Positions 1 to 64,000 of a stretch of 64,000 nt of DNA are shown here, piece after piece. The translations under genes were made by a program, and so were the position numbers. Source of the DNA: Aurantiochytrium sp. KH105. Lineage: Eukaryota > Sar > Bigyra > Thraustochytrida > Thraustochytriidae. The stretch is taken from NCBI GenBank assembly GCA_003116975.1, contig BGKB01000183.1, positions 62,001 to 126,000 of the forward strand, read 5' to 3'. Every line of letters starts with the position of its first letter. Positions within the stretch are counted from its first letter, which is position 1. The notes under the pieces were generated by a model that saw only the letters and a list, made by a program, of their open reading frames with translations, did not search any database and had not been told where the DNA came from.

Positions 1-506
1 CCATTCGCGTCGACGCCCTCGGCGAAGAGTCTGAGGCCACCATTGGCTACTCCTGCAGGGAAAAGGTTGAGGCCCGCTTGCGCCAGCTCGAGACCGGCAA
101 GCCTTACTCGCTCGAGTCCGCCCAAAAGGGACCCGCCAAGTATGACAAACCAAAAGACACGGCCCAGTACAGCGCCGGCGCCGACAATACCATGGAGGTC
201 GACGAGAACGGCTCTGCTGACAAGAAGAAGTCCAAGAAGGCCGACGACAGCAGCGACGACGAGGAGGAGGAGGTCAACGGCGCCGCCACCCCCGACAAGA
301 AGAAGAAGAAGGAAAAGAAGGAGAAGAAGGAAAAGAAGAAGAAGGAAAAGAAGAAGAAGAAGGGCAGCGACGATGAGGATGACGAGGACCTCGTCGAGGC
401 TGTCGAATCTTCGGCAAAGAAGTCCAAGAAACGCAAGTCTAAGGGCGGCGACGACGACGACGAAAAGAAGAAGAAGAAAAAGAAGAAGTCCAAGTCTGAC
501 GAGTAA
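1..506 (+). CDS. NOP58: NOP58-like box C/D snoRNP core protein, 3' end only
   Basis: The reading frame is open from the window edge (first full codon at base 3), so the start lies outside. The first 30 or so residues match the end of the Nop domain of NOP58: an IRVDAL-type stretch, a G-E-E segment, then an R-x-K-V-E-x-R-L-x-Q-L-E helix. Behind it comes a tail of alternating lysine and acidic blocks (KKKKEKK and DDDE runs), the KKE/D tail typical of NOP56 and NOP58. NOP58 is a scaffold of nucleolar box C/D snoRNPs that direct 2'-O-methylation of rRNA. NOP56 is the main alternative, but the R-L-x-Q-L-E helix fits NOP58 better. The stop is TAA at 504-506. The next gene is convergent. Confidence 0.8.
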   Translation, partial: IRVDALGEESEATIGYSCREKVEARLRQLETGKPYSLESAQKGPAKYDKPKDTAQYSAGADNTMEVDENGSADKKKSKKADDSSDDEEEEVNGAATPDKKKKKEKKEKKEKKKKEKKKKKGSDDEDDEDLVEAVESSAKKSKKRKSKGGDDDDEKKKKKKKKSKSDE

Positions 507-1009
507 GAGTAAGCCCGCCTCCCACGACACATGACGACAACCCATTCGATGTGCTGCGGTGCGTGCGGCTCTTCACACACAATACACGTACGACGATGAA
601 CAAACGCGACGTGCGTGGCGGCGTGCCGCAGGCCTTGCCCTACTACCACTTATTTCTTTTTTTGTCTCCTCCCACCATCACGACCACAACAACAACAATT
701 CCAACAACAGTATCAGAAAAAAAATTCCCCACCAAAGAGACCCTGCCGAGTGTGGCAAGCGGTCGCTTTGCCGGCTCACAATCGCCGGCGTCTTACTTTC
801 CTCAGCCCTACACAACCACCTCATTTTGCTTCGATAATCAACATCACACCTTCATTGCGCTGTTTCTGTTTTTCACATACATATGCATACACGTCACGTC
901 ACGACACCTCGCTTCATTTCACTTGACTGCTGTCTCGCTCATTTCCTTCGCACTCCTCGCCCTTCACGAAAAAGACAAAGAGAATTGGATCCGGCATTGA
1001 TCTTGGCGC
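507..1009. other. Convergent intergenic region
   Basis: This stretch lies between the ends of NOP58 (+) and the Yip1-like gene (-). It is AT-richer than the genes, with A and T runs and CAA repeats around 680-725, as expected for two facing 3' UTRs. Short open frames here share no recognisable motif. No RNA gene was seen. Confidence 0.6.
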
Positions 1010-1801
1010 TCAAAGTAGCTGGCTGTAGACGAGAACAATCGGGTACACCACAAGAACTTGCTTGTGCAACATTTTGTGAATGCGCAAGATCCAGATACCC
1101 ACACATCGGCTTGCGAGAATGACCCCGCATAGTCGGAACAGGGCGCCCAGCCAAGCAAAGCCTGTGAGAGCCTCGAGCATCCCTCCAACCACCAGAAAAA
1201 CGCACAGCGTGAGACTAGAGTAACCTACGGCGGTCAAGACGCACTGCAAGGCATCTTTTGAGGCGCCCGTGCCTCCACTCAGACCCACGACCATGACCCA
1301 GACAAAGGCAGATCCGAGCAGCCACGTTAGGATGCTTGCGCCCAGCAAGGGTGTCGCGTGCGATGATCCAAATGCAATGGACAACGCCGTCAGCACGATC
1401 CACGAGGTCACCACACACATGAAGCCACCCACTGCATCGCTCACTTGGTGCAGGGCTTGATGGTCTTTGCGCGTCGTTCTGAATCCCAACGTTGCCACGA
1501 GCTGCAGACGCCGCCAGACCAGGTCAAGATTGACCCCGAGCTCGTCCGCTAATGGCGCATCGTTCGCGCCGCCCTCCAGCGTCCTCCCCGCGCCGCCCTC
1601 CACGTCCACGTGCGCAGCACTGCTCGTCGTTGACCCGTTACCGCTGCCGGGCCTTGACCTCCATTCCTCCTCAAAGTCGGCGCGCAGACGCAGCGCAAGC
1701 TTAATGCCAGACTCTGCAGCCACTCGCAGTCGCTCCTCTAGCCTTTCTCCACTCGCACGCGCTGCGCGCCACCACGTCGCGCTGTCCGCGAGGCGCGTCA
1801 T
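1010..1801 (-). CDS. Yip1-family-like five-pass membrane protein
   Basis: The protein is 263 aa from the ATG at 1801; the frame runs upstream to a TTG only. The first 90 residues are soluble and charged. The C-terminal 170 residues hold about five closely packed hydrophobic segments, with a DLVWRRLQLVATLG entry and a final L-V-V-Y-P-I-V-L-V-Y segment just before the stop. A late segment ending in a YP-hydrophobic motif at the extreme C terminus is typical of Yip1/YIPF proteins (YIPF3/YIPF4 type), which sit in ER-Golgi membranes and act with Rab GTPases. The call rests on topology and the terminal motif, not a confirmed family match. The gene is divergent from uL23m. Confidence 0.5.
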   Translation of the reverse strand: MTRLADSATWWRAARASGERLEERLRVAAESGIKLALRLRADFEEEWRSRPGSGNGSTTSSAAHVDVEGGAGRTLEGGANDAPLADELGVNLDLVWRRLQLVATLGFRTTRKDHQALHQVSDAVGGFMCVVTSWIVLTALSIAFGSSHATPLLGASILTWLLGSAFVWVMVVGLSGGTGASKDALQCVLTAVGYSSLTLCVFLVVGGMLEALTGFAWLGALFRLCGVILASRCVGIWILRIHKMLHKQVLVVYPIVLVYSQLL

Positions 1802-2453
1802 GCTTTTCACCAAGCTTGGCTGTTGTCGTTTTGCTTTCCATGTGTTCGCCTTTTCTACGACGCTTTTTTACGTCGCTTTTTTCTTGACATAGGCCTAATT
1901 TCTACTCCCTCTTTATGTGATGAACGTCCACATCCCGGAAATGCGGAGGTCTGCAGGGAAATTGCGGAGCTCTGGAGCAATGCAAGTGACTTGTCTGTGA
2001 CTCGAACGAAGCTGCTGTCGAATGAGGTCCTTGCCACTACAGTCTCTCTCTCTCTCTCTCTCTCAACGGGCCCATTAAAGATTTTTCCGTCGACAAATTT
2101 CGGCCGCAAGATGCAATGTCTCTCTCTTCTTCGCAGCGCATCCATCTCGCATCCGCTCCACACTTGAGCCAGCGCCATTATCCTGTCTTGTCTTTCTCTC
2201 TGCTTCGTCAGCCAAATTGTACGGGCTCATCTCCACGCCGGCCGAGAGCCTCGCTGCACCGCCAAAGAGACCTATCGCTGCCGCGCTGCACGCCGCGCCG
2301 CGACCGCGCGCATAGCCCGCTTTCCGCGCGCCTCGCGCAGGCAGGCTTGCAGAGCAGAGCAGCAGCGACCATCGGCCTGCAGCAACCCCGGCGCGCAGGA
2401 GAACCCAGCTGGGCAGCTCGCTCGCTCGCTCGCTCGCTTCACTGCGCGGAATC
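1802..2453. other. Divergent promoter region between the Yip1-like and uL23m genes
   Basis: This 650-bp stretch carries a (TC)n tract at 2043-2064 and becomes very GC-rich towards uL23m. A GCTC array ends 15 bases before the uL23m ATG (listed separately). No gene is supported here. Confidence 0.6.
2415..2439 (+). repeat. (GCTC)n array in the uL23m leader
   Basis: Five to six tandem GCTC units sit directly upstream of the ATG at 2454. This is one of several short simple-repeat arrays found at a similar distance from start codons in this window. Confidence 0.85.
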
Positions 2454-3077
2454 ATGGCGTGGCGCCGCCCCGAGGTCGCCCGCCGGCTGCGGCCATGGAA
2501 CTTCTCCCTGTAGGTTTTCTCCGAGGACGACATGGATGGATGGATGGCGCCCGGAGGGCCGCGGACGCGCGGAGGCGCGCGCGGCTGCCTGCGTGCCTGC
2601 CTGCCTGCGCAGGGCTGGCCCGCGGGCTTGCGAGCAGGCGCGGAATGCTTGCGAATGGTTTGCGTGTCTATCTCGCTGGCAGCACAAGTGGCCCGCGTCT
2701 CATCGCCGAGAGAAGAAAGGAAACACTAACATTATGCTCGTTTTGCGTCTCGCTCGCACAGGCTGCCGTCGGAGAACATTATCATGGTCAACAACCCTCT
2801 CAAGGAGACGAACTTGGACAGGTACACCTTTCGCGTGCCGCCTCAGATGAACAAGTTTCAGATTAGCGACTACCTCGAGGCCGTCTACGACCTGCGCGTG
2901 AAAAAGGTGCACACTGTCAACTACGACGGCAAAGTCAAGCGCCGCAACGGTCTCCCGTTTAAGCAAAAGGCTTACAAGAAGGCCGTCGTCTATTTGCATA
3001 CTGAAGCCGACGATATCACCCCCGCAGGCGGCCAGGACCAAGGCTCCTCTTCCTCCTCCTCCTCCTCCTCCGCCTAA
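2454..3077 (+). CDS. MRPL23: Mitochondrial large-subunit ribosomal protein uL23m (two exons)
   Basis: Exon 1 is 2454-2509, exon 2 is 2762-3077, and the intron is 2510-2761 (donor GTAGGT, acceptor CACAG, phase 2). The spliced protein is 123 aa. Exon 1 gives an arginine-rich N terminus (MAWRRPEVARRLRPW) that looks like a mitochondrial targeting and binding segment. Exon 2 holds the uL23 core: F-R-V-P-P-x-M-N-K-F-Q-I-x-D-Y-L-E, then V-x-K-V-x-T-x-N-Y-x-G-K-V-K-R and a K-K-A-V-V-Y-L strand. uL23 lies at the exit of the ribosomal tunnel. The tail is poly-serine. An exon-2-only protein starting at 2784 is possible, but the in-phase splice and basic leader favour the two-exon model. Confidence 0.8.
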
Positions 3078-3230
3078 ACACCGCCAGGGCCGGGGAGGCT
3101 CTGCTCTGGTATTGCTACATTCGACCGCGTTTGCCTCATTATTGTAAAATCGGTAAACGCCCCGCTCGCATTGATGGCTGTCTATTCTCGTTTCGCCCCC
3201 TTTCTTCTGATTTCCTTCTCTGTTTACTAC

Positions 3231-4568
3231 CTACTTGCAATCGTTTATGTGCCACACGCTCTTGTTTGTGACGGGATTGAAAAAGTACTCGCGTTTTTCG
3301 CGATTGCTAAAGGCGCGCTGCCATGGCGCTGGTGGCGCGGGCGCATTGCCATCCTTGGGCTTTGGCTTTGTCGGTAAAGCGGGCATCGGAAAGGCTCCTG
3401 CTTTGCCATGTCCACTACTACCACTGCTGCTGCTGCTTGCTGATGGCTTGACCAGTGGCGGCATGGTCAGCGGCTGTGCAGAGGCCGCCTTGAGCTTGAC
3501 TGCGATGGAATCCCATGACGGCGCGGCAGGCGCGACAACAGGAAGCTCTGCGCCATATCGACGCTGAAGCGCTTGCAGGCACAGCGTACTGTACACGCCC
3601 GGCGCGCGGGCTTGTGCGAAGCGCCGCAAGGCCTCTGGCAGCCGCAATTTAAGCACTTCCACCATGTACGAAACAATAAGTACGCCCGCGCGGTTACACC
3701 CAAACGTCGAAATGACCGCAACAGAGGCCTCGCGCTCCAAGCCGAGGGTCTCTTTGACACGTTCAATAAAGGCTGCCACCTGAGGTCTGCTTGGCGGTAC
3801 ACATCGGTAGAGCTCCGGAACGAGTCCGGGGCCAACTTGACTCTTTTCAATCGGCACGCCCATGCGTTGCATATCCCACTCCTCATAAATCTCGTCCCGA
3901 TCATACAGAAACGAGGCCTGGTCGGCCACTGCGTCCACGACCAGAGGCACAAAGGTTTCATTCTTGTTTAGACTGTCCACGAAGCCATCAATCGTGAACT
4001 CATTGGCCTCGCCGCCGACCTCGGCCTCGTAAATGGATGACAAAGGCGTCTTTACTGCCAAAAAGGGCGTGCCTTCGACCACAGAGACACCAGGGCATGC
4101 TGCCCAGCCCTCAAAGACTTCCTTCGGCCACTTGATTTGAACCGCACCTTGGCCATTCTCTCGCTCTGCCCCTCCTGCTGATCCTGATCCCCCCGACGTC
4201 CCGGATCCTCGTCCTGCAAGTCCACCGATAGCGCCTGCTACAGCTTTGCCCCCAGCACGGTCGGAGCCTATCTTGTTTGACGATACTGCGCCACCATAAT
4301 TATCGTTTGCTTCTTCTTCCTCGCGCTTCCTCTTGGCGCGCGCCTCGGCAAGCTTGCGCGCCACCTCCTTCTTGAGAGCCTCCGCCTTGCGCCGCGCCTC
4401 CGCGGACTTCTTCGCTGGCGCTGCCCCCTTCGAGGTTGTCGTCGAAGCCGCCAATGAAGTGGACGACGACGACGACGAAGATGAAGAGGAGGAGGAGGAA
4501 GAAGAAGAAGCGGCGGCGCCTGGCGCCTGACGAAGCTTTGGCCGCTTCGGCGACCGTGTGCTGCTCAT
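3231..4568 (-). CDS. Capping-enzyme-type RNA triphosphatase homologue, catalytic Cys lost, with C-terminal WW domain
   Basis: The protein is 445 aa from the ATG at 4568; the frame opens further upstream only at TTG. Residues 1-150 are low complexity with a poly-Ser run and a charged KR-rich coiled segment. Residues about 170-355 align with the cysteine-phosphatase-type triphosphatase of metazoan and plant capping enzymes, including the F-A-Q-A-R-x-P-G-x-Y hallmark followed by L-x-x-L-x-R-R-Y-G. The phosphate loop, normally H-C-x-x-G-x-x-R, reads I-S-T-F-G-C-N-R, so the nucleophilic Cys is Ser (residue 287) and the preceding His is Ile. The Arg and Gly are kept. The last 30 residues form a WW domain (W-x21-W, with YFFNP). 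It is probably a pseudophosphatase linking RNA or phospho-CTD to proline-rich partners; function is inferred. Confidence 0.75.
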   Translation of the reverse strand: MSSTRSPKRPKLRQAPGAAASSSSSSSSSSSSSSSSTSLAASTTTSKGAAPAKKSAEARRKAEALKKEVARKLAEARAKRKREEEEANDNYGGAVSSNKIGSDRAGGKAVAGAIGGLAGRGSGTSGGSGSAGGAERENGQGAVQIKWPKEVFEGWAACPGVSVVEGTPFLAVKTPLSSIYEAEVGGEANEFTIDGFVDSLNKNETFVPLVVDAVADQASFLYDRDEIYEEWDMQRMGVPIEKSQVGPGLVPELYRCVPPSRPQVAAFIERVKETLGLEREASVAVISTFGCNRAGVLIVSYMVEVLKLRLPEALRRFAQARAPGVYSTLCLQALQRRYGAELPVVAPAAPSWDSIAVKLKAASAQPLTMPPLVKPSASSSSSGSSGHGKAGAFPMPALPTKPKPKDGNAPAPPAPWQRAFSNREKREYFFNPVTNKSVWHINDCK

Positions 4569-4861
4569 GATCGCAGCGCAAAGCGATACGCAATGATGAT
4601 TCGGTTCTGGTGCTCTGTCTTTTCTTTGGACCAAAACCAAAAACAAAAAACGATCCTCGACCAATCCTGTCCTTTTCAGCTAAACGCGCCAGCTGCTGCA
4701 GGTTGTCGACGCTTACGATGCAACGTGTGTTGACGTAACCTTGACTTGCAAAGAGGAATCCTTCCAGCACAAAGTCGCATACACGGTGAAGCATGTACTT
4801 CACGTGATTTGCACATATTTCTTGGACATGTGCTGCTGTCCCGCGCAAACAACAGTGCAAT

Positions 4862-6286
4862 TCACTGCAGAGCGCAAGAACCACGAGCATGGACATGGTC
4901 TTCGATCGTGCCCACAGCCATCGAGGTGTAGGCACCCGCAAAGACTTCCATGATGCGGAAACGGTGCTTGGCGCCCTTTGCTGTGTGTGGAAGCATGGTT
5001 GGCTCGGTGAGATATAATTGCGATGTTCCGACACCGAGTCGTCCATGCTCATTGCAGCCCCAAACGTATATCTCGCCTTCCTCGGAGACGGCCATTGAAT
5101 GGTATCCACCGCCAGAGACGGACCGAATACGCCCCTCGAAGCCAAGAATTTGTAATGGAAAGATGCGGTGCTGTTGATCCTGATGGCCAAGTCTCCCAAA
5201 CTCCCCGCGACCCCATGAATACACGGCGCCGTCCTCGGCCACGGCCAGATTATGCTTACCACCACAACTCAGGCGAACGATCTTTGGCGCTGCAGTCATA
5301 TTGGTCAGGGCATTGCTTTTGGGATTCCGGGTTTGCCATCGCATGACCTTGGTTGGAAGTGTCATGAATGTAGCGCCGTCGGCTTCGGACCTGCGAAGCA
5401 GCAGTGAAGAGTTTGGCGAATTTCGACGCAATCCAACGCCCCCGAGCTGGTGGCTGCGTCCACATCCCCACGTAAATACCCTTCCCGTGCGATGCGAGAG
5501 TGCGGCACTGTGATCCCAGCCGCACGAGATCGCCTTGATTTTGATGTGCTGGTCCAGAAACATGCTAATGAGTTTAGGCCTCAGTCTTGTCTTTTGGTCT
5601 CCATGTCCAAGTCGTCCGAGCAAGCCCAGGCCCCAGCTGTATACCCGACCTTTACTATCGAGTGCGAGACAGTGTGAATGCCCGCACGCAACGCTCACAA
5701 TATGAATACTGACATCATTTCTCGAGCTGTCGCTTTTAAACGAGTCCGCAGGGTCGGCCTTCTCTGTCGGTACCTTTAGAGAAGAAAGCTGTAGCGTTTG
5801 TCGCGCCTCGGGGGCTGAGAATTCATTTGACGTTGGCTTGCGCGCCTGAAACCAGTCAATCATCCGGGGCTCTGTGCAGTCGTCCTCATTGTTGTGGCCG
5901 AGCACGCCATAGACCCCCGACCCCCAGGAAAACACTTCGCCAGTCGAGAGGACTGCCAGTGCATGTTCTCTACCAGCCCCAACCATGACGACGGAGCGTT
6001 GGTGAAAGAATTTGATCTTTCGAGGCGTAATAAGTTCTTCTTTCTGATCGATGTGTCCAAGTTGTTGGTGTTTGTTCACACCCCAGGAATACACGCTACC
6101 TCGAGTCGTAAGCGCCAGGTTGAAGCAGAACCCGCACGCAATGTACTGGACGTATTGTCCTTGCAAGAGCACCCGGTCCATGCTTTTCATCGTCGGTACG
6201 AATTTTTCGTCGCCACCGTGGCCCACTTGTCCGTGTGCTGCCCAACCCCACGAGAACACCTCTTCACCCAGCATGGTGGGCGCCAT
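4862..6286 (-). CDS. RCC1-repeat beta-propeller protein
   Basis: The protein is 474 aa with about seven RCC1 repeats across its length. They are recognisable from V-[FY]-S-W-G followed some ten residues later by L-G-H (for example near residues 10, 65, 120, 220, 270, 365 and 415), and G-x-x-H-x-x-A-L-type strands between them. Such propellers act as Ran exchange factors, ubiquitin-ligase regulators or scaffolds. No other domain is visible, so the specific role is unknown. Two inserts (near residues 150-200 and 290-340) make it longer than the 420-residue RCC1 core. The ATG at 6286 is the only in-frame start before the divergent promoter. Confidence 0.85.
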   Translation of the reverse strand: MAPTMLGEEVFSWGWAAHGQVGHGGDEKFVPTMKSMDRVLLQGQYVQYIACGFCFNLALTTRGSVYSWGVNKHQQLGHIDQKEELITPRKIKFFHQRSVVMVGAGREHALAVLSTGEVFSWGSGVYGVLGHNNEDDCTEPRMIDWFQARKPTSNEFSAPEARQTLQLSSLKVPTEKADPADSFKSDSSRNDVSIHIVSVACGHSHCLALDSKGRVYSWGLGLLGRLGHGDQKTRLRPKLISMFLDQHIKIKAISCGWDHSAALSHRTGRVFTWGCGRSHQLGGVGLRRNSPNSSLLLRRSEADGATFMTLPTKVMRWQTRNPKSNALTNMTAAPKIVRLSCGGKHNLAVAEDGAVYSWGRGEFGRLGHQDQQHRIFPLQILGFEGRIRSVSGGGYHSMAVSEEGEIYVWGCNEHGRLGVGTSQLYLTEPTMLPHTAKGAKHRFRIMEVFAGAYTSMAVGTIEDHVHARGSCALQ

Positions 6287-7225
6287 TCATGACACGTTGG
6301 CGATGGGACGCTCGATTCCACGTCTTGATGCTCGCAGCTCGCTGTTTTGCCGCGTCCTTGCGCGCGTTGCGTCCGGCTGCAATCACCCCCACTCTCTCTT
6401 TTTCTCGCTCCAGTCACGTTCAACAATACAGAGCTTTGCCCAAGTAGCCGTTGAGCCTCTTTTTTTCTTTTTTCTGCCTCTTCGGTGTAGAGTACGGTCA
6501 AGGCCGGTCTCGAATGCTGAATATCGTCCGCGGAGTCGCAGCGCAAACATACATGCAAGCAAGCATCATGCATTCATCAGCAAGCACATGCAGGCGAGCG
6601 AGGAAGCACATGAAAGCAACAACGCAAGCAAGCAAGCAAGCAAGGAAGCAAGCAGGCAAGCGAGCAAGCAAGCAAGCAGCCTGGCTGCCTTTTCATACAT
6701 GATTGCCCTCGCTCACGACACCGCGGGACTAACGTCGTATCAGCAGCCCAGATCCACCTGCCACTCACTGCATTGCCGGCAAAGGAGAGACCGTCCGTGC
6801 GCCGCTGCCAGCAGCAGTCAGCTGCAGTCACAGGCAGGCAGTCCATGCATGCTGCCGCGCATCTATCTCCAGAGGGACAGCGCGCGGAGGGACCCCCGGG
6901 GGCCGTCCCTCGGGCGCAAGGGGAGGCGTAGGAGGTCCTAGGCGGCGGCCAGCGCGTCCCAGCGGGGGCTCGTAGGGCGCGACTAGGGGAAACGCTAGGC
7001 GCGGGGCGAGAAAATGGACGCCCCGCCGGAGCTGGGCGCCGAGCAGAACTACATAAAACGCAAGCGAGGACCAGAACGAGTTGCAGGCGAGCAGCGGCAG
7101 CGCGGAGAGCGGGACGGCCGAGCTCGCGGCCGAGCACGGGCGTTTCGGCGGGCGGCGCGGCGAGAGAGGCGGCCGAGGAGGCAGGCAGGTCGCGGCGGCG
7201 GCTCCGCGGCTTGGTGGGTCGGGAG
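6287..7225. other. Divergent promoter region between RCC1-like and bHLH-like genes
   Basis: This 940-bp region begins moderately AT-rich and becomes very GC-rich after 6880. It includes an imperfect GCAA/GCAAG array at about 6622-6680 and a 12-mer CTAGGGGAAACG at 6983-6994 that recurs at 15078-15089. Open frames here are compositionally driven and have no recognisable domain. No gene is called. Confidence 0.55.
6622..6680. repeat. Imperfect (GCAA)n array
   Basis: This is a tetranucleotide array of GCAA units with interspersed GGAA and GGCA variants. A cleaner copy of the same motif is at 63500-63547. Confidence 0.85.
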
Positions 7226-7792
7226 ATGATGCCGGGGCAAGGCCAATACCCGGTCTACGCCCACCCGGGGAGCATGCCGCAGCAACAGCAGAAGACCGCG
7301 CCGCCGGCGAAGAAGCGCGACTCGAAGAGGCGAGAGCGCAAGTACGAGCGCGAGAAGCGACGACGGGACGTCGTCGCGCAGCAGTTCACAGAAATATGCT
7401 CGCTCCTCGGCATCGAGGTCGGGGCCGCGGACCGTACATATGTCTTGAACGAGCTCCTGCTCGCGCTCAAGAAGAAGAACGACGCCCAGGCCGCCGCGGT
7501 GCCGCAGCAAATGCTCAAGGACATGGATATTAATCGTGACACCTACGCGGCAGATCCCAGCGTCTATCCAGATCACGGCACGCCGCCCCAGCGCAGACGG
7601 GCCTCGAGCATTGGAGCGCTCGCGGCAGCATCAGGTTCGCCGGCAATCATAAGTCCGCTTCGACAGGAAAGCCCCCTAGTACTTTCAGAAGCCCTCAGCT
7701 CCGACACAACGACTTTCACGGACCACCTCGATTACTTCGAGGAACAGCTCGGCTTGGGTATGAACGATCAGGTCTTTGACGAACTCAACTAA
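7226..7792 (+). CDS. Putative bHLH-like transcription factor
   Basis: The protein is 188 aa from the ATG at 7226 (a second ATG follows immediately). A short P/Q-rich N terminus leads to a strongly basic stretch (KKRDSKRRERKYEREKRRRD), a helix V-V-A-Q-Q-F-T-E-I-C-S-L-L-G, a short loop, and a second helix Y-V-L-N-E-L-L-L-A-L-K-K. This resembles basic helix-loop-helix proteins of the plant ILR3 type. The C-terminal 100 residues are Ser/Pro-rich with an acidic end (L-D-Y-F-E-E-Q-L), a possible activation segment. The loop is short and the DNA-contact Glu is not certain, so a bZIP-like or other basic-helix protein cannot be excluded. Confidence 0.5.
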   Translation: MMPGQGQYPVYAHPGSMPQQQQKTAPPAKKRDSKRRERKYEREKRRRDVVAQQFTEICSLLGIEVGAADRTYVLNELLLALKKKNDAQAAAVPQQMLKDMDINRDTYAADPSVYPDHGTPPQRRRASSIGALAAASGSPAIISPLRQESPLVLSEALSSDTTTFTDHLDYFEEQLGLGMNDQVFDELN

Positions 7793-8411
7793 GAAGCGCT
7801 TGTCGTGGGGAACCAGAGGTAAATTTTTTGTTTGCTTTCGGGCAGACAGTTTGACGAACGGACTCTTGTGCAAAACATAGATAAAGTACCATCACCATGA
7901 AGTGACACCGAACTGATTGTTTTCTTTCTTCTCTAGCTTGATGGCTCCGTACTTAGAAATCAAATCAAATCAAATCAAATCAAATCAAATCAAATCAAAT
8001 CAAATCAAATCAAATCAAACTCCGAAAAAAATGTTGTTTATAAAAAATGATTTTTGTAGCGTGCAACTTCGTGTGCCAATCGACACACATTTCTCGAGCC
8101 AATTTGTAAACCTTCGCGGGGCGCGCGATTGAGGTTTTGGTCGTCATGGGACGGGAACACGTTCACGTTCACAAAAACAAAGACAAAAGCAGAGCCATTC
8201 GCTCTTGCTGGTTTCACCTTCTAGAAAAAGGACCTACCTGCCTACCAGCTTGACTGAAAAGCTTCATGAAGATGGCAAGCTTAGCCACAACGTTTTTGTC
8301 ACGCCATAATAGAGTTCCTGTGGCTCGGACCCTCTTTTTCACTCACTCACTCACGAGCATGCGTCGATCGCAATTGCAGCTACGATTCCTAGCTTGTCTC
8401 AACTATCAAAT
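7793..8411. other. Convergent intergenic region
   Basis: The region lies between the ends of the bHLH-like gene (+) and the extended MsrB gene (-). It contains an (AAATC)n array at 7957-8019. If MsrB is a selenoprotein, its SECIS element should lie here on the minus strand. Inverted repeats such as AGCCACA/TGTGGCT (8282-8325) exist, but I could not identify a convincing SECIS core by eye. Confidence 0.5.
7957..8019. repeat. (AAATC)n pentanucleotide array
   Basis: About 12.6 perfect tandem copies of AAATC lie in the 3' flank between two convergent genes. Confidence 0.97.
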
Positions 8412-9005
8412 TTACTGCTCTGTCGCGCGGTGTCGCAGCGACAGAGAGAGTACTCAGTGTCGCCATTGCGCATCCGGGTGGAGATCGCCCTTTTGCTTTC
8501 CATCTTCAAAGGCATGACCGAGAAAAAGCTCACAGCCAGCACAATACACCTCAAACACGGCGCATGTATATCCATTGTAGCCATCGACCTTGACGCGAAT
8601 CAACGCGTCGCCATGCGCCTCTCTGCGAAATGACGGCCAGACACACGGCCCGCGAAACTTGTCTTTTGACGAATACAATGCGGCATCGCACCGCGCGCAA
8701 GTGTAAGTGCCCGACGCCCAAAAATCCCTGAACCCCTCATGCGAGACCACATCGGAGACGAGCTCCATGTCGTCTTCCACGCGCTTCGTCAGCGGGCGAG
8801 CGCTGATTCCAAAGTACACCTCCCGGTTCTCCAGCGTCACCTCCTCGTACAGCGCGTGTCGCCTCCACGAGGGCTCCACGAGCGCGAGGCTCGCCGGCCC
8901 TGACCTTGCGCTCGTGGTCCCGGCCCCAGTCCTGGCGCGTTTCGCAGGCCCGCCTCCGCCGTCTTCGGGCTCGGCCGCCTGCGCTCGCCGCCGCGCGGGC
9001 GCCAT
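8412..9005 (-). CDS. msrB: Methionine-R-sulfoxide reductase B, probable selenoprotein (in-frame TGA)
   Basis: The conventional frame (ATG 9005) stops at TGA 8456-8454. It covers an R/A-rich N terminus and the MsrB fold, with two zinc-binding CxxC pairs (CARC near residue 103, CAGC near 155), a V-W-P-S-F segment and L-G-H-A-F-E-D-G. MsrB enzymes continue R-x-C-[IV]-x-S-x-S-L, where the Cys reduces methionine-R-sulfoxide. Here R-H is followed by TGA and then, in frame, V-L-S-L-S-L-R and seven more residues to TAA at 8414-8412. The TGA (codon 184 of 197) therefore occupies the catalytic position, as Sec does in animal MsrB1. The coordinates include the extension. No SECIS was confirmed; recent inactivation is the alternative. 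Confidence 0.72.
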
Positions 9006-9038
9006 CGCGCGCCTCGGCGGCGGGCTGGTCTCGGGTCT

Positions 9039-9066
9039 TCTGCTCTGCTCTGCTCTGCTCTGCTCT
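9039..9066 (-). repeat. (TCTGC)n pentamer array in the MsrB leader
   Basis: Five to six tandem TCTGC units (GCAGA in the MsrB sense) lie 34 bases upstream of the MsrB ATG. The same pentamer array precedes the CREST-like gene at 63177-63225. Confidence 0.9.
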
Positions 9067-9094
9067 CAAGCGATCCTGATCAGATTAGCGTGGA

Positions 9095-9172
9095 GCGATC
9101 GTAAAATGCGGTCATAAAAAGCGACCATGAAAGGCGATCATGAAAAGCGATCATAAGCGATCATAAGTGACC
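9095..9172. promoter_or_regulatory. Cluster of six GCGATCATAA-type direct repeats in a divergent promoter
   Basis: Six to seven near-copies of GCG(A/G)(T/C)C(A/G)T(A/G)A(A), first spaced about 13 bases and then 10 bases apart, lie between the divergent MsrB and TTL genes. The spacing near one helical turn suggests binding sites for a factor acting on one or both genes. That is inference; no known motif is assigned. Confidence 0.5.
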
Positions 9173-9265
9173 TAAGGAAAAAAGCAGGCAAGCGGCAAAG
9201 CAAGCAGGCTTGCAAACAGCGCGAGCAGCTCGAGCAGACTCGGGTCGGCGCGGCGCGGAGACAGC

Positions 9266-9452
9266 ATGCGGCCCCGAGGCGGCCTCGCTGCCGTCGCCGC
9301 GGCCGCACGCAGGCGGCAGGCGGAACGCCGCGCCGAGCTCGAGCGGGGCCTCGACGACAAGAACAAGAGCGACAAGGACGACGTCAACAAGAACAACCGC
9401 GCTCAGCAGGGCGGCGGCGGCAATGATGGCGAGGAGAGCAGCAGCGATAGCG

Positions 9453-9499
<47 letters not shown>

Positions 9500-12400
9500 G
9501 CTGCCGGCGTGAAAACGGTCGAGGAGGGCCGGGGCGTGCGGCAAGACGCCGCAGAGAGCAGCAGTAGCAGCAGCGAAAGCAGTAGCGGCACCGACGACGA
9601 CGATGACGACGACGAGGTGGATCCGGAAACGGGCCGCGCAGCGCCCCGAGGTCTCGCGCGAAGGAGACCTCGCGCCATGAAGCAAGTCGCAAACGCAAAA
9701 GAGCCAAGCGAGTCAAACGATACGCCACGCCACAAAAAGGGAAAAGAACTGAATGCATCCAACAGCATGGTTGAAAATTTGCAGCGTCAGGCCACCGACT
9801 TTCTTCAAGATATCACTGCGTTTGTAAAGGAAGTGCTCCGCGGACGCTCCAAGACATCGAAAAAGAAGCGAGCCAAACTCGTGCGCCGCGGCCTCGCTGC
9901 CGCCGCAGGCTTTGTCCTGATTCTCGGCATTGCACAATTGGTCTTTTACGCTCAATTCCTCATGCAAGACAGCGACGATTCTGATACAGAGCTCAGCCCG
10001 CCCGAGCGTCTTTACAAACGCCTCAACGTGAACTATGGCCCAGCTTCCTGGGCTCTGCGTCCTGATCGCGAGCGTCGTCGCATGTCTGCAAAAGAGTCGA
10101 CAGCCTCGCTCGAGAGGTTTGGCGTCACAGCAAGCACCCCGGAAAAGGACAAGTCCAAGCTGCGAATTGCGCGGCAAATTACCAACCCTGAAATTAACCA
10201 AAAGGCCAACAAACGCACTTTCGGCTGCCTCCGCGACGAGTGCCGCGGACTGGCGCTGGAGGATCTAACGAACCGCAAGTGGAAGATGATGTACAAGAAT
10301 GCCAAGGTCGTCGGACCCAACAACGGGACATTTTTCCGAGACAATCTAAATGTCCGACTCACGTGGCTTGAGAGCGATACGACCGAGCTGACCAAGCTCA
10401 AAAAGGAACGCCCCGAGACTTTTGAGCAAGCGTACACGCACCAAGTTGGCAAAACGTACCTGAGTGTGCTGGACGGTGCCGACGCCATCGGAGGTAACAA
10501 AGGCCAGCAGCTTCGCGGCAAACAGTCATTTGTGCGGCGACGCGGTCTCACAAAGGACATTCCCGGTCTCCCCAAGTCCAGCAATGGTCTCGACGAAAAC
10601 GACCAAGACGATGAAGAGGATGAAGACGACGATGATGACAACGAGAGTGGCGACAAGAGCAAAAGCAAACGGCGGCGGCGGAAACGCAGGCGCAAAGCGG
10701 CCGCTGAGTCCATTCGCATCGATGGTCTGCCCAAGTACGAGTGTTCGTACAATGACCTTGCGCTGCAGCCCGCGCAGTATCGCTTGTACTTTAAGGAGGA
10801 GTGCGAGGCCTTTTTGCGCAACGAGGGTAACGGCAAATCTTTCCTTTTGAAGCCCGAGACCGGCTCACAGGGCAAAGGCATTACATTTCACCCAGGCGTG
10901 AATTCCATCAAGAAAAAGGCAGCGTCGTTTTTTCCCTGCAAACACAATCCTTCGATGTCAGCCTTAGAGCGTGTTCTTGTGCAAGAGTACATTGCCAAGC
11001 CACTGCTCTTGGAAAAGTGCAAATTCGATCTGCGCGTATACATGTTGATTGCCAGTTCAGACCCGTGGATGGTGTTTTATCATGAAGGGTATTTGCGGCG
11101 GTCTCTCTTCGAGTATAGCGCCTCGTCCAAGAATCGCGCCGTTTACCTGACCAATACGCACTACCAGAGTCTCAAGCCCGGTTTCAAGCTGAGCGAGCAC
11201 ATTTGGACCTTTGAGGATATGCAATCGTACCTGACGTCACACGCGCGCGCCGGGGCGCACTATGTAGACAGTGTGCTCGACCCCTACATTAAGCGCGCCG
11301 CCAATTTCGTCTTTCAGAGCGCTCGGCAGAAGCTGCAGCGACGCAAGGGATCCTTTCACATTTTTGGTCTCGACTTTATGATTGATGACAACTTCAAGGT
11401 GCACTTTATCGAGGCTAACGGGTACCCCGGATACACCTGGAGCATCAACTTTGATACACGTGGATTTGTTGCCGAGCAGTTTGACCTGGTTCTCGAGTTG
11501 CACGAGCACCCTACTGTATTTGAGAAAATGCGTGCCGGCGACCGCTATGGGCAGTTCGAGCTTATCTTTAGCGAGCTCGAGGAGGCCGAGTCGCAGCGCT
11601 TGTATGACCCATGCTATGAGTTCTTCAACAACGAGCAGGCGGCCAAGGTAGTCGGTCCAGCCATGAAGCGGTTCTCGAGCTACACAGGTTTTGCGGCCAG
11701 CAAGGCGCTCTTGGGCGGAGGGGCGGCCGCAGATCTGTCGTGTCAGTCGAAAAAGTGTAAAGCAAAGCGCAAGGAGGCGCGCAAGGAGGCGGCGCGCGCC
11801 CGCCATGCCGCAGAACGTCTGTTCGAAGGCTTTATTGATGACATCGCGGGCGCCGAGCTCATCGGCGGTCTCAAGACGGACCAGGTCTCGACACTGGCCC
11901 GATTTTCGCGGCTCAATGGCTGCTCGCTCAACAAAATGTTCCTCATGCCAGCAACCTATCGTATGTACATGAACGACGAATGCGCCAATGTGGCAAAGTA
12001 CCGCACGGCCTCGGCCTGGGTTGCCAAGCCCATGGATGGCGCACACGCCGGTGGTTTTGAGTACTTTTCCCATCAAAACGGTCTTGGGCAACGTTTTCGC
12101 GGCTGCATGGGCGGCGTAGAAAAGAACAAGCTCAAGTACACGGACCCGGCTGACGCCAAGAACCATCTCAAGGCCGCAATGCAAGCGCCGCGCGACCTCC
12201 AGTACGTTGTGCAAAAATACGTGGGCAACCGTCTTCTCGTGCGCAAGCGTGCCTGGGACATCCGTGCGTACATGCTGATTGCGTGCACCGAGCCGTTCTT
12301 CGTTTTTTACCGCGATGGCTTTGTGCGCACGACTGAGCTTCGCGGCGGAGACGATGACGACGATGACGACGCGCGGCGAAGCTTCTTACTTGGCAAGACG

Positions 12401-13198
12401 GAGCTTAGTTTCGAGAACTTTCAGATTCTCTTGTCACAGGAGGCCAAGGCTGGCGATCTTTTCATGAGTTCTGCTTTTGAAACGTACGCCAAACAGGTGA
12501 TGCGCCTGCTCTTTCACGCTGTGCGGCCCTCGCTTCAGCGTCGAACCAAGTCTTATCAGCTTCTCGAGCTCACCTTTGCGCTCGACGATACCTACACATT
12601 CTGGTACTTGGGCGCGAACAACAGTCCGCAGCTTTCGCGATCGCCCAAGATTGTCGAAAATGTGATTCAGCCCATGCAAGATGAACTCAAGTCTGTGGTG
12701 CTCGAGACGTCGGATAGCCCCGAGGCGCTGGCAGGCATGCGCTACGGTGACCGCTACGGAGACTGGCGTTTGGTGTATAGCGAATACGAGGATTACATGC
12801 GCAACACCACGTACAATCCGTGTCACGAGTTTCGCAGCAAGTGGTCGCTCGCCAAGTCCGCCGTGCTCGCAACGGCCAAGGTGCACGACTACAAGACTCG
12901 CGTGGAGAGCGCGAACCAGCGCGAACTTGGAAAGTACACGCGCTTGGCTTGGCAAAAGTGCCGCGTTAAGGGCAAGGTCGAGACGTGCATGCAGTCCGAG
13001 TATGTGCGGCGCGTCCTCCGTGAGCGATATGAGATTTTTCTCGACAAGTCTTCGGTGGCGATGAACACAAACAAGGATGAGGAGGCCGAGGTACAACGCA
13101 AGCGCGAAGAACTCATTAGTGCCTACATTGAGGAGCGCATCAATCAATTTGCTGGCGTTGTAAAGGAGCCCGCATCTAGCGCTGCTGACGAGGGTTGA
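9266..13198 (+). CDS. Membrane-anchored double tubulin-tyrosine-ligase-like protein
   Basis: The protein is 1310 aa. Residues 1-200 are acidic and poly-Ser/Asp rich. One transmembrane segment (about 210-232) follows a basic stretch. TTL domain 1 spans about 470-800 with an intact ATP-grasp set: K-P-E-T-G-S-Q-G-K-G (near 528), L-V-Q-E-Y-I, F-D-L-R-V-Y-M-L-I (near 586) and F-I-E-A-N-G (near 713). TTL domain 2 (about 880-1190) keeps W-D-I-R-A-Y-M-L-I (near 996). Its nucleotide loop, however, reads K-P-M-D-G-A-H-A-G-G, and the metal-binding E-x-N reads Y-L-G-A-N-N (near 1112), so Glu is lost. TTL enzymes ligate amino acids to tubulin or other proteins. Here one domain is probably active and the second a pseudo-domain. 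The substrate is unknown; if the N terminus is cytosolic, the catalytic part would lie in the lumen. Confidence 0.8.
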
Positions 13199-13610
13199 CG
13201 TTGCGGGGAAACGATACGGTCGATGAATGAATGAATGGATGGATGGATGGATGGATGGATGGATTGACCAGGTTAGGTTATAGTTTCCAAAAGGATAATG
13301 ATTCTGTCTCTCTGGATGGCTGGGGAACTCTCATGGCATGCACTTTATATTCCCTTTTTTTTGTGTTTTTTTTTGAAGTTGTTTGGGAGGCCAAGTACTA
13401 CATGATGATTTGGAATGCGCAGAGAGCTGGCGATCATGATGCAAGAAGGCAAGCGCTAGACGCACTCTTTGATCACAGTACCGAAAAGAGAAACAATTCG
13501 ATTGTCAAAGCTTGGCAGACTGCTTGCCAGTGGCTGACAATGAGAAAGCACACATTGTTCTCGTTTATACTTTGATTGCATTCATTCGATGTCGATAGTT
13601 GTGATCTAAA
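13199..13610. other. Convergent intergenic region with ATGG array
   Basis: This region lies between the TTL gene (+) and the LGD-repeat gene (-). It contains an (ATGA/ATGG)n array at 13223-13264 and a T-rich stretch near 13350-13380. A 114-codon open frame at 13231-13575 starts inside the array and has no domain; it is treated as 3' UTR. Confidence 0.55.
13223..13264. repeat. (ATGA)n/(ATGG)n array
   Basis: About three ATGA units followed by seven GGAT units lie in the 3' flank of the double-TTL gene. Confidence 0.95.
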
Positions 13611-14606
13611 TTACATGACGCCGAGAGCGCGAAGGGAGCTGACGATGCGAGAGTGCCAAGGCTGATCTCGCTCCGATGAAGGCTTATTCGCGTCGAGGGA
13701 ACCGAGCACCTGGCGCTCCTTGCGCGAAAGCAGGTTGGTGTCCCCAAGCATGTGCAGCGTCTTGGGCCGCAAATTCTTGCGAACGTCTTTGGTGACGGCG
13801 CAGCGTGAAAGGGTCTCGAGTTGATCCTCGCCGAAAAATCGCAGTGCCTTCTCCGGGATGGGTTGGCCCACGGCGGCCTGAGGCAGCTCGAGCTGCTCGT
13901 CACAAGGAAGGGCACGAAGGACTGCATCGAGTTTGCGCCGGGCTTCCTCGTCGCGCGCCGCAGCTTGGCGCACATTGTCTGCAACTTGCGCGCGACGCTG
14001 CTTGGCATCCATCTCGGTTCCACAGCGCTGCTGTGCTTTGGGACTCGCCAGCGTCGAATCTCCAAGAACGTGAATGACCTTGGGATGTTGCGCAGCAAGT
14101 TGTCGCTCCGCAGGTGTGACAAGCTTGCACGAAGCTTGGGCCAAGTTCTCGTCACCCAAAATTCGCAGCGCCTTATCGCTGACGCGAAAGTCAGTGTTCG
14201 GAATGGCGAGCTGCGCCAACGTGGGCCGGGCTCCTGCGACCTCATCAAGCGCACGCTTCTGTTCGCGGATGCGACGGCGGCTTGTCTGGTCCATGGCGCG
14301 CTTCGTTTCCGGGGAAACCTCATCATCCATGCCAAGCACACGTCGCGCCTTCTCGGGCACACGCGTCTTGTCCATTTCCGCGGTTCGCGAAGCCATCTCG
14401 GCCCTCTTCGGCGACATGGTGCTCATGATTACGTCGAGGAGAACCATTTCTGCATTCACCACAAGGCTACCTTCCTTGCGCGCGACACTTTTCTTCCCAC
14501 CTTGCTCGCCATCCCCGAGTTCCCGGTTCTCCTTGTTGTTGTCTTTGTTGTTGTTGTCATCATTGTCGTCGGGCCAGCGGCCATCGTCTTGCGGTTCTTG
14601 CGCCAT
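13611..14606 (-). CDS. Unrecognised protein with five LGD-type repeats
   Basis: The protein is 331 aa from the ATG at 14606; the frame extends upstream only to TTG. After an acidic, Asn-rich N terminus, five copies of a roughly 13-residue motif appear near residues 83, 142, 173, 250 and 280. Its consensus is [PS]-x-K-[AVT]-[LRI]-[RH]-[VIFM]-[LF]-G-[DEM]-[DEST]-x-[LV], for example P-E-K-A-R-R-V-L-G-M and R-P-K-T-L-H-M-L-G-D. Spacers are 30-75 residues, charged and helical in character. No signal peptide or membrane segment is visible. I do not recognise the family; repeated short linear binding motifs are a possible reading. Confidence 0.65.
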   Translation of the reverse strand: MAQEPQDDGRWPDDNDDNNNKDNNKENRELGDGEQGGKKSVARKEGSLVVNAEMVLLDVIMSTMSPKRAEMASRTAEMDKTRVPEKARRVLGMDDEVSPETKRAMDQTSRRRIREQKRALDEVAGARPTLAQLAIPNTDFRVSDKALRILGDENLAQASCKLVTPAERQLAAQHPKVIHVLGDSTLASPKAQQRCGTEMDAKQRRAQVADNVRQAAARDEEARRKLDAVLRALPCDEQLELPQAAVGQPIPEKALRFFGEDQLETLSRCAVTKDVRKNLRPKTLHMLGDTNLLSRKERQVLGSLDANKPSSERDQPWHSRIVSSLRALGVM

Positions 14607-14652
14607 CTTCTCTTTCGCGCGCGATTCGGGTCTGTGCTTGCCGCGAGCGCCC

Positions 14653-14702
14653 GCCGTCTGCCTGCCTGTCTGCCTGCTCCCAGTCTGCCTGCTTGTCTGC
14701 CT
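14653..14702 (-). repeat. CTGC/CTGT tetranucleotide array in gene leader
   Basis: Imperfect CTGC and CTGT units lie 47-96 bases upstream of the ATG at 14606, in the presumed 5' leader of the minus-strand gene. Confidence 0.85.
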
Positions 14703-14882
14703 GTCCGCGTCCCTCTCGCTCTCCTTGTGCTCCTCCTTGTCCTCGTCCGCGTCCCTCTCGCCGCGTTTCGGCGATTGTGCAAGGCCTGTGCTCCTCGCGC
14801 AGGCCCTCGGTCTCCGAAGCCGATCTACCCCGCCTCGCGCCTGCCGCAGCTCCTCGCTCTCGCGCTCGCTCGCCCGCACGGG

Positions 14883-14938
14883 CTCGCCTCGCTTCGCCTC
14901 GCGTCGCCTCGCGTCGCCTCGCGTCGCCTCGCGTCGCG
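14883..14938. repeat. GCGTCGCCTC decamer tandem repeat
   Basis: About five imperfect tandem copies of a 10-bp unit, the last three nearly identical, lie in the GC-rich divergent region. Confidence 0.85.
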
Positions 14939-16320
14939 CAACAGGTCCCCTGTGCGCGTGCCGCGCCCGTGCGCCGCGCAAGTCCCGCGTCTCGTGCGCT
15001 GCTCTTTTGCTCTCTCTTTCCGCGCGCCTTTATGGGGCGCTCTCAAGCCGGCGGGTCCGGGCGTGCGCTAGAGCCGGCTAGGGGAAACGTGTAGGTCCAC
15101 TTGGGTGAGCTGGCTGGCTGGCCGGCTGGATGGGCGACCGGATGGGCGGCTGGCGAGGCAGCCAGGCCGGCTGCGGCCGGCTGCAGGAGACTTGTCAAGG
15201 TGGGCAGTCCAGACAGCCAGACATGCATGCGGCAGGCAAAGCAGGCTGCGGCTGCGGCTGGCAGAAGAAGAGCTATCATCACATGTACTATCGTGCGTAC
15301 GAAGGCGAATCTCTTTTCGCCGAAAACCTGCACATGTTCCCTATTTTACCCCGCCACTGCTCATCCATTTAGATGCAAATTCTGGGCGTATTCTCCCACA
15401 CTCCCCAATACTTCCCCGCGGCAAACACTACCGCAAAGGCACGCAGCCTCGCACACGCATCCGTTAGTGCCGAACCAAATGGATCCCCCGAGAGGGCACT
15501 GCGGAGTGTGCGGAGAAGATCCGTCGGGGTGTAGATAGAGACCGCTGCGGCGCAGTGGCGCGAGGGGAGCACTGTGCGCACTCCTGGCCATGAAAATTTC
15601 AAATCTCCAAATCGAAATTTTGAAAGCCTCCACGCGCGCGCGTGCGGGATACCCGTGCCCGCCCTGCCTTCTGCCTTCCTGCCTGCGCGTCTGCTTGCGC
15701 GGGGAGCGAGCGCGCCAGCGCGAGCGCCTCGACGGCGAGGCCGCCGCAGCGAGCCTGCGACAGGCAGAGCCCCTCCCGCCGCCGCCGCCCGCCGTCGCGC
15801 GCGTCCCGGACCCGCGGCCCGAGTGGGCGGAACGATTTGAAAACAGTTTTGGCGCGGCATCTGGCATCGCAGCCTCCCACCATCCCTCCAACCCAGCGCC
15901 GCGGCGAGCCCCTGCGGCGGCGGAGCGAGGCGGCGGGAGGCGGCTGCGCAGACCGCTCCGCTCCGCTCGCGCCGCGCCGCGCGAGGACGCTTGCTTGCAC
16001 GCGTAGACTTGGTGGCTCGTGCAGACGTGCTCGTCGAAAACCCGCGAGTTGGGCCGCACCAGCACGAGCACGCGCAAATCGCACGCGCAAACCCGAGGCC
16101 GCCTGCTCTGCTGCCGCGGACAGTTCGCGAGACGCGGCGCTGGCTGCCAGACCGGACCAGAGCAAAGCGCAGACCAGCTCAGGCCAGGCCAGACCCGGGC
16201 CAGACAACCACGAAGCCCCCCTGCCTGGCCCTGACGCCTGCGTTGTTCGCCTTTCGCCCGGCGTGACTCTCCGTCGCGAGCACCTGAGGGGATAAGCTAG
16301 CGACAAAAAGAAAGGGAAAG

Positions 16321-19300
16321 ATGGGCGAGGAAGCGCGGTTCGTGGAGCAGGGCGGCGTCCAAGTCAGGTTCGAGCTCCTGCAGCGATGGACGAACAAGTA
16401 CCAACGCAACAACAAGCGCAGCGGCCTGAAGAACTTGAGGTGCTTTCCGTACTGCTCAGAACCACACAAGGACAAAGGATTCTGCGGCAATGCAGTCAAC
16501 ATGACGGTGCGTCGATTGCCCCAAGGCCCACGAGACCCGCTCTTCGCATGGGCCGAGTTCCGCAGAACCGATATCGACCGCGACATCAAAGTTGGCACCG
16601 TTGTAAGCACAGAGAAAATGACCAGTGGCGAACGGCACAAGGGCGATCCTCGACTTCCTTACTATCGAGGCGAAGTCGGCGACGGCTCCGACGTCGACGC
16701 TGCCGATGATGAGGAAGAGGAAAAAGTTGCGGCGGATCGGCGCCGCAAGGATGCATCGTCGCAAGAGGATGCTGCTGAACTCGTCAAAAACCGCATGCAA
16801 GACGTTCTGCATTTCTCATTCAACCGAAGGAAAAGGGGATGGAACTATTCGTGGGCAGCCAATAAGCACACTGGCAACGCCACGCACGCCCTTTTCGTGT
16901 ACATTATGGTCCCCCACGGAGCCGATGCCTTTCGTTGCATTGCCGTGGTTGCTGGACCGTCTTTTCTCGTTCTTTGCCGAAAACGGCCTTCGGAGGATGA
17001 AGATGGGGGGCCGGCCCGAACGACACAGCTCGCTGATGATCTGGGACCAACTACGCAGCGAAAGGTCGCGGGCACGGCGCCCTCGCCAACGATACCACCG
17101 ACGTCGGCGATGTCGTCCTCGTATCCTTCCCCAATTCAAAGTGGCGCCAGCATCGCCAGCAGTGGTAACGACAGGAGAGATCATCACTCAATGCGCGATC
17201 GTGGCTTCAACATGGGGTCGCCGCTTCAAGCTTCGGAACCCATTCATTTGCAGCCGCCCCAAGAGATGCACCCCATCGACTTTTCAGCGTCCTCAAATGC
17301 TCCCTTTGTAATGACGTACCCACACTCAGCCGTGTCCCTGGATGCCCAGGCCTTGCAGAGCACTCACGCCTCTTGTTCCATAGACAGATCTGCGACAGTG
17401 GATCAATCGGTGAGCGCGTCGGGTTGCGACTGTGATCCCTTGCTGCTGCCAGAATTTCACCATGACATGCAAATTTCGTTCGACCTCGCAGGGGAAGCCA
17501 GTGTACATTCCTTCGACACCACTGAACGTAACGGGGCGTTTGGAGCTCACGATCACACCGATATCGTAGGCAGTGATGTGGACGGGCCGCTTCTAGTCCC
17601 GAGCGCAGACGTTCCATTTAATTTTTCAGCAAATGGGCCCGCTTCACCCGCTGCTGATACCAAGATGGCCCAGCTTTCTTCTCCAATGTGCCATCAGATG
17701 CCGCATGCTTCTTCCTCCTCCTCATCGTCCCTAACCTCGTCGTCTTCGTCATCTTCCTCTTGTTCTGAGTTCAATGACGGCAGGACCGGATCGATTTCCG
17801 CCTCAGGGTCCGAAACGTCCTTGGAGCACGCGCAAACCGAAGCTGCCGCCGCGGAAGCAGAGGCGGATGAGTTTCGAAGGTTCTTCATTGATGAGTTTTG
17901 GCAGGATGAAGGTCTTCTCAATATTGACCAGTTCACAAGCTCGACAGCGTCGACGCAGAAGCGAAGTCGACGAGGCTCTACGTATTCTGAATCAGTCGCA
18001 ATGTCTTCGGGGACGGAAACAGATCCCTCGCGGGTCTCAGTCAAGGCGGAATCTGGAAATGAAGGATTTCGTCCAGAGGACGTTCCGCAACAGCTGCCCA
18101 CTCCACCACCTCTGCAGCCCATGCTCAAGGACGCAAACGTGCGCCGTACCGACCCGGCGCCTCCCAAAGAGTACAGCTCTCTTTTTGGTCAGCCGCTCGA
18201 CACGGAAGAGGACCTAATCAACGCTAAATTGTGGCGCCTTGCCCTGGTCCTCGCCCTGGTCGAGGCGCACTGGTGCTCCATGGGCGTCAACAAGCGGAGT
18301 GGAGCCACCGCGTATGGCCCATCAGCCACGTCGACGGCCGGTGTTGGTGGTTCTGTGCCGGCTCCTATTCCGGCGCAGGCGACCGATATGTTTTCTCGCA
18401 TCTTGCAAAATGACGCGCTCCCGGATGATCTGCCGCCATCGATCAAGGCGGACCAGGAAAAGCTGCGCGCAATGCAGCGCGCACAAAGAGAGCACGATGC
18501 CAAGGAGGAGGCCGCTCGACACGATCGGCGTAGGGACGCTCAGGCGGATAAGTACCTTACGCACATGTCACAAGACAACCGTCAGATGGTGCGCCAACTG
18601 GCTACTTTTCTCGTCGAGGAGCAATCCTTTACGCGCGCCATTGAGGAAGCCCTGACTGGCTTGCCACCCAACTCTAGCATGAAAAAGCTGAAAATGGCCT
18701 TCATCAAGGTGGCGCACGAGCAGCTGCGCGTCTTTTGCCGCACGTACGGACTGACGCTGGACCAGTTTGACAGTCTTTTCGAGGATCGGCCCACGCTTTC
18801 GTTTCTCAAGCAAGCAGCCGTTCGTCTGAAGATACTCAACGAGACCATGGCGCAGTACAAGGATGTGGGGCGCGAAAACAATAGTTCTCTCCCTGACAAT
18901 GCAAATCCTGCTGCGAAAAAAGGACGGTACAATCTTTCGCTGCCCTCGTCGCTTCGTGATCAACACGTAAATGTCAGTGGCGAGTACGAAATGGACGACA
19001 GTCTCTCCGAAGCGCACACCTTTTTCCGTGAATTGCGCGGCGTGCCCTGGACGCTTCGCAAGATGATTGGCTTTATCGAGAAGACTGTTTGCATTCACCA
19101 AACGTGTTATGAGCGCGTATACATGCAGGGCCAAAAGAAGCTTTTATCCAATGGCGGCAACCTTTACATCACAGACGGCCGGCTGCGCAAGTTCACGCTC
19201 CTGAGCCCCGTGCCGTGGAGCCGACCTCTCGCCGAGTTCTATCGGGCGTGGTTCGCCGAGCCCTATTTCTATCTTGTACATTATTACTCGGAGACGGACA

Positions 19301-19479
19301 GACTCACGCGCGTCATTCATTACCAGCCGTACCGTCTTCATTTCCGGATCTCTGCGGAACGTCTTGATCTCGCCACCAACGATTGGCAAACTGTCGAGAC
19401 TCGCGAAGGTTTTGCAAATCTTGTACGCCCCTTTGAGAACTTTAATGCTGACAAATGGACGGCCTTTCCCCTCAGCTAG
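16321..19479 (+). CDS. Large unrecognised protein (1052 aa)
   Basis: A long ATG-started frame ends at TAG 19479. Residues 1-225 look folded, with F-E-L-L-Q-R-W-T-N-K-Y, a Cys pair around C-F-P-Y-C, and a late strand-rich part (H-A-L-F-V-Y-I-M-V-P, then A-V-V-A-G-P-S-F-L-V). Residues 230-620 are Ser/Pro-rich, acidic and low complexity. Residues 740-1052 appear folded again, with a helical part (R-Q-L-A-T-F-L-V-E-E) and an aromatic C terminus rich in Trp and Tyr. A folded head, a long disordered linker and a folded tail suggest a regulatory protein. The head could be an Ig-like DNA-binding fold, but that is speculation. No catalytic motif was seen. Confidence 0.75.
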   Translation: MGEEARFVEQGGVQVRFELLQRWTNKYQRNNKRSGLKNLRCFPYCSEPHKDKGFCGNAVNMTVRRLPQGPRDPLFAWAEFRRTDIDRDIKVGTVVSTEKMTSGERHKGDPRLPYYRGEVGDGSDVDAADDEEEEKVAADRRRKDASSQEDAAELVKNRMQDVLHFSFNRRKRGWNYSWAANKHTGNATHALFVYIMVPHGADAFRCIAVVAGPSFLVLCRKRPSEDEDGGPARTTQLADDLGPTTQRKVAGTAPSPTIPPTSAMSSSYPSPIQSGASIASSGNDRRDHHSMRDRGFNMGSPLQASEPIHLQPPQEMHPIDFSASSNAPFVMTYPHSAVSLDAQALQSTHASCSIDRSATVDQSVSASGCDCDPLLLPEFHHDMQISFDLAGEASVHSFDTTERNGAFGAHDHTDIVGSDVDGPLLVPSADVPFNFSANGPASPAADTKMAQLSSPMCHQMPHASSSSSSSLTSSSSSSSSCSEFNDGRTGSISASGSETSLEHAQTEAAAAEAEADEFRRFFIDEFWQDEGLLNIDQFTSSTASTQKRSRRGSTYSESVAMSSGTETDPSRVSVKAESGNEGFRPEDVPQQLPTPPPLQPMLKDANVRRTDPAPPKEYSSLFGQPLDTEEDLINAKLWRLALVLALVEAHWCSMGVNKRSGATAYGPSATSTAGVGGSVPAPIPAQATDMFSRILQNDALPDDLPPSIKADQEKLRAMQRAQREHDAKEEAARHDRRRDAQADKYLTHMSQDNRQMVRQLATFLVEEQSFTRAIEEALTGLPPNSSMKKLKMAFIKVAHEQLRVFCRTYGLTLDQFDSLFEDRPTLSFLKQAAVRLKILNETMAQYKDVGRENNSSLPDNANPAAKKGRYNLSLPSSLRDQHVNVSGEYEMDDSLSEAHTFFRELRGVPWTLRKMIGFIEKTVCIHQTCYERVYMQGQKKLLSNGGNLYITDGRLRKFTLLSPVPWSRPLAEFYRAWFAEPYFYLVHYYSETDRLTRVIHYQPYRLHFRISAERLDLATNDWQTVETREGFANLVRPFENFNADKWTAFPLS

Positions 19480-19858
19480 TTTTCGCGAGGCAGCAGCAGT
19501 GGCACGACACCAACTTCACCACCGAAAACAACCCAAATGACACAAACAACACAAACACACAAATGTACGCAATCTTCTGTTCTCTCTGTTTCTCTTCGTC
19601 CACGCTCGTTTTCTAGTTTTCTTCGCCTGCGGTCCGGTCGACTTGTAAAGCATTTATTTTCGCTGCTTTTTTCCATTTCTTTCTTTTTAACCAGAGGCAA
19701 TGGTCTTATTTTCTTTACAGCTGGCGCGTTTTCACCTCACCTCACCTCACCTCACCTCACCTCGCGCAATACAATTCAATGCAATTCAATGCAATGCGAT
19801 GCAATGACCTGCTCAAGGTCTGGGAATTTCCGTTTCTCCATCAATCAAAATGATCACA
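19480..19858. other. Convergent intergenic region
   Basis: AT-rich 3' flanks of two convergent genes. It contains a (CTCAC)n array at 19732-19762 followed by repeated CAATT/CAATG units to about 19806. No gene was seen. Confidence 0.6.
19732..19762. repeat. (CTCAC)n pentamer array
   Basis: About six tandem copies lie between two convergent genes and are followed by a looser CAATT/CAATG repeat. Confidence 0.95.
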
Positions 19859-21076
19859 TTAGGCTTCTTCTTTTCCCGCACTTGCATGGTCAGGTGTTTC
19901 TTGAACAGAACTCACGCTCGTGGCGCCCGCGGCAGCGGATTTTACGGCTTCTGATGACATTCTTGCACGGTGCGCGTCTCTCCGCTGGCGTCTTTTTTCA
20001 AGTCTTGCTCGTTTTTTGGCTTGCGATTTTGAAATTGGTGTCTCGCCGATGTCACCCTGTGCCTGCGCCTGCGCCTGCGCTGATGTTTGGTTCTGGGGCT
20101 GCGTTTGTCGTGCCGCATTCTGGACCTTGTGCTCGCGCTGCGACGACACGAAAGGCTCAATGAGGTCACTTGCACGGGTTGGCTCCAAGCGCAAGAAGGA
20201 AAGCGACCGTTGTGCCTTTCGGCAGACGTTGAGGCGCTCGAGGAATTCCTTGCGAGGCACCGCTCGGGCCCCGAGCTTCGCCTTATAATCAATAAACATG
20301 CCAAAGTCCCAGAGGGTGACGCCCTGGGCGGCAAGAAAGGCGCCAGTGGCGGCCATTTGCACTGATCCAGAGCCATCGACGCGCGAGAACCCTGAGAGCG
20401 CTGTGTAGCAAGTCCCTACTAAATAGCCCACCTCCCCGGCAACCAGGTCATCGCCCTGCCAGACCTCGAAAGAATGTACATGTACGTCAGCTGCTCGACC
20501 GCAGCCGCGAGCACCCCTCGCATTCATCTCGGCGAAGGCGGCCACGATGGGCGGGTAGAACCAGGCTTCGCCGTGCTGCGCAACAATGCCCTTGCAGACC
20601 TCGGCAAAGGCCCTATCCATGCTCATTTCGAAGGACTTAGCGCGCTTGCGTGTCGACCTCGAGATGTGCAAATCCTTGAGCTCGAGAAGGCATCGCGATG
20701 AATGGAGTTTTGGCAAGAGAACGTGATTTCGGCCGACGGCCTGACACATGGGGAGGAACCCTGAGCGCATCAGCTCGGCGATAAAGTCTGGATCGAACGA
20801 GAGCGCCCAGTTGAACTCGTTCGGGTTGGACTCGGCGACAGCCTTGGTCATGGCGTCAAAGTCCACGAATGGATGCAGGAAGGGCAGCGACGTCAGCCAT
20901 CGGTGCGAGCGCAGGAGCGCCTTGGCGGACGCAACGTGCACCTCAAACTGTCTTCGCCTTTCCTCGCTCGTCGCCGGCCCCACGCCCGCTGTCGCCGCCC
21001 CCGCGCCGGGGGGCTGCCGCGAGCCCTTCGCGGCGGCCTTGGCGGCGAGCGCGGCCTCGTCCGGGCCGCTCTCCAT
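19859..21076 (-). CDS. aat: Leucyl/phenylalanyl-tRNA-protein transferase (Aat family)
   Basis: The protein is 405 aa from the ATG at 21076. Residues about 60-320 match the Leu/Phe transferase family: a G-F-L-P-M entry, H-I-S-R-S-T-R-K, F-E-M-S-M-D-R-A-F, W-F-Y-P-P-I, H-S-F-E-V-W-Q-G-D-x-L-V-A-G-E, then G-F-S-R-V-D-G-S-G-S-V-Q-M-A and a final L-W-D-F-G-M. In bacteria this GNAT-fold enzyme adds Leu or Phe from charged tRNA to proteins with an N-terminal Arg or Lys, marking them for degradation. The C-terminal 90 residues are a Gln/Ala and KKRARLEKRR-rich tail absent from bacterial enzymes, a possible nuclear signal. Whether the substrate rule is kept in this eukaryote is unknown. A (CTTT)n array sits in its leader. 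Confidence 0.8.
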   Translation of the reverse strand: MESGPDEAALAAKAAAKGSRQPPGAGAATAGVGPATSEERRRQFEVHVASAKALLRSHRWLTSLPFLHPFVDFDAMTKAVAESNPNEFNWALSFDPDFIAELMRSGFLPMCQAVGRNHVLLPKLHSSRCLLELKDLHISRSTRKRAKSFEMSMDRAFAEVCKGIVAQHGEAWFYPPIVAAFAEMNARGARGCGRAADVHVHSFEVWQGDDLVAGEVGYLVGTCYTALSGFSRVDGSGSVQMAATGAFLAAQGVTLWDFGMFIDYKAKLGARAVPRKEFLERLNVCRKAQRSLSFLRLEPTRASDLIEPFVSSQREHKVQNAARQTQPQNQTSAQAQAQAQGDIGETPISKSQAKKRARLEKRRQRRDAHRARMSSEAVKSAAAGATSVSSVQETPDHASAGKEEA

Positions 21077-21122
21077 CGCGCCCGCGCGCCGCGGACGCCC
21101 GCTCGACGATCCTGTTTTGCCT

Positions 21123-21182
<60 letters not shown>

Positions 21183-22292
21183 TTCTTTCGTGGCGCCAGA
21201 AAGGTCTCGCCACGACCGTCGGCGGGCGCGGAGCAAGTGGAGAATAGCGCCCCCGGAAAGTGGAGAAAGGAGGCTCTGCAAATGGAGAATGGCGCCAGTA
21301 TACTACAGCAAACAGCTGCAGCAGGTTGGCGGTGCGGTGAGACGGGTGCCGACCTTTTGCGCAAGCTATTCTTAAAACTCTGCAAAGTTGGTTCTGATAA
21401 TAGCGGATGTGCGGTGTGATGTCGAGTGCGGGTCGAGGGTGCCCCGCGAGCAAAAGTGCCTGGATGTGGCGAGGTGATTGCGGAGAGTGGCCAGTTGCGA
21501 AGCTGAACTCACATTTCTCAAAATAGTGCGAAAAATGCGCACTGAGCCAAAGCGAGAGAATAGCCATTTTCACACACCGAGCTTGCTTGAGATCCAGGAC
21601 CAAACTCAAATCAGCAAGCACAGCAGAAACAACAACAGAATTCCACATCAATTCCTTTTTGGTTGTACTACGCATTCTTGATGCGCTTGATAAGCTCTTC
21701 GTAAAAGCCCTTGACCAAGTAGAGCATGTGGAGCCTCGTTTACCCGATCAACAAGAAAGTTTCCCGGCCGATCCACGGGAGAACGCGATGCGAGCAGAAC
21801 GCGAACGATTACGTGGGCGGGCTCGGCTCGGGGCAAACGCGCGCGTGCTCGTGCGCGCTCGTACGTGCGTGCGGCGCACTTCCCGCGCTTCCTTCGCTGT
21901 GCGCCCTTCTTGCCTGCTCTCGACCCGCGCAGCGTGCTGAGCAGCCGGACGGAGGGACGGTATCTTCGTCACATCTGCCTGTCTGCCTGCTGCGCGCTTG
22001 CGGCGTCGACACCAGGCGCGAGGCGCTCGTAGAGAAGCCTCGTTAAACGAACAACGCATCCGTCTTGCCCTCGTGCACGTGGCGCCGAGTTTCTCTGGCT
22101 GCCGCGCCGCTGCGGTCTCGGCTCCTTTCGTTCGTCGCTTGACAGCGTCCTCGCTCTCGTGGCCAGATTCACGACGTCATCTTGGCGTTGTATCAGCTGC
22201 AAGCGTCCTCGCTCTCTTGCAGAACATCAATTTGAAATTTTGCTCTTCGTGAGGAGGCCGCGTAAGAAGCTACAAGGTGCAACAAGGTCGAA
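21077..22292. other. Divergent region between the Aat-like and LRR genes
   Basis: This 1.2-kb region contains the CTTT array (21121-21190) close to the Aat start, and GC-rich sequence at 21780-22150. Short open frames have no recognisable domain. Promoters of both flanking genes presumably lie here. Confidence 0.5.
21121..21190 (-). repeat. (CTTT)n array in the Aat leader
   Basis: About 17 tandem CTTT units lie 45-115 bases upstream of the Aat ATG; they read GAAA in the gene sense. Confidence 0.97.
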
Positions 22293-25200
22293 ATGATGAG
22301 CTTTCGTGGCGATGGTGCACTCCAAAAAGCAGTTGTGGCGATCGAAAACGGCGCGACACAAATCGAGTACGTAAATGACAAATTCTGGGACATCCCAAAA
22401 CAGGAGCCAACCACAACTCACGCACGCATGCACTCACGCGACGAAATGTAACCCTTGGCGCAATTTTGTTCATTTTGGCATCTCGATGAGCGCAGTCTTA
22501 GGTACATCAATATCGGCGCAGAGGGCGCTATGGCGCTGGCGGAGGCACTCGTAAAGAACGAGGCACTGCATACGCTAGAGTAAGTCATTGTGACAAAGTG
22601 AAAGTGGGGCCAGAAGCCCAAGGTGCAACAAGAGCTGACCACAACTCACGTACTCACGCACGCATGGGATGCGATGGAATGCAATGCTTGGCGCGATGTC
22701 GTTCATTTTGGCGTCTCATGTTATAATGAGCGCAGTCTTTGTCGCAACAATATCGGCGACGAAGGCGCCACGTCGCTGGCGGACGCACTCGCGAACAATG
22801 AGTCGCTGCAGTCGCTAAGGTAAGTCAGTGCGACGTAGTGAAAGTGGGGCCAGAAGCCCAAGAAGAAAGCAACAAGAGCTGACCACAGCTCACGCACGCA
22901 CGCTCACACGGGATACAACGGAATGCAACCCTTGGCGCGATTTCGTTCATCTCGGCGTCTCATGTCATGACGAGCGCAGTCTTCGGTACAACAATATCGG
23001 CCGTGAGGGCGCGACGGCGCTGGGGAATGCACTCGCGAACAATGAGTCGCTGCAGACGCTAGAGTAAGTCGTTACGACAAAGTGAAAGCGGGGCCAGAAG
23101 CCCGCCCAAAAAGCAACAAGAGCTGACCACAGCTCACGTACGCACGCACTCACGCATGGCATGCGACGGAATGCAACCCTTGGCGCGATTTCGTTCATCT
23201 TGGCGTCTCATGTTATGACGAACGCAGTGCTGGCGACAACAAGATCCGCGACGAGGGCGTGACGGCGCTAGCAAACGCACTCGTAAAGAACGTGTCGCTG
23301 CATACGCTAGGGTGAGTCATTGCGACAGAGTGAAAGTGCGGCCAGAAGCCAAAGAAGAAAGCAACAAGAGCTGACAACAGCCCACGTACCCACGCACTCA
23401 CGCATGGGTTGCGTCATAATGCAACCCTTGGCGCGATCTCTTTCATTTTGGTGTCTCATGTTATGACAAGCGTAGTCTTTTTAACAGCATTATTGGCGCA
23501 GAGGGCGCCGCAGCGCTGGCAAACGCGCTCGCGAACAATGCGTCGCTGCACACGCTAGAGTAAGTCATTGCGACAAAATGAAAGTGTGGCCTGAAGCCCA
23601 AGAAGAAAGCATCAAGAGCTTATCACATTTCGCGTACTCACGCACGCATGGGAATGCAACCCTTGGGGCGATTTCGTTCATCTTGGCGTCTCATGTTATG
23701 ACGAACGCAGGCTTCGCTGCAACGATATCGGCGACGAGGGCGCGACGGCGCTGGCGAACGCACTCGCGAACAATGCATCGCTGCATACGCTAGAGTAAGT
23801 CTTTGCGGCAAAGTGAAAGTGTGGCCTGAAGCCCAAGAAGCAACAAAAGCTGACTGCAGCTCACGTACGCACGCCCTCACGCACGCATGGGATGCGACGG
23901 AATGCAACCCTTGGGGCGATTTCGTTCATCGTGGCGTCTCATGTTATGACGAACGCAGCCTTCGCAGCAACAATATCCGCGACGAGGGCGTGACGGCGCT
24001 GACGAACGCACTCGCGAACAATGCGTCGCTGCATACGCTACTGTAAGTCATTGCGACAATGTCAAAGTGTGGCCTGAAGCCCAAGAAGCAACAAAAGCTG
24101 ACCACAGCTCACGCACGCACGCACTCACGCACGCACGCACTCACGCACGCATGGATTGCGACGGAATGCAACCCTTGGCGCGATTTCGTTCATCTTGGCG
24201 ATCTATTTTATGACGAGCGCAGTCTTGATGGCATCAACATCGGCGATGAGGGCGTCGCGGCGCTGGCGAACGCACTCGCAGAAAATAAAACATTGCAAAC
24301 GCTCGAGTAAGTTTCAAAGAGGACTCACAAGCCGCATCAAATTCCTTCTTCTGACATTTTGAAATTACAGCATCAACTTCGCTCATCCTGCTCTCAAAGC
24401 CGCTCTCGAACGCAATCAAACTCTGCACGAACAGAGCCAGACGCCTCTTATGCAAGTGTGCAAGAACGGGGTCATCTCGGAGGCAGAAACGTTGGTGGTT
24501 AACGGGACTCGAATCGACGCGCGGGACATTTTAGGCCAAACAGCGCTGTATCACGTTTGCGAAGCCGAGGATGAGATCAATGCTATTCTTCTAGCGAAAC
24601 TTCTTTTCAAGCACAGCGCAAGTCTTTCGAGCGAGTCCCTTGGGATAAGGACGGCAATTGCGAATGCTTCTTCCAAACGTCGTATGAAGCTGTCCGCCTT
24701 CCTTCTTTTTATACATTCGTTACCGTTGGCGCAGCTACAAACCAACGCATTGCGAGAGATGGTTGTCAAGCTTTACGAGCAGGGCGTGCAGACATTGAAA
24801 AAGATTCGCAGTCTTACTTCCGCCCAGCTTGAGAAACTGGGGATAGCAAGCTTGCAAGACCGCCGTGCGTTGCTGCAAGTGTTTGTAGGTCCTGGGCAAA
24901 CGAGCAAGTTGGAGATTCTTGCCGCGGAGCTTTCCAATGCCCGGGCAAAGCGCAGCGAGGAAAAGGCTGAACTCCAGCATCCAATGCTGCGTGATTTCTT
25001 TGCCGAGCAGCTCTCACGCGAAAACCCGATTGCAGTCGTTGCAGACTTTGACTCGCAGCAAGCAGCTGTATCTGAGAAAGAGCAAGCGCTCACCGCACTG
25101 CAGGAAGCCGTCAAGACAGACCCAGAAAAGATCCCTGAACGGAATCAGATGCGGCGCGTCTTTATCACGTGTATTCGAGATTCTCTCGCAAAAACTTCTG

Positions 25201-27515
25201 AAATCAAGCTTCGTGAGCTTGAAGATGATGCAAACGACGTGGCCGACACTAGTCGCAAGCTCTGGCGAGAAATCCTGGGCGAAGCGACAAACATCGACGA
25301 TGCAGCGGAGCTAGTGACCTTTGGACAAGTACAGGAGGCAATTCGAACCATGATGGAGGCCATCAAGGCGTGGGAGGCTCGCCATGATACGATTGCTGCA
25401 CGCGAGCGCACCACTGCAGCTCTCAACGCACTAGAAGAGAGCACGAAGCGCCTTGGCATTCAGCCTACATTCTTCATGACGCTGACGTATCCCGAAAGAT
25501 CACAGGAGTTGGTATTGGAACTTCAGGATGTGCATCAAGCATTTGTTGCGGAGCTCAGCGCCTTGTCGAAAAGCAATCCCATGGCAGATGCCCCGCTCGA
25601 CAAAGTGCGACGTGCGCTGGCCTGCATGTTCTCGTTTTACACTCGTACGGTTTCGAGCGAGGTCTCGCGCATAAAGGACCTGGGGCATTTGCTCTCTCGC
25701 CTTACGTCTGGACTCACTGAGCCGAACACCGAAGATGCAGAGCTTCTTCTCAAGAGTCTCAGAAACAAGACGAGAAAGCTTAAGCGTCTTGCTTTCGAGC
25801 TCGACGACGCCCGCGAGGATGCCAGAGGAGGTGACGAGGAAGCTCAAGCGAGAATCGCTGACCTGGAACAAGAGCTTGCTCGACTCGGAAGTGTTGACAA
25901 ACTCGACAGCGAGCTACGCAAGAAGCGAGCTCGCTTGTTGCGTCATGCAGAAGAGCACTACCCTGAGCTGCTCCGGAATCAAGAGTGGCTGAAGCGGCTG
26001 GGTTTGAGCAACGACGGAGCACCGCTGGAGCTGTCCAAGCTGGGCTTATGGCGGACGACGGCTCGTCGCGAGCACTTTGTCACTCTCAAGGAGCTTGCGT
26101 CCAAGCCTGGCAAGTCTGTGCAAAAAGTGCGTGGCCCCGATGGCCGCGATCTTGTGCTCAAGGTCTTTCATCTCGCCAGCGAGGCGTGGAGCAGTCGCTT
26201 TTACCATCAAGTTGCGGCACTTGCCCAGATTCAATCGGCCTACATTGTCCAGATTCAGGGCGCCTTCATGCAGGATGCATGTGAGGGCTGCGTTCTGACA
26301 GTGTATTATCCGGGTGGCGACCTCGCCACGTGGATTCGCGATCATTCGCACGCAGACACGGCAATTCGTCTGCGCATTGCCATTGGCCTCCTTTCTGGCC
26401 TCCACGATCTGCATTCGCGAGGCTTCGTGCACTGCAATGTCAAGCCAGAAAATGTCTTTCTCGCAAAGGGTCTGGCACCGGTGCTGGGCGACTTTGACGG
26501 CGTGCAGACGCACAATGTGACCATGACGCAGCCAATGCAGGCCACCATCAAGTACATGGCGCCAGAACTCCGCAACGGAAATGTCGACAAGGTCGAGCCT
26601 GCCGTGGACATGTTCTCTGTGGGCGTGGTGCTCGCGGAGCTCTTTGGCGGCTCAGAGGTGTCTGACGCAATTCAAGCACTCGTTTCGTCTCTCCAGTCTG
26701 CAGATCCAACACAGCGGCCCACTGCACTTGAGGCCTTGCGTCACGAAGCCTTTCAGGTTGAGCTTTTGAAAGAGGCCTCATGTGCCATTTGTCTCGACGT
26801 TTATCCAGTCAGTGGAGGCGTTACTTGCACTGATAGCCACTTTGCGTGCAAAGAATGCCTGAGCGAGTCGGTTCGCGCCGCTGCTCAGCCTCAGGCTCAC
26901 GTCAAGGTACGGCGGGATGGAAGCATGTGCTGTGTCGCGCCCGACTGTGAACTCCTTGTTTCCGGTCGAGCCATTGCATCCGCGGTTCCAGACGAGGACT
27001 TAGCAGCTCTGCTCGACATTTTGCGCGCGCACTTTGAGCGAGACGCTGCAGCCGAACAAGAGCGTCAGCTTCGTGATCGCGTTGACGCAGCGCTCCGCGA
27101 ACATGGGTTGGACCGGACGACGCAGAATCACATTCGCGACATTCAAGATGAGGTCCTCGCCATGTCGTGTCCGCGCTGCTCGACAGTCTTTGCTGACTTT
27201 GAGGGCTGCTGTGCTCTCAAATGTGGCGCTTGTTCAGGCTACTTTTGTGCATGGTGTCTGCAGGATACAGGCAATGACGCAGACGCTTGTCATCAGCACG
27301 TTGCAACATGCGCGTCACAGCCTGCTGGCGAAGAAGACCCATACTTTAGCGATTTTGCTGTTGTAAAGCAAGCGTGGGCTCGGCTTCGTGCACAGCGTCT
27401 TCGTCGCTACATGGCAGAAAAGATTGAAGACGCAGGCATACGCGCCCTCGTTCAGCAAAGACTGCGCCCTCTCCTCACGCCGGACATTGTCGGCGACGAC
27501 TTTGAGTTTGAATAG
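22293..27515 (+). CDS. LRR / ankyrin-like / SAM-like / pseudokinase / RING-RBR protein, ten exons
   Basis: Exons: 22293-22366; eight of exactly 84 nt at 22496, 22736, 22980, 23228, 23476, 23711, 23959 and 24223; then 24371-27515. All introns are GT-AG and phase 2; the protein is 1296 aa. Residues 25-249 hold eight 28-residue LRRs of ribonuclease-inhibitor type (L-D-L-R-x-N-N-I-G-D-E-G-A-T-A-L-A). Then come an ankyrin-like segment (about 262-330), a SAM-like segment (about 382-422), coiled coils, and a kinase-like domain (about 816-1046). The kinase keeps V-L-K (845), but HRD reads H-C-N (936-938) and DFG reads D-F-D (956-958). A RING-type C-A-I-C (1053) follows, then an Rcat-like C-P-R-C...G-C-C-A-L-K-C (1182-1201). 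It is probably an innate-sensor-like or scaffold ubiquitin ligase; ligand and substrate are unknown. Confidence 0.8.
22496..24306 (+). repeat. Tandem exon-intron array: eight copies of a 235-264-bp LRR cassette
   Basis: Each unit contains an 84-nt LRR exon plus a 151-180-bp intron. Introns share a 5' block (GTAAGTCATTGCGACAAAGT) and then a GCCAGAAGCCCAAGAAG-type block. They also share a CACGCACG-rich stretch, and a 3' block around CGCGATTTCGTTCATCTTGG that runs into the acceptor. Introns are about as conserved as exons, so the unit that was copied is exon plus intron. Because every intron is phase 2 and every exon is 84 nt, gain or loss of a unit keeps the frame. The last intron (24307-24370) is unrelated and short. 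Confidence 0.92.
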
Positions 27516-28050
27516 TAAGTGAAGTGCTGAGAATATCTGTATCGTCGAGCTCACTGCCGTGAAAAAGGTGTTGTCCTGTGACCTGAAGTGGTCGCCGAGG
27601 CCCAAGACGCTGCTGCGGTCTTTCTTCAACCGAAGGACCGAAGGTGATATCATTTGCGCGATCCACGCAAGCACGTGCGGGCCTGACGGACGGTGCCGAG
27701 AGATTGAGGTGCCCAGGCGGCCGCGCGCTCAGCCCGCGGAAGGTCTCGCCGCCGCGTCAAGTTAGCGCACGGAGCGGTTCGGGCTTTGGTTGAGCCACGA
27801 GGGTGAGAGAGTGGTTGGCGATGACGATGGTGGATTGAATAAGATACTAGGCCTACCTTGCGTCTTTGCCAAAGATTTCGTTCGGTCTCGCTGACCCAGC
27901 CTGCCGCCGGGTCAGGGGAACTATTTCGCCGAAAAATATCGTTCGGTTGGACCGAACGAAATTTAGCCTGTCGCCGATGCTACGTCCCGAGTCGAGGTCC
28001 AGGAAAGAGCCTGCACTCGAGCAAAGCCTCTCGTAGATCACGATATACTC
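27516..28050. other. Spacer between the LRR gene and a TIR relic
   Basis: The spacer contains the nested inverted repeats described at 27874-27966. Short open frames do not resemble known proteins. Confidence 0.5.
27874..27966. repeat. Fold-back element with nested inverted repeats
   Basis: Outer arms ATTTCGTTCGGTC (27875-27887) and its exact reverse complement (27950-27962) enclose further hairpins: CTGACCC/GGGTCAG (27891-27915), TTTCGCCGAAA (27923-27933), and CGTTCGG/CCGAACG (27940-27958). The size and structure resemble a very small MITE or a structured regulatory element. No clear target duplication is visible. Confidence 0.55.
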
Positions 28051-28990
28051 TTATCTACTGCTGCTTTTTGTGGATGGCCTTGGATCTTCGCCGTGCAGTT
28101 TCGCTCGCTGAAAAGTCATGGAATCCTGTTCGAGAAAGATGTGCTTGGCCGATGTCGGGGCAGCATCAATGTATTTGGAAAAGCTAGCAAATCCCGTGCG
28201 AGCTGGGTCGCCCTCGTGCGCGAGCAAAATGGGCTTCTCCTCTTGCAACGCTGTTTCCAGCTCCATTTTCACGGCGTCTGGAGAGCACCGTCTTGGAAAG
28301 AAAAAGCAAATAGCACTTGGACTCACGAATGCTACGTCTCACGGCATCCTCTGCGATATTATTCTCGGTCCCCTGGTCAATCCTGACACAAAGTTTACGA
28401 TGCCGAAGCTTCTCCGCCATGAGGTTGCAGGCATTCCCTGCATCGACCTGACGATGGCTTATAAAGACGTGGTACTTGAGTCCAGCAGCAAACTCTGGAC
28501 GTCCCCACAGACATGACCAGGCGTTTCACGGACTTGCGCGCCTCGACCATGTCGTCATACCTGACCAGCACGGAGTCGTCTGACAGGGACTGCAACAGAA
28601 GTTCCCACGGCAAGTCCGAAACACGGCGTCACGCGCGTCTTGAGTGTAGTTGCCGGTTTATGCGCGTCTTGTGCCATGCGAACCCATATTTTGTCGCCGT
28701 CCTCCTCGAGCGCAAGTACCGAGAGGCTGAAGCGAACAATCGCTCGATCTCCGGTCAGCTGAGGCGCGCGCTTGCCCTTGTTCACATCTCCGCTGTACTG
28801 CGCACAAAGCGAGAGCACTCGCACAAAGACACAACACCGCTGCACTGCGTACGGAATTCATCTTGATGTCCGTCGTCGATGTCGAGAAAATAGGTGGTAT
28901 ACCATGTCGAGATCACTCTCTTTAAACACAATGCTCGAGAGCTTGCCAAAATTTAAAAGGCGTTGCCATCGGCGGTGTGCAGACAATTTT
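28051..28990 (-). pseudogene. Decayed TIR-domain gene
   Basis: Read on the minus strand, pieces of a TIR domain appear in different frames. One gives Y-H-V-F-I-S-H-R (near 28465) through I-R-E-S-K-C-Y-L-L-F-L-S-K (near 28300). The next frame continues M-E-L-E-T-A-L-Q-x-x-K-P-I-L-L (near 28250) and K-Y-I-D-A-A-P. A break of one base lies near 28270-28280, another near 28519-28535, and further breaks and stops occur near 28610-28640 and upstream. TIR domains act in innate immune or NAD-cleaving signalling. With several shifts and no continuous frame this looks like a pseudogene rather than one sequencing error. It faces away from the TPR-TTL gene and its 3' end faces the LRR gene. Confidence 0.7.
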
Positions 28991-29183
28991 GTCATACCCC
29001 TTCTTTGCGCGAGTTCATGACAAGGCCTGTCGAGCTGTGGCTGTGGTTCTCAATGACCACAAGCGCCATCGATTAGTGGGTTGGATCACCACGAACCAGC
29101 CAAAGCAAAAGCCAAAGCACAACGATCAAAGCCCACCGACAGAGCCTGTCAGAGCCCAGGCCAAAGGCAAAGCTCAAGGCAAG

Positions 29184-31059
29184 ATGGCGGAGGCCGAAGC
29201 CCGCGCTGCGGCCGCGGACGCGCTGAGCGAGCGCGGAGACTGGCCCGGCGCCGCGCGCATGTACGAGTCAAGTCTGGAGGCAGATGCCAGCAACTTGCAC
29301 GCGCTTGCCAACTTTGCCGTCTTGTGCACAGAGATGCTCGACGCGGTGACGAGCAAGGGCAAGGACGCGACACCGTTGCGGACTAAAGCAGTCTCATTGT
29401 ACTCGCGAGCGCTTGCGCAAAAACCAGATTGGTTTGACGGACACTACAATTTGGCAAATCTACTCGCTGATTCGGGTCCCGAGGGCGAAGCCACGGCCAT
29501 TGTCCACTACCGCGAGGCGCTCAAGCTCGAACCCAATGACGGCGATGTACACAACAACCTTTCCATTTGCCTTCTCAACGCAGGCCAACTTGCGGTAAGT
29601 TCGTAAGACAGAAACTCGACGATAATTATTCTCCATTCGTCCATTCATGACTCCGCGCCGCACTCACACGTTTTATGTATCGTCTGTCTCTGTGCTCACT
29701 TCTTACATATAGACCGCGTTAGAACATGCCAAAATCGCAGCCCGACAGGATCGTACACGTGCAGCCTTTTTGTCAAATCTTGCAGAGCTATATAATGCCA
29801 CAGGGGACACCAAAAAAGCTGTCTTCTTTGCGAAGAAAAGTGGCGACCCGCAAGCAATGCTCTTGCTCGCTGCGCTTCATCAGCAGCAGGGCGATGCGAC
29901 TAGCGCCAAAGAAGCCCTGCGCTCTCTCGTGGAAGCAGATGCCAAGGCAGAAAACCTGCCTGCGCGTCTGCGCCTTTTCTCGCTTCTCGCAGCACAGGAC
30001 GACGCGAAAGCTTCTTCCGAGGCAACAAAAGTCATGGAGCAAACCGCACAGCTATACGCTCAACGATGCCCGCACGACATTGTAGGACTCGCTACGCTTC
30101 GCGTTCTTGCGGGGACGAGCGATACAGATGAGATTCAGAACCTCGAAACCCTCAATGATGGGTCTGCACTTTCGCATGTCGCTGAAATGTGTCTTCTGCA
30201 TCTGGCTCTGGACGACGCGAGCCACTTGGCCCACAAGTGCCTGATACACGAGCGTCTCGCCGAGATTGGGGCCAGCGAAATCGCACCGCCGACGCGAATC
30301 TGTGAGTCCGACGCGGCCTTGGCGGCTGCACTCGAAAACACCCCTGAAGGCTCGCTCTGGTACATCAAGGATCCAGCGGTGCAACGAGGCCAGGGAATTC
30401 GCATCGTTCGCGGACCTGTGGACCCAGCCAATGTCAAACAGTGGGTTCCGGCGGGACGCCGCGTTTGTCTGCAGGAAGCGGTGAAACCGGCCTTGCTCGG
30501 CAACGCCAAGTTTGGAGTGCGTATGCACGTTCTCGTTACGACTGCTCCCGAGGACGAGGCCTTACGAGTTTTTGTAAGTCGGGATGGCATCCTTACCAAG
30601 TGCGGGAAATCGTACGCGCATGATGACACGACACCTTTGGGTCAGATCACATGCACCAGTGTGCAGCGCGGAGAAGCAGGTTTCAATCGCGAGGCCGTCA
30701 AGGGTCCGGCGTCAGAGTTGTGGGATGGTTTTCAAGAGGCGCTTCCACTCATTGATCATGCGGCCTTGCGTTCGATCGAAGCAGTCGCTGGCAAATTGTG
30801 TGCAAAGCCCAGTCTCAAAATGACTCGCGCACAACTCTTTGGGTACGACTTTTGCTTTGATGACACTGGCAAGCCCGTCTTTATCGAAGCCAACATTTCT
30901 CCGCAATTCCAGGACGCCAAGAAGCTTGCATCTTTGCGAAAGTCGCTCGCACCTTTGCTCATCAACACATTGCCTCGCCTGCTCCGCAAGGATGCCCCAG
31001 AAACCTTTCGCGAACCTTGTTTAGGCTGGAGGTTTGTCGGACAGGTCGAGAGCTCATAA
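29184..31059 (+). CDS. TPR-repeat protein with C-terminal TTL-like (ATP-grasp) domain, two exons
   Basis: Exon 1 is 29184-29594 and exon 2 is 29713-31059, with a 118-bp phase-0 intron (donor GTAAGT, acceptor ATATAG). The 585-aa product begins with TPR helices: A-L-S-E-R-G-D-W-P-G-A-A-R-M-Y, then G-H-Y-N-L-A-N-L-L and V-H-N-N-L-S-I-C-L-L-N-A-G-Q. The intron splits a TPR, which continues as T-A-L-E-H-A-K. The second half is a TTL-like ATP-grasp with I-K-D-P-A-V-Q-R-G-Q-G-I, V-C-L-Q-E-A-V, K-F-G-V-R-M-H-V-L-V and V-F-I-E-A-N, all intact. It therefore probably ligates an amino acid to a protein, with TPRs selecting the partner. The substrate is unknown. The frame is open upstream, but ATG 29184 is the best start. 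Confidence 0.8.
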
Positions 31060-31250
31060 TCTTTTGCTTTTGACGTATAAAAGTACGGGTTCTGTTTTTT
31101 TTCATAAGACACGATGAGGTTATTTTTTCATTGGCTAAAATATGGAAACGCGTCGAGGCGTCATGAAAAGAGACACAGGCTTGCGCGCCATACTGTGCCA
31201 TTGGCGCTTGTGGCTAACAAAAGGAGCAAGTGCCCAGACAGACAAATTGC

Positions 31251-31886
31251 TCACGCGTTTTCTTCCATGGAAAGTTTACCGAGATTACGCCTCTTGGCCT
31301 CACGGCAATGCTCTTGCACCTCCTCACTCGCCTCCTCGTTAACTTTGATCGCGTACGTGCCAGGCACGAAGCGATCTGCACGCATCAGAGCAATCAGAAA
31401 AAAGAGGAAAATAACAGTTGGTCAGTGAGTGCGCTGCCAAAACACCCTCATGCCCCGACGACCAAATCACATCATCAAATAGATGACTGCCCCAAAACGT
31501 ACCGATGCGCTGCCACTTGGCAACCCAGCTGTCCTTGGGCTGCATCATGGCCACGAGGCCCTCAAAGTTCTTGGTCGTGGCACCTTCGACGATCTCACGT
31601 TCACCCCAGTCCATGAAGTTGCAATTTGGGCACCCATCATTGTAAAACTGCGCGAATGAAAATCTCACGTGAGTTTCCGCTCTCCCCGCGAGCGTTCTCT
31701 CTCCTCAGGGCGCGCGCGCGCGCGCCAAAGACAGAGAGAGACGCGCAGTAAGGCACTTACCTGCGTGTACGTTTTCACCAGCAAACAGATGATGCAGGCG
31801 CGCAGACCCTTCATCTCGTCGGGCACGCTCTGGCTCACCTGGACCTCACCGCCGCCGAGGTCGTCCTCGACATCGTCATAGTTCAT
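31251..31886 (-). CDS. SPT4: Transcription elongation factor SPT4, three exons
   Basis: Exons on the minus strand are 31886-31761, 31647-31503 and 31375-31251, with GT-AG introns of 113 and 127 bp (phases 0 and 1). The spliced protein is 131 aa, close to the 117-residue human SPT4. It contains L-R-A-C-I-I-C-L-L-V-K-T, then D-G-C-P-N-C (the four zinc ligands are split across intron 1), F-E-G-L-V-A-M-M-x-P-x-D-S-W-V-A-K-W-Q-R and P-G-T-Y-A. SPT4 pairs with SPT5 to form DSIF, which controls RNA polymerase II pausing and elongation. An acidic N-terminal extension of about 20 residues precedes the core. The spliced model restores the family's full motif order. Confidence 0.92.
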
Positions 31887-32764
31887 CCCTCCCGCTCCTT
31901 TGCCGGGGTACGCGCGCGCGCTCGCACGCCGCCGCTTCACGCTGCTCCGCCACAACTCGTGTTTGGATCGATCGACGTTCGTGAACGACCGATGGTGTTT
32001 ACGATAATGTATACGATTTACGCCGCACGAATACAACTTGAAGAACGGAAGTGGGCTCCGACTTACGCCGAGCATACTCTACACGATTCGCCAATGGACT
32101 CGGCACAAGTCCTTGCATTGATTGACTTTGCACACTGCAGCCCTGCTGCTGACTCCTTGCGAATCGACCAAACCCGATCTGACCATGAGCACTTCGCTTT
32201 TGGCGTACCGCCATCTTCTCGACTGGCTTTGCTTGCTCGAGGAAGCATCTTTTACATAAATGTGAGCTAAACACCGCCATCTCACTGGTTGACAAGTTCG
32301 CCATACTTGCCCTCTTTCCTTATGGTCTGCAATTCCCAAGCCGTCTCACAGTTTCGCTTCTCCATTCCGGCATCATTCCAGCATCATCGTCCCCACATTG
32401 ATCACCATTGCATTTGCGCGTGCGCCTGCACGTGCTGATTCTCTGGCTTTCATGCCGCCATTGGCCAAAGAAAAGCCGCGCCCCGAAGGCGCCTGATCTG
32501 CCCAGCAACACCTCGTTCTTACCCGGGTCATGCCATGCCGTGATCACAAAGCATCGCCGTTCCAGGCTTGCGCCAAGTGGGCCGGAGCTGCCGAGGCCTG
32601 AAGAGGGCGCAAATCCTAATCCTTGTCGAGGATTCGCAGCGAGCGCGTCGGGAGTCAGAGACGCTGCACGTGCGCGGATCTTTGCCAGCAGCGTCGCGGG
32701 AGGCATTTGCAGCAGGCGGTCTTTGCCGTCTTGAGGAGCGCGAAGAGAAGGTATTGTTGGCGCC
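31887..32764. other. Divergent region between SPT4 and the methyltransferase gene
   Basis: This region of 880 bp includes a 149-codon minus-strand frame (32320-32766) that overlaps the methyltransferase start by two bases. That frame has no recognisable domain and is not called. Promoters of both genes should lie here. Confidence 0.5.
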
Positions 32765-34138
32765 ATGAGCGAGGTGAAAGGTCACCATGGCGGCGGCAGC
32801 AGCAGCAGCGACGGCAACGGAGGCGGTTCGCTGCTCGGGCTCGCGCGAGACACACTCGGTCGCTTTGGCCTGCAAGACGAGAACGGGGAGGTCTCATGGT
32901 GGGTGTCCTCGGCGCTTCAGGCCACGACCGTGCTCTTTTGGTTCGGAGTGGGTAGCGGTCTCGTCTTGGCTCGCTCTAAACTCCGCGCGAGCAAGACCCG
33001 TGCGCAGCGTACCGCGCAGGACGCACAAGCCAAGGAGACGGCCGCTCAGGAAGCCTCGCAGGAAGCTGCGCTCGCGGCCGCAGATCAACTCTACCAGACG
33101 TTCGGTGGCATGTTGACGTCTGCCACCTTGTACGTGGGAGACCAGCTGGGGCTATACGAAGAGCTGCGGCTCGCAGGCCCAATCACCAGCGCCCAGCTAG
33201 CGGCAAGAACTGGCTTGCACGAGCGCTGGCTGCATGAGTGGCTCTTGCAGAATGCCAGCGCCAAAATTCTCCGCTACGATCGCAAGACGTGCGCTTTCTC
33301 CATGGTACCTGGCTACGATATCGCGCTGACAGACCCTAACTGTGCGGGCATGTTTCAGATGGGGCCGGCGCTTGTGTCCCGCATCGCAGCCCTCAAGCAT
33401 ATCATGCAGGACCCGGCAGGTCTCGGCGAGACATACGATGGCTCCTTCAAGGACGACATTGCCATGTCAATCGAACGCATGCACACTTCAACGTTCAAGA
33501 CGGCGATTCCCGACGGTCTCTTTATGTCACATCATGTTATCGATGGAAATCTACCAAAGCTACTGGGTAAGGGTGGTATGCGCGTGGCTGAGATTGGTTG
33601 CGGCACCGCCACGGGACTCGTCGAGCTTGCGCGTCGGTTCCCGCAAGCAGAGTTCCATGGCTTTGAGCTCTCGTCAGAGGCAATTTCACAGGCGCAGAAT
33701 CGCATCTCGCGTGCGAGGGTCAAGAATGCTACGATTCATGATGTGCGCGAAACGCCTATCGAAGCGAACTCCTTTGACTTTTGCTTCTGCCACGATGTCG
33801 TCCATGATTGCGCGCAGCCGGAGCCTCTTATTCGGGATGCCTTTCGTGGTTTGCGCCCGGGCGGCACCTTTCTCATCGTTGACATTCGTACCTTTTCCGA
33901 CGATGCCGACATCGTCACGGACCCGGCCTCGGCGGTTCGTCTTGGGTTTTCCTGCGGCCTTTGTCTGCATTCGAGCTCGAGCGAAAAGGATGGGGCTCGC
34001 CTCGGCACCTTGGGGCTTAAAGACGGCGTCATTTCCAAGTACCTCTCCGACGCTGGCTTTGAGAATTTTCAGAGTTTCACTTGTGAGGCCCTTCCGACCA
34101 ACTCGTGTTTTACCGCGCGAAAGCCTGATTCCTCCTAA
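32765..34138 (+). CDS. SAM-dependent methyltransferase with N-terminal membrane segment and winged-helix-like domain
   Basis: The protein is 457 aa. A Gly/Ser-rich start is followed by a hydrophobic segment (about residues 45-70: S-A-L-Q-A-T-T-V-L-F-W-F-G-V) and an Ala/Gln/Lys coiled linker. Then comes a winged-helix-like part (I-T-S-A-Q-L-A-A-R-T-G-L-H-E-R-W-L) as in O-methyltransferase-type dimerisation domains. The Rossmann methyltransferase has motif I V-A-E-I-G-C-G-T-A-T-G (near 277), an acidic strand end (F-H-G-F-E-L-S), F-C-H-D-V-V-H-D and a G-L-R-P-G-G-T-F-L motif. This order matches bacterial Rv2258c-like methyltransferases. The substrate is not predictable. The single membrane segment suggests tethering to an organelle or the ER. 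Confidence 0.8.
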   Translation: MSEVKGHHGGGSSSSDGNGGGSLLGLARDTLGRFGLQDENGEVSWWVSSALQATTVLFWFGVGSGLVLARSKLRASKTRAQRTAQDAQAKETAAQEASQEAALAAADQLYQTFGGMLTSATLYVGDQLGLYEELRLAGPITSAQLAARTGLHERWLHEWLLQNASAKILRYDRKTCAFSMVPGYDIALTDPNCAGMFQMGPALVSRIAALKHIMQDPAGLGETYDGSFKDDIAMSIERMHTSTFKTAIPDGLFMSHHVIDGNLPKLLGKGGMRVAEIGCGTATGLVELARRFPQAEFHGFELSSEAISQAQNRISRARVKNATIHDVRETPIEANSFDFCFCHDVVHDCAQPEPLIRDAFRGLRPGGTFLIVDIRTFSDDADIVTDPASAVRLGFSCGLCLHSSSSEKDGARLGTLGLKDGVISKYLSDAGFENFQSFTCEALPTNSCFTARKPDSS

Positions 34139-34265
34139 CAATTTATCTCTTTCTCCTCGCAATGTCATTTTCGCGACTCGCTTCCCCATTTCACTGTTGA
34201 ATTCATGACCAGCCAGCCCCAGTTACAAATAGTGTCATCTTCGCAGCGCGCAGGGCATGTCCCCT

Positions 34266-35228
34266 TCACCCTGCAAGAGAGCCGAGAGAACTTATGCTGT
34301 GCTCTTCACTGCGATCAGGCTTTAGCGCACCGCCCACCCCAATTTTGGGGCCGCTATTGCTGCTGCTGCGCACTGCGCCTGGTCCACTGTTTCCCAGACC
34401 AAAATCGTTTTCGGCGGCGGCGACCGCTTCCGCTGCTGGGCTCGAGGCTCCCGTGCGCTGGAGCTTGCGCAAGGTTGTAGTCATGGAACGTGTTCCAATG
34501 TCGCCCAAAGAATCCTCATCGAGGATCTCGAGCTCGAGCTCTCGTTCCCGACTCAACTGATCGACCTTGGCGGATGTCGCCTCGAGTGCACGCAAAAGCT
34601 TTTCAATCGTGTCTTGCTGCGCTGCAATTCGTTGCTCTAGCGCTCGCGAGCTCGCCACAGACTGTCGCGGCGCAGTCTCATGTCCGAGAGATGAGCGAGG
34701 CGGTTTGCGCGTGGTTTCCGTGTCGAGCGCTGCAGCTCCTGCACTGATCGTTTCTTGATGATGCTGCTCGGCGTCTAGCATCATGTCTGCTTCTTCCTCG
34801 CCTAGTACACTTTCTTGGTCGTGCTGAGCTTGTTGACCGTGCTGCCTCTGCTCTCCGAGCAGCAGCTGGTCCACCTTGGCGGCGAGGGCAGCGAACGGTT
34901 TTTCCCAAGGCTCTTCTTCGACATGAACCGTGGACCTTCTCTGTGAAGGTGATGATAAACCTTTTGACAATGGAGATGCTGCCGATAGAATTGGCGACCC
35001 AAGAGGTGCTGCCGCCGCGGACGCGGTTGCTGGCTTTTCCTGCTGTACCCGAGCCTCCGCGTAGAGTGCCGCTCCGTGCTCCCGAATGTGCTTGACAAAA
35101 AGCCTCATGCGCGGCGGCACCTCTGGCGTCGACGCGACAGCGGACGCCACCGACGACGCGCCAGACGCTGACCCACTGTCGGACCCGCTGTCGGACCCGC
35201 TGTCAGACCCGGACTCCGATCCGCTCAT
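34266..35228 (-). CDS. Unrecognised coiled-coil protein with Ser/Asp repeat start
   Basis: The protein is 320 aa from ATG 35228 (an upstream extension begins with GTG only). The N terminus is a run of G-S-D-S repeats encoded by 12-bp units (GGACCCGCTGTC on the plus strand). The middle has M-R-L-F-V-K-H-I-R-E-H-G and F-A-A-L-A-A-K-V-D-Q-L-L. A predicted coiled coil follows (R-A-L-E-Q-R-I-A-A-Q-Q-D-T-I-E-K-L-L-R-A-L-E-A-T-S-A-K-V). The tail is Ser/Gly-rich. There is no catalytic motif, signal peptide or membrane segment, and I do not recognise the family. It converges with the methyltransferase gene. Confidence 0.6.
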   Translation of the reverse strand: MSGSESGSDSGSDSGSDSGSASGASSVASAVASTPEVPPRMRLFVKHIREHGAALYAEARVQQEKPATASAAAAPLGSPILSAASPLSKGLSSPSQRRSTVHVEEEPWEKPFAALAAKVDQLLLGEQRQHGQQAQHDQESVLGEEEADMMLDAEQHHQETISAGAAALDTETTRKPPRSSLGHETAPRQSVASSRALEQRIAAQQDTIEKLLRALEATSAKVDQLSRERELELEILDEDSLGDIGTRSMTTTLRKLQRTGASSPAAEAVAAAENDFGLGNSGPGAVRSSSNSGPKIGVGGALKPDRSEEHSISSLGSLAG

Positions 35229-35558
35229 CGTCGCAAGCTCCTCCGTTGAGGTTTGCGATGAGTTCACAAAGTTCACAGTCGAGGTAGTAGTAGAAACATG
35301 AAAGAATTTCTTTTTTGCCCAACGTCTGAGTCCAAATCCGGTTCAACGTTTTACCAAATAAGAGCGAGAAAGGGTCTTTTCTCCTGTCGAATGCCGGCCC
35401 GGAAGGCAAGGGGAACAAGAGAGTAGAACTTTCGAGGTGGTGCTTGACAGGGAAGGCACGAAAGTTCACAATGAAGCAGTGATAAAATAATCTGTTTTAT
35501 TGCACATCAGAGTTTGGCTTTCCAACGCTTGGTTCTCTCTTGATGACCCCAACTTGAA
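35229..35558. other. Spacer between two minus-strand genes
   Basis: The spacer is 330 bp, AT-rich near 35480-35510. It is presumably the 3' UTR of the sulfatase gene and the promoter of the coiled-coil gene. No feature is recognised. Confidence 0.5.
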
Positions 35559-38312
35559 CTAAATGTCACAGGTCCATGGGTCAAGAACGGCATGAAGTAG
35601 GTTCGAATCTGGGCTGCGCGTCGCGACTTCGAGCCCTGGGCCATAGATGCTGCACTCGTAGCTGCCACTTTGGCGCGGTGTGGACGACACTCCACGACAG
35701 GAATCTTCCAGGGTCTTCACGCAAAGCGCTAGGCAGGCCTTCCACCACGTTCGCCCGTAAGCACGAACAGTGGACACCTGGACTGGGGTGGCAGCGATTT
35801 CTTTGGAAAGCAAAAGAAATGCTTTACATTTTCCGGGAAAACTCCGCGTGCGGGGCAATCGAACAGCTCGCTTTCGACCGAGCGAGGCTCGAAATTGTCT
35901 TGGCGTCAGCGTCGGTGCTTGCGTAGGGCTCGAGCTGGGCGCGGGCGTGCTCGGAATCTCAATTTCCTTCACCGTGGAGGGCGGCACCGAAGGCGAGGGA
36001 GTTGGTTGCAGCGTTGGCTCCGCTGTCGTCTCAAACGATTGGATGACTGGCAAATCGTACACACATCGCAAACTCACGTTGCAAAAGGGATAAAAAAATT
36101 GCGACGTCTCGTTGCTAATGACGAGTTCAGCCGGATCGAAACTCGCAGCATACCGGAAATGATTATCGGTGATGGCCCGGTCCGGTTGCTGCGTGCGCTT
36201 GTAAAAATCTGCCATCGTACGAACTATCTCAATCACTTTGTTTGGAATCTTCTTGCGACGGAGAAGATTGACTCTTTCGTTCGGATCATCTTCAACATTA
36301 TACAGAAAAACAAGGTCCGTGTGTCCACGAGGCAGGCCCCCATAGTCGATCGGGGAGCGAATCGGGAGGTTCCAGTTTGTTCGACGGAAGATGTCGGGTC
36401 GCAAGTGTGTCGTGACAATATGAAATGGATCTTCGCGCAGTTTGTGAGCTGCATACGATTGTCCCCAGGCCAGCTTATACGGACCGAATTGAACTGCGCC
36501 CCCTCCGTGCACACGAACACGATTGTGAGCGTGAGTCCAGTCCACGGCGTAAGTTGGATCCACGAGGCTTTCGAATTGCGTGCCCTTATAAACTTGTGGA
36601 TCCCAAACTGCGCGGGGGACAAAGTCCGGAAGCAGATCAATGTCCTCAATGAGGTCCGCTTGTTCCTCAGTAACCACCGAGAGCACGCGCAGCTCGTCAG
36701 GGCGAGATGACTCGCCCGTCTGGATCGTGCGCCAGCGATTGACACCATCGAGAGTATTGTTGTTGTGGGGCAGACAATGAGCACACTTCCAGGCCTGCGC
36801 ATACTGCTCTGACGAGATGCCCGCGATACCGCTCGCAATCGTTGGCAAGAAATCGACAAAATGCATATAAACCTCGTTTGTTCCGCCTTTGACGGCGCTC
36901 TCGAGACGTGCGAGCGGCGAGAGGGTTCCGCGCACCAAGGTGCTAACTCGGATGCCTCCCTCCCAGACGGCGTTCTTGCTACCCATAAGAGGCCAATTGC
37001 TGGCGCCGCCCAGACGAGTGTCCAGCCCGCCGTTATCCGAGGTGAAAATAAACACGGTGTCATCCCAGACGTATTCGCTTTGAAGAGCAAACACCATCTT
37101 CTCAATCGCCGCGTCCATCGCGTGCACCATGCGCAAGTATTCGCGTCGAAGATTCGTGACCTGGTCATGAACAAAGAGTTCCTGCAAAGTCTTATCTGTT
37201 GCGTAACGAGAGGGCGCCTCAAGTGGCGTGTGCGGCGATCGAAAGGCAACGTTGAGGAAGAGCGGCTTATGCCGCGCCTCGCTTGCATAGTATGTGTGCA
37301 CATACCTCTCGGACTCGTACTTGAGAATGTCAGTATTATGCATCGTTTCGTACGCTGGGTCAGTCGTGTGGAGATCCATCAAGGGCGGAAGCTCTCCTGC
37401 AAAAGAGAGGCGCTCTGCCTTAATAGAGGCGTTGTGCAAGGTCGACAGACCTGGCAAACTGTCTTCGAAGAGCTCTTGAGCGAGAAACTTGGCTCGAAAG
37501 CTCTTGTCATTGACGCGCGACGTCCAACAGAGCGAGAATGGTCCAACGTGGTTGTCAAATCCACGAAAGGTAGGCCACAGCCGCTCGTCTTGGTACCCAA
37601 GGTGCCATTTGCCGAGAATGGCAGTGTGGTAGCCATCGCCCTTGAGAATTTCCGAAAGGGTTGTTTCACGTCCTGAGAGCCCGTATGTGCCTCCAGAGGT
37701 AACAGCGGGACCGTGGCCATACCTGTAAAAGTAGCGACCCGTCCAGAGCTGAGCACGAGAGGGACTGCAAATTGGTGCCGTATACATACGCTCGAGTCGA
37801 GTACTTTCAGGGAGAAGGGTATCAAGAAAAGGGGTGGCACTCTCCAATCCTGTCTCTGAATATGTATGCCAGCCGACATCGGCCCAGCCCAGATCGTCTG
37901 CGAGTGCAAGGACAATGTTGGGCCGAGAAGGTGCCGTCCACTGGTGTACAGTCGTGATGGCCGTCTCGTTGCCCTGTTGCACCGAGCCACTTGACAGCCA
38001 AATGTCATTCTGCCCAAGTTGCGTTCGGATACATCGAAAATCGCGGTCAATGTCGTGCGCGGCGCGCTCTTGCGTCAGGAACGAGCCTCCATGTGCAATG
38101 ATTTGCGTCAAGTTTACCTCTGTTGATCTCCATGCCGAGGCTTCGAAACACTCATCCAGAGCATTTGCAAAAGCTTGCGTCAAGGAGCTTATGCTTTCAG
38201 CATTTTCTACCTTGAGAAGGAGATACTCTTCATCTTCACTCTCAGCTTGTACTCTCGCAATGAGGCAAAGCGCCGCCACGGCAAGGAGCGTTGCCTGACG
38301 AGACAAGGTCAT
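35559..38312 (-). CDS. Secreted arylsulfatase (arylsulfatase B-like) with Cys-rich C-terminal module
   Basis: The protein is 917 aa from ATG 38312, which opens a clear signal peptide (T-L-L-A-V-A-A-L-C-L-I-A-R-V-Q-A). The sulfatase core starts with N-I-V-L-A-L-A-D-D-L-G-W-A-D-V-G (metal-binding Asp pair) and has the formylglycine signature P-I-C-S-P-S-R-A-Q-L-W-T-G-R. It continues with L-G-K-W-H-L-G and F-T-S-D-N-G-G. The arrangement with a GKWHLG motif fits arylsulfatase B/I/J type enzymes acting on sulfated polysaccharide. The C terminus has a Pro/Thr/Ser-rich linker, then a roughly 100-residue Cys-containing module (A-C-L-A-L-C and Y-E-C-S-I-Y) that resembles PAN/apple-like carbohydrate-binding units. 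Thraustochytrid walls contain sulfated polysaccharide, so wall remodelling or feeding are plausible roles. Confidence 0.85.
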   Translation of the reverse strand: MTLSRQATLLAVAALCLIARVQAESEDEEYLLLKVENAESISSLTQAFANALDECFEASAWRSTEVNLTQIIAHGGSFLTQERAAHDIDRDFRCIRTQLGQNDIWLSSGSVQQGNETAITTVHQWTAPSRPNIVLALADDLGWADVGWHTYSETGLESATPFLDTLLPESTRLERMYTAPICSPSRAQLWTGRYFYRYGHGPAVTSGGTYGLSGRETTLSEILKGDGYHTAILGKWHLGYQDERLWPTFRGFDNHVGPFSLCWTSRVNDKSFRAKFLAQELFEDSLPGLSTLHNASIKAERLSFAGELPPLMDLHTTDPAYETMHNTDILKYESERYVHTYYASEARHKPLFLNVAFRSPHTPLEAPSRYATDKTLQELFVHDQVTNLRREYLRMVHAMDAAIEKMVFALQSEYVWDDTVFIFTSDNGGLDTRLGGASNWPLMGSKNAVWEGGIRVSTLVRGTLSPLARLESAVKGGTNEVYMHFVDFLPTIASGIAGISSEQYAQAWKCAHCLPHNNNTLDGVNRWRTIQTGESSRPDELRVLSVVTEEQADLIEDIDLLPDFVPRAVWDPQVYKGTQFESLVDPTYAVDWTHAHNRVRVHGGGAVQFGPYKLAWGQSYAAHKLREDPFHIVTTHLRPDIFRRTNWNLPIRSPIDYGGLPRGHTDLVFLYNVEDDPNERVNLLRRKKIPNKVIEIVRTMADFYKRTQQPDRAITDNHFRYAASFDPAELVISNETSQFFYPFCNVSLRCVYDLPVIQSFETTAEPTLQPTPSPSVPPSTVKEIEIPSTPAPSSSPTQAPTLTPRQFRASLGRKRAVRLPRTRSFPGKCKAFLLLSKEIAATPVQVSTVRAYGRTWWKACLALCVKTLEDSCRGVSSTPRQSGSYECSIYGPGLEVATRSPDSNLLHAVLDPWTCDI

Positions 38313-39049
38313 TCTTTTGAGGGTTTGCTGAGAATGTGATGGACATTCCCGCCACAAGATTCTGAGGGTTTTGCGCGCACACACGCTTTCTTTGATGCAC
38401 CCTCGGGAATACAAATTGCCCCGAAGTGAAAGGACGCGGCCTCAGCTGGAGACACCTACTAATCTACCTACCACCTGTCTGTGAGTGCGATAAATTTGCT
38501 TTCAACTCTTATAAATTCAAGAGTCCGAGGCATGGTCGGCTCGCAATGTACCGGATAGATCATGTTACTAATAAGCGTCGAGCCAGAACTGACCTCCTCG
38601 CCATTATTTGAGTGCGGGCGCGGAGCCATTCCCGCGGGGTTACCAAGCTGGCTGACCTACGCAATGAGAAAGCTTAAACGCAGGGGAGAAGAAGGGGGGG
38701 GGGGGGGTCGTCAAGGTGTGTACTACTGCATTTGCTTTTAGTTTCGTGTTTTGTTCTTTGTTTTGTTCAGGATTTTTCCGTTACAGGCCTCCGACCCGGC
38801 GGCGGCGGCCGGCAGTGGTCCGGGGGAGGCTGACTCGGAAGGTTGGTTGGTTAGTTCGTTGGTTAGCTGACTGGCTGGCTGGCTGGCAGTGTGATTGCTT
38901 TAAACCACCCTAGTCAAAAAGCCTAGCCACGAAGTAGCGCAAACTTCCGCTGCCGGTCAAACGACACGAAGAAAAGCGAGTCGAAAAAAAGAAAAGAGAA
39001 TTGAAACACCAAAATTTCCTACGAGCACTAATTCAATTCAGGATACTAG
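38313..39049. other. Spacer between the two sulfatase genes
   Basis: This is 740 bp with a 13-base G run at 38695-38707 and GGTT/GGCT-type simple repeats near 38840-38890. Short open frames lack domains. It should contain the promoter of the upstream-reading arylsulfatase. Confidence 0.55.
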
Positions 39050-40846
39050 CTAAGCAAAGACAAGCGCCGAAGTGTCAACGACACATTTTCTGTTGGACCA
39101 GCGGCAGTGGGGATGCGACTCACATCTTGAAGCTGACTTCTTGCCGAGAAAGGCGCAATCGATCCTATCGCGGCAGCGACGCTTGTAGAAAACGCAATGA
39201 TCGCCCCTTTCGTTGCAGTCATCGGCTTTCTTAATGACGTTGCCGTCCGTGTCTCGAAAGCATGGCACATAGTGAGCTCGTAAATAGCCAGAGAGCTTTG
39301 CGACTTGCTCGTGAGACGGGTTGGTCGCATGAATGTTCGTCGCCTCGCCCTCATCATCATAGTCATACAGCTCGGCCCCGATGAAACCACTTTCCGAAAA
39401 GTCTCCCGCGCTGCCGCGTGTATTCCAGTCGCGCCATTCGGTGTACCTATAGCGGTCCGTGCGCACCGAATACCCCATGGCCACAAAGTCCTTGGCCATG
39501 AGGCTCTCGCATCCAGGAACGTTGCAGCGTTGGACAATCGAGAACGATGCAGCACCAATAGGGTACGAAAAGTTGAACCCTGCAACTGATGGCTGCGTCT
39601 CAAGAACCTCGAGAGCGTCTTCATCAGGCTTGTCGTCACCGCGCACAAGGTAGGCAAAGCTACGTGCGTCGACCTTGCCCTTTTTGATTTCGCGGCTCGT
39701 CATTGGCGCGCCAGCCAGCTCTCCAAGTGTCGGCATCAGGTCCAGTAGCTGGACTGGGTGCGGGCGCACCGTGCCAAAGCTTGCAGGACTGTCTGGGTCC
39801 TTGATCCATAACGGAACCTTGAGAGAAGGCTCAAAAAGACTCATTTTGCACCATTGCTGGTTCTCTCCAAGGTTAAAGCCATGATCAGAGGTCAAGACGA
39901 CAACCGTCTTGTCTTCGATGCCCATGTCCTTGACCTTTTGCAGGAGTTGACCAATGAGCGTGTCAATCCAGTTGACAGCGCAAAAGTAGCGCATGCGTAG
40001 ATCTTTGGTCAGGCCACTTTCGATCTCGAGCACCTCGCCATAGGGAGCCGTCTCGTCCGAGGTTCCGTAAAGCGAACCAGCATTCTGAAGCTCGCTGCTG
40101 TCCAAGATTGGTTCGCAGGTCTTTCGCTGCGCAATTTCCGGGATGTCAGTGGGAAGGTCGTTAGGAACAGGGTCGCTCGCTGTTCTGGAATTTACATCGT
40201 CAAACGTGCAGATCGAGTTCGGGACTTCCCATCGGAGATGTGGTCGGCGAATTCCGACGGCCATGAACCAGGGTTTTTCCTTTTTTCTGCTTTCAAGCCA
40301 TTCGAGTTGCTCCATGGCGTAGTCCACGGATCGTTTATCTGGGCAAATGTCTTCCGTTTCGGCACTGCAGTACAGAGCGGAGCCGGTTCGGCACGTTTCG
40401 TTGATGACAACTGGTTGAAACTCGTAGCGCTGAAAGAGCTTCTGGTTAGAGCCGCGAAAGTGGAATACCTTGCTCGAGCCCACGGTACGGTAGCCACTCG
40501 ATGCAAAATGCTTGGGCAAGGGAATACTCTTGCGCATGAGGTTGAGCTCGAGACGGCTGGTCGAGTGATAATAGTAGTTTGTTTTGGTGGGATTGCGTCC
40601 GCTGAGCATGGATGCGCGCTCGGGCCCGCACTTGGGAATCTGCGCAAAGGCAGCGTTAAATTGGACGCTTTCTTCTGCAAAGGCGTCCATATTGGGTGTG
40701 CTTACATCGGAGCTGCCATACGCGCCAGCCTCTGCTCGGAGGTCATCGCATAGAATGAGCAGCACATTCTTCTTGGTGGCCCTGCTACTTGCGAAGACGC
40801 CCACGAGCGCTACTACGGCCAGCGCAACGTCGACTCTGCTCCTCAT
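39050..40846 (-). CDS. Secreted iduronate-2-sulfatase-like enzyme
   Basis: The protein is 598 aa from ATG 40846. A signal peptide (V-D-V-A-L-A-V-V-A-L-V-G-V-F-A) is followed by K-N-V-L-L-I-L-C-D-D-L-R-A-E-A-G-A-Y-G, typical of iduronate-2-sulfatases. Further matches are N-A-A-F-A-Q, S-K-V-F-H-F, V-G-I-R-R-P-H and T-S-D-H-G-F-N-L-G-E. The formylglycine motif reads C-G-P-E-R rather than the common C-x-P-S-R; the minimal C-x-P-x-R is kept, so activity is still expected. The C-terminal 70 residues hold eight to ten Cys (C-N-E-R-G-D-H-C, C-E-S-H-P-H-C) in a small module outside the sulfatase fold. The neighbouring sulfatase gene is on the same strand. The sulfated substrate is unknown. Confidence 0.85.
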   Translation of the reverse strand: MRSRVDVALAVVALVGVFASSRATKKNVLLILCDDLRAEAGAYGSSDVSTPNMDAFAEESVQFNAAFAQIPKCGPERASMLSGRNPTKTNYYYHSTSRLELNLMRKSIPLPKHFASSGYRTVGSSKVFHFRGSNQKLFQRYEFQPVVINETCRTGSALYCSAETEDICPDKRSVDYAMEQLEWLESRKKEKPWFMAVGIRRPHLRWEVPNSICTFDDVNSRTASDPVPNDLPTDIPEIAQRKTCEPILDSSELQNAGSLYGTSDETAPYGEVLEIESGLTKDLRMRYFCAVNWIDTLIGQLLQKVKDMGIEDKTVVVLTSDHGFNLGENQQWCKMSLFEPSLKVPLWIKDPDSPASFGTVRPHPVQLLDLMPTLGELAGAPMTSREIKKGKVDARSFAYLVRGDDKPDEDALEVLETQPSVAGFNFSYPIGAASFSIVQRCNVPGCESLMAKDFVAMGYSVRTDRYRYTEWRDWNTRGSAGDFSESGFIGAELYDYDDEGEATNIHATNPSHEQVAKLSGYLRAHYVPCFRDTDGNVIKKADDCNERGDHCVFYKRRCRDRIDCAFLGKKSASRCESHPHCRWSNRKCVVDTSALVFA

Positions 40847-41320
40847 TTCCTCGGTTCTTCTGTGACCTCTACGCGGCGTGCGTCGCCCCGCGTCTTGGCG
40901 CTCGCCTCGTAGTCTCTCGTACTCGTGTCGCTCGCAGTCCAAGCGAGAGCGGATGGAGAGGTGGCTGGCTTCTTCAGCCCCGTTTGCGGCGCAGCGAGTC
41001 GTGCCGAACTGCCCCACTTTGGCTGTCGGCGCAGCGCGCGCGATGGCGGTCGATAAAGCTGGCCGCCAGCAGCAGCGGCTGGCTGCTAGCTGCTGCTTGA
41101 GTTCGCGCTCGAGTCGAGTGCCTTCGCTCAGCGTCGCGTCCACCCCCACGGACGCGCGCCCGGGTATTCGATCTGCTCGGAGGGCGTTTTAGCGTGCAGT
41201 GCAAAGTCAAGTCAAGTCCTAGAAGTCAAGCCAAAGCAGTGCAAGCGAAGCCAAGCCTGTGCCGCGCACTGGTATACAATGAATATTGACCTCAAAACCC
41301 GTGAGTGAGCGAGTGAGTGA
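40847..41320. other. Upstream region of the iduronate-sulfatase-like gene
   Basis: GC-rich leader, then CAAGT-type repeats (41200-41250) and a GTGA microsatellite ending at 41320, where the transposon inserts. No gene was seen. Confidence 0.5.
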
Positions 41321-41349
41321 CAGTCAACGAGACCATAAATCGGTAATTA
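41321..41349 (+). repeat. Left terminal inverted repeat of the transposon
   Basis: This is a 29-bp arm, the exact reverse complement of 43281-43309. The outer end begins CAGTC. Confidence 0.95.
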
Positions 41350-41485
41350 TAAAGGCAATGGACGGAGCTGCACAGGGCCGGGGGAAGGGGCGTTGTTGGC
41401 GGGCCTCTGTGCTGATAGTCGAGCCCAACTCGTATTTGGATAATAGTTGATTGTAACCATTCTTATTGTTTTTACTATATAACCT

Positions 41486-43120
41486 CTAGGGTCGACCATC
41501 TGAAATTGTTAGGACAGCTTCGAGCTGCTTTTCGAGTTCATCAACGTCGTATTCTTCTTCAAAAAGGTCATCATCATCACCACTATCATCGCTGTCAGTT
41601 TCAACACCATCTTCAATCGAGGATTCACTACGAAACTCCTCTATGACACGATCACGTGAGACGATAATCCGCTTCACCAAGTCTCGACCAGAGGGTTGCT
41701 CGAGTTTGATGAACTCGGCATCGAGTCTCTGCTTCACATCTTGGAGAGTGGTGTCCTTCGTGTATTGCCTTGCAATATTTCCTTTCACGTAAGCCCAAAT
41801 CAGTTCGATGGGCTGCAGATCCGAGTAGTGAGGTGGTGTGAAGAGGACGCGATGCCCTGCCCTCTGTGCTGCCTCGATCACTTCCGGCAGCACCTTCTCC
41901 TTGATCCAGTTCTTCAGCAGAACTTTCAGCTGCGCAACTGTGCTCGTTGCGTCGTGCGGTATCTGATATTGATAGAGCGCTGCAATAACCTCCCGTTTCT
42001 TTAGCTTCGCGACGTCGGGTGCGGTTGGCGGCAGCGTCTTGTGGTAGCTCGCATTGTCCATTATGATCAGGGACGGCTCATGAAGGTTAGGTAGGAGCTG
42101 CGTCCGCCACCACAATGCAAAATTAGTCCCGTTGAAGTTCTTGTGGTAGTCTCCTTTGCTCGCGTCAGCTGCTTGCGGACAAAACGTCCAAACAGAGCCT
42201 GGCACGAGGCCAGCTTCACGATCTGGGTATTTTGGACTCGAATTCTGAATGGCAGCCAAAATACAATACCTACGTCCCTTGTGTTGAACGCGCGTCGTTG
42301 TGTCTTCCGCGTCCATTGGATCAAATAGACTTTTGTCAAACCTATGGTAGTGTTGATGCACGTATGACTCATCAAGATAGACCTCCCTTAGCTGCAACTC
42401 AGGCGGAAGGGATCGATTCTGTAAGAGTCTGACGATGTAATCGTCGCGCAGAGCAATATGTTCGACCTTCAGCGAAACCTTTCCCGGACGCTTCCCACGG
42501 CAGAAGCCCATCGCGACCAGATAGGACTGTGTGGCGCGAAGAGCAGCACTGTAGTCTTTGGCGTCTATCACACCGCCTTCGTCATGGATAATCGAAAGCA
42601 CCCCAGTCTCTACCAGGTAGTCTGTGATGTGTCTGGCTGACACAGCCTCATGGCGCAGCCGCCTTTCGCGTACGAAGTCACGAATCTTGAAGAATACCTG
42701 CTTCGTCGTTGGAACACGTCTCGGCTTCGCCTCTCGATTGCCGCGATTCGAGACTGGTTGCAGACTGCGATCGCCAGTCTCACTCGTTCGAGAGTCGGTC
42801 CAGCTCTTTATAAGAGGAGCGAGTGTAGACTTGGATATGCCCAGCATTGCGGACACGTTTGCCATCGCGTTAATCGGCCACTTGCGGCCTGTCTTTTTCT
42901 GCGAAGCCAACTGATCTTTTTGATACGCGAAATAAGCGTGTAGAGCCATGAAGCGCTCTTGAGACGTGAGCACCGGTCGTCCACGAGCTTTTCTGATTGC
43001 CTGAAGTTCTCCTTCGCAGCCCTCGATGGTCGCCGTTACCCGGGTTTTGACGCTTTCATTTCGCGGACGCCCTTGCTCTTGAGATAGTGATGTCCGGCGA
43101 CGCTTGGGGGACCCGCTCAT
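41486..43120 (-). CDS. DDE-superfamily transposase
   Basis: The protein is 544 aa from ATG 43120; the frame runs upstream only to a GTG. The N-terminal third is basic with helix-turn-helix-like segments (A-N-V-S-A-M-L-G-I-S-K-S-T-L). The catalytic DDE_3-type core shows V-Y-L-D-E-S-Y-V-H (first Asp), L-I-I-M-D-N-A-S-Y-H-K-T (second Asp), and S-D-L-Q-P-I-E-L-I-W-A-Y-V-K (third acid, Glu). This spacing is that of Tc1/mariner and IS630 relatives. The tail is acidic. The enzyme would cut and join at the 29-bp TIRs that flank it. All three catalytic residues are present and the frame is unbroken, so it may be active. Confidence 0.9.
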   Translation of the reverse strand: MSGSPKRRRTSLSQEQGRPRNESVKTRVTATIEGCEGELQAIRKARGRPVLTSQERFMALHAYFAYQKDQLASQKKTGRKWPINAMANVSAMLGISKSTLAPLIKSWTDSRTSETGDRSLQPVSNRGNREAKPRRVPTTKQVFFKIRDFVRERRLRHEAVSARHITDYLVETGVLSIIHDEGGVIDAKDYSAALRATQSYLVAMGFCRGKRPGKVSLKVEHIALRDDYIVRLLQNRSLPPELQLREVYLDESYVHQHYHRFDKSLFDPMDAEDTTTRVQHKGRRYCILAAIQNSSPKYPDREAGLVPGSVWTFCPQAADASKGDYHKNFNGTNFALWWRTQLLPNLHEPSLIIMDNASYHKTLPPTAPDVAKLKKREVIAALYQYQIPHDATSTVAQLKVLLKNWIKEKVLPEVIEAAQRAGHRVLFTPPHYSDLQPIELIWAYVKGNIARQYTKDTTLQDVKQRLDAEFIKLEQPSGRDLVKRIIVSRDRVIEEFRSESSIEDGVETDSDDSGDDDDLFEEEYDVDELEKQLEAVLTISDGRP

Positions 43121-43280
43121 CGTTTTAGTACACACCCCCTCTTCACCGCAAGTCCGCGTCGTGTGCTCGCTGGCGTTGGTCGTAGCCGCGCGCTTCGTCG
43201 CGATCTGCACGCCGTCGACTTTTTCCAGTTCATCTTAAAAAGCGCCGCTTCTCGCGTGGACGGAAGGAAAAATTAGAGGC

Positions 43281-43309
43281 TAATTACCGATTTATGGTCT
43301 CGTTGACTG
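43281..43309 (-). repeat. Right terminal inverted repeat of the transposon
   Basis: This is a 29-bp arm, the exact reverse complement of 41321-41349. The outer end reads GACTG, followed by TGAGTGAGTG flank. Confidence 0.95.
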
Positions 43310-45580
43310 TGAGTGAGTGCTTGAGTGAGTGCTGAGCGAGCGAGCCGGCAAGAACGGCGCTTTCTCTTGCCACGGGTAAACTGCGGCGGGTCTCCATCTT
43401 CCTTCTTCGCGCGGACTGCCCGTGTGCGCGACCCGGCGTGCCCAGAGCTGCTAGGGACTAAGGGGGAGAACGGCTCTGACCCCCGCCCGATCGGGGGTCA
43501 TTTGCCTTCCTTCGCAACATCTTTTCCGCTTTCGCCGCAGCCGCGTCAGTCTAATTCAGTTCGGTCGAGCGAGTCGCAGTCGCATGTCGCATCGCTGGCG
43601 CTGCCGCTGACGAGGAGATGAGGCGGCGAGGCCTCCGCTGCCGCATCAAGTACTTGTAGCTTGCTCATTCATACACCTGCAGCCAGCTGGAGCTGATCGA
43701 TCGGGGAAACGTCTTTTGCGGGTGATGACTGGCCTATGTCGTTGCTGGAGATGAATCGGACATATTTCCATTTTGATCATTCTAGCCGTGGTGGGTGGTG
43801 AGAGGAGCAAGCAGTAGTGATGGTGTTGGTGGTGGTAGTAGAGAAGGCGAGGGCTGGTTTGCCTCTAGTAGGACAGATTTTCACCATTGCCGTTGACTCG
43901 TCAGCGTCTCTTGATGATCAAAAACAGTCTTTGTAGTACCAATCAATAGCTAGGCCTAGGTCTAGCTGGCTCATTTAAAGTTGCGTGAGAGTGAGACGAT
44001 GTTGGTCCTTTATTTCATTGTGAGCCGTGAGCAGCTTGAGTCTCCCCCACTTGGCACTCGGGGATGAGAGATGGAAAGGGAAACAGAGACATTTCTTGCG
44101 CCAACAAGCTCGACGAAGTGAGAGCATCTTGCAGTTGATGCCCACGCCACACGTAGGCCTACCCGCCGTTAAAGAAAAAAAATTACAGGGAAGAAGAAAA
44201 GAAGAAAGAACGAAAGCACGTTGCTGCAACTGCTGTTGCTGGTCGCAGCTCGGCACGTGCTGGTCAGCGGCAGTGAGCAGGAAGAGCGGTAGTTTCTTGG
44301 CGCCCTTTTCTATCATCCCCCGTACGGCACGTGGCGGTCGGTATATCTGGATTCCTCTTCGAGCTCAACCTTGGCCACCCAGGCCAAGCAAGCTCTACCC
44401 GGATCCCGGCCACCTCCGTCTCCAACGTATACAATCTCGCCCCGCCCACGAACCGAGCCAGCTGGATTCCCTCGCTCGCTCGTTTTGGCTACCTTCGATA
44501 TCTCCAGAGACGCGCTATCCACACCGTGAACATCCATCCCTCCCATCCAGCGCCAGCGCGTCCCGTGCCCTAATCCACCGCGACGCCTCGGGCGCTCCGG
44601 CTGCGAGCACACCAACACCAAACCCGTCGCACACCCTCCTTTGGCTCCCCAAAACCCGCCGCCTGGGTCACCCAATCCAATCGATCCTCGCGCGCGTCGC
44701 AAATCGCGCGAGCACGGCCGCTCCCGCCCCCGCCTCGCGGAGTACCTTCCCGCCTCGGCCGTCTCTGCGGTCCCCGCGACCTCTCCGGGTCCGCGAGCTC
44801 GACGTCCTCGGCACGGTCCTCGCCGTCGCGGACGTTGCTCGTGTGCGCGTGCGCGGCATCGGGGTCGAGAGCGCGAGTTGGCGCGAGCAGAACTTTGCGG
44901 TTCTGGGCGAGCGAGCAAACCGCAAACCCGCGCCGGGCTCTGCGCGCGAGGCCTCTCGAGCGAGCGGCGAGCGCGGACGAGCTGCGCAGGCGAGCCGCGC
45001 GCGGCGGGAGCTTCCGCAGGCGCAGCGGCGTGCGCGGCAAGGCAAGGCACGGCAAGGCCAGGCAAGGCAACGCCTCTCGCGCGATTTCTCGCCAGATCTC
45101 AGTTCACCTCGTCTCCATCGCGCAATCTGTGGAGCCCGCGACGCCCGGGCGAGGCGCGACGCGCAGCGAGGCCTGCAGGCAGCCCGCACCGTCGCCGCGA
45201 GCCCGCGCGCGGGACCAGGCGCGCCAGGTCCGCGTTCGGGCTCGCCGCGGTCGCGGGCGTTCGCAGATCCGGTCAGGGTCGTTCCTCCATCTCATCCATC
45301 CTCCGCCTCGCCCGCCATCCGCATACCTACCTACCTCCTCGGCGGCGGAGCGCACGCAGCGCGCGTCGCGGCTCGCCCCGCCTGCTCGCTCGCGCGCCCG
45401 CTCTGCGCCCGGCCTGGGCGGCCGGCCGGGCGTCGAAGCGCACAGCTTGGCCGCGCGAGGCGAGGAAAGCAGACAAGCAGGAAAACATCGAGGCAGGAAC
45501 AGTTTGAACGGACGATCGACGGCGATCGATTTTCAAACTTTCAAAGTTTGAACCAAGTTGGCGCAGCGCGCAGACGCCGA
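43310..45580. other. Long GC-rich region upstream of the EF-hand/SAM gene
   Basis: This is 2.3 kb. From 44000 on, the plus frame of the next gene stays open with no stop back to 44027, and several other frames are open too, as expected at this GC content. The deduced sequence is Arg/Pro/Ala-rich and has no domain, so it is treated as leader or promoter. Repeats include GGCAAGGCACGGCAAGG (45040-45075). Confidence 0.45.
45532..45552. promoter_or_regulatory. Near-perfect 10-bp-arm palindrome upstream of the EF-hand/SAM gene
   Basis: Arms TTCAAACTTT and AAAGTTTGAA are separated by one base and lie 28 bases before the ATG at 45581. It is an AT island in very GC-rich sequence. It may be a factor-binding site or an mRNA hairpin close to the start. 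Confidence 0.45.
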
Positions 45581-48500
45581 ATGGAGGGCGCCATGCGAGG
45601 CGCGCCTGCGCGCGGGCGCGGGCCCGTGCGCCGCGGCGCCGCGGCGCAGCCGGGCTGCGGCCGCGAGCTGCGGCGCCGGACGCGCTCCGCGGCGCGCGGC
45701 CGCCGCGCGGAGATGGAGATGGAGATCTCTGCGGCGACCTCGGCCACGTCGACGGCGACGTTGCGCAGGAGCACAGCGACCTTGGGCAGGACTGCGGCGA
45801 CGAGGAGGACGGCGAGCGCCGCCGCGGAGCGAGGCGGGCGGCGGGGACGCGCGCGCGGGAGCGGAGACGCGGCCAGACGGAAGCCGCGCGTGATGCTCGC
45901 GGCGATCTGCGCGGTTCTGGTCGTGTTCGAGGCTGTTGCCCGGCAGGGTTTGACCCTCGCAGCGCCGCCTGCAATGGCAGGCGAATCCCTCGACAGCGAC
46001 GGCGACGGCAGGGTCTCAGACTCGGAGCTCGCAGGATCGAGCTTTTTCAAAAAGGTTGACACCGATGACGACGGGACGCTCTCCGGGTCGGAGCTGCTTC
46101 GCGTTGCTCAGCGCTTCAACGTGGGCGACGTCATGGACATCGAGCAAGGCGTGCGCGACGCAGTGCAACACGTCAACCAAGACGAAAAGTCCGGCATTCA
46201 AGTCAACGACCTCTCCAGCCACTGGCGCAGACTCACCTCGCTCGCGACGCCCGAGGAGGTAGCAGAATGGGTGGAACACGCCGTCCTGCTGCCCCGTTAC
46301 GCCGACGCCTTTCGAGAAAATAGCGTCAAAGGCTTTGACCTTCCCATGCTTCTTGAAGATGCAGAGCTTCTTCAAGACCTTGGGGTCGATTCTCGCTTCC
46401 ATGTGCGCCAGATCCAGCGCGCAATTAGCGTCCGTCTCTTTGGCCTCGCAAGTCTTCCGGGCGCCCCCCACATTTCGTGCGAACGTTCTCGCGACGACCC
46501 CGAGCACGTCATTGCTCGATGGGACCTCTCTGAGACAGAAGCCCCTCCAGATAGCGGCGCGCACGTCCCGAGAGGCTCTGAGCAAGGCAACGACGGCGGA
46601 GAAAAAACCGACAAACAAGCCAGTGGATCCGAAGGGTCGCCACGAAGTTTGCCGATTCATCGCCTTCGCGTCTTTGCGCGCACGACAGATGGCATGGGCA
46701 AGTCCAAGCCATGGAGACCTGCTGGCGTGCTCGATGACCTCGGCACGCACAAGCTTACTGTCACAGGCGTTCCGGCTAACGCGAATGTCGAGCTTCGTAT
46801 CGAGGCGTGGAACGCTGTTGGCAGGAGCGCCTATAGTTATGCGCGCTGCGGAAGTGCGTCTGACCGCAAGTCCGCTCCAGGTTCCGAAAAGAAACCCGAG
46901 AGCAAGTTGCCGCGCAATGGGTCAGAACCGCTCAACACGCCCGTACCGAAGCAGACGACGAGCACCAATCATCACGATCGATCTCACGACAGCGACTTCA
47001 TGCCCGAACCTGATGGCAAGTTGATGCGCGACGTTTTCTCCAACGCCGATCTAGACGGCGATGGAGACATTGACGGGACGGAGCTGCGCCAGTATGTGAA
47101 CGAATTGAGCGAAGGGATCGAGAAGCGACCAGGCGCGGAGGTGTCCCCACGAGAGACCGAGTTGCGCAAGTTCATCGAGAGCAGGGGCGTCGAGGTGGGG
47201 ATTGCGGCCATGGATGACGACGAGGACGCCGTGATCCTCCCTACAGAGTTCGAGCTTCGCTGGAAGGGCATGCAGCGTCTCATGACTGCGTCAAAGACTG
47301 CAGACTGGATTGCAAATGCTGTCGAGCTTCCGCAATACGCAGACAAGTTTCGCGACAACGGCTTTACTGGATTTGAGCTCGCGCAGCTTATCGGGAAGCA
47401 CGGCGACGAACGACTGCACGAGCTCGGCATTCATGACGCCCACCATCGCAGCCTCATTACACGCGCCATTTCGGTGCTCTTCATGGGACTCGGTACGGCA
47501 CCGACACAGCACTTTTATCTCGAACCGCAACCTGGGGACACCTGCGGGTCCATCAAGCTCAAGTGGACAAAGATGGGCCACGCGGTCTCGCCCAAGGACG
47601 AACTTCCAATCCACAAGTACAGGGTGTTGCGTCGTGAGGCCAACGCGCCTGACTCAGACCCGTGGGTTACTGTCTACAGTGGGCTCTCCACCTCGGCCGA
47701 AGACTTGCATCTGAACACGCGCAAAAAGTATTTGTATCGCGTAGAGGCCTGGAATCTAATTGGCGTTTCGCCCGCGAGCGAGACGCTGCCTATCAGTCCC
47801 AATCTCGAAGCCTGTGTGAGCGTCGTGGACATGTTTTGGCGTCTTGTCAAGAACATTCTTCTCTTACCCATTACGCTATTCACGCTCGTCATCGACAACT
47901 ATTATCGAATCATGGCCGCGGCCTCCGTCTTGGGCGGCCTCATGCTCTTTAGCAACACCCCCGCGTGGGAAAAGGTTCGGCTTTTGCGTGGTGTTCGCGA
48001 GAGATTTACTCTTATGCTCAAGTCGCATTTTGGCACTGCCTTTGGGCTCGACCTCGCTCTCACCAAGCTCATTAAATACTTTGAGCGCAGGGCGCAGATC
48101 GAGAGACAGATGAACCAGCAAGACGACGATAATCCAATCACCCCACGGTCGCCGCACCACGACATCGTCAGCCGCGCCGTCGAGGCAGCCTTTCCGTCCA
48201 TGAGCCGAGGTGGGAACGGATCCAATCGCGGCTGGCTCGGACGTGGCTCGGGTCGCAATCCTGTCGGCGGCCCGCAACCAAGTGCTTCAGCACCACCTCG
48301 CGTTTTACACCCGGCGACGCTGGAAGCGACACGCGAGCGCGGAGAGTCGACCCACTTGCAGCGCCACATTTCCATTCCTCTTTCGCCATCGTCAGAGTCC
48401 AAGTGGGAAATCGTCAAGCGTCATGTTGTGCTCAAACGCGCAGTGAATGCTTTCAAAGCCTCCGTGTACGATTTGAGTTCCTTTCAGAGCGACACGGACA

Positions 48501-48961
48501 ACTCGAGCCAGATTTCCTCTGACAATGCTAACGCCTCGCCAGCCAATGGCAAGACCAAGCGAGCAAAGATCGGGTCTACAATTAGAAAGCGGACAACGAA
48601 AGCGTTGTCCTCTCCCATCGATCTGATCAAGGGCCTCGCTTCGCAGGATTCTCGGTCGACCACGCCTTCGCCACCGCCGGCTGCGGCCCCGCCTACCTCG
48701 GTGCGTCGTCAGATGATGCTTTCTGCCGGCGGAAGCTCATCGATTGAAGCTAATGTTCGTCGATGCGGCCGCTGCAACGAAAAGGTTTCCTCCCACTCGC
48801 GACACACGTGTGGGGGTTGCCATCTTGTCTTTTGTAAGGCTTGTACAGCTTACAAGTCGCATGGAAAGCTGCGCTCCTGCGACGTAGAAAGCAAATGTCG
48901 GTGCGTCGATTGTGTCCAAGCGGAAAAGTCCTATGTCCAAGCGGAAAAGTCCTATTACTAG
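45581..48961 (+). CDS. Membrane protein with duplicated EF-hand/SAM/FN3 modules and a C-terminal FYVE-like zinc finger
   Basis: The protein is 1126 aa from ATG 45581. A basic, Arg/Ala-rich N terminus leads to a hydrophobic signal anchor (about 103-128). Module 1: EF-hands D-S-D-G-D-G-R-V-S and D-T-D-D-D-G-T-L-S (about 138 and 160), a SAM domain (about 222-286), and FN3 (about 297-423). Module 2: EF-hand D-L-D-G-D-G-D-I-D (about 490) with a degenerate partner, SAM (about 570-636), and FN3 (about 643-736). Two hydrophobic stretches follow (about 750-793), then a charged helix, a disordered Ser-rich part and a zinc finger of eight Cys (about 1061-1115: C-G-R-C...H-T-C-G-G-C-H-L-V-F-C-K-A-C). EF-hand plus SAM before a membrane segment recalls STIM calcium sensors; homology is not shown. 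A 21-bp tandem duplication repeats Y-V-Q-A-E-K-S just before the stop. Confidence 0.78.
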   Translation: MEGAMRGAPARGRGPVRRGAAAQPGCGRELRRRTRSAARGRRAEMEMEISAATSATSTATLRRSTATLGRTAATRRTASAAAERGGRRGRARGSGDAARRKPRVMLAAICAVLVVFEAVARQGLTLAAPPAMAGESLDSDGDGRVSDSELAGSSFFKKVDTDDDGTLSGSELLRVAQRFNVGDVMDIEQGVRDAVQHVNQDEKSGIQVNDLSSHWRRLTSLATPEEVAEWVEHAVLLPRYADAFRENSVKGFDLPMLLEDAELLQDLGVDSRFHVRQIQRAISVRLFGLASLPGAPHISCERSRDDPEHVIARWDLSETEAPPDSGAHVPRGSEQGNDGGEKTDKQASGSEGSPRSLPIHRLRVFARTTDGMGKSKPWRPAGVLDDLGTHKLTVTGVPANANVELRIEAWNAVGRSAYSYARCGSASDRKSAPGSEKKPESKLPRNGSEPLNTPVPKQTTSTNHHDRSHDSDFMPEPDGKLMRDVFSNADLDGDGDIDGTELRQYVNELSEGIEKRPGAEVSPRETELRKFIESRGVEVGIAAMDDDEDAVILPTEFELRWKGMQRLMTASKTADWIANAVELPQYADKFRDNGFTGFELAQLIGKHGDERLHELGIHDAHHRSLITRAISVLFMGLGTAPTQHFYLEPQPGDTCGSIKLKWTKMGHAVSPKDELPIHKYRVLRREANAPDSDPWVTVYSGLSTSAEDLHLNTRKKYLYRVEAWNLIGVSPASETLPISPNLEACVSVVDMFWRLVKNILLLPITLFTLVIDNYYRIMAAASVLGGLMLFSNTPAWEKVRLLRGVRERFTLMLKSHFGTAFGLDLALTKLIKYFERRAQIERQMNQQDDDNPITPRSPHHDIVSRAVEAAFPSMSRGGNGSNRGWLGRGSGRNPVGGPQPSASAPPRVLHPATLEATRERGESTHLQRHISIPLSPSSESKWEIVKRHVVLKRAVNAFKASVYDLSSFQSDTDNSSQISSDNANASPANGKTKRAKIGSTIRKRTTKALSSPIDLIKGLASQDSRSTTPSPPPAAAPPTSVRRQMMLSAGGSSSIEANVRRCGRCNEKVSSHSRHTCGGCHLVFCKACTAYKSHGKLRSCDVESKCRCVDCVQAEKSYVQAEKSYY

Positions 48962-49280
48962 ACTGGACGGCGCTAGAGCATCTGGTCTGGTTAATCGGGA
49001 TACGAGCCGAGGACACCGTGTATACAGCTAACCTGCTGCCAGCTACTCCAAACTCTTTTTCTCCATCCCTTTTTCCGTCTTTTCTTCCTTCTTTCTTTGT
49101 ATGTAAATTCGAGTGGAGCAGGTTGAAGATAACGTGCAGAATGTATGTTATGTGGACTACTACGTTGACCCCTTCAGCCCATCCAAAAAAACCAAAAAAA
49201 AACAGTTTCATTGACATTTGTGTATGACGTATGTAGTAGGAAAATGCATCTTCTTGGTTTTCCGCGGCGAGACCTGGTTT
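48962..49280. other. Convergent intergenic region
   Basis: This is AT-rich 3' flank between the EF-hand/SAM gene and the kinesin gene, with an A run near 49185-49202. No feature is recognised. Confidence 0.6.
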
Positions 49281-52200
49281 TTACACTTGCTGCGGGCAGT
49301 TTTCGTCGACCACGGATGCCGAAGATTGGAGCAACTGCTTTCGTTCGGCCTCCCAGGCTTCTTTTTCTCGTCGCAGCGCGTCCCGTTCGGCGCATGCTTG
49401 CTCGAGGAGCAAAATTTGGACCTCAGCTTCGTTGCCGTCTCCACCAAAGTCGGCGGCGGCAATCAAGTTGTTTCCAACGACGGGCCGACTCAAGTCCAAC
49501 GCCTCGGGCCGGCGCTCCTTGATTTGCTCAATGAGATTTTTCAGGTGCATTGACTTTTCAGAAAGTGATTTGAAGGCAGCGTTGCGCTGCTCCAGTTCAA
49601 CCTCAAGTCGCTCGGCGCGCTCTGCCTCGCGGTCCCGCACAGCGTGAAGATCCGTGATTTGAGACTCAAGTTCACGAATGTACGCAGCACTAACGTCCTC
49701 GCTTGCCTTGGCAATGGGTGGTTCTTCCGCAGCTGCCGCGCATGTGGCACCAGGAACCACGTTGTGTGTGGTGGTGGCATTGTGCTCAAAGGCGCGAAGC
49801 TTCTTACGAAGGCGATCATCGTTCTCGCGCAATCGCTGGATCTCGTCGCGCAGCCCTTGCACGTAGCGGATCCGCTGCTTGGCGTTCGTGTTTCCTGCGA
49901 GCTTGGCATTTGCTGCAGAGAGTTCCTCCACCTTGAGCTGTAGCTCGACAACACGAGCTTCGGACTCGAGGCGAAGCTGGTGCTCATCCTCTTCGGTATG
50001 CTTGATCGCATCTTCCTCGTCGACAAGTTCATGCTGGTCATCCTGACTGCGTGAGTGCTCGTCGGCATCTCCGAGTTTGAGTCGTGCGTACTGGCTCGCC
50101 AACTCTGCGATGAGATGACGTTCACGCGCACGCTGTGCCTCTTCGACCTGAGCAAGCTCACTCTTGGCCTCGGAAAGGTTCGCGCGCAAGACCTCGCTCT
50201 GCGCAGCCTCGTTCTGTGCCGTTTGCTCAACGTCTGCCTTGTCGGCAGCAAGGCGCTCGCACTCTGCTTCGGCCTCCTCGGCACGCGCGCGCTCTTTGCG
50301 GAGGCTCTCGCGAAATTGGAGGATCGCGTGCTCAAGCTCAGAGTTCTTCTGGCTCGCCTCTTGCTCGCGCGTCTCGGCCTCGGCAAGATCCGACTTGAGC
50401 TTGGCCATACGCAGACGGTCTGTGGCCTGCTGCGCCTCGCGCAGTTGAGTGAGCTGTTCAACTTCCTCCTGTAGGATCTGCTGTTGCTGCTCCTGCTCTT
50501 CCGCTTCGGCGGCGTGCTGACTGTGAGACTGCGCGAGATTTTCCACCGTCTGCTTGGCGTCNAGCGCCATGATTTCTTTGTTGGCTGCTGCCTCAGCATG
50601 CTTGAGCTGCTCGTTGGCAGCGCGAGCTTCGGCGAGCGCAGTTTCTGCAGCGGCAAATTTGGTCTCAATCTCTTTGTGCTCCTCGCGCAGAGTCGCGGTT
50701 TCCTCGCGCAATTTCTCGAGCTCTTCCTCGCGATGTTGTTCATCAAGACTGCTGAGCGCTCTTCGCTTTTGATCCTGCAACATCGACAATTCGGCCCGCT
50801 CAAGATCAGCGGGTGTTGGAGTAGGACACACAGATCCAGCTGAGCCACCCGATTCCCGGCGCCGCGTGGACATGACACGAGCGGGGGTCGAGCTGCTCGT
50901 AACGCTGGCATTGCTGCTAATGCTGATACCGCTGCTGCTAGCGCCACCCATTGCCCCCGCACCGACAGCTGTCGGCCGAGAGGATGGAGGCACAAGCGGT
51001 GGCCGCGCGCTGTCGTCATCGAACTTGGCGCCTGGGCCCGGAGGTGTGGCGGCCTGGAGCGGAGCCTCGAGGGATTTGCGCGCGCCCCCCGAACGCACCG
51101 AGTTGGTCGGGGACGGAAATCCCGTTTCGCTGATGGACTGCAGTGGCCTGGACGCGAGCAAGTCCTGGAGCTCACGTTTGCTTTCTAAAAGGACCTTGAT
51201 TTCCTTGCCGAGCTGTCGGTTCATGGCCTCCGTCTCTTTGACGGCATCGAGACGAGCTTCGTCGATGCGACGGGTTGTGCGTAGCTCTTCAAACTTGGTA
51301 CGCCAGTCAACGGCCTCTGGATTCACATCGAGAAAAATGCGTCCGAGCTGTGTTTCGTGGGCCTGCCATTTCTCCAGCGTCTGTGCGGCGAGCTCTGTGC
51401 GATCTTTGACAAGCTGGGCTACCTGCCCCGTCTTGAGCTTGAAGAGCGACTTTTGCGAAGAGAGTGCTTTTGTGAGCTGCTCACGTGCTGCTGACTGCGA
51501 TTTCACCAGCGCGGTGAGCTCCTCGGCGCGTCTCCGAGCTGCTTCAGCCGATGCAAGCGCATGAGCGAGAAGCTGCTCAACGCGCTCCAGCGCAAATTCG
51601 TCTTGCGGCGCGCTTGAAGAGGGTTCATCGCCTTCTGGATGTTTCGTGGGCGAACCCAAGGGGCGCAAGGGCCCAGAGCTGTTCGCATGCGCTGCAGCAA
51701 GTTCTGCTTTGAGGCGCTCCACTTGGGCGCGCAACGAGGCAAGGCTAGCGCTTGCAAGGTCCTCATTAACTTTGGCTTTGTTGCGCACTCGTTTCGCACG
51801 TTGCGCAAACTTGAGCGTCGACAGCGTCTCGCCAATGAAGTGCATCGATGGGTTCACATTGGCAATCATGTGCGTCTTGGAATTTCCACCGAGGGAATCG
51901 CGCAGCAGGAATGTGAGCTTGGAGTCGCGGTACTTGATGTGCGGCCTCAAGCTTGGTCCCGTAGCGTCCGCTAGCGCCGCGAGAGAGCTAATGACCGTTC
52001 CAAGGCACAGAAGCGACTTGTTGATGAAATTTGCCTCGGCAAGGCGCTCATCGGTAGCTTTGGTCAGCTTCTGCCGCTCACTTCCCGCAAGATCGACAAT
52101 GTTCACGCGCGAGGTGCGGGACACGACGACGCCGTCCGCGTCTGGCTTTCGACTCTCTAGCGTGAGTGTGAAGACAGTGTGCGAGCGGCTGCTCTCTCTG

Positions 52201-52949
52201 TTCATCGCCGTGGCCCCGACACGGCGACCCTCGGCACCACGTCGGACGGTGTCGAGCGCCTCCTGTGCGGTGTCGAAAACGACCTCGGACTGGCCCTCTA
52301 CGTAGACGCCACGCTGCATGGACTCTCGAAGTTGGAGATTTGTATCTGAGGCACCGTCCAAAAGGTCGTGCACACGCTCGTTGTAAATCTCCACGAGACC
52401 ACCTTTGCAGAGGAACTCCATTTTATCGTGCTCGCGCGCTTCCGTCTTGAAGCGCGCAAAGAGGTCTTCGAGCAGTCTAGGGAGCACGCCGCGCATTGCC
52501 GAGTCTGGGTCCTCGAGAGCCAGGTCGGGGCCAAAGATTGTATGCGTTTTTCCTGAACCGGTCTGCCCATAGGCGAGGACTGTGCAATTGAATCCTTTGA
52601 CTACCTCGGAGACCAGGGGCTCGCCGCAGGCAGCATACACTTCTTCTTGCGTGGATTTGCCGTCGAAAACGCCATCATACACGAAGCGTTGCTCTTCATT
52701 CGCGGGCGACGCGCTCGGATCGGCGCCAATGATCGTGCTCGAGATCTGCCGCACCGCCGGCGTGCCAGACCTCCGTATGGCATCGCTCTGGCCTGATACG
52801 ATCTCCGAGGGACGCACCCGCACAAAGACCTGCACGTGCGAGCCTTGCGAGCCTTGTCCGCTCGCGGCTCCGCTCACGCTGCTCCCCGCGGCGCCCTCGT
52901 CGGCGACCCGGTCCCAGCCGCGACGGTTATGCGCCATGCCCTGGGTCAT
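49281..52949 (-). CDS. Kinesin-12-like (KIF15-type) motor protein
   Basis: The protein is 1222 aa. The motor domain (about residues 38-400) has V-Q-V-F-V-R-V-R-P, the P-loop A-Y-G-Q-T-G-S-G-K-T-H-T, switch I N-R-E-S-S-R-S-H-T-V-F-T, and switch II V-D-L-A-G-S-E-R-Q. It ends with Y-R-D-S-K-L-T-F-L-L-R-D-S-L-G-G-N and F-A-Q-R-A-K. The motor is N-terminal, so it should be plus-end directed. The L-R-E-S-M-Q-R-G-V-Y-V-E-G segment and the neck resemble kinesin-12, which works in spindle assembly. The rest is nearly continuous coiled coil with Ala/Glu/Arg-rich heptads and a Ser-rich interruption (about 610-700). One undetermined base (N at 50562) makes residue 796 uncertain. Alternative start: the Met four codons in. 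Confidence 0.92.
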   Translation of the reverse strand: MTQGMAHNRRGWDRVADEGAAGSSVSGAASGQGSQGSHVQVFVRVRPSEIVSGQSDAIRRSGTPAVRQISSTIIGADPSASPANEEQRFVYDGVFDGKSTQEEVYAACGEPLVSEVVKGFNCTVLAYGQTGSGKTHTIFGPDLALEDPDSAMRGVLPRLLEDLFARFKTEAREHDKMEFLCKGGLVEIYNERVHDLLDGASDTNLQLRESMQRGVYVEGQSEVVFDTAQEALDTVRRGAEGRRVGATAMNRESSRSHTVFTLTLESRKPDADGVVVSRTSRVNIVDLAGSERQKLTKATDERLAEANFINKSLLCLGTVISSLAALADATGPSLRPHIKYRDSKLTFLLRDSLGGNSKTHMIANVNPSMHFIGETLSTLKFAQRAKRVRNKAKVNEDLASASLASLRAQVERLKAELAAAHANSSGPLRPLGSPTKHPEGDEPSSSAPQDEFALERVEQLLAHALASAEAARRRAEELTALVKSQSAAREQLTKALSSQKSLFKLKTGQVAQLVKDRTELAAQTLEKWQAHETQLGRIFLDVNPEAVDWRTKFEELRTTRRIDEARLDAVKETEAMNRQLGKEIKVLLESKRELQDLLASRPLQSISETGFPSPTNSVRSGGARKSLEAPLQAATPPGPGAKFDDDSARPPLVPPSSRPTAVGAGAMGGASSSGISISSNASVTSSSTPARVMSTRRRESGGSAGSVCPTPTPADLERAELSMLQDQKRRALSSLDEQHREEELEKLREETATLREEHKEIETKFAAAETALAEARAANEQLKHAEAAANKEIMAXDAKQTVENLAQSHSQHAAEAEEQEQQQQILQEEVEQLTQLREAQQATDRLRMAKLKSDLAEAETREQEASQKNSELEHAILQFRESLRKERARAEEAEAECERLAADKADVEQTAQNEAAQSEVLRANLSEAKSELAQVEEAQRARERHLIAELASQYARLKLGDADEHSRSQDDQHELVDEEDAIKHTEEDEHQLRLESEARVVELQLKVEELSAANAKLAGNTNAKQRIRYVQGLRDEIQRLRENDDRLRKKLRAFEHNATTTHNVVPGATCAAAAEEPPIAKASEDVSAAYIRELESQITDLHAVRDREAERAERLEVELEQRNAAFKSLSEKSMHLKNLIEQIKERRPEALDLSRPVVGNNLIAAADFGGDGNEAEVQILLLEQACAERDALRREKEAWEAERKQLLQSSASVVDENCPQQV

Positions 52950-53394
52950 GCTCGCAGGAAATCAATCACCTGCAGCGCGACGCTGAGGGCCGACGTTGGT
53001 CCCGGTTCGGCGGCGCAGGCGGGCTCTCTGTCTGTCTGGCGGGCGTCTGTATGTCTGTCTCGGTCGCCGTGCGCAGACCGGCACGCCTCGCGTGCGCAGC
53101 CGGGCGGGAGAAGGGGATTGCGATGTGGAAAGCGACTTGGCCAGGTCGCCTCGGAAAGAGGCCCAGCGATAGGTCTCTTTGGTTGTCTTCATGGGTCTCT
53201 TTTGCAATAATTGCACCTCGAGCGCGTCTGAATAACATAAATGAGGTCGACGCAACATTGCAATCCTCGAGACGGCCAGCGAGCCGGCCGAAGAGCTTTG
53301 GCGCGCGCGCGAGGCCAGCAGGCACGCAGGACAGGTAGACAGGCAGCGAGGCCAGCTTGTCGGCCAGTCAGTCAGTCAGTCAGTCAGTCAGTCA

Positions 53395-53428
<34 letters not shown>

Positions 53429-53628
53429 TTGTCAGTCAGCCTAGGCGTATCGAGGACCTCTTTGGCAGGGTGCTTAGCCAGTGTTGATCGATTTGCACAC
53501 GAGAGCTGCCTTGCGCCCAAGTGCACACGAATCACATCTGGCTGCGAGAGCAAGGAAGAAGTGACAAGACGGAGTGTGCTGAAGTGCAGATTTCACATCG
53601 TTTTGAGCCTTTGGCGGAAACATCCACA
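52950..53628. other. Divergent region between kinesin and DUF1244-MogA genes
   Basis: This is 680 bp holding a CAGT/CAGC array (53365-53440). A frame open across the array towards the plus-strand gene is compositional. No gene was seen. Confidence 0.55.
53365..53440. repeat. (CAGT)n followed by (CAGC)n array
   Basis: About nine CAGT units pass directly into seven CAGC units and return to CAGT, 190-265 bases upstream of the next start codon. Confidence 0.95.
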
Positions 53629-54630
53629 ATGGAGTCGCTTGATGCCACAACCCGGCGGGATCTTCACGCGAGTGCTTTCGACAGCCTCGTGGACCACTTG
53701 CAGAAAAACACGAGTGTACAGAACATTGACATGATGACCATCTCGGGCTTTTGCCGCAACTGCCTGAGTAAGTGGATCTTTCGCGGCGCCCGGGATCTTG
53801 GTCTGGACATTACGTACGAACAGGCGCTCGAGGATGTGTATGGGATGCCATACGGAGACTGGAAGAAGCAATATCAGACCAAGGCTTCGCCGGAAAAGAT
53901 GGCCGCTCTCGACGCCAGCAAGGAGATTCACGCGCAGCATCCTGGGCTCGACTTCAAAATTTCGGCGTCGGCCCAGGAAGGCGCCCCCGCGCGTCCTGCG
54001 GTTGCCACAAGCGCACCCACAGGCCCAATCATGTCCGATGTATGCTGCCAAGATCCTATGGAACCGAGCGGTCGATCTGCAGAGGTGGTGATCAAGAACC
54101 TCAAGTGCTGGGCCCCGACGGGTGAAGCCAAGGAAACTGTGACGTTGCGTCTCGGCATTCTCACAATCAGCGACCGCGCGTCAAAGGGCGTATACAAGGA
54201 CGAGTCAGGACCAGAGATTGCCAAGTGTGTCACTCTCTTTGCGAACGAGTTCAGTCTTGTCAAGCTTGCCGTAGAACCAACGCTACAGCTCGTTCCTGAC
54301 GAAAAGCCTGAGATCATTGCAGCCCTTCGGGAGCTTGCCGGAACGTGCAATCTCATTCTCACCACGGGTGGAACAGGACTGAGTCCGCGGGATGTGACGC
54401 CGGAGGCCACGCTCGAGGTTGTTCAACGCGAGGTGCGTGGAATTCCGGAGTCGATCCGACGCGAGACTGCAAAAGTCGAGCCCCTCGCGATGCTGTCCCG
54501 CGCCGTTGCTGGTATTTATAATGACGAGACACTCATTGTGAACCTTCCAGGGCGTCCCAAAGCAGTGCGCGAGGCGATGGCAGTCTTTTTGCCAGCTCTC
54601 CCGCATGTGTTGGCTCAATTAGAAAGCTGA
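53629..54630 (+). CDS. DUF1244 domain fused to a MogA/MoaB-type molybdopterin adenylyltransferase domain
   Basis: The protein is 333 aa from ATG 53629. Residues 5-100 match DUF1244: H-L-Q-K-N-T-S-V-Q-N-I-D-M-M, G-F-C-R-N-C-L-S-K-W, and D-V-Y-G-M-P-Y-G-D-W-K-x-x-Y-Q-T-K-A-S-P-E. A Pro/Ala-rich linker follows. Residues about 165-333 form a MoCF-binding domain: L-R-L-G-I-L-T-I-S-D-R-A-S-K-G-V-Y-x-D-E-S-G-P, L-I-L-T-T-G-G-T-G-L-S-P-R-D-V-T-P-E-A-T, and V-N-L-P-G-R-P-K-A-V. MogA/Cnx1G proteins adenylylate molybdopterin before metal insertion. DUF1244 has no assigned role; the fusion hints at a link to molybdenum cofactor. All key glycine and Asp residues of the MogA site appear present. Confidence 0.85.
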   Translation: MESLDATTRRDLHASAFDSLVDHLQKNTSVQNIDMMTISGFCRNCLSKWIFRGARDLGLDITYEQALEDVYGMPYGDWKKQYQTKASPEKMAALDASKEIHAQHPGLDFKISASAQEGAPARPAVATSAPTGPIMSDVCCQDPMEPSGRSAEVVIKNLKCWAPTGEAKETVTLRLGILTISDRASKGVYKDESGPEIAKCVTLFANEFSLVKLAVEPTLQLVPDEKPEIIAALRELAGTCNLILTTGGTGLSPRDVTPEATLEVVQREVRGIPESIRRETAKVEPLAMLSRAVAGIYNDETLIVNLPGRPKAVREAMAVFLPALPHVLAQLES

Positions 54631-55398
54631 TGATAAATAAGTCTGCTGTACTTGCATTTCCACTTTGCATCGACGTGGTGTACTACTACTTATAGGCCCT
54701 ACTAAAAAATGGCAAGCAGCAAGTCATTGCAGGGAAGCAAGCACCTTGTCACGCCTTGTCGTTACATGCGTTTCCGCGCACGCCGACCACTGCTTTCTCC
54801 AGCCAGCTCCTCCAGCTCGCACCCTTGCGCTCCAACTCGCGGGATAAAATTCATCAACATGGGACGTCTTCTCTTTCCTACGTCACTCAGGCGTTTCGGT
54901 TTTCCTCTTCCTCCCTTCCTCATGATCCGGACAACCCGTGGCCCTCGTCAACGCGCGCACTCTGCTGCTCCGGCGGTCTCGTGGCCTCACAGCATTCCGC
55001 ACCGGCCGTCATCGTCACCGCTCACAGTCGTGTCGGTCTCTTCCCTCGGACGCCGGCGTTCTCCTGGCTGCTGCCGCTCTCCCGCGCGCTGCACAGCTGC
55101 TGCTGCTGCTCGAAGTGAGTGGAAGCAACGCACACACGCTGCCTGCGCTTGTTTCGACTATAGATCGACTCGACCTAGCGCTGACAAATGTGAGTGAGTC
55201 CGTCTTGCACGCCGCGCCCCCGAAAGAAGACGCAAGGGCAGAGACCCAAAGCTGGAACAAAGCTTGGCCGGACAAGCTCGCGCGAGAGAGCAGTCAGTAG
55301 CCAGGCCCGGAGCCGAAGGCGAAGCGCGCGCGGCGGGCCCACGGGCGGCCCGCGAGGAGCGCGGGACACTCCTTTTCAGCCAGGTGGCTGCCGGCGCC
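54631..55398 (+). other. Spacer between two plus-strand genes
   Basis: This is 770 bp, becoming GC-rich from 54900. Open frames on both strands near 54940-55370 have no domain. It should hold the 3' UTR of the MogA fusion and the promoter and leader of the BAR-like gene. Confidence 0.5.
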
Positions 55399-56979
55399 AT
55401 GAGCAAGCTCTTCAAGAGCGGCAAGACGACGCTGGCGGGCAGGTTTGCCGAGCTCTCGGGCACGTCGCGGCTCCCCGACAGCATCCTGTCGAAGCGCGAT
55501 GGCATGAAGGAGATCCGGGCCGAGCTGGACGGCCTTCTCGGCGTGTTCAAGTACTGGGCCAAGGCCATCGAAGCCGTGCACGAAGCCAACAAACGCGCGC
55601 ATCTTGTTTTTCATTTTCCAGAAATGTCCTTTGCGTGCAAAGATGGCGTCCACGGCCCCAACGTCGACGACACCCAGATCCTTTCGAGGCTACAAAATGC
55701 TCGCTCTTGCATCAAGCGCAAAATCGGCCTGCTAAGTGCCATCGAAAAGCAGGTCGGCGAACTGCAAGGCCTCTTGGCGACGCGAGATCGCCTCAAACGC
55801 AGGTATGAAGACGGGCAACGAAAAGTTAGTAATGGCATGGAGAAGATCAAAAAGCTCAAGGACGAGTACGAGGAGGCAGCATGGCGGTATTTCGACGCAT
55901 TGACCGAGGCAGAGGCAAGCATGGACTTCGTCGTGGAGGAATCCAAGGGAAATGGCGGTTCTGGACTTGCGCGTGCCGAGATTTGCACGCTCAGACTGGT
56001 CCAGATGAAAATGTTCGGGCACTGTCTCAAGTACTCGCAGAGCTGCTTTGAGGAGCAGGCGGACTGTTGGAAGCAGGAAATGCGCCACAAAGAATGGGAA
56101 GCGTGGTCACAAGAGAAGGACGAAAGCGTAGCCGTCCTCAAGACAAATCTTCTTCAGCCACTTTTGCGGGAGGATCATCTTGGCTCCATTGAAAGCTTGG
56201 TAGACCGATTTGGGTCACTGTCTGCGCTGGGTTCAGCAGACTCGTTCAAATCGGATGCACCAGCGCCCCCTCCTCCTCCACCCCTTCCGCCGAGGTCCCG
56301 GGACTCTTCGTTCACGTCTGCGCACGGAGTTTCCCAAGCGAGTCCTCGGTCTCTGCAGCAGCATTACTCGTCCTCGCAAATGTCGCTCTCCTCGGTGGAA
56401 AGTCGACACTCTTTGGGAAGTCATGCTTCGTCAGAGGCGGATTCGCCGCCCTCTTCTCTACATTCGTCCCCATCCCCTTCTCCTCGTCACTCGGACGTGG
56501 GATTGTTCTCCACGGAGACCCCGCTGCAAGCCTCAACAGAGCAAGCAATCGCGCCGAGAAAGGATCTCGGCACTGGCGTCTCTTCTTTTACGAACAACAA
56601 CGATGCCCCTCCGCCGCCGCCGCCGCCGCCGCCGCCGTCCAGTGAAGTGGAACCAAAAGCGCTCGCGTCAGACGAAAGGTCGTTTGCACCACCACCTCCG
56701 CCTCCGCCTCCCCCTCCCCGTAGTGATGCTGATGCTGCTACTGCCGCTACTACACCTTCTGCTGATTTTTTTGCCATCGCCACCACGTCAATCCCTGCTG
56801 CACCAAAAGAACCCGAAAAGCTTGAACCGTCCCCGGAGGTTCTTGAACGTGTAAATCTTGCCTTTCAGATTGGTGACATGGGTACTTGGAAAGAATATAT
56901 TGACCGCTCAAGTGGCGACTCGTTCTGGGTGAACGAGAGTCTTTCTGAGATCCGCGAAGAACCACCAGACGAGGAATGA
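55399..56979 (+). CDS. BAR-like coiled-coil protein with poly-proline tracts and WW-like tail
   Basis: The protein is 526 aa from ATG 55399 (M-S-K-L-F-K-S-G-K-T-T). Residues 10-260 are helical and charged in the manner of a BAR/sorting-nexin-type membrane-curving dimer: I-R-A-E-L-D-G-L-L, L-L-S-A-I-E-K-Q-V, M-E-K-I-K-K-L-K-D-E-Y-E-E-A-A-W-R-Y, F-E-E-Q-A-D-C-W. From 285 on it is Ser/Pro-rich and disordered, with three proline tracts (6-10 Pro) that could bind SH3, WW or profilin-type domains. The last 35 residues have a WW-like pattern, T-W-K-E-Y-I-D-R-S-S-G-D-S-F-W-V-N-E. A role in membrane-actin coupling is plausible. The BAR assignment is from pattern only. Confidence 0.6.
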   Translation: MSKLFKSGKTTLAGRFAELSGTSRLPDSILSKRDGMKEIRAELDGLLGVFKYWAKAIEAVHEANKRAHLVFHFPEMSFACKDGVHGPNVDDTQILSRLQNARSCIKRKIGLLSAIEKQVGELQGLLATRDRLKRRYEDGQRKVSNGMEKIKKLKDEYEEAAWRYFDALTEAEASMDFVVEESKGNGGSGLARAEICTLRLVQMKMFGHCLKYSQSCFEEQADCWKQEMRHKEWEAWSQEKDESVAVLKTNLLQPLLREDHLGSIESLVDRFGSLSALGSADSFKSDAPAPPPPPPLPPRSRDSSFTSAHGVSQASPRSLQQHYSSSQMSLSSVESRHSLGSHASSEADSPPSSLHSSPSPSPRHSDVGLFSTETPLQASTEQAIAPRKDLGTGVSSFTNNNDAPPPPPPPPPPSSEVEPKALASDERSFAPPPPPPPPPPRSDADAATAATTPSADFFAIATTSIPAAPKEPEKLEPSPEVLERVNLAFQIGDMGTWKEYIDRSSGDSFWVNESLSEIREEPPDEE

Positions 56980-57126
56980 GCTTCGCGTATCAAGACTCGT
57001 TCTTTTCTTCCTTTCTCCCTTCCTTCCTTTCTTTCTTTCGATCTTAAAAGCAACTTCTTCTTTTATCTTGATTTTCTCTTCCTGACGCGCACTACGTGTA
57101 GAGTCTTGTCTTCTTCCCATTGTCAA

Positions 57127-59508
57127 TCACTTTGATGATGACATGGCAGCATCCACTTGAGCATCCGACTTGGCAAGTTGCATCAGCAGATCAGACGTGA
57201 CCTCGACAAAGACGTGGGCAACATCATAGGACTTGTTGTAGGCATTGAAGCCGTGCGAACCCTCTCGCTGCGCTAGAATCTCTGGTGTAATTGTCTTCCA
57301 ATGGTCCGCCAGTACGATGCGCGCAAGATCAACCCAGGCCCAAAGAAAATCCTGTTCAAATTCCTCACGTGAAGGAATCTTTGCAGTCTTTGCCCCAAGT
57401 TCGTCAAAGGCTTTCATAAGAGCAGCATAGTACCCATCAACGAGAACCTTGTAATCGCGTAGACTTTCTGGTGTACAGCTGGCTGCAATGCTGTAGGCCA
57501 CATCCGTAGCAGCGAGACCGGAACCAGACCACTGAAAGTCGATGAGGCCGATCTCCTTTGTTTCCGCCTTGAAAAGAAAGTTGGGCGACTTAGAATCACC
57601 ATGGACGACAGTTTGCGGCTCACGTCGCGCAGGCTGCACTGGCTTGCCATCTTGATCGATCCCGTGCGTGCGAATCGAGGCTCCCACGGCCAAATCGCGC
57701 ACGACACTTCCAAGCCCGCGCACGTCCTCGGAGAATCCAAGACTTTTGTGAATACGAGCCCAATTTCCTTCAATCAGGTCGAGTTGGCCTTTGGGCTGCT
57801 GACCAAGATGCCAGTACGTACCCGTTTCCCAGAGATGCGGCGCCACATTGCGGCCAGGCGAGTCTTCGGGCGTTCCCTCAATCCAGTAAAACGCATGAAA
57901 CCGGGCAAGCGCCTCGAGTGTCAAAGCCAAGAGAGGCGTCGGGAGATACGGATACTGCTCCCATCCATCTTCCTTGCAAAGGTCTGGCAAGAAAATGCCA
58001 AAACGCGAGTCAAGAGGCACGTCAAAATGTGGGATGGAATCGATGCGGTACGGAAGCGCGAGACGCGGACAGCCCTGGGCAAGCTCGGCAAATCGTTTTG
58101 TGTCCGCTGCATTGAGAAAAGCGACCTCGACACCGGTGCTCTTGACGTCGCGCAAGAGCTTCATGGGTGTTGTCTTGCTTTTGAAAATGGCATACGGAAG
58201 CTCCCGAAGCGCCACACGCTTGTAAAAGACCGAGCCTGCGGGTGAGCAGCGAATGCGGCACGCTGCGCTTTGTTTGAAGCGGACGGCATCGGACTCGTTG
58301 ACGCGATACGAAGTCACCTCTCGCCCGAGCATCTTGCCAAAGTCCTGCGGCGTAAGTGGCTTCCCCTCCACGTCACGGACCATGTCGAGAGCTTGCGGCT
58401 CCTCGTCCTCGGCAACCTTGAGGCCGTAAAGGCGCGCAACCTCTGGCAGCGCTTGAATTCTCACTGCAAGTTCTTGATGTGTGCGGCCACCGCGCTCGGC
58501 AAAGCGAGGCCCAGTTGCCAGCACGCCAAGACGGTTTTGAAGCACCCGGCCTGGGCCACCAACATGCTCGATTGGGTGACCCGCGAGAGCCGTGAGCTTG
58601 GCGTCTTCGCTGAGGGCACCGAGAAGTGCCTCTGTGGCGCAAGAGTCCCAGAGGGAACTGGAAAGATTGAAGAGAGCTACGTCTGCTTGACCCGTGAGCA
58701 AACGAAGCACCTTGTTACCGCAACCACCGGCAGCGATCGTGCTCGCAGCCCCAATGCAGGCGACAGACTTTTGCAGCGCGGGCTCTTTCACAGTTGCTGA
58801 ACTCGCAAGCACCACCCCTTCCTCAGAGGCCCCGTCACCTTGCGTGGGCCGAGAGACAAAGTCATTGCTTGCTTCCATGTCGAGACCATGGAGTTTGCCG
58901 CCCACGACGCCGTACAAGCAATGTCCTGCAGCTTCGGAAGGGGTCTCGGCGGCCTTGCCAATCTTGCCGTCGTGAAAGGGCAATCCCATGACGCCAGCCA
59001 CGGGACGACCACGCCATGCGACGCCAATGAGAGTCTGGGAGCACATGATCCTACCCTCTACAAACTCGCGCGTGCCATCGACGGGGTCCACAAAGACGCA
59101 AACCTCGGCAAAGTCCGCGGGAAAGGCGTCAAATTCTGACTTCCCTCGCGGCGGTATTTCGAGATCGATCTCAGAGTCCTTGTTCAAGGTCGAAGTCGCA
59201 TCCAAAGTTGCACTGCTAGCGCTAGAGTCTGCTTTGTCTTCCGCCTCATCTTCGTCTTCTTCGCCAATAATTTCAATTTGCGGGAAGCTTGCGCGCAGGC
59301 CATCGACAATGACCTTTTGTGCGCGCTGGTCTGCGACGGTCAGATATGTTCTAGGATCTTCTGGGTCCTTGAGACTTGCGTCGAGCGTCTCTCCTTGTTC
59401 ACGACCTGCCTGCACCTTGCGTACCACCGCGCCGGCATCTTTGGCGAGCGCTACGCACCGCTTCACGAGCGCCTCGAGCGCAGCTCTGCCCTCATTTTCA
59501 TGCGCCAT
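57127..59508 (-). CDS. Inositol-monophosphatase-type phosphatase fused to an aminoglycoside/EcKL-type kinase
   Basis: The protein is 793 aa. Residues 1-345 match the lithium-sensitive phosphatase fold, nearest the 3'(2'),5'-bisphosphate nucleotidase group: E-E-D-E-D-E (metal site), F-V-D-P-V-D-G-T-R-E-F-V-E-G, then S-L-W-D-S-C-A-T-E-A-L-L. Residues about 390-780 form a phosphotransferase like the EcKL/CHK and APH families: catalytic V-V-H-G-D-S-K-S-P-N-F-L-F and metal-binding L-I-D-F-Q-W-S-G. The N-lobe F-Y-K-R-V is consistent with the ATP Lys. Both halves keep their catalytic residues. One polypeptide would therefore remove and add phosphate on small molecules; substrates are unknown. The gene converges with the BAR-like gene. 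Confidence 0.82.
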   Translation of the reverse strand: MAHENEGRAALEALVKRCVALAKDAGAVVRKVQAGREQGETLDASLKDPEDPRTYLTVADQRAQKVIVDGLRASFPQIEIIGEEDEDEAEDKADSSASSATLDATSTLNKDSEIDLEIPPRGKSEFDAFPADFAEVCVFVDPVDGTREFVEGRIMCSQTLIGVAWRGRPVAGVMGLPFHDGKIGKAAETPSEAAGHCLYGVVGGKLHGLDMEASNDFVSRPTQGDGASEEGVVLASSATVKEPALQKSVACIGAASTIAAGGCGNKVLRLLTGQADVALFNLSSSLWDSCATEALLGALSEDAKLTALAGHPIEHVGGPGRVLQNRLGVLATGPRFAERGGRTHQELAVRIQALPEVARLYGLKVAEDEEPQALDMVRDVEGKPLTPQDFGKMLGREVTSYRVNESDAVRFKQSAACRIRCSPAGSVFYKRVALRELPYAIFKSKTTPMKLLRDVKSTGVEVAFLNAADTKRFAELAQGCPRLALPYRIDSIPHFDVPLDSRFGIFLPDLCKEDGWEQYPYLPTPLLALTLEALARFHAFYWIEGTPEDSPGRNVAPHLWETGTYWHLGQQPKGQLDLIEGNWARIHKSLGFSEDVRGLGSVVRDLAVGASIRTHGIDQDGKPVQPARREPQTVVHGDSKSPNFLFKAETKEIGLIDFQWSGSGLAATDVAYSIAASCTPESLRDYKVLVDGYYAALMKAFDELGAKTAKIPSREEFEQDFLWAWVDLARIVLADHWKTITPEILAQREGSHGFNAYNKSYDVAHVFVEVTSDLLMQLAKSDAQVDAAMSSSK

Positions 59509-60304
59509 CTTCTGACTGTGATAACTCCGTCAGTGCAGTGAGCAACCGCGCGTAAGCACGCGATCGAACTTGTTCGCGCGCGCGAGTGTCGCGAGCTCGA
59601 GTCGACGCCGGGCCGCGGCTTCGCTCGCCTGTGTCGCCGACAATCTATTTATCTATCTTCGTCTCCCTTCCTCGTTGGCCTCGCCTTCGCGCTTTGCTTG
59701 TTGGCACCAACAACCGCAAATGATGCTATACTAATGCCTAGCAGGCCTACTTGTGCGTCATCCATCCTTGGCCGCTCGCTTGCTCACCGTCAACCCGTCA
59801 CCAAACTCCTCCAAACCTCGCTCAGCCGGGCGATCGTTCATCCAGCAGGCGAAGGCTTCCACGGGCAAGCAGGTCGTCTCAAGGCCGGCCCCACCAGCCT
59901 CTTAGGACTTTCGCAAGTCCATCGTTCTCCGTCTCGACGGGAGCGCTCTCGCGTTTCTCGCAACCGACCACGGCACATGGCCGCGGCGCATAACGCAGAG
60001 TATACGCGGGCGATCGGCAATTGGTTATAGCGAGACCGCAAGTGTGCGCGTGGCAGGAAACACGAGAATCGATCCCGCTGGCGGCACGTGCGCGCACCTG
60101 AAGTACGACCAGCTCGACTTTACGCGCGCGCCGAGAAGAAGTACGTATCCGTCCGGCAAGCGGGCAAACTCCTTTCCTCTCTCGAACGAAAGCAGAGACG
60201 CGCCGCGATCGTGCGTCGCGAGCAGCTGCAGGCCGCGACTCTCGCAGCGGCAGGAAGAGGAGAAGGAAAAGGAGGAGGAGTTCGCCGAGACGAGTGCGGA
60301 CACC
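59509..60304. other. Divergent region between the phosphatase-kinase and multi-pass membrane genes
   Basis: This is 800 bp. A plus-strand frame is open from 60044 into the next gene but has no ATG before 60305. No other feature is recognised. Confidence 0.5.
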
Positions 60305-61555
60305 ATGGCAAACATGAAGGCGCTGCACGCGGCGCTGACGACCGCGGCACTCGTCAACGCGCTGTGGACAGTACGCGTGGACTTGCGCTACTTTTATGGA
60401 TGGCAGGGCGGCGCGTGGATGTTCAAGTTCACGCATTGGTCCTTGACGGCAACGCTCACCTTTCTCCTTGTCTCGTTTGCAGATGTTCTCACGGGCTATG
60501 GCCTACTTGCTGCGCCGCGACGGTGGTGCCTTCTCACAAGCTCGGTGCTCGCCTTTGCGGTAGACTTTGGCTTTTTCGGTTTTATCTTTCCGAAGCGTCT
60601 CAAGGAAAAGGACCGCATCGAGCCCATCCTCACGGTGACTTCGGCGCACAAGCACGCCATCAACCTACTGTGGCTTCTCGCAGATGCCGGATCACATCCT
60701 GGCCCTTGGCCGGCGACGCCCCAGCTTTTGGCCGAAGTCGCAGTGTTTTCCTTTGTTGTGCCTGTGCTCATCACCGCTGCATTTTACCAATTGGCGAAAG
60801 TTGTCAAAGATGAGACACGAGGCGTGCGCTTGCTCGAATTTGTCGGAGTTCCGCTGCCAGAGCCTGAAGAGGAGCTCCCTCTCGATGCGAGAAAGCGAGG
60901 GAATATGACTGCGATTCCAGGTCAGTGGATTTACGGAAGCTTCAAGCACGACAAGCTCCGGACGCTCTTTCTCCTTTCCCCAGTGGTCTACGGACCTGTG
61001 ACCTTGGGCCTGCTGGGCGTTGCGCATCTCGCACTTTATGAGCACCCTGTGGTCGACATCGCGGTTTTGGCATTAATCACAGGTCTCACCCCGGCGCTCT
61101 ACCTTCCCGAGGTCTGGAAGCATCACCACGTGGAGATTCTGGACTATGGACGCGAGATTGGCGCGCAGATCAATAACATGATGATTGGTGGCAAGAACTT
61201 GACCGCGCGGCTGCTCGCATACTTTTCGCGAATTGATATGCCCGGTCGTCGCGAGGAGATCGCCCAAGGCGTGATTGGATTCGTGGAGATGGCCCGCAAT
61301 CTCGTCGAGATGGTGGTTGCGGATCTTACCGAATTCTACGAAGATTTGGACGTTACCCTCGAGGTGTTTCGAGAGGACCTGTTCGCGCAGGTCGCAACAT
61401 TCCAGGAAGGGTTTGAGGTTCAGGCTGAAGCACTGCGCGCGCGCATCAAGGACAGCGGTATGATACATCGCAAGAGTCACATGCGACGTCGCAGTAGCGC
61501 CCGCAGATCTCGTCAGCGGAGTGTTTCTTACGGCGAAGAGGACGAAACGTCATGA
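60305..61555 (+). CDS. Multi-pass membrane protein, possibly FAR-17a/AIG1-like, with amphipathic C terminus
   Basis: The protein is 416 aa from ATG 60305 in a CACCATGG context. About six hydrophobic segments fill residues 1-270. An early G-G-A-W-M-F-K-F-T-H-W-S-L segment and later H-K-H-A-I-N-L-L-W-L-L-A-D are reminiscent of FAR-17a/AIG1 (androgen-induced) hydrolases, but the match is weak. Residues 285-380 form amphipathic helices (M-A-R-N-L-V-E-M-V-V-A-D-L-T-E-F-Y-E-D-L) followed by an Arg/Ser-rich tail. The function is unknown. Confidence 0.6.
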   Translation: MANMKALHAALTTAALVNALWTVRVDLRYFYGWQGGAWMFKFTHWSLTATLTFLLVSFADVLTGYGLLAAPRRWCLLTSSVLAFAVDFGFFGFIFPKRLKEKDRIEPILTVTSAHKHAINLLWLLADAGSHPGPWPATPQLLAEVAVFSFVVPVLITAAFYQLAKVVKDETRGVRLLEFVGVPLPEPEEELPLDARKRGNMTAIPGQWIYGSFKHDKLRTLFLLSPVVYGPVTLGLLGVAHLALYEHPVVDIAVLALITGLTPALYLPEVWKHHHVEILDYGREIGAQINNMMIGGKNLTARLLAYFSRIDMPGRREEIAQGVIGFVEMARNLVEMVVADLTEFYEDLDVTLEVFREDLFAQVATFQEGFEVQAEALRARIKDSGMIHRKSHMRRRSSARRSRQRSVSYGEEDETS

Positions 61556-62014
61556 TGAATAAACGCAATATCTCCAGATCAACCCGAAGTGGAAAGCAAC
61601 CTTATGAACGATGCTTGTCAGCAGTGGAAATCGTAATTTGATATCAATTGAACATTTAGATCAAGAATCTGCAGAACTCAGTCCGTAAAAGACGGACTCG
61701 CATTCGTGCGATAGAAGCGCATTCCGTGCGAGAGGCGTTGGCTAACTGACTGGCCTGTACCCAAAATACAAAAGCTTGCGTGTATGTGTCCAGTAATCCG
61801 AGGATAATCCGAGGAAACCCATTGACAAGAGAGGGACGGGAAGAGAATCGAAAGCGCGTGGGGACGAAAATGAACTGTGTGTGTGTGAAAAGGAGAGGGG
61901 AGAGGAGAGGTGGAGAGGGAACAAGGTTGGAGAGGCGAATTGTGGAAGAGAGCCCACTGCAACAAAGCAGCGTGTTCTGCTCTGGACTTGAGACGTTGAC
62001 CTTGCTCGCCATTT
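61556..62014. other. Convergent intergenic region
   Basis: These are 3' flanks of two membrane-protein genes, with a GAGAGG-rich stretch at 61890-61925. No gene was seen. Confidence 0.6.
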
Positions 62015-63121
62015 CTACTTGGCCGTAGCATAGCTGAAAAGAAGGTCGCGACTCGCCCATGCCATCATGGCCGCAGTGGCGTTGCACGCCGTGATGATGG
62101 CATGCGAGACGCGAACGTCAAGACCGGCAATGAGACGTTTTCGCATGGCCGAGGAAAGCGTGACCCAGGAGAAAAGACAGGGTAGCGTGACGATACCCAT
62201 GAGGATGGCCCAGTCCGCAGAGCTCTCGTAGCCGGAGAGCTGGAAAAAGACGCCCGCAACGGCAAGAAGCGCTACAGCTCCAAGCGTGAGGTCGAGTACG
62301 AGGTCGCAGTGCGCAAAAAGCGCATGGTATGTGAAAGCGGTGCACATGGCGCCAGCCAACAACAGCGTGAGCTCCTTCCAGCCGAGGCTGTACACAGCAA
62401 AGACTCCCGCGAGCTGCAAGGCATAGCCAACCCAGAACCACCAATGCGAAAAGTGGTGGCCCGCCACAATGACCTCGTTCTCGTTCGTCACGACGACATC
62501 GGTGCGGCCCTTGAGCGTGCTGCGCAAGTTGGTGAAGAAGGTGCGCTCGATCGTGTCGCGCATTGCCAATAGGCAGAGCAGCACAAAGCCCATGCCATAC
62601 TTGGCCGCTTCCCAGGTAAAAAGCTCAAAGGAGAGCTTTTGCGTGGTTTCCGAAGCAATGTACATGGCCACCATGACCGTGCCAAAGGCGGTGGCGTAGT
62701 GCCAGAGAATGTGGTAGAACGCGTAGTTCTTGGACTCTGGCAGGTCGCTCGCGACAAAGAGGAAGATGAGCAACGGGAAACCCAGTGCGCACCCGCCAAT
62801 GTATGCCCAGTGCTGCTTCTGGACGGCATCAAAAAGCGCGACGACAGCCATGACAAAGAGCGCCGAGGCAAAGAGTGCGTCGAGCCACAGGTGCGATCTC
62901 TCCGCGTGCAAGTGGTACAGCGACGAGCCACCCGTGACGAAGACCAGGAGCACCGCCACGTCCCACACGCCCAGCCCCGCCGCGCACCCGCTCGCCACCA
63001 GGTACGCAGCGTTCGACCACATCACCTGATCGCCCCATGTCCGAAACTCCGGCCGCGCCGCGCCATCGTCCCGCGCGTCATCGCTCTTCGCGGCGGGGCC
63101 GCAGTACGCGCACGCCGCCAT
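62015..63121 (-). CDS. CREST-superfamily-like multi-pass membrane protein
   Basis: The protein is 368 aa with about nine hydrophobic segments. The first helices contain S-S-L-Y-H-L-H-A-E-R-S-H-L-W-L-D, and a later helix H-I-L-W-H-Y-A-T-A-F-G. A Ser, an Asp and an H-x-x-x-H pair placed this way are the metal-site pattern of CREST proteins (alkaline ceramidase, PAQR, Per1, TMEM8), putative membrane hydrolases. The closest overall feel is TMEM8/myomaker. Length and helix number exceed the seven-helix core, so two or more helices are additional. The call is from pattern only. Confidence 0.55.
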   Translation of the reverse strand: MAACAYCGPAAKSDDARDDGAARPEFRTWGDQVMWSNAAYLVASGCAAGLGVWDVAVLLVFVTGGSSLYHLHAERSHLWLDALFASALFVMAVVALFDAVQKQHWAYIGGCALGFPLLIFLFVASDLPESKNYAFYHILWHYATAFGTVMVAMYIASETTQKLSFELFTWEAAKYGMGFVLLCLLAMRDTIERTFFTNLRSTLKGRTDVVVTNENEVIVAGHHFSHWWFWVGYALQLAGVFAVYSLGWKELTLLLAGAMCTAFTYHALFAHCDLVLDLTLGAVALLAVAGVFFQLSGYESSADWAILMGIVTLPCLFSWVTLSSAMRKRLIAGLDVRVSHAIITACNATAAMMAWASRDLLFSYATAK

Positions 63122-63176
63122 CCTTCCGCCCGGTCCTCCTCCCTCCGCGCGAGAGGCTGCCGGGTCCGCGTCGATG

Positions 63177-63225
63177 TCTGTCTGCTCTGCTCTGCTCTGC
63201 TCTGCTCTGCTCTGCTCTGCTCTGC
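63177..63225 (-). repeat. (TCTGC)n pentamer array in the leader of the CREST-like gene
   Basis: About ten tandem copies lie 56-104 bases upstream of the ATG at 63121; this is the same pentamer as upstream of MsrB. Confidence 0.95.
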
Positions 63226-63498
63226 CCGCCTTTGCGCGGTCAGCCTCGCGCTTTTAGCAGCAGCAGCAGCAGCGCCGCCGCAGTAGCGATTTGCAATGAT
63301 GCGCTCGCCGCCCCGAGGCGCGGCAGCTCGCTCCCGTCCTGCTGCCGCTGCGCCTTCTGCGCGAATCGACCTCGACCTCGAGCCCAACCTCGAGGCGCCC
63401 CGAGCGGCGTGGACGCGCGGCCGGTCGCCGTGCGAAGGTCCGGGCTCTGCGCCTGCAAGCGAGAGCGTGCACGCCGCGGCTGTGAGCCCTGCCTCGCG

Positions 63499-63499
<1 letters not shown>

Positions 63500-63543
<44 letters not shown>

Positions 63544-63547
63544 GCAG
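63500..63547. repeat. (GCAA)n array
   Basis: About eleven tandem GCAA units; a related imperfect array lies at 6622-6680. Confidence 0.95.
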
Positions 63548-64000
63548 GGTGGTAGTACTACTGCCAAATCCGACCAAATCGGTTTTGCAAGTCGCCTACT
63601 ACGCACGAAGTGCTTGCTGCCGGCACCTCACGAGCGTTTGTTGGCCTTCCTTGCCAGGAGTGCTCGTACTTTCGAGACGCTGCTTCGTGCGGGCGGATGA
63701 CGCGGAGCCGCGGCCAACCACGGGCACCCCGTGCCGCCGGTGTGGACTGACAGTGATTCCGGTTTGCCCGTGCCGCTCGCGAGCCGAGCCGCTCCGAGCC
63801 TCGGGCGCGGGTCTCTCGGCAAGGTGTGTTCTGCCGTGCAAAGCAGGAGAGCGATCACCTCGCGCTCGTGCTGGGTCGCGTTCGCCGTTGTGCTGCAGCT
63901 GGGCCTGGCTGCTGTTTGTTGCTGCTGTTTGTTGCTCATTTGGCTGCCTGCTAGCCACCGCTCTCGGCGGCACGTGCGGCGGCCCAATCGACGAAAACGC

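Follow-up and report, generated by a model that had tools for sequence, protein, structure and literature searches.

Genes built from exons that each encode one leucine-rich repeat (LRR) have been described in ciliates and in brown algae. In Tetrahymena, arrays of 90-bp, phase-2 exons with one LRR each are very variable in unit number, for which unequal crossing-over was proposed; the arrays are enriched in pericentromeric and subtelomeric regions, some are fused to protein kinases, and a REP non-LTR retrotransposon lies beside young units (PMC6564038). The same study gives exon conservation profiles and logos; the terms ‘positive selection’ and ‘concave’ are absent from its main text, and no comparison of intron with exon diversity was found in the text accessible to us (PMC6564038). 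The LRR-ROCO genes of brown algae use 72-nt phase-2 exons, each for a 23-residue LRR, that are shuffled and carry selected sites on the concave face, and their products are proposed immune receptors (PMC11378527).

Here we analysed a 64,000-nt stretch of DNA (the window) on contig C183, together with the genome to which it belongs (76.0 Mb in 367 contigs), and found a gene with a comparable design. We conclude that this gene probably belongs to a diversifying receptor-like family of a thraustochytrid-like protist, in which a variable array of one-LRR exons is joined to a conserved half with a non-RD kinase and RING-like fingers. As in the Tetrahymena arrays, the LRR exons are constant in length, in phase 2 and part of exon–intron units of variable number, with a link to kinases; unlike them, the exon measures 84 nt rather than 90 bp and is accompanied by a conserved effector half with a kinase and RING-like fingers. 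One LRR per phase-2 exon and shuffling are shared with the brown algal genes (both hosts are stramenopiles if the present one is a thraustochytrid), but the exons are of 84 rather than 72 nt and the effector half is kinase/RING-like here and ROC–COR there. Because exon length and effector half both differ from the two types as they are described in the texts accessible to us, the family is a member of neither. The logic is already in print for Tetrahymena and brown algae, and exon length and effector half are what is new, as far as those texts go. The brown algal exon system is said to have been first described by Zambounis et al. in 2012. Near-identical repeats in which a few variable residues carry specificity also occur in TAL effectors and in lamprey VLRs, the latter assembled somatically; the present family differs from these in fold or in assembly. 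Literature on thraustochytrids or Labyrinthulomycetes and leucine-rich repeats yielded no title on such a family in a search that mostly did not extend to subscription papers.

The LRR gene occupies positions 22293–27515 of the window on the + strand and is divided into ten exons (one leader, eight for LRRs and a long 3′ one), with the features listed here (unit identities refer to the apparent second copy of the locus, on contig C151).

22293..22366, + strand: leader exon, 74 nt (MMSFRGDGALQKAVVAIENGATQI plus 2 nt), donor GTACGT
22367..22495, + strand: intron 1, 129 nt, less closely related to the unit introns
22496..22579, + strand: LRR exon 1, 84 nt
22580..22735, + strand: unit intron, 156 nt
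22736..22819, + strand: LRR exon 2, 84 nt
22820..22979, + strand: unit intron, 160 nt
22980..23063, + strand: LRR exon 3, 84 nt
23064..23227, + strand: unit intron, 164 nt
23228..23311, + strand: LRR exon 4, 84 nt; collinear with C151 unit 10 (unit 96%)
23312..23475, + strand: unit intron, 164 nt, GTGAGT..TAG
23476..23559, + strand: LRR exon 5, 84 nt; collinear with C151 unit 11 (89%)
23560..23710, + strand: unit intron, 151 nt
23711..23794, + strand: LRR exon 6, 84 nt; collinear with C151 unit 12 (97%)
23795..23958, + strand: unit intron, 164 nt
23959..24042, + strand: LRR exon 7, 84 nt; collinear with C151 unit 13 (93%)
24043..24222, + strand: unit intron, 180 nt
24223..24306, + strand: LRR exon 8, 84 nt, terminal type (AENKTLQTL); collinear with C151 unit 14 (95%)
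24307..24370, + strand: terminal intron, 64 nt
24371..27515, + strand: long 3′ exon up to the stop codon
26121..26657, + strand: protein kinase domain (Pfam Pkinase, E 7.6e-26), catalytic loop HCN
26781..26948, + strand: RING-like cysteine cluster (Pfam zf-RING_2, E 0.033, below cut-off)
27168..27311, + strand: second cysteine cluster, by eye like RING2 of RBR ligases

This ten-exon model has a single open frame of 1296 codons, and its introns are all in phase 2: the 74-nt leader leaves a remainder of 2, and all eight units add exactly 84 nt, with AG in front and GT behind. The initial annotation had proposed eight LRR exons of equal length and phase, and its coordinates are right, as is the 84-nt length; the introns are GT..AG and in phase 2. 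Tandem Repeats Finder independently reports 7.6 copies of a 248-base unit at 22438–24312. Splicing of the introns is predicted from the sequence. Across the arrays of the family, read-through of an internal intron meets a stop within two codons in all 193 cases examined. An Rfam scan of positions 21500–28600 for structured RNA in the introns gave no match at the gathering score, and no signal peptide is evident by eye in the leader.

In the 3′ exon, weak ankyrin-like and SAM-like stretches lie below the Pfam cut-offs, and the middle part is charged and looks helical by eye. Pfam scans of the 3′ part returned only kinase families above the cut-off, with no match to ROC or COR. The Arg of the HRD motif is replaced in the kinase domain, which is the mark of the non-RD type, and the catalytic loop reads HCD in 13 and HCN in 8 of 21 genes (window included). 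Judged by these motifs, this is a family of predicted non-RD kinases, some members of which are without the usual catalytic Asp. The window copy (HCN) has lost the catalytic-loop Asp of active kinases, and its kinase may therefore be dead. In the RING-like cluster, the cysteines and the histidine are identical in all nine sequences of alignment A2 (window included); in the second cluster, all cysteines save the last are identical in the nine aligned genes (window included). The best profile match of the second cluster is RNF4 (0.0058), with RNF31 at 0.5–1.4, each sub-threshold, and comparison with the RING1–IBR–RING2 order of RBR E3 ligases gives conserved cysteines with sub-threshold matches only. 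A search of viral contigs, which may omit records of this genome, found no relative of the 3′ part.

The locus had been taken as one gene; instead, it belongs to a large dispersed family. A single window unit has at least 329 matches across the genome, far beyond chance, and the 3′ exon has at least 51 matches, three of them with stops, at at least 45 places (45 of 675 first-look candidates were scored, and 45 places is a lower bound). We extracted 26 arrays, including that of the window, with 221 candidate exons, of which 216 have AG/GT borders and an open frame; two of the five that fail are not LRR exons (one is a leader, the other an intron stretch caught by the scan). A leader peptide of the same pattern precedes 14 of the 26 arrays (window and C151 copy included); the leader is out of view in 11, and the aligned leader frame of the C49 array contains stops. 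The nine arrays that have a leader, a 3′ part and no N in the array hold 8 to 17 intact units (C183, both genes of C151, C51, C248, C44, C128, C293 and C122). Array sizes were not taken from counts cut by runs of N (C164, 2; C106, 4), from the C87 array, which contains N, or from arrays that are cut or possibly cut by the ends of contigs or stretches (C303, C101, C313, C137, C172, C312, C339, C316, C340, C8 and C218). Three of 20 fetched relatives are without 84-nt LRR exons in the approximately 7 kb upstream, so the kinase half can be separated from the LRR array. The 3′ exon contains four stops in C122 and one stop in C293.

The window repeats match Pfam LRR_6 (E 3.5e-35) and, with 28 residues where that type has 28–29, are of the ribonuclease-inhibitor (RI) type; matches among solved structures include ribonuclease inhibitor itself (1dfj, 1.1e-29) and NLRP proteins. 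The LRR type is thus shared with RI and with animal NLRs, but, unlike the latter, the window gene has no Pfam match to NACHT or NB-ARC. Entropy per LRR residue is highest at residue 3 (3.79 bits), followed by residues 4 (3.45), 1 (2.99) and 6 (2.68); it is 2.06 and 1.84 bits at residues 9 and 21, and less than 1 bit at 18 of the 24 residues other than 1, 3, 4 and 6. These four residues occur in 165 distinct combinations among 194 repeats. We take residues 1, 3 and 4 to be those marked x in LxLxxN, which in an RI-type LRR lie on the concave sheet, and the face on which the variable residues lie to be the presumed ligand face. Diversification of a recognition surface, as the initial annotation had it, holds in so far as the diversity falls on this face; a role in recognition is what we infer rather than observe. 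In residues 1, 3, 4 and 6, pN is 0.55 and pS is 0.47 (0.12 and 0.27 in the rest of the repeat); the resulting ratio of about 1.2 within the hypervariable codons is uninformative because changes there are saturated, and the case for selection therefore rests on comparison with introns and with fourfold-degenerate sites of the 3′ exon.

When units of the window gene are aligned with exons and introns separate, introns 2–8 have a mean identity of 86% (83% with intron 1; the terminal intron at 24307–24370 is omitted), exons 76% and third codon positions 69%. The introns, first described as being as alike as the exons, are in fact more alike. The finding that had been set beforehand as the one to count against the original idea was a much stronger conservation of exons than of introns, and we observed the opposite. 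Across the family, 189 internal introns are 88.3% identical and their exons 80.4%, with intron identity above exon identity in 94% of unit pairs; intron identity is 0.888 within arrays and 0.882 between them. Nucleotide diversity is 0.117 in introns, 0.14 at other exon nucleotides and 0.56 at the 11 hypervariable exon nucleotides, the last value being flattered by the choice of these nucleotides after the conservation data had been viewed. Fourfold sites at conserved residues of the exons have a diversity of 0.20. In the 3′ exon, fourfold divergence is 0.112 among 14 close genes (window included, C248 omitted) and 0.156 with C248; this background uses 15 of 21 genes, leaving out C293 and C122 (stops), the second gene of C151 and C51 (short matches), and C57 and C32 (distant). 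As intron diversity (0.117) equals this synonymous background (0.112), the uniformity of the introns calls for no special homogenisation, such as the gene conversion previously invoked, and we reject this candidate. The excess of diversity lies with the exons, mainly at residues 1, 3, 4 and 6, and the introns are at the neutral level of the family.

These values bear on the view that tandem repeats simply turn over neutrally, their units being scrambled by unequal crossing-over and conversion, and that LRR residues vary because those exposed to solvent are weakly constrained, without a role in recognition. Exposed LRR residues are generally under little constraint, unit number varies widely among arrays and some members are broken (C122 by four stops, C293 by one), all of which suits neutral turnover. 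Unconstrained sites should, however, reach 0.11–0.12, the level of introns and fourfold sites, rather than 0.56, and 216 of the 221 candidate exons retain their splice sites and frame. On balance, we consider neutral turnover alone to be unlikely.

The nearest relative of a unit (n = 193) is in another array in 70% of cases and in the same array in 30%, compared with 5% expected, so local duplication matters too; nearest relatives elsewhere have an equal rank from the 3′ end in 19% of cases compared with 9% expected. An exon and the intron that follows it have their nearest relative in common in only 17% of the 193 units. Association between variable sites declines with distance: it is 0.22 for adjacent nucleotides (1 nt) and 0.05 for sites more than 100 nt apart, with a permuted baseline of 0.03 (Mantel r −0.311; none of 2000 permutations reached so low a value, with or without the site pairs less than 10 nt apart). 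Codons 3 and 4 together are common to 240 unit pairs, compared with 100 expected (2.4×). The 211 of these pairs that join different arrays are no more alike than other pairs in the following intron (0.888 versus 0.884) or in nt 27–50 (0.870 in each group). Sharing of codons without the following intron points to the copying of stretches shorter than a cassette, besides whole cassettes; pairs that share codons 3 and 4 are somewhat more alike in nt 11–26 (0.818 versus 0.776) and nt 51–84 (0.847 versus 0.792), which suggests that the exchanged stretch is sometimes longer. Exon plus intron, originally proposed as the duplicated unit, is indeed the unit that repeats, but the whole cassette is not the sole unit of copying, given the low share of joint nearest relatives and the decay of association within tens of bases.

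The C293 array (stretch L044, 1503–3283) has a unit spacing of exactly 242 nt six times over. Its introns 3–6 are identical, and introns 1 and 2 differ from these by 2 and 1 nt; the exons between these near-identical introns differ at up to 11 of 84 nt. The pattern is in keeping with directed diversification at the start of the LRR exon, by targeted mutation or by templated short-patch conversion confined to the exon, with introns spared. The 13 closest independent pairs likewise show 0.32 differences per nt at hypervariable nucleotides, compared with 0.034 elsewhere in the exon and 0.008 in the intron (the pairs were picked for intron likeness, which lowers the intron rate). However, the excess recurrence of hypervariable codon pairs (2.4× chance) and the use of mostly one codon per amino acid at residue 4 (TAC 30, TAT 1; GAC 24, GAT 1; residue 3 less so) argue for copying rather than fresh mutation. 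Within C293 itself, exons 4 and 6 are identical and exon 5 differs from both at one nt. Among 12 close pairs inspected, both preceding introns are visible in 8; in 7 of these 8, the preceding introns differ by at least 9 mismatches, and only in the C293 pair by 1, so most cases can be put down to ordinary crossing-over within the exon. Directed diversification is, in our judgement, quite unlikely. We find it doubtful that two to four ligand-facing codons are rewritten by short-patch exchange limited to the start of the exon, with introns left identical, in an ongoing diversification that draws on a genome-wide, recombining pool of LRR exons and possibly differs between clones or cell lines of one strain.

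Change in unit number is seen directly in one pair of apparent chromosome copies. The flanks of the window locus are 98% and 96% identical on C151, and probes at window positions 9266–13198 and 57127–59508 are collinear there at 98% each. We used four probes from parts of the window that do not include the LRR gene. One has exactly two matches, on C183 and C151; the other three match both contigs at 96–98% and have only partial, weaker matches elsewhere. Together, the four probes give a collinearity of approximately 50 kb. On the basis of these matches, the assembly appears to hold both chromosome copies. Four matches to the PfaD family lie above the cut-off, in open frames of 1845–2152 codons, and form two pairs of equal score. 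PfaD being a subunit of PUFA synthase, these matches suggest that the host may be a thraustochytrid. The C151 copy of the array has 14 intact units and the window copy 8, with no N inside either. The last five units are collinear (96, 89, 97, 93 and 95%), the 5′ part holds 3 units in the window and 9 on C151, and units 2, 5 and 6 of C151 are 97–98% alike. The expectation that repeats come and go without breaking the LRR frame is thereby borne out, by 8 versus 14 units on the apparent copies and by 8–17 in the nine sized arrays. A 175-base segment just 3′ of the LRR gene (27628–27802) has the opposite orientation on C151. We make no claim for an apparent 0.75-kb loss in the C151 3′ exon, which coincides with a single N and is probably a join. 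Eight downstream flanks of 1.1 kb revealed partial matches only and no clear further copy pair. The flank of C44 matches that of C122 at 92% over its length, which makes these arrays a candidate second pair (17 units versus 8 intact of 9, C122 with stops); they were not counted, as the flank is partly repeated DNA.

That collapsed or chimeric repeats in a two-haplotype assembly created false unit numbers and false shuffling is highly unlikely. Runs of N or single Ns occur in several members other than the window and C151 arrays; several arrays stop where a contig ends or a run of N begins, and the C87 array and the 3′ part of the gene on C151 contain single Ns. But the window and 14-unit arrays, without N, are collinear over five 3′ units at 89–97%, and chimeras would neither preserve the 84-nt length and the splice sites of 216 among 221 candidate exons nor concentrate variation on four residues.

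Of the 26 arrays, 18 are on contigs of more than 60 kb, and 16 of these 18 lie at most 20 kb from a contig end with their 5′ end outward (2.0 expected); the two exceptions are the window array and its C151 copy. Relatives have upstream blocks of up to approximately 4.1 kb in common, at 91–92% identity. This placement suggests a subtelomeric home of the arrays, although repeats common to several contigs may be all that ends them there; no exact run of three to four TTAGGG or TTTAGGG units is present in the assembly.

Elsewhere in the window, a dispersed repeat of approximately 200 bases (28629–28832), near the 5′ end of an open frame at 28977, is found at 84–93% on ten contigs besides C183 and C151. 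Neighbouring sulfatase-like genes lie on the − strand at 35559–38414 (Pfam, 2.7e-40) and 39050–41149 (by eye). A transposase-like open frame of 574 codons (41486–43210, − strand) has a DDE_3 endonuclease match (1.6e-09). A single N at 50562, in an open frame that is kinesin-like by eye (49281–52949), is a possible assembly join, as are the single Ns in C87 and C151.

If the diversifying receptor-like family is as we propose, a typical gene would consist of a leader, a variable number of one-LRR exons and an effector half of linker, non-RD kinase and RING-like fingers. With every LRR encoded by one 84-nt phase-2 exon and flanked by similar introns, whole repeats would be gained or lost in frame when arrays cross over unequally. 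Short exchanges of tens of bases, for which the statistical evidence is given above, would move hypervariable codons within arrays and between arrays on different contigs. Diversifying selection would keep residues 1, 3, 4 and 6 variable, mostly on the presumed concave face, with the scaffold fixed; the introns would drift at the neutral rate of the family and offer breakpoints that are spliced out and leave the frame intact. The LRR arc would bind variable ligands, be it a virus, a bacterium or a marker of self or non-self, and binding would be signalled through the kinase/RING half. We infer an intracellular receptor-like protein and, with it, ligand, signal and expression.

The family, if this is true, would be a hypervariable, cassette-built family of LRR receptors in a free-living heterotrophic protist, and the LRR-exon solution would occur with exons of 90 nt in ciliates, 72 nt in brown algae and 84 nt in this family, the effector halves differing among them. 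Two copies already appear to be unlike in repeat number, so comparisons among strains and clones are directly feasible. As apparently neutral introns lie beside every selected exon, the rate of exchange, its tract length and selection may be separable in a single alignment.
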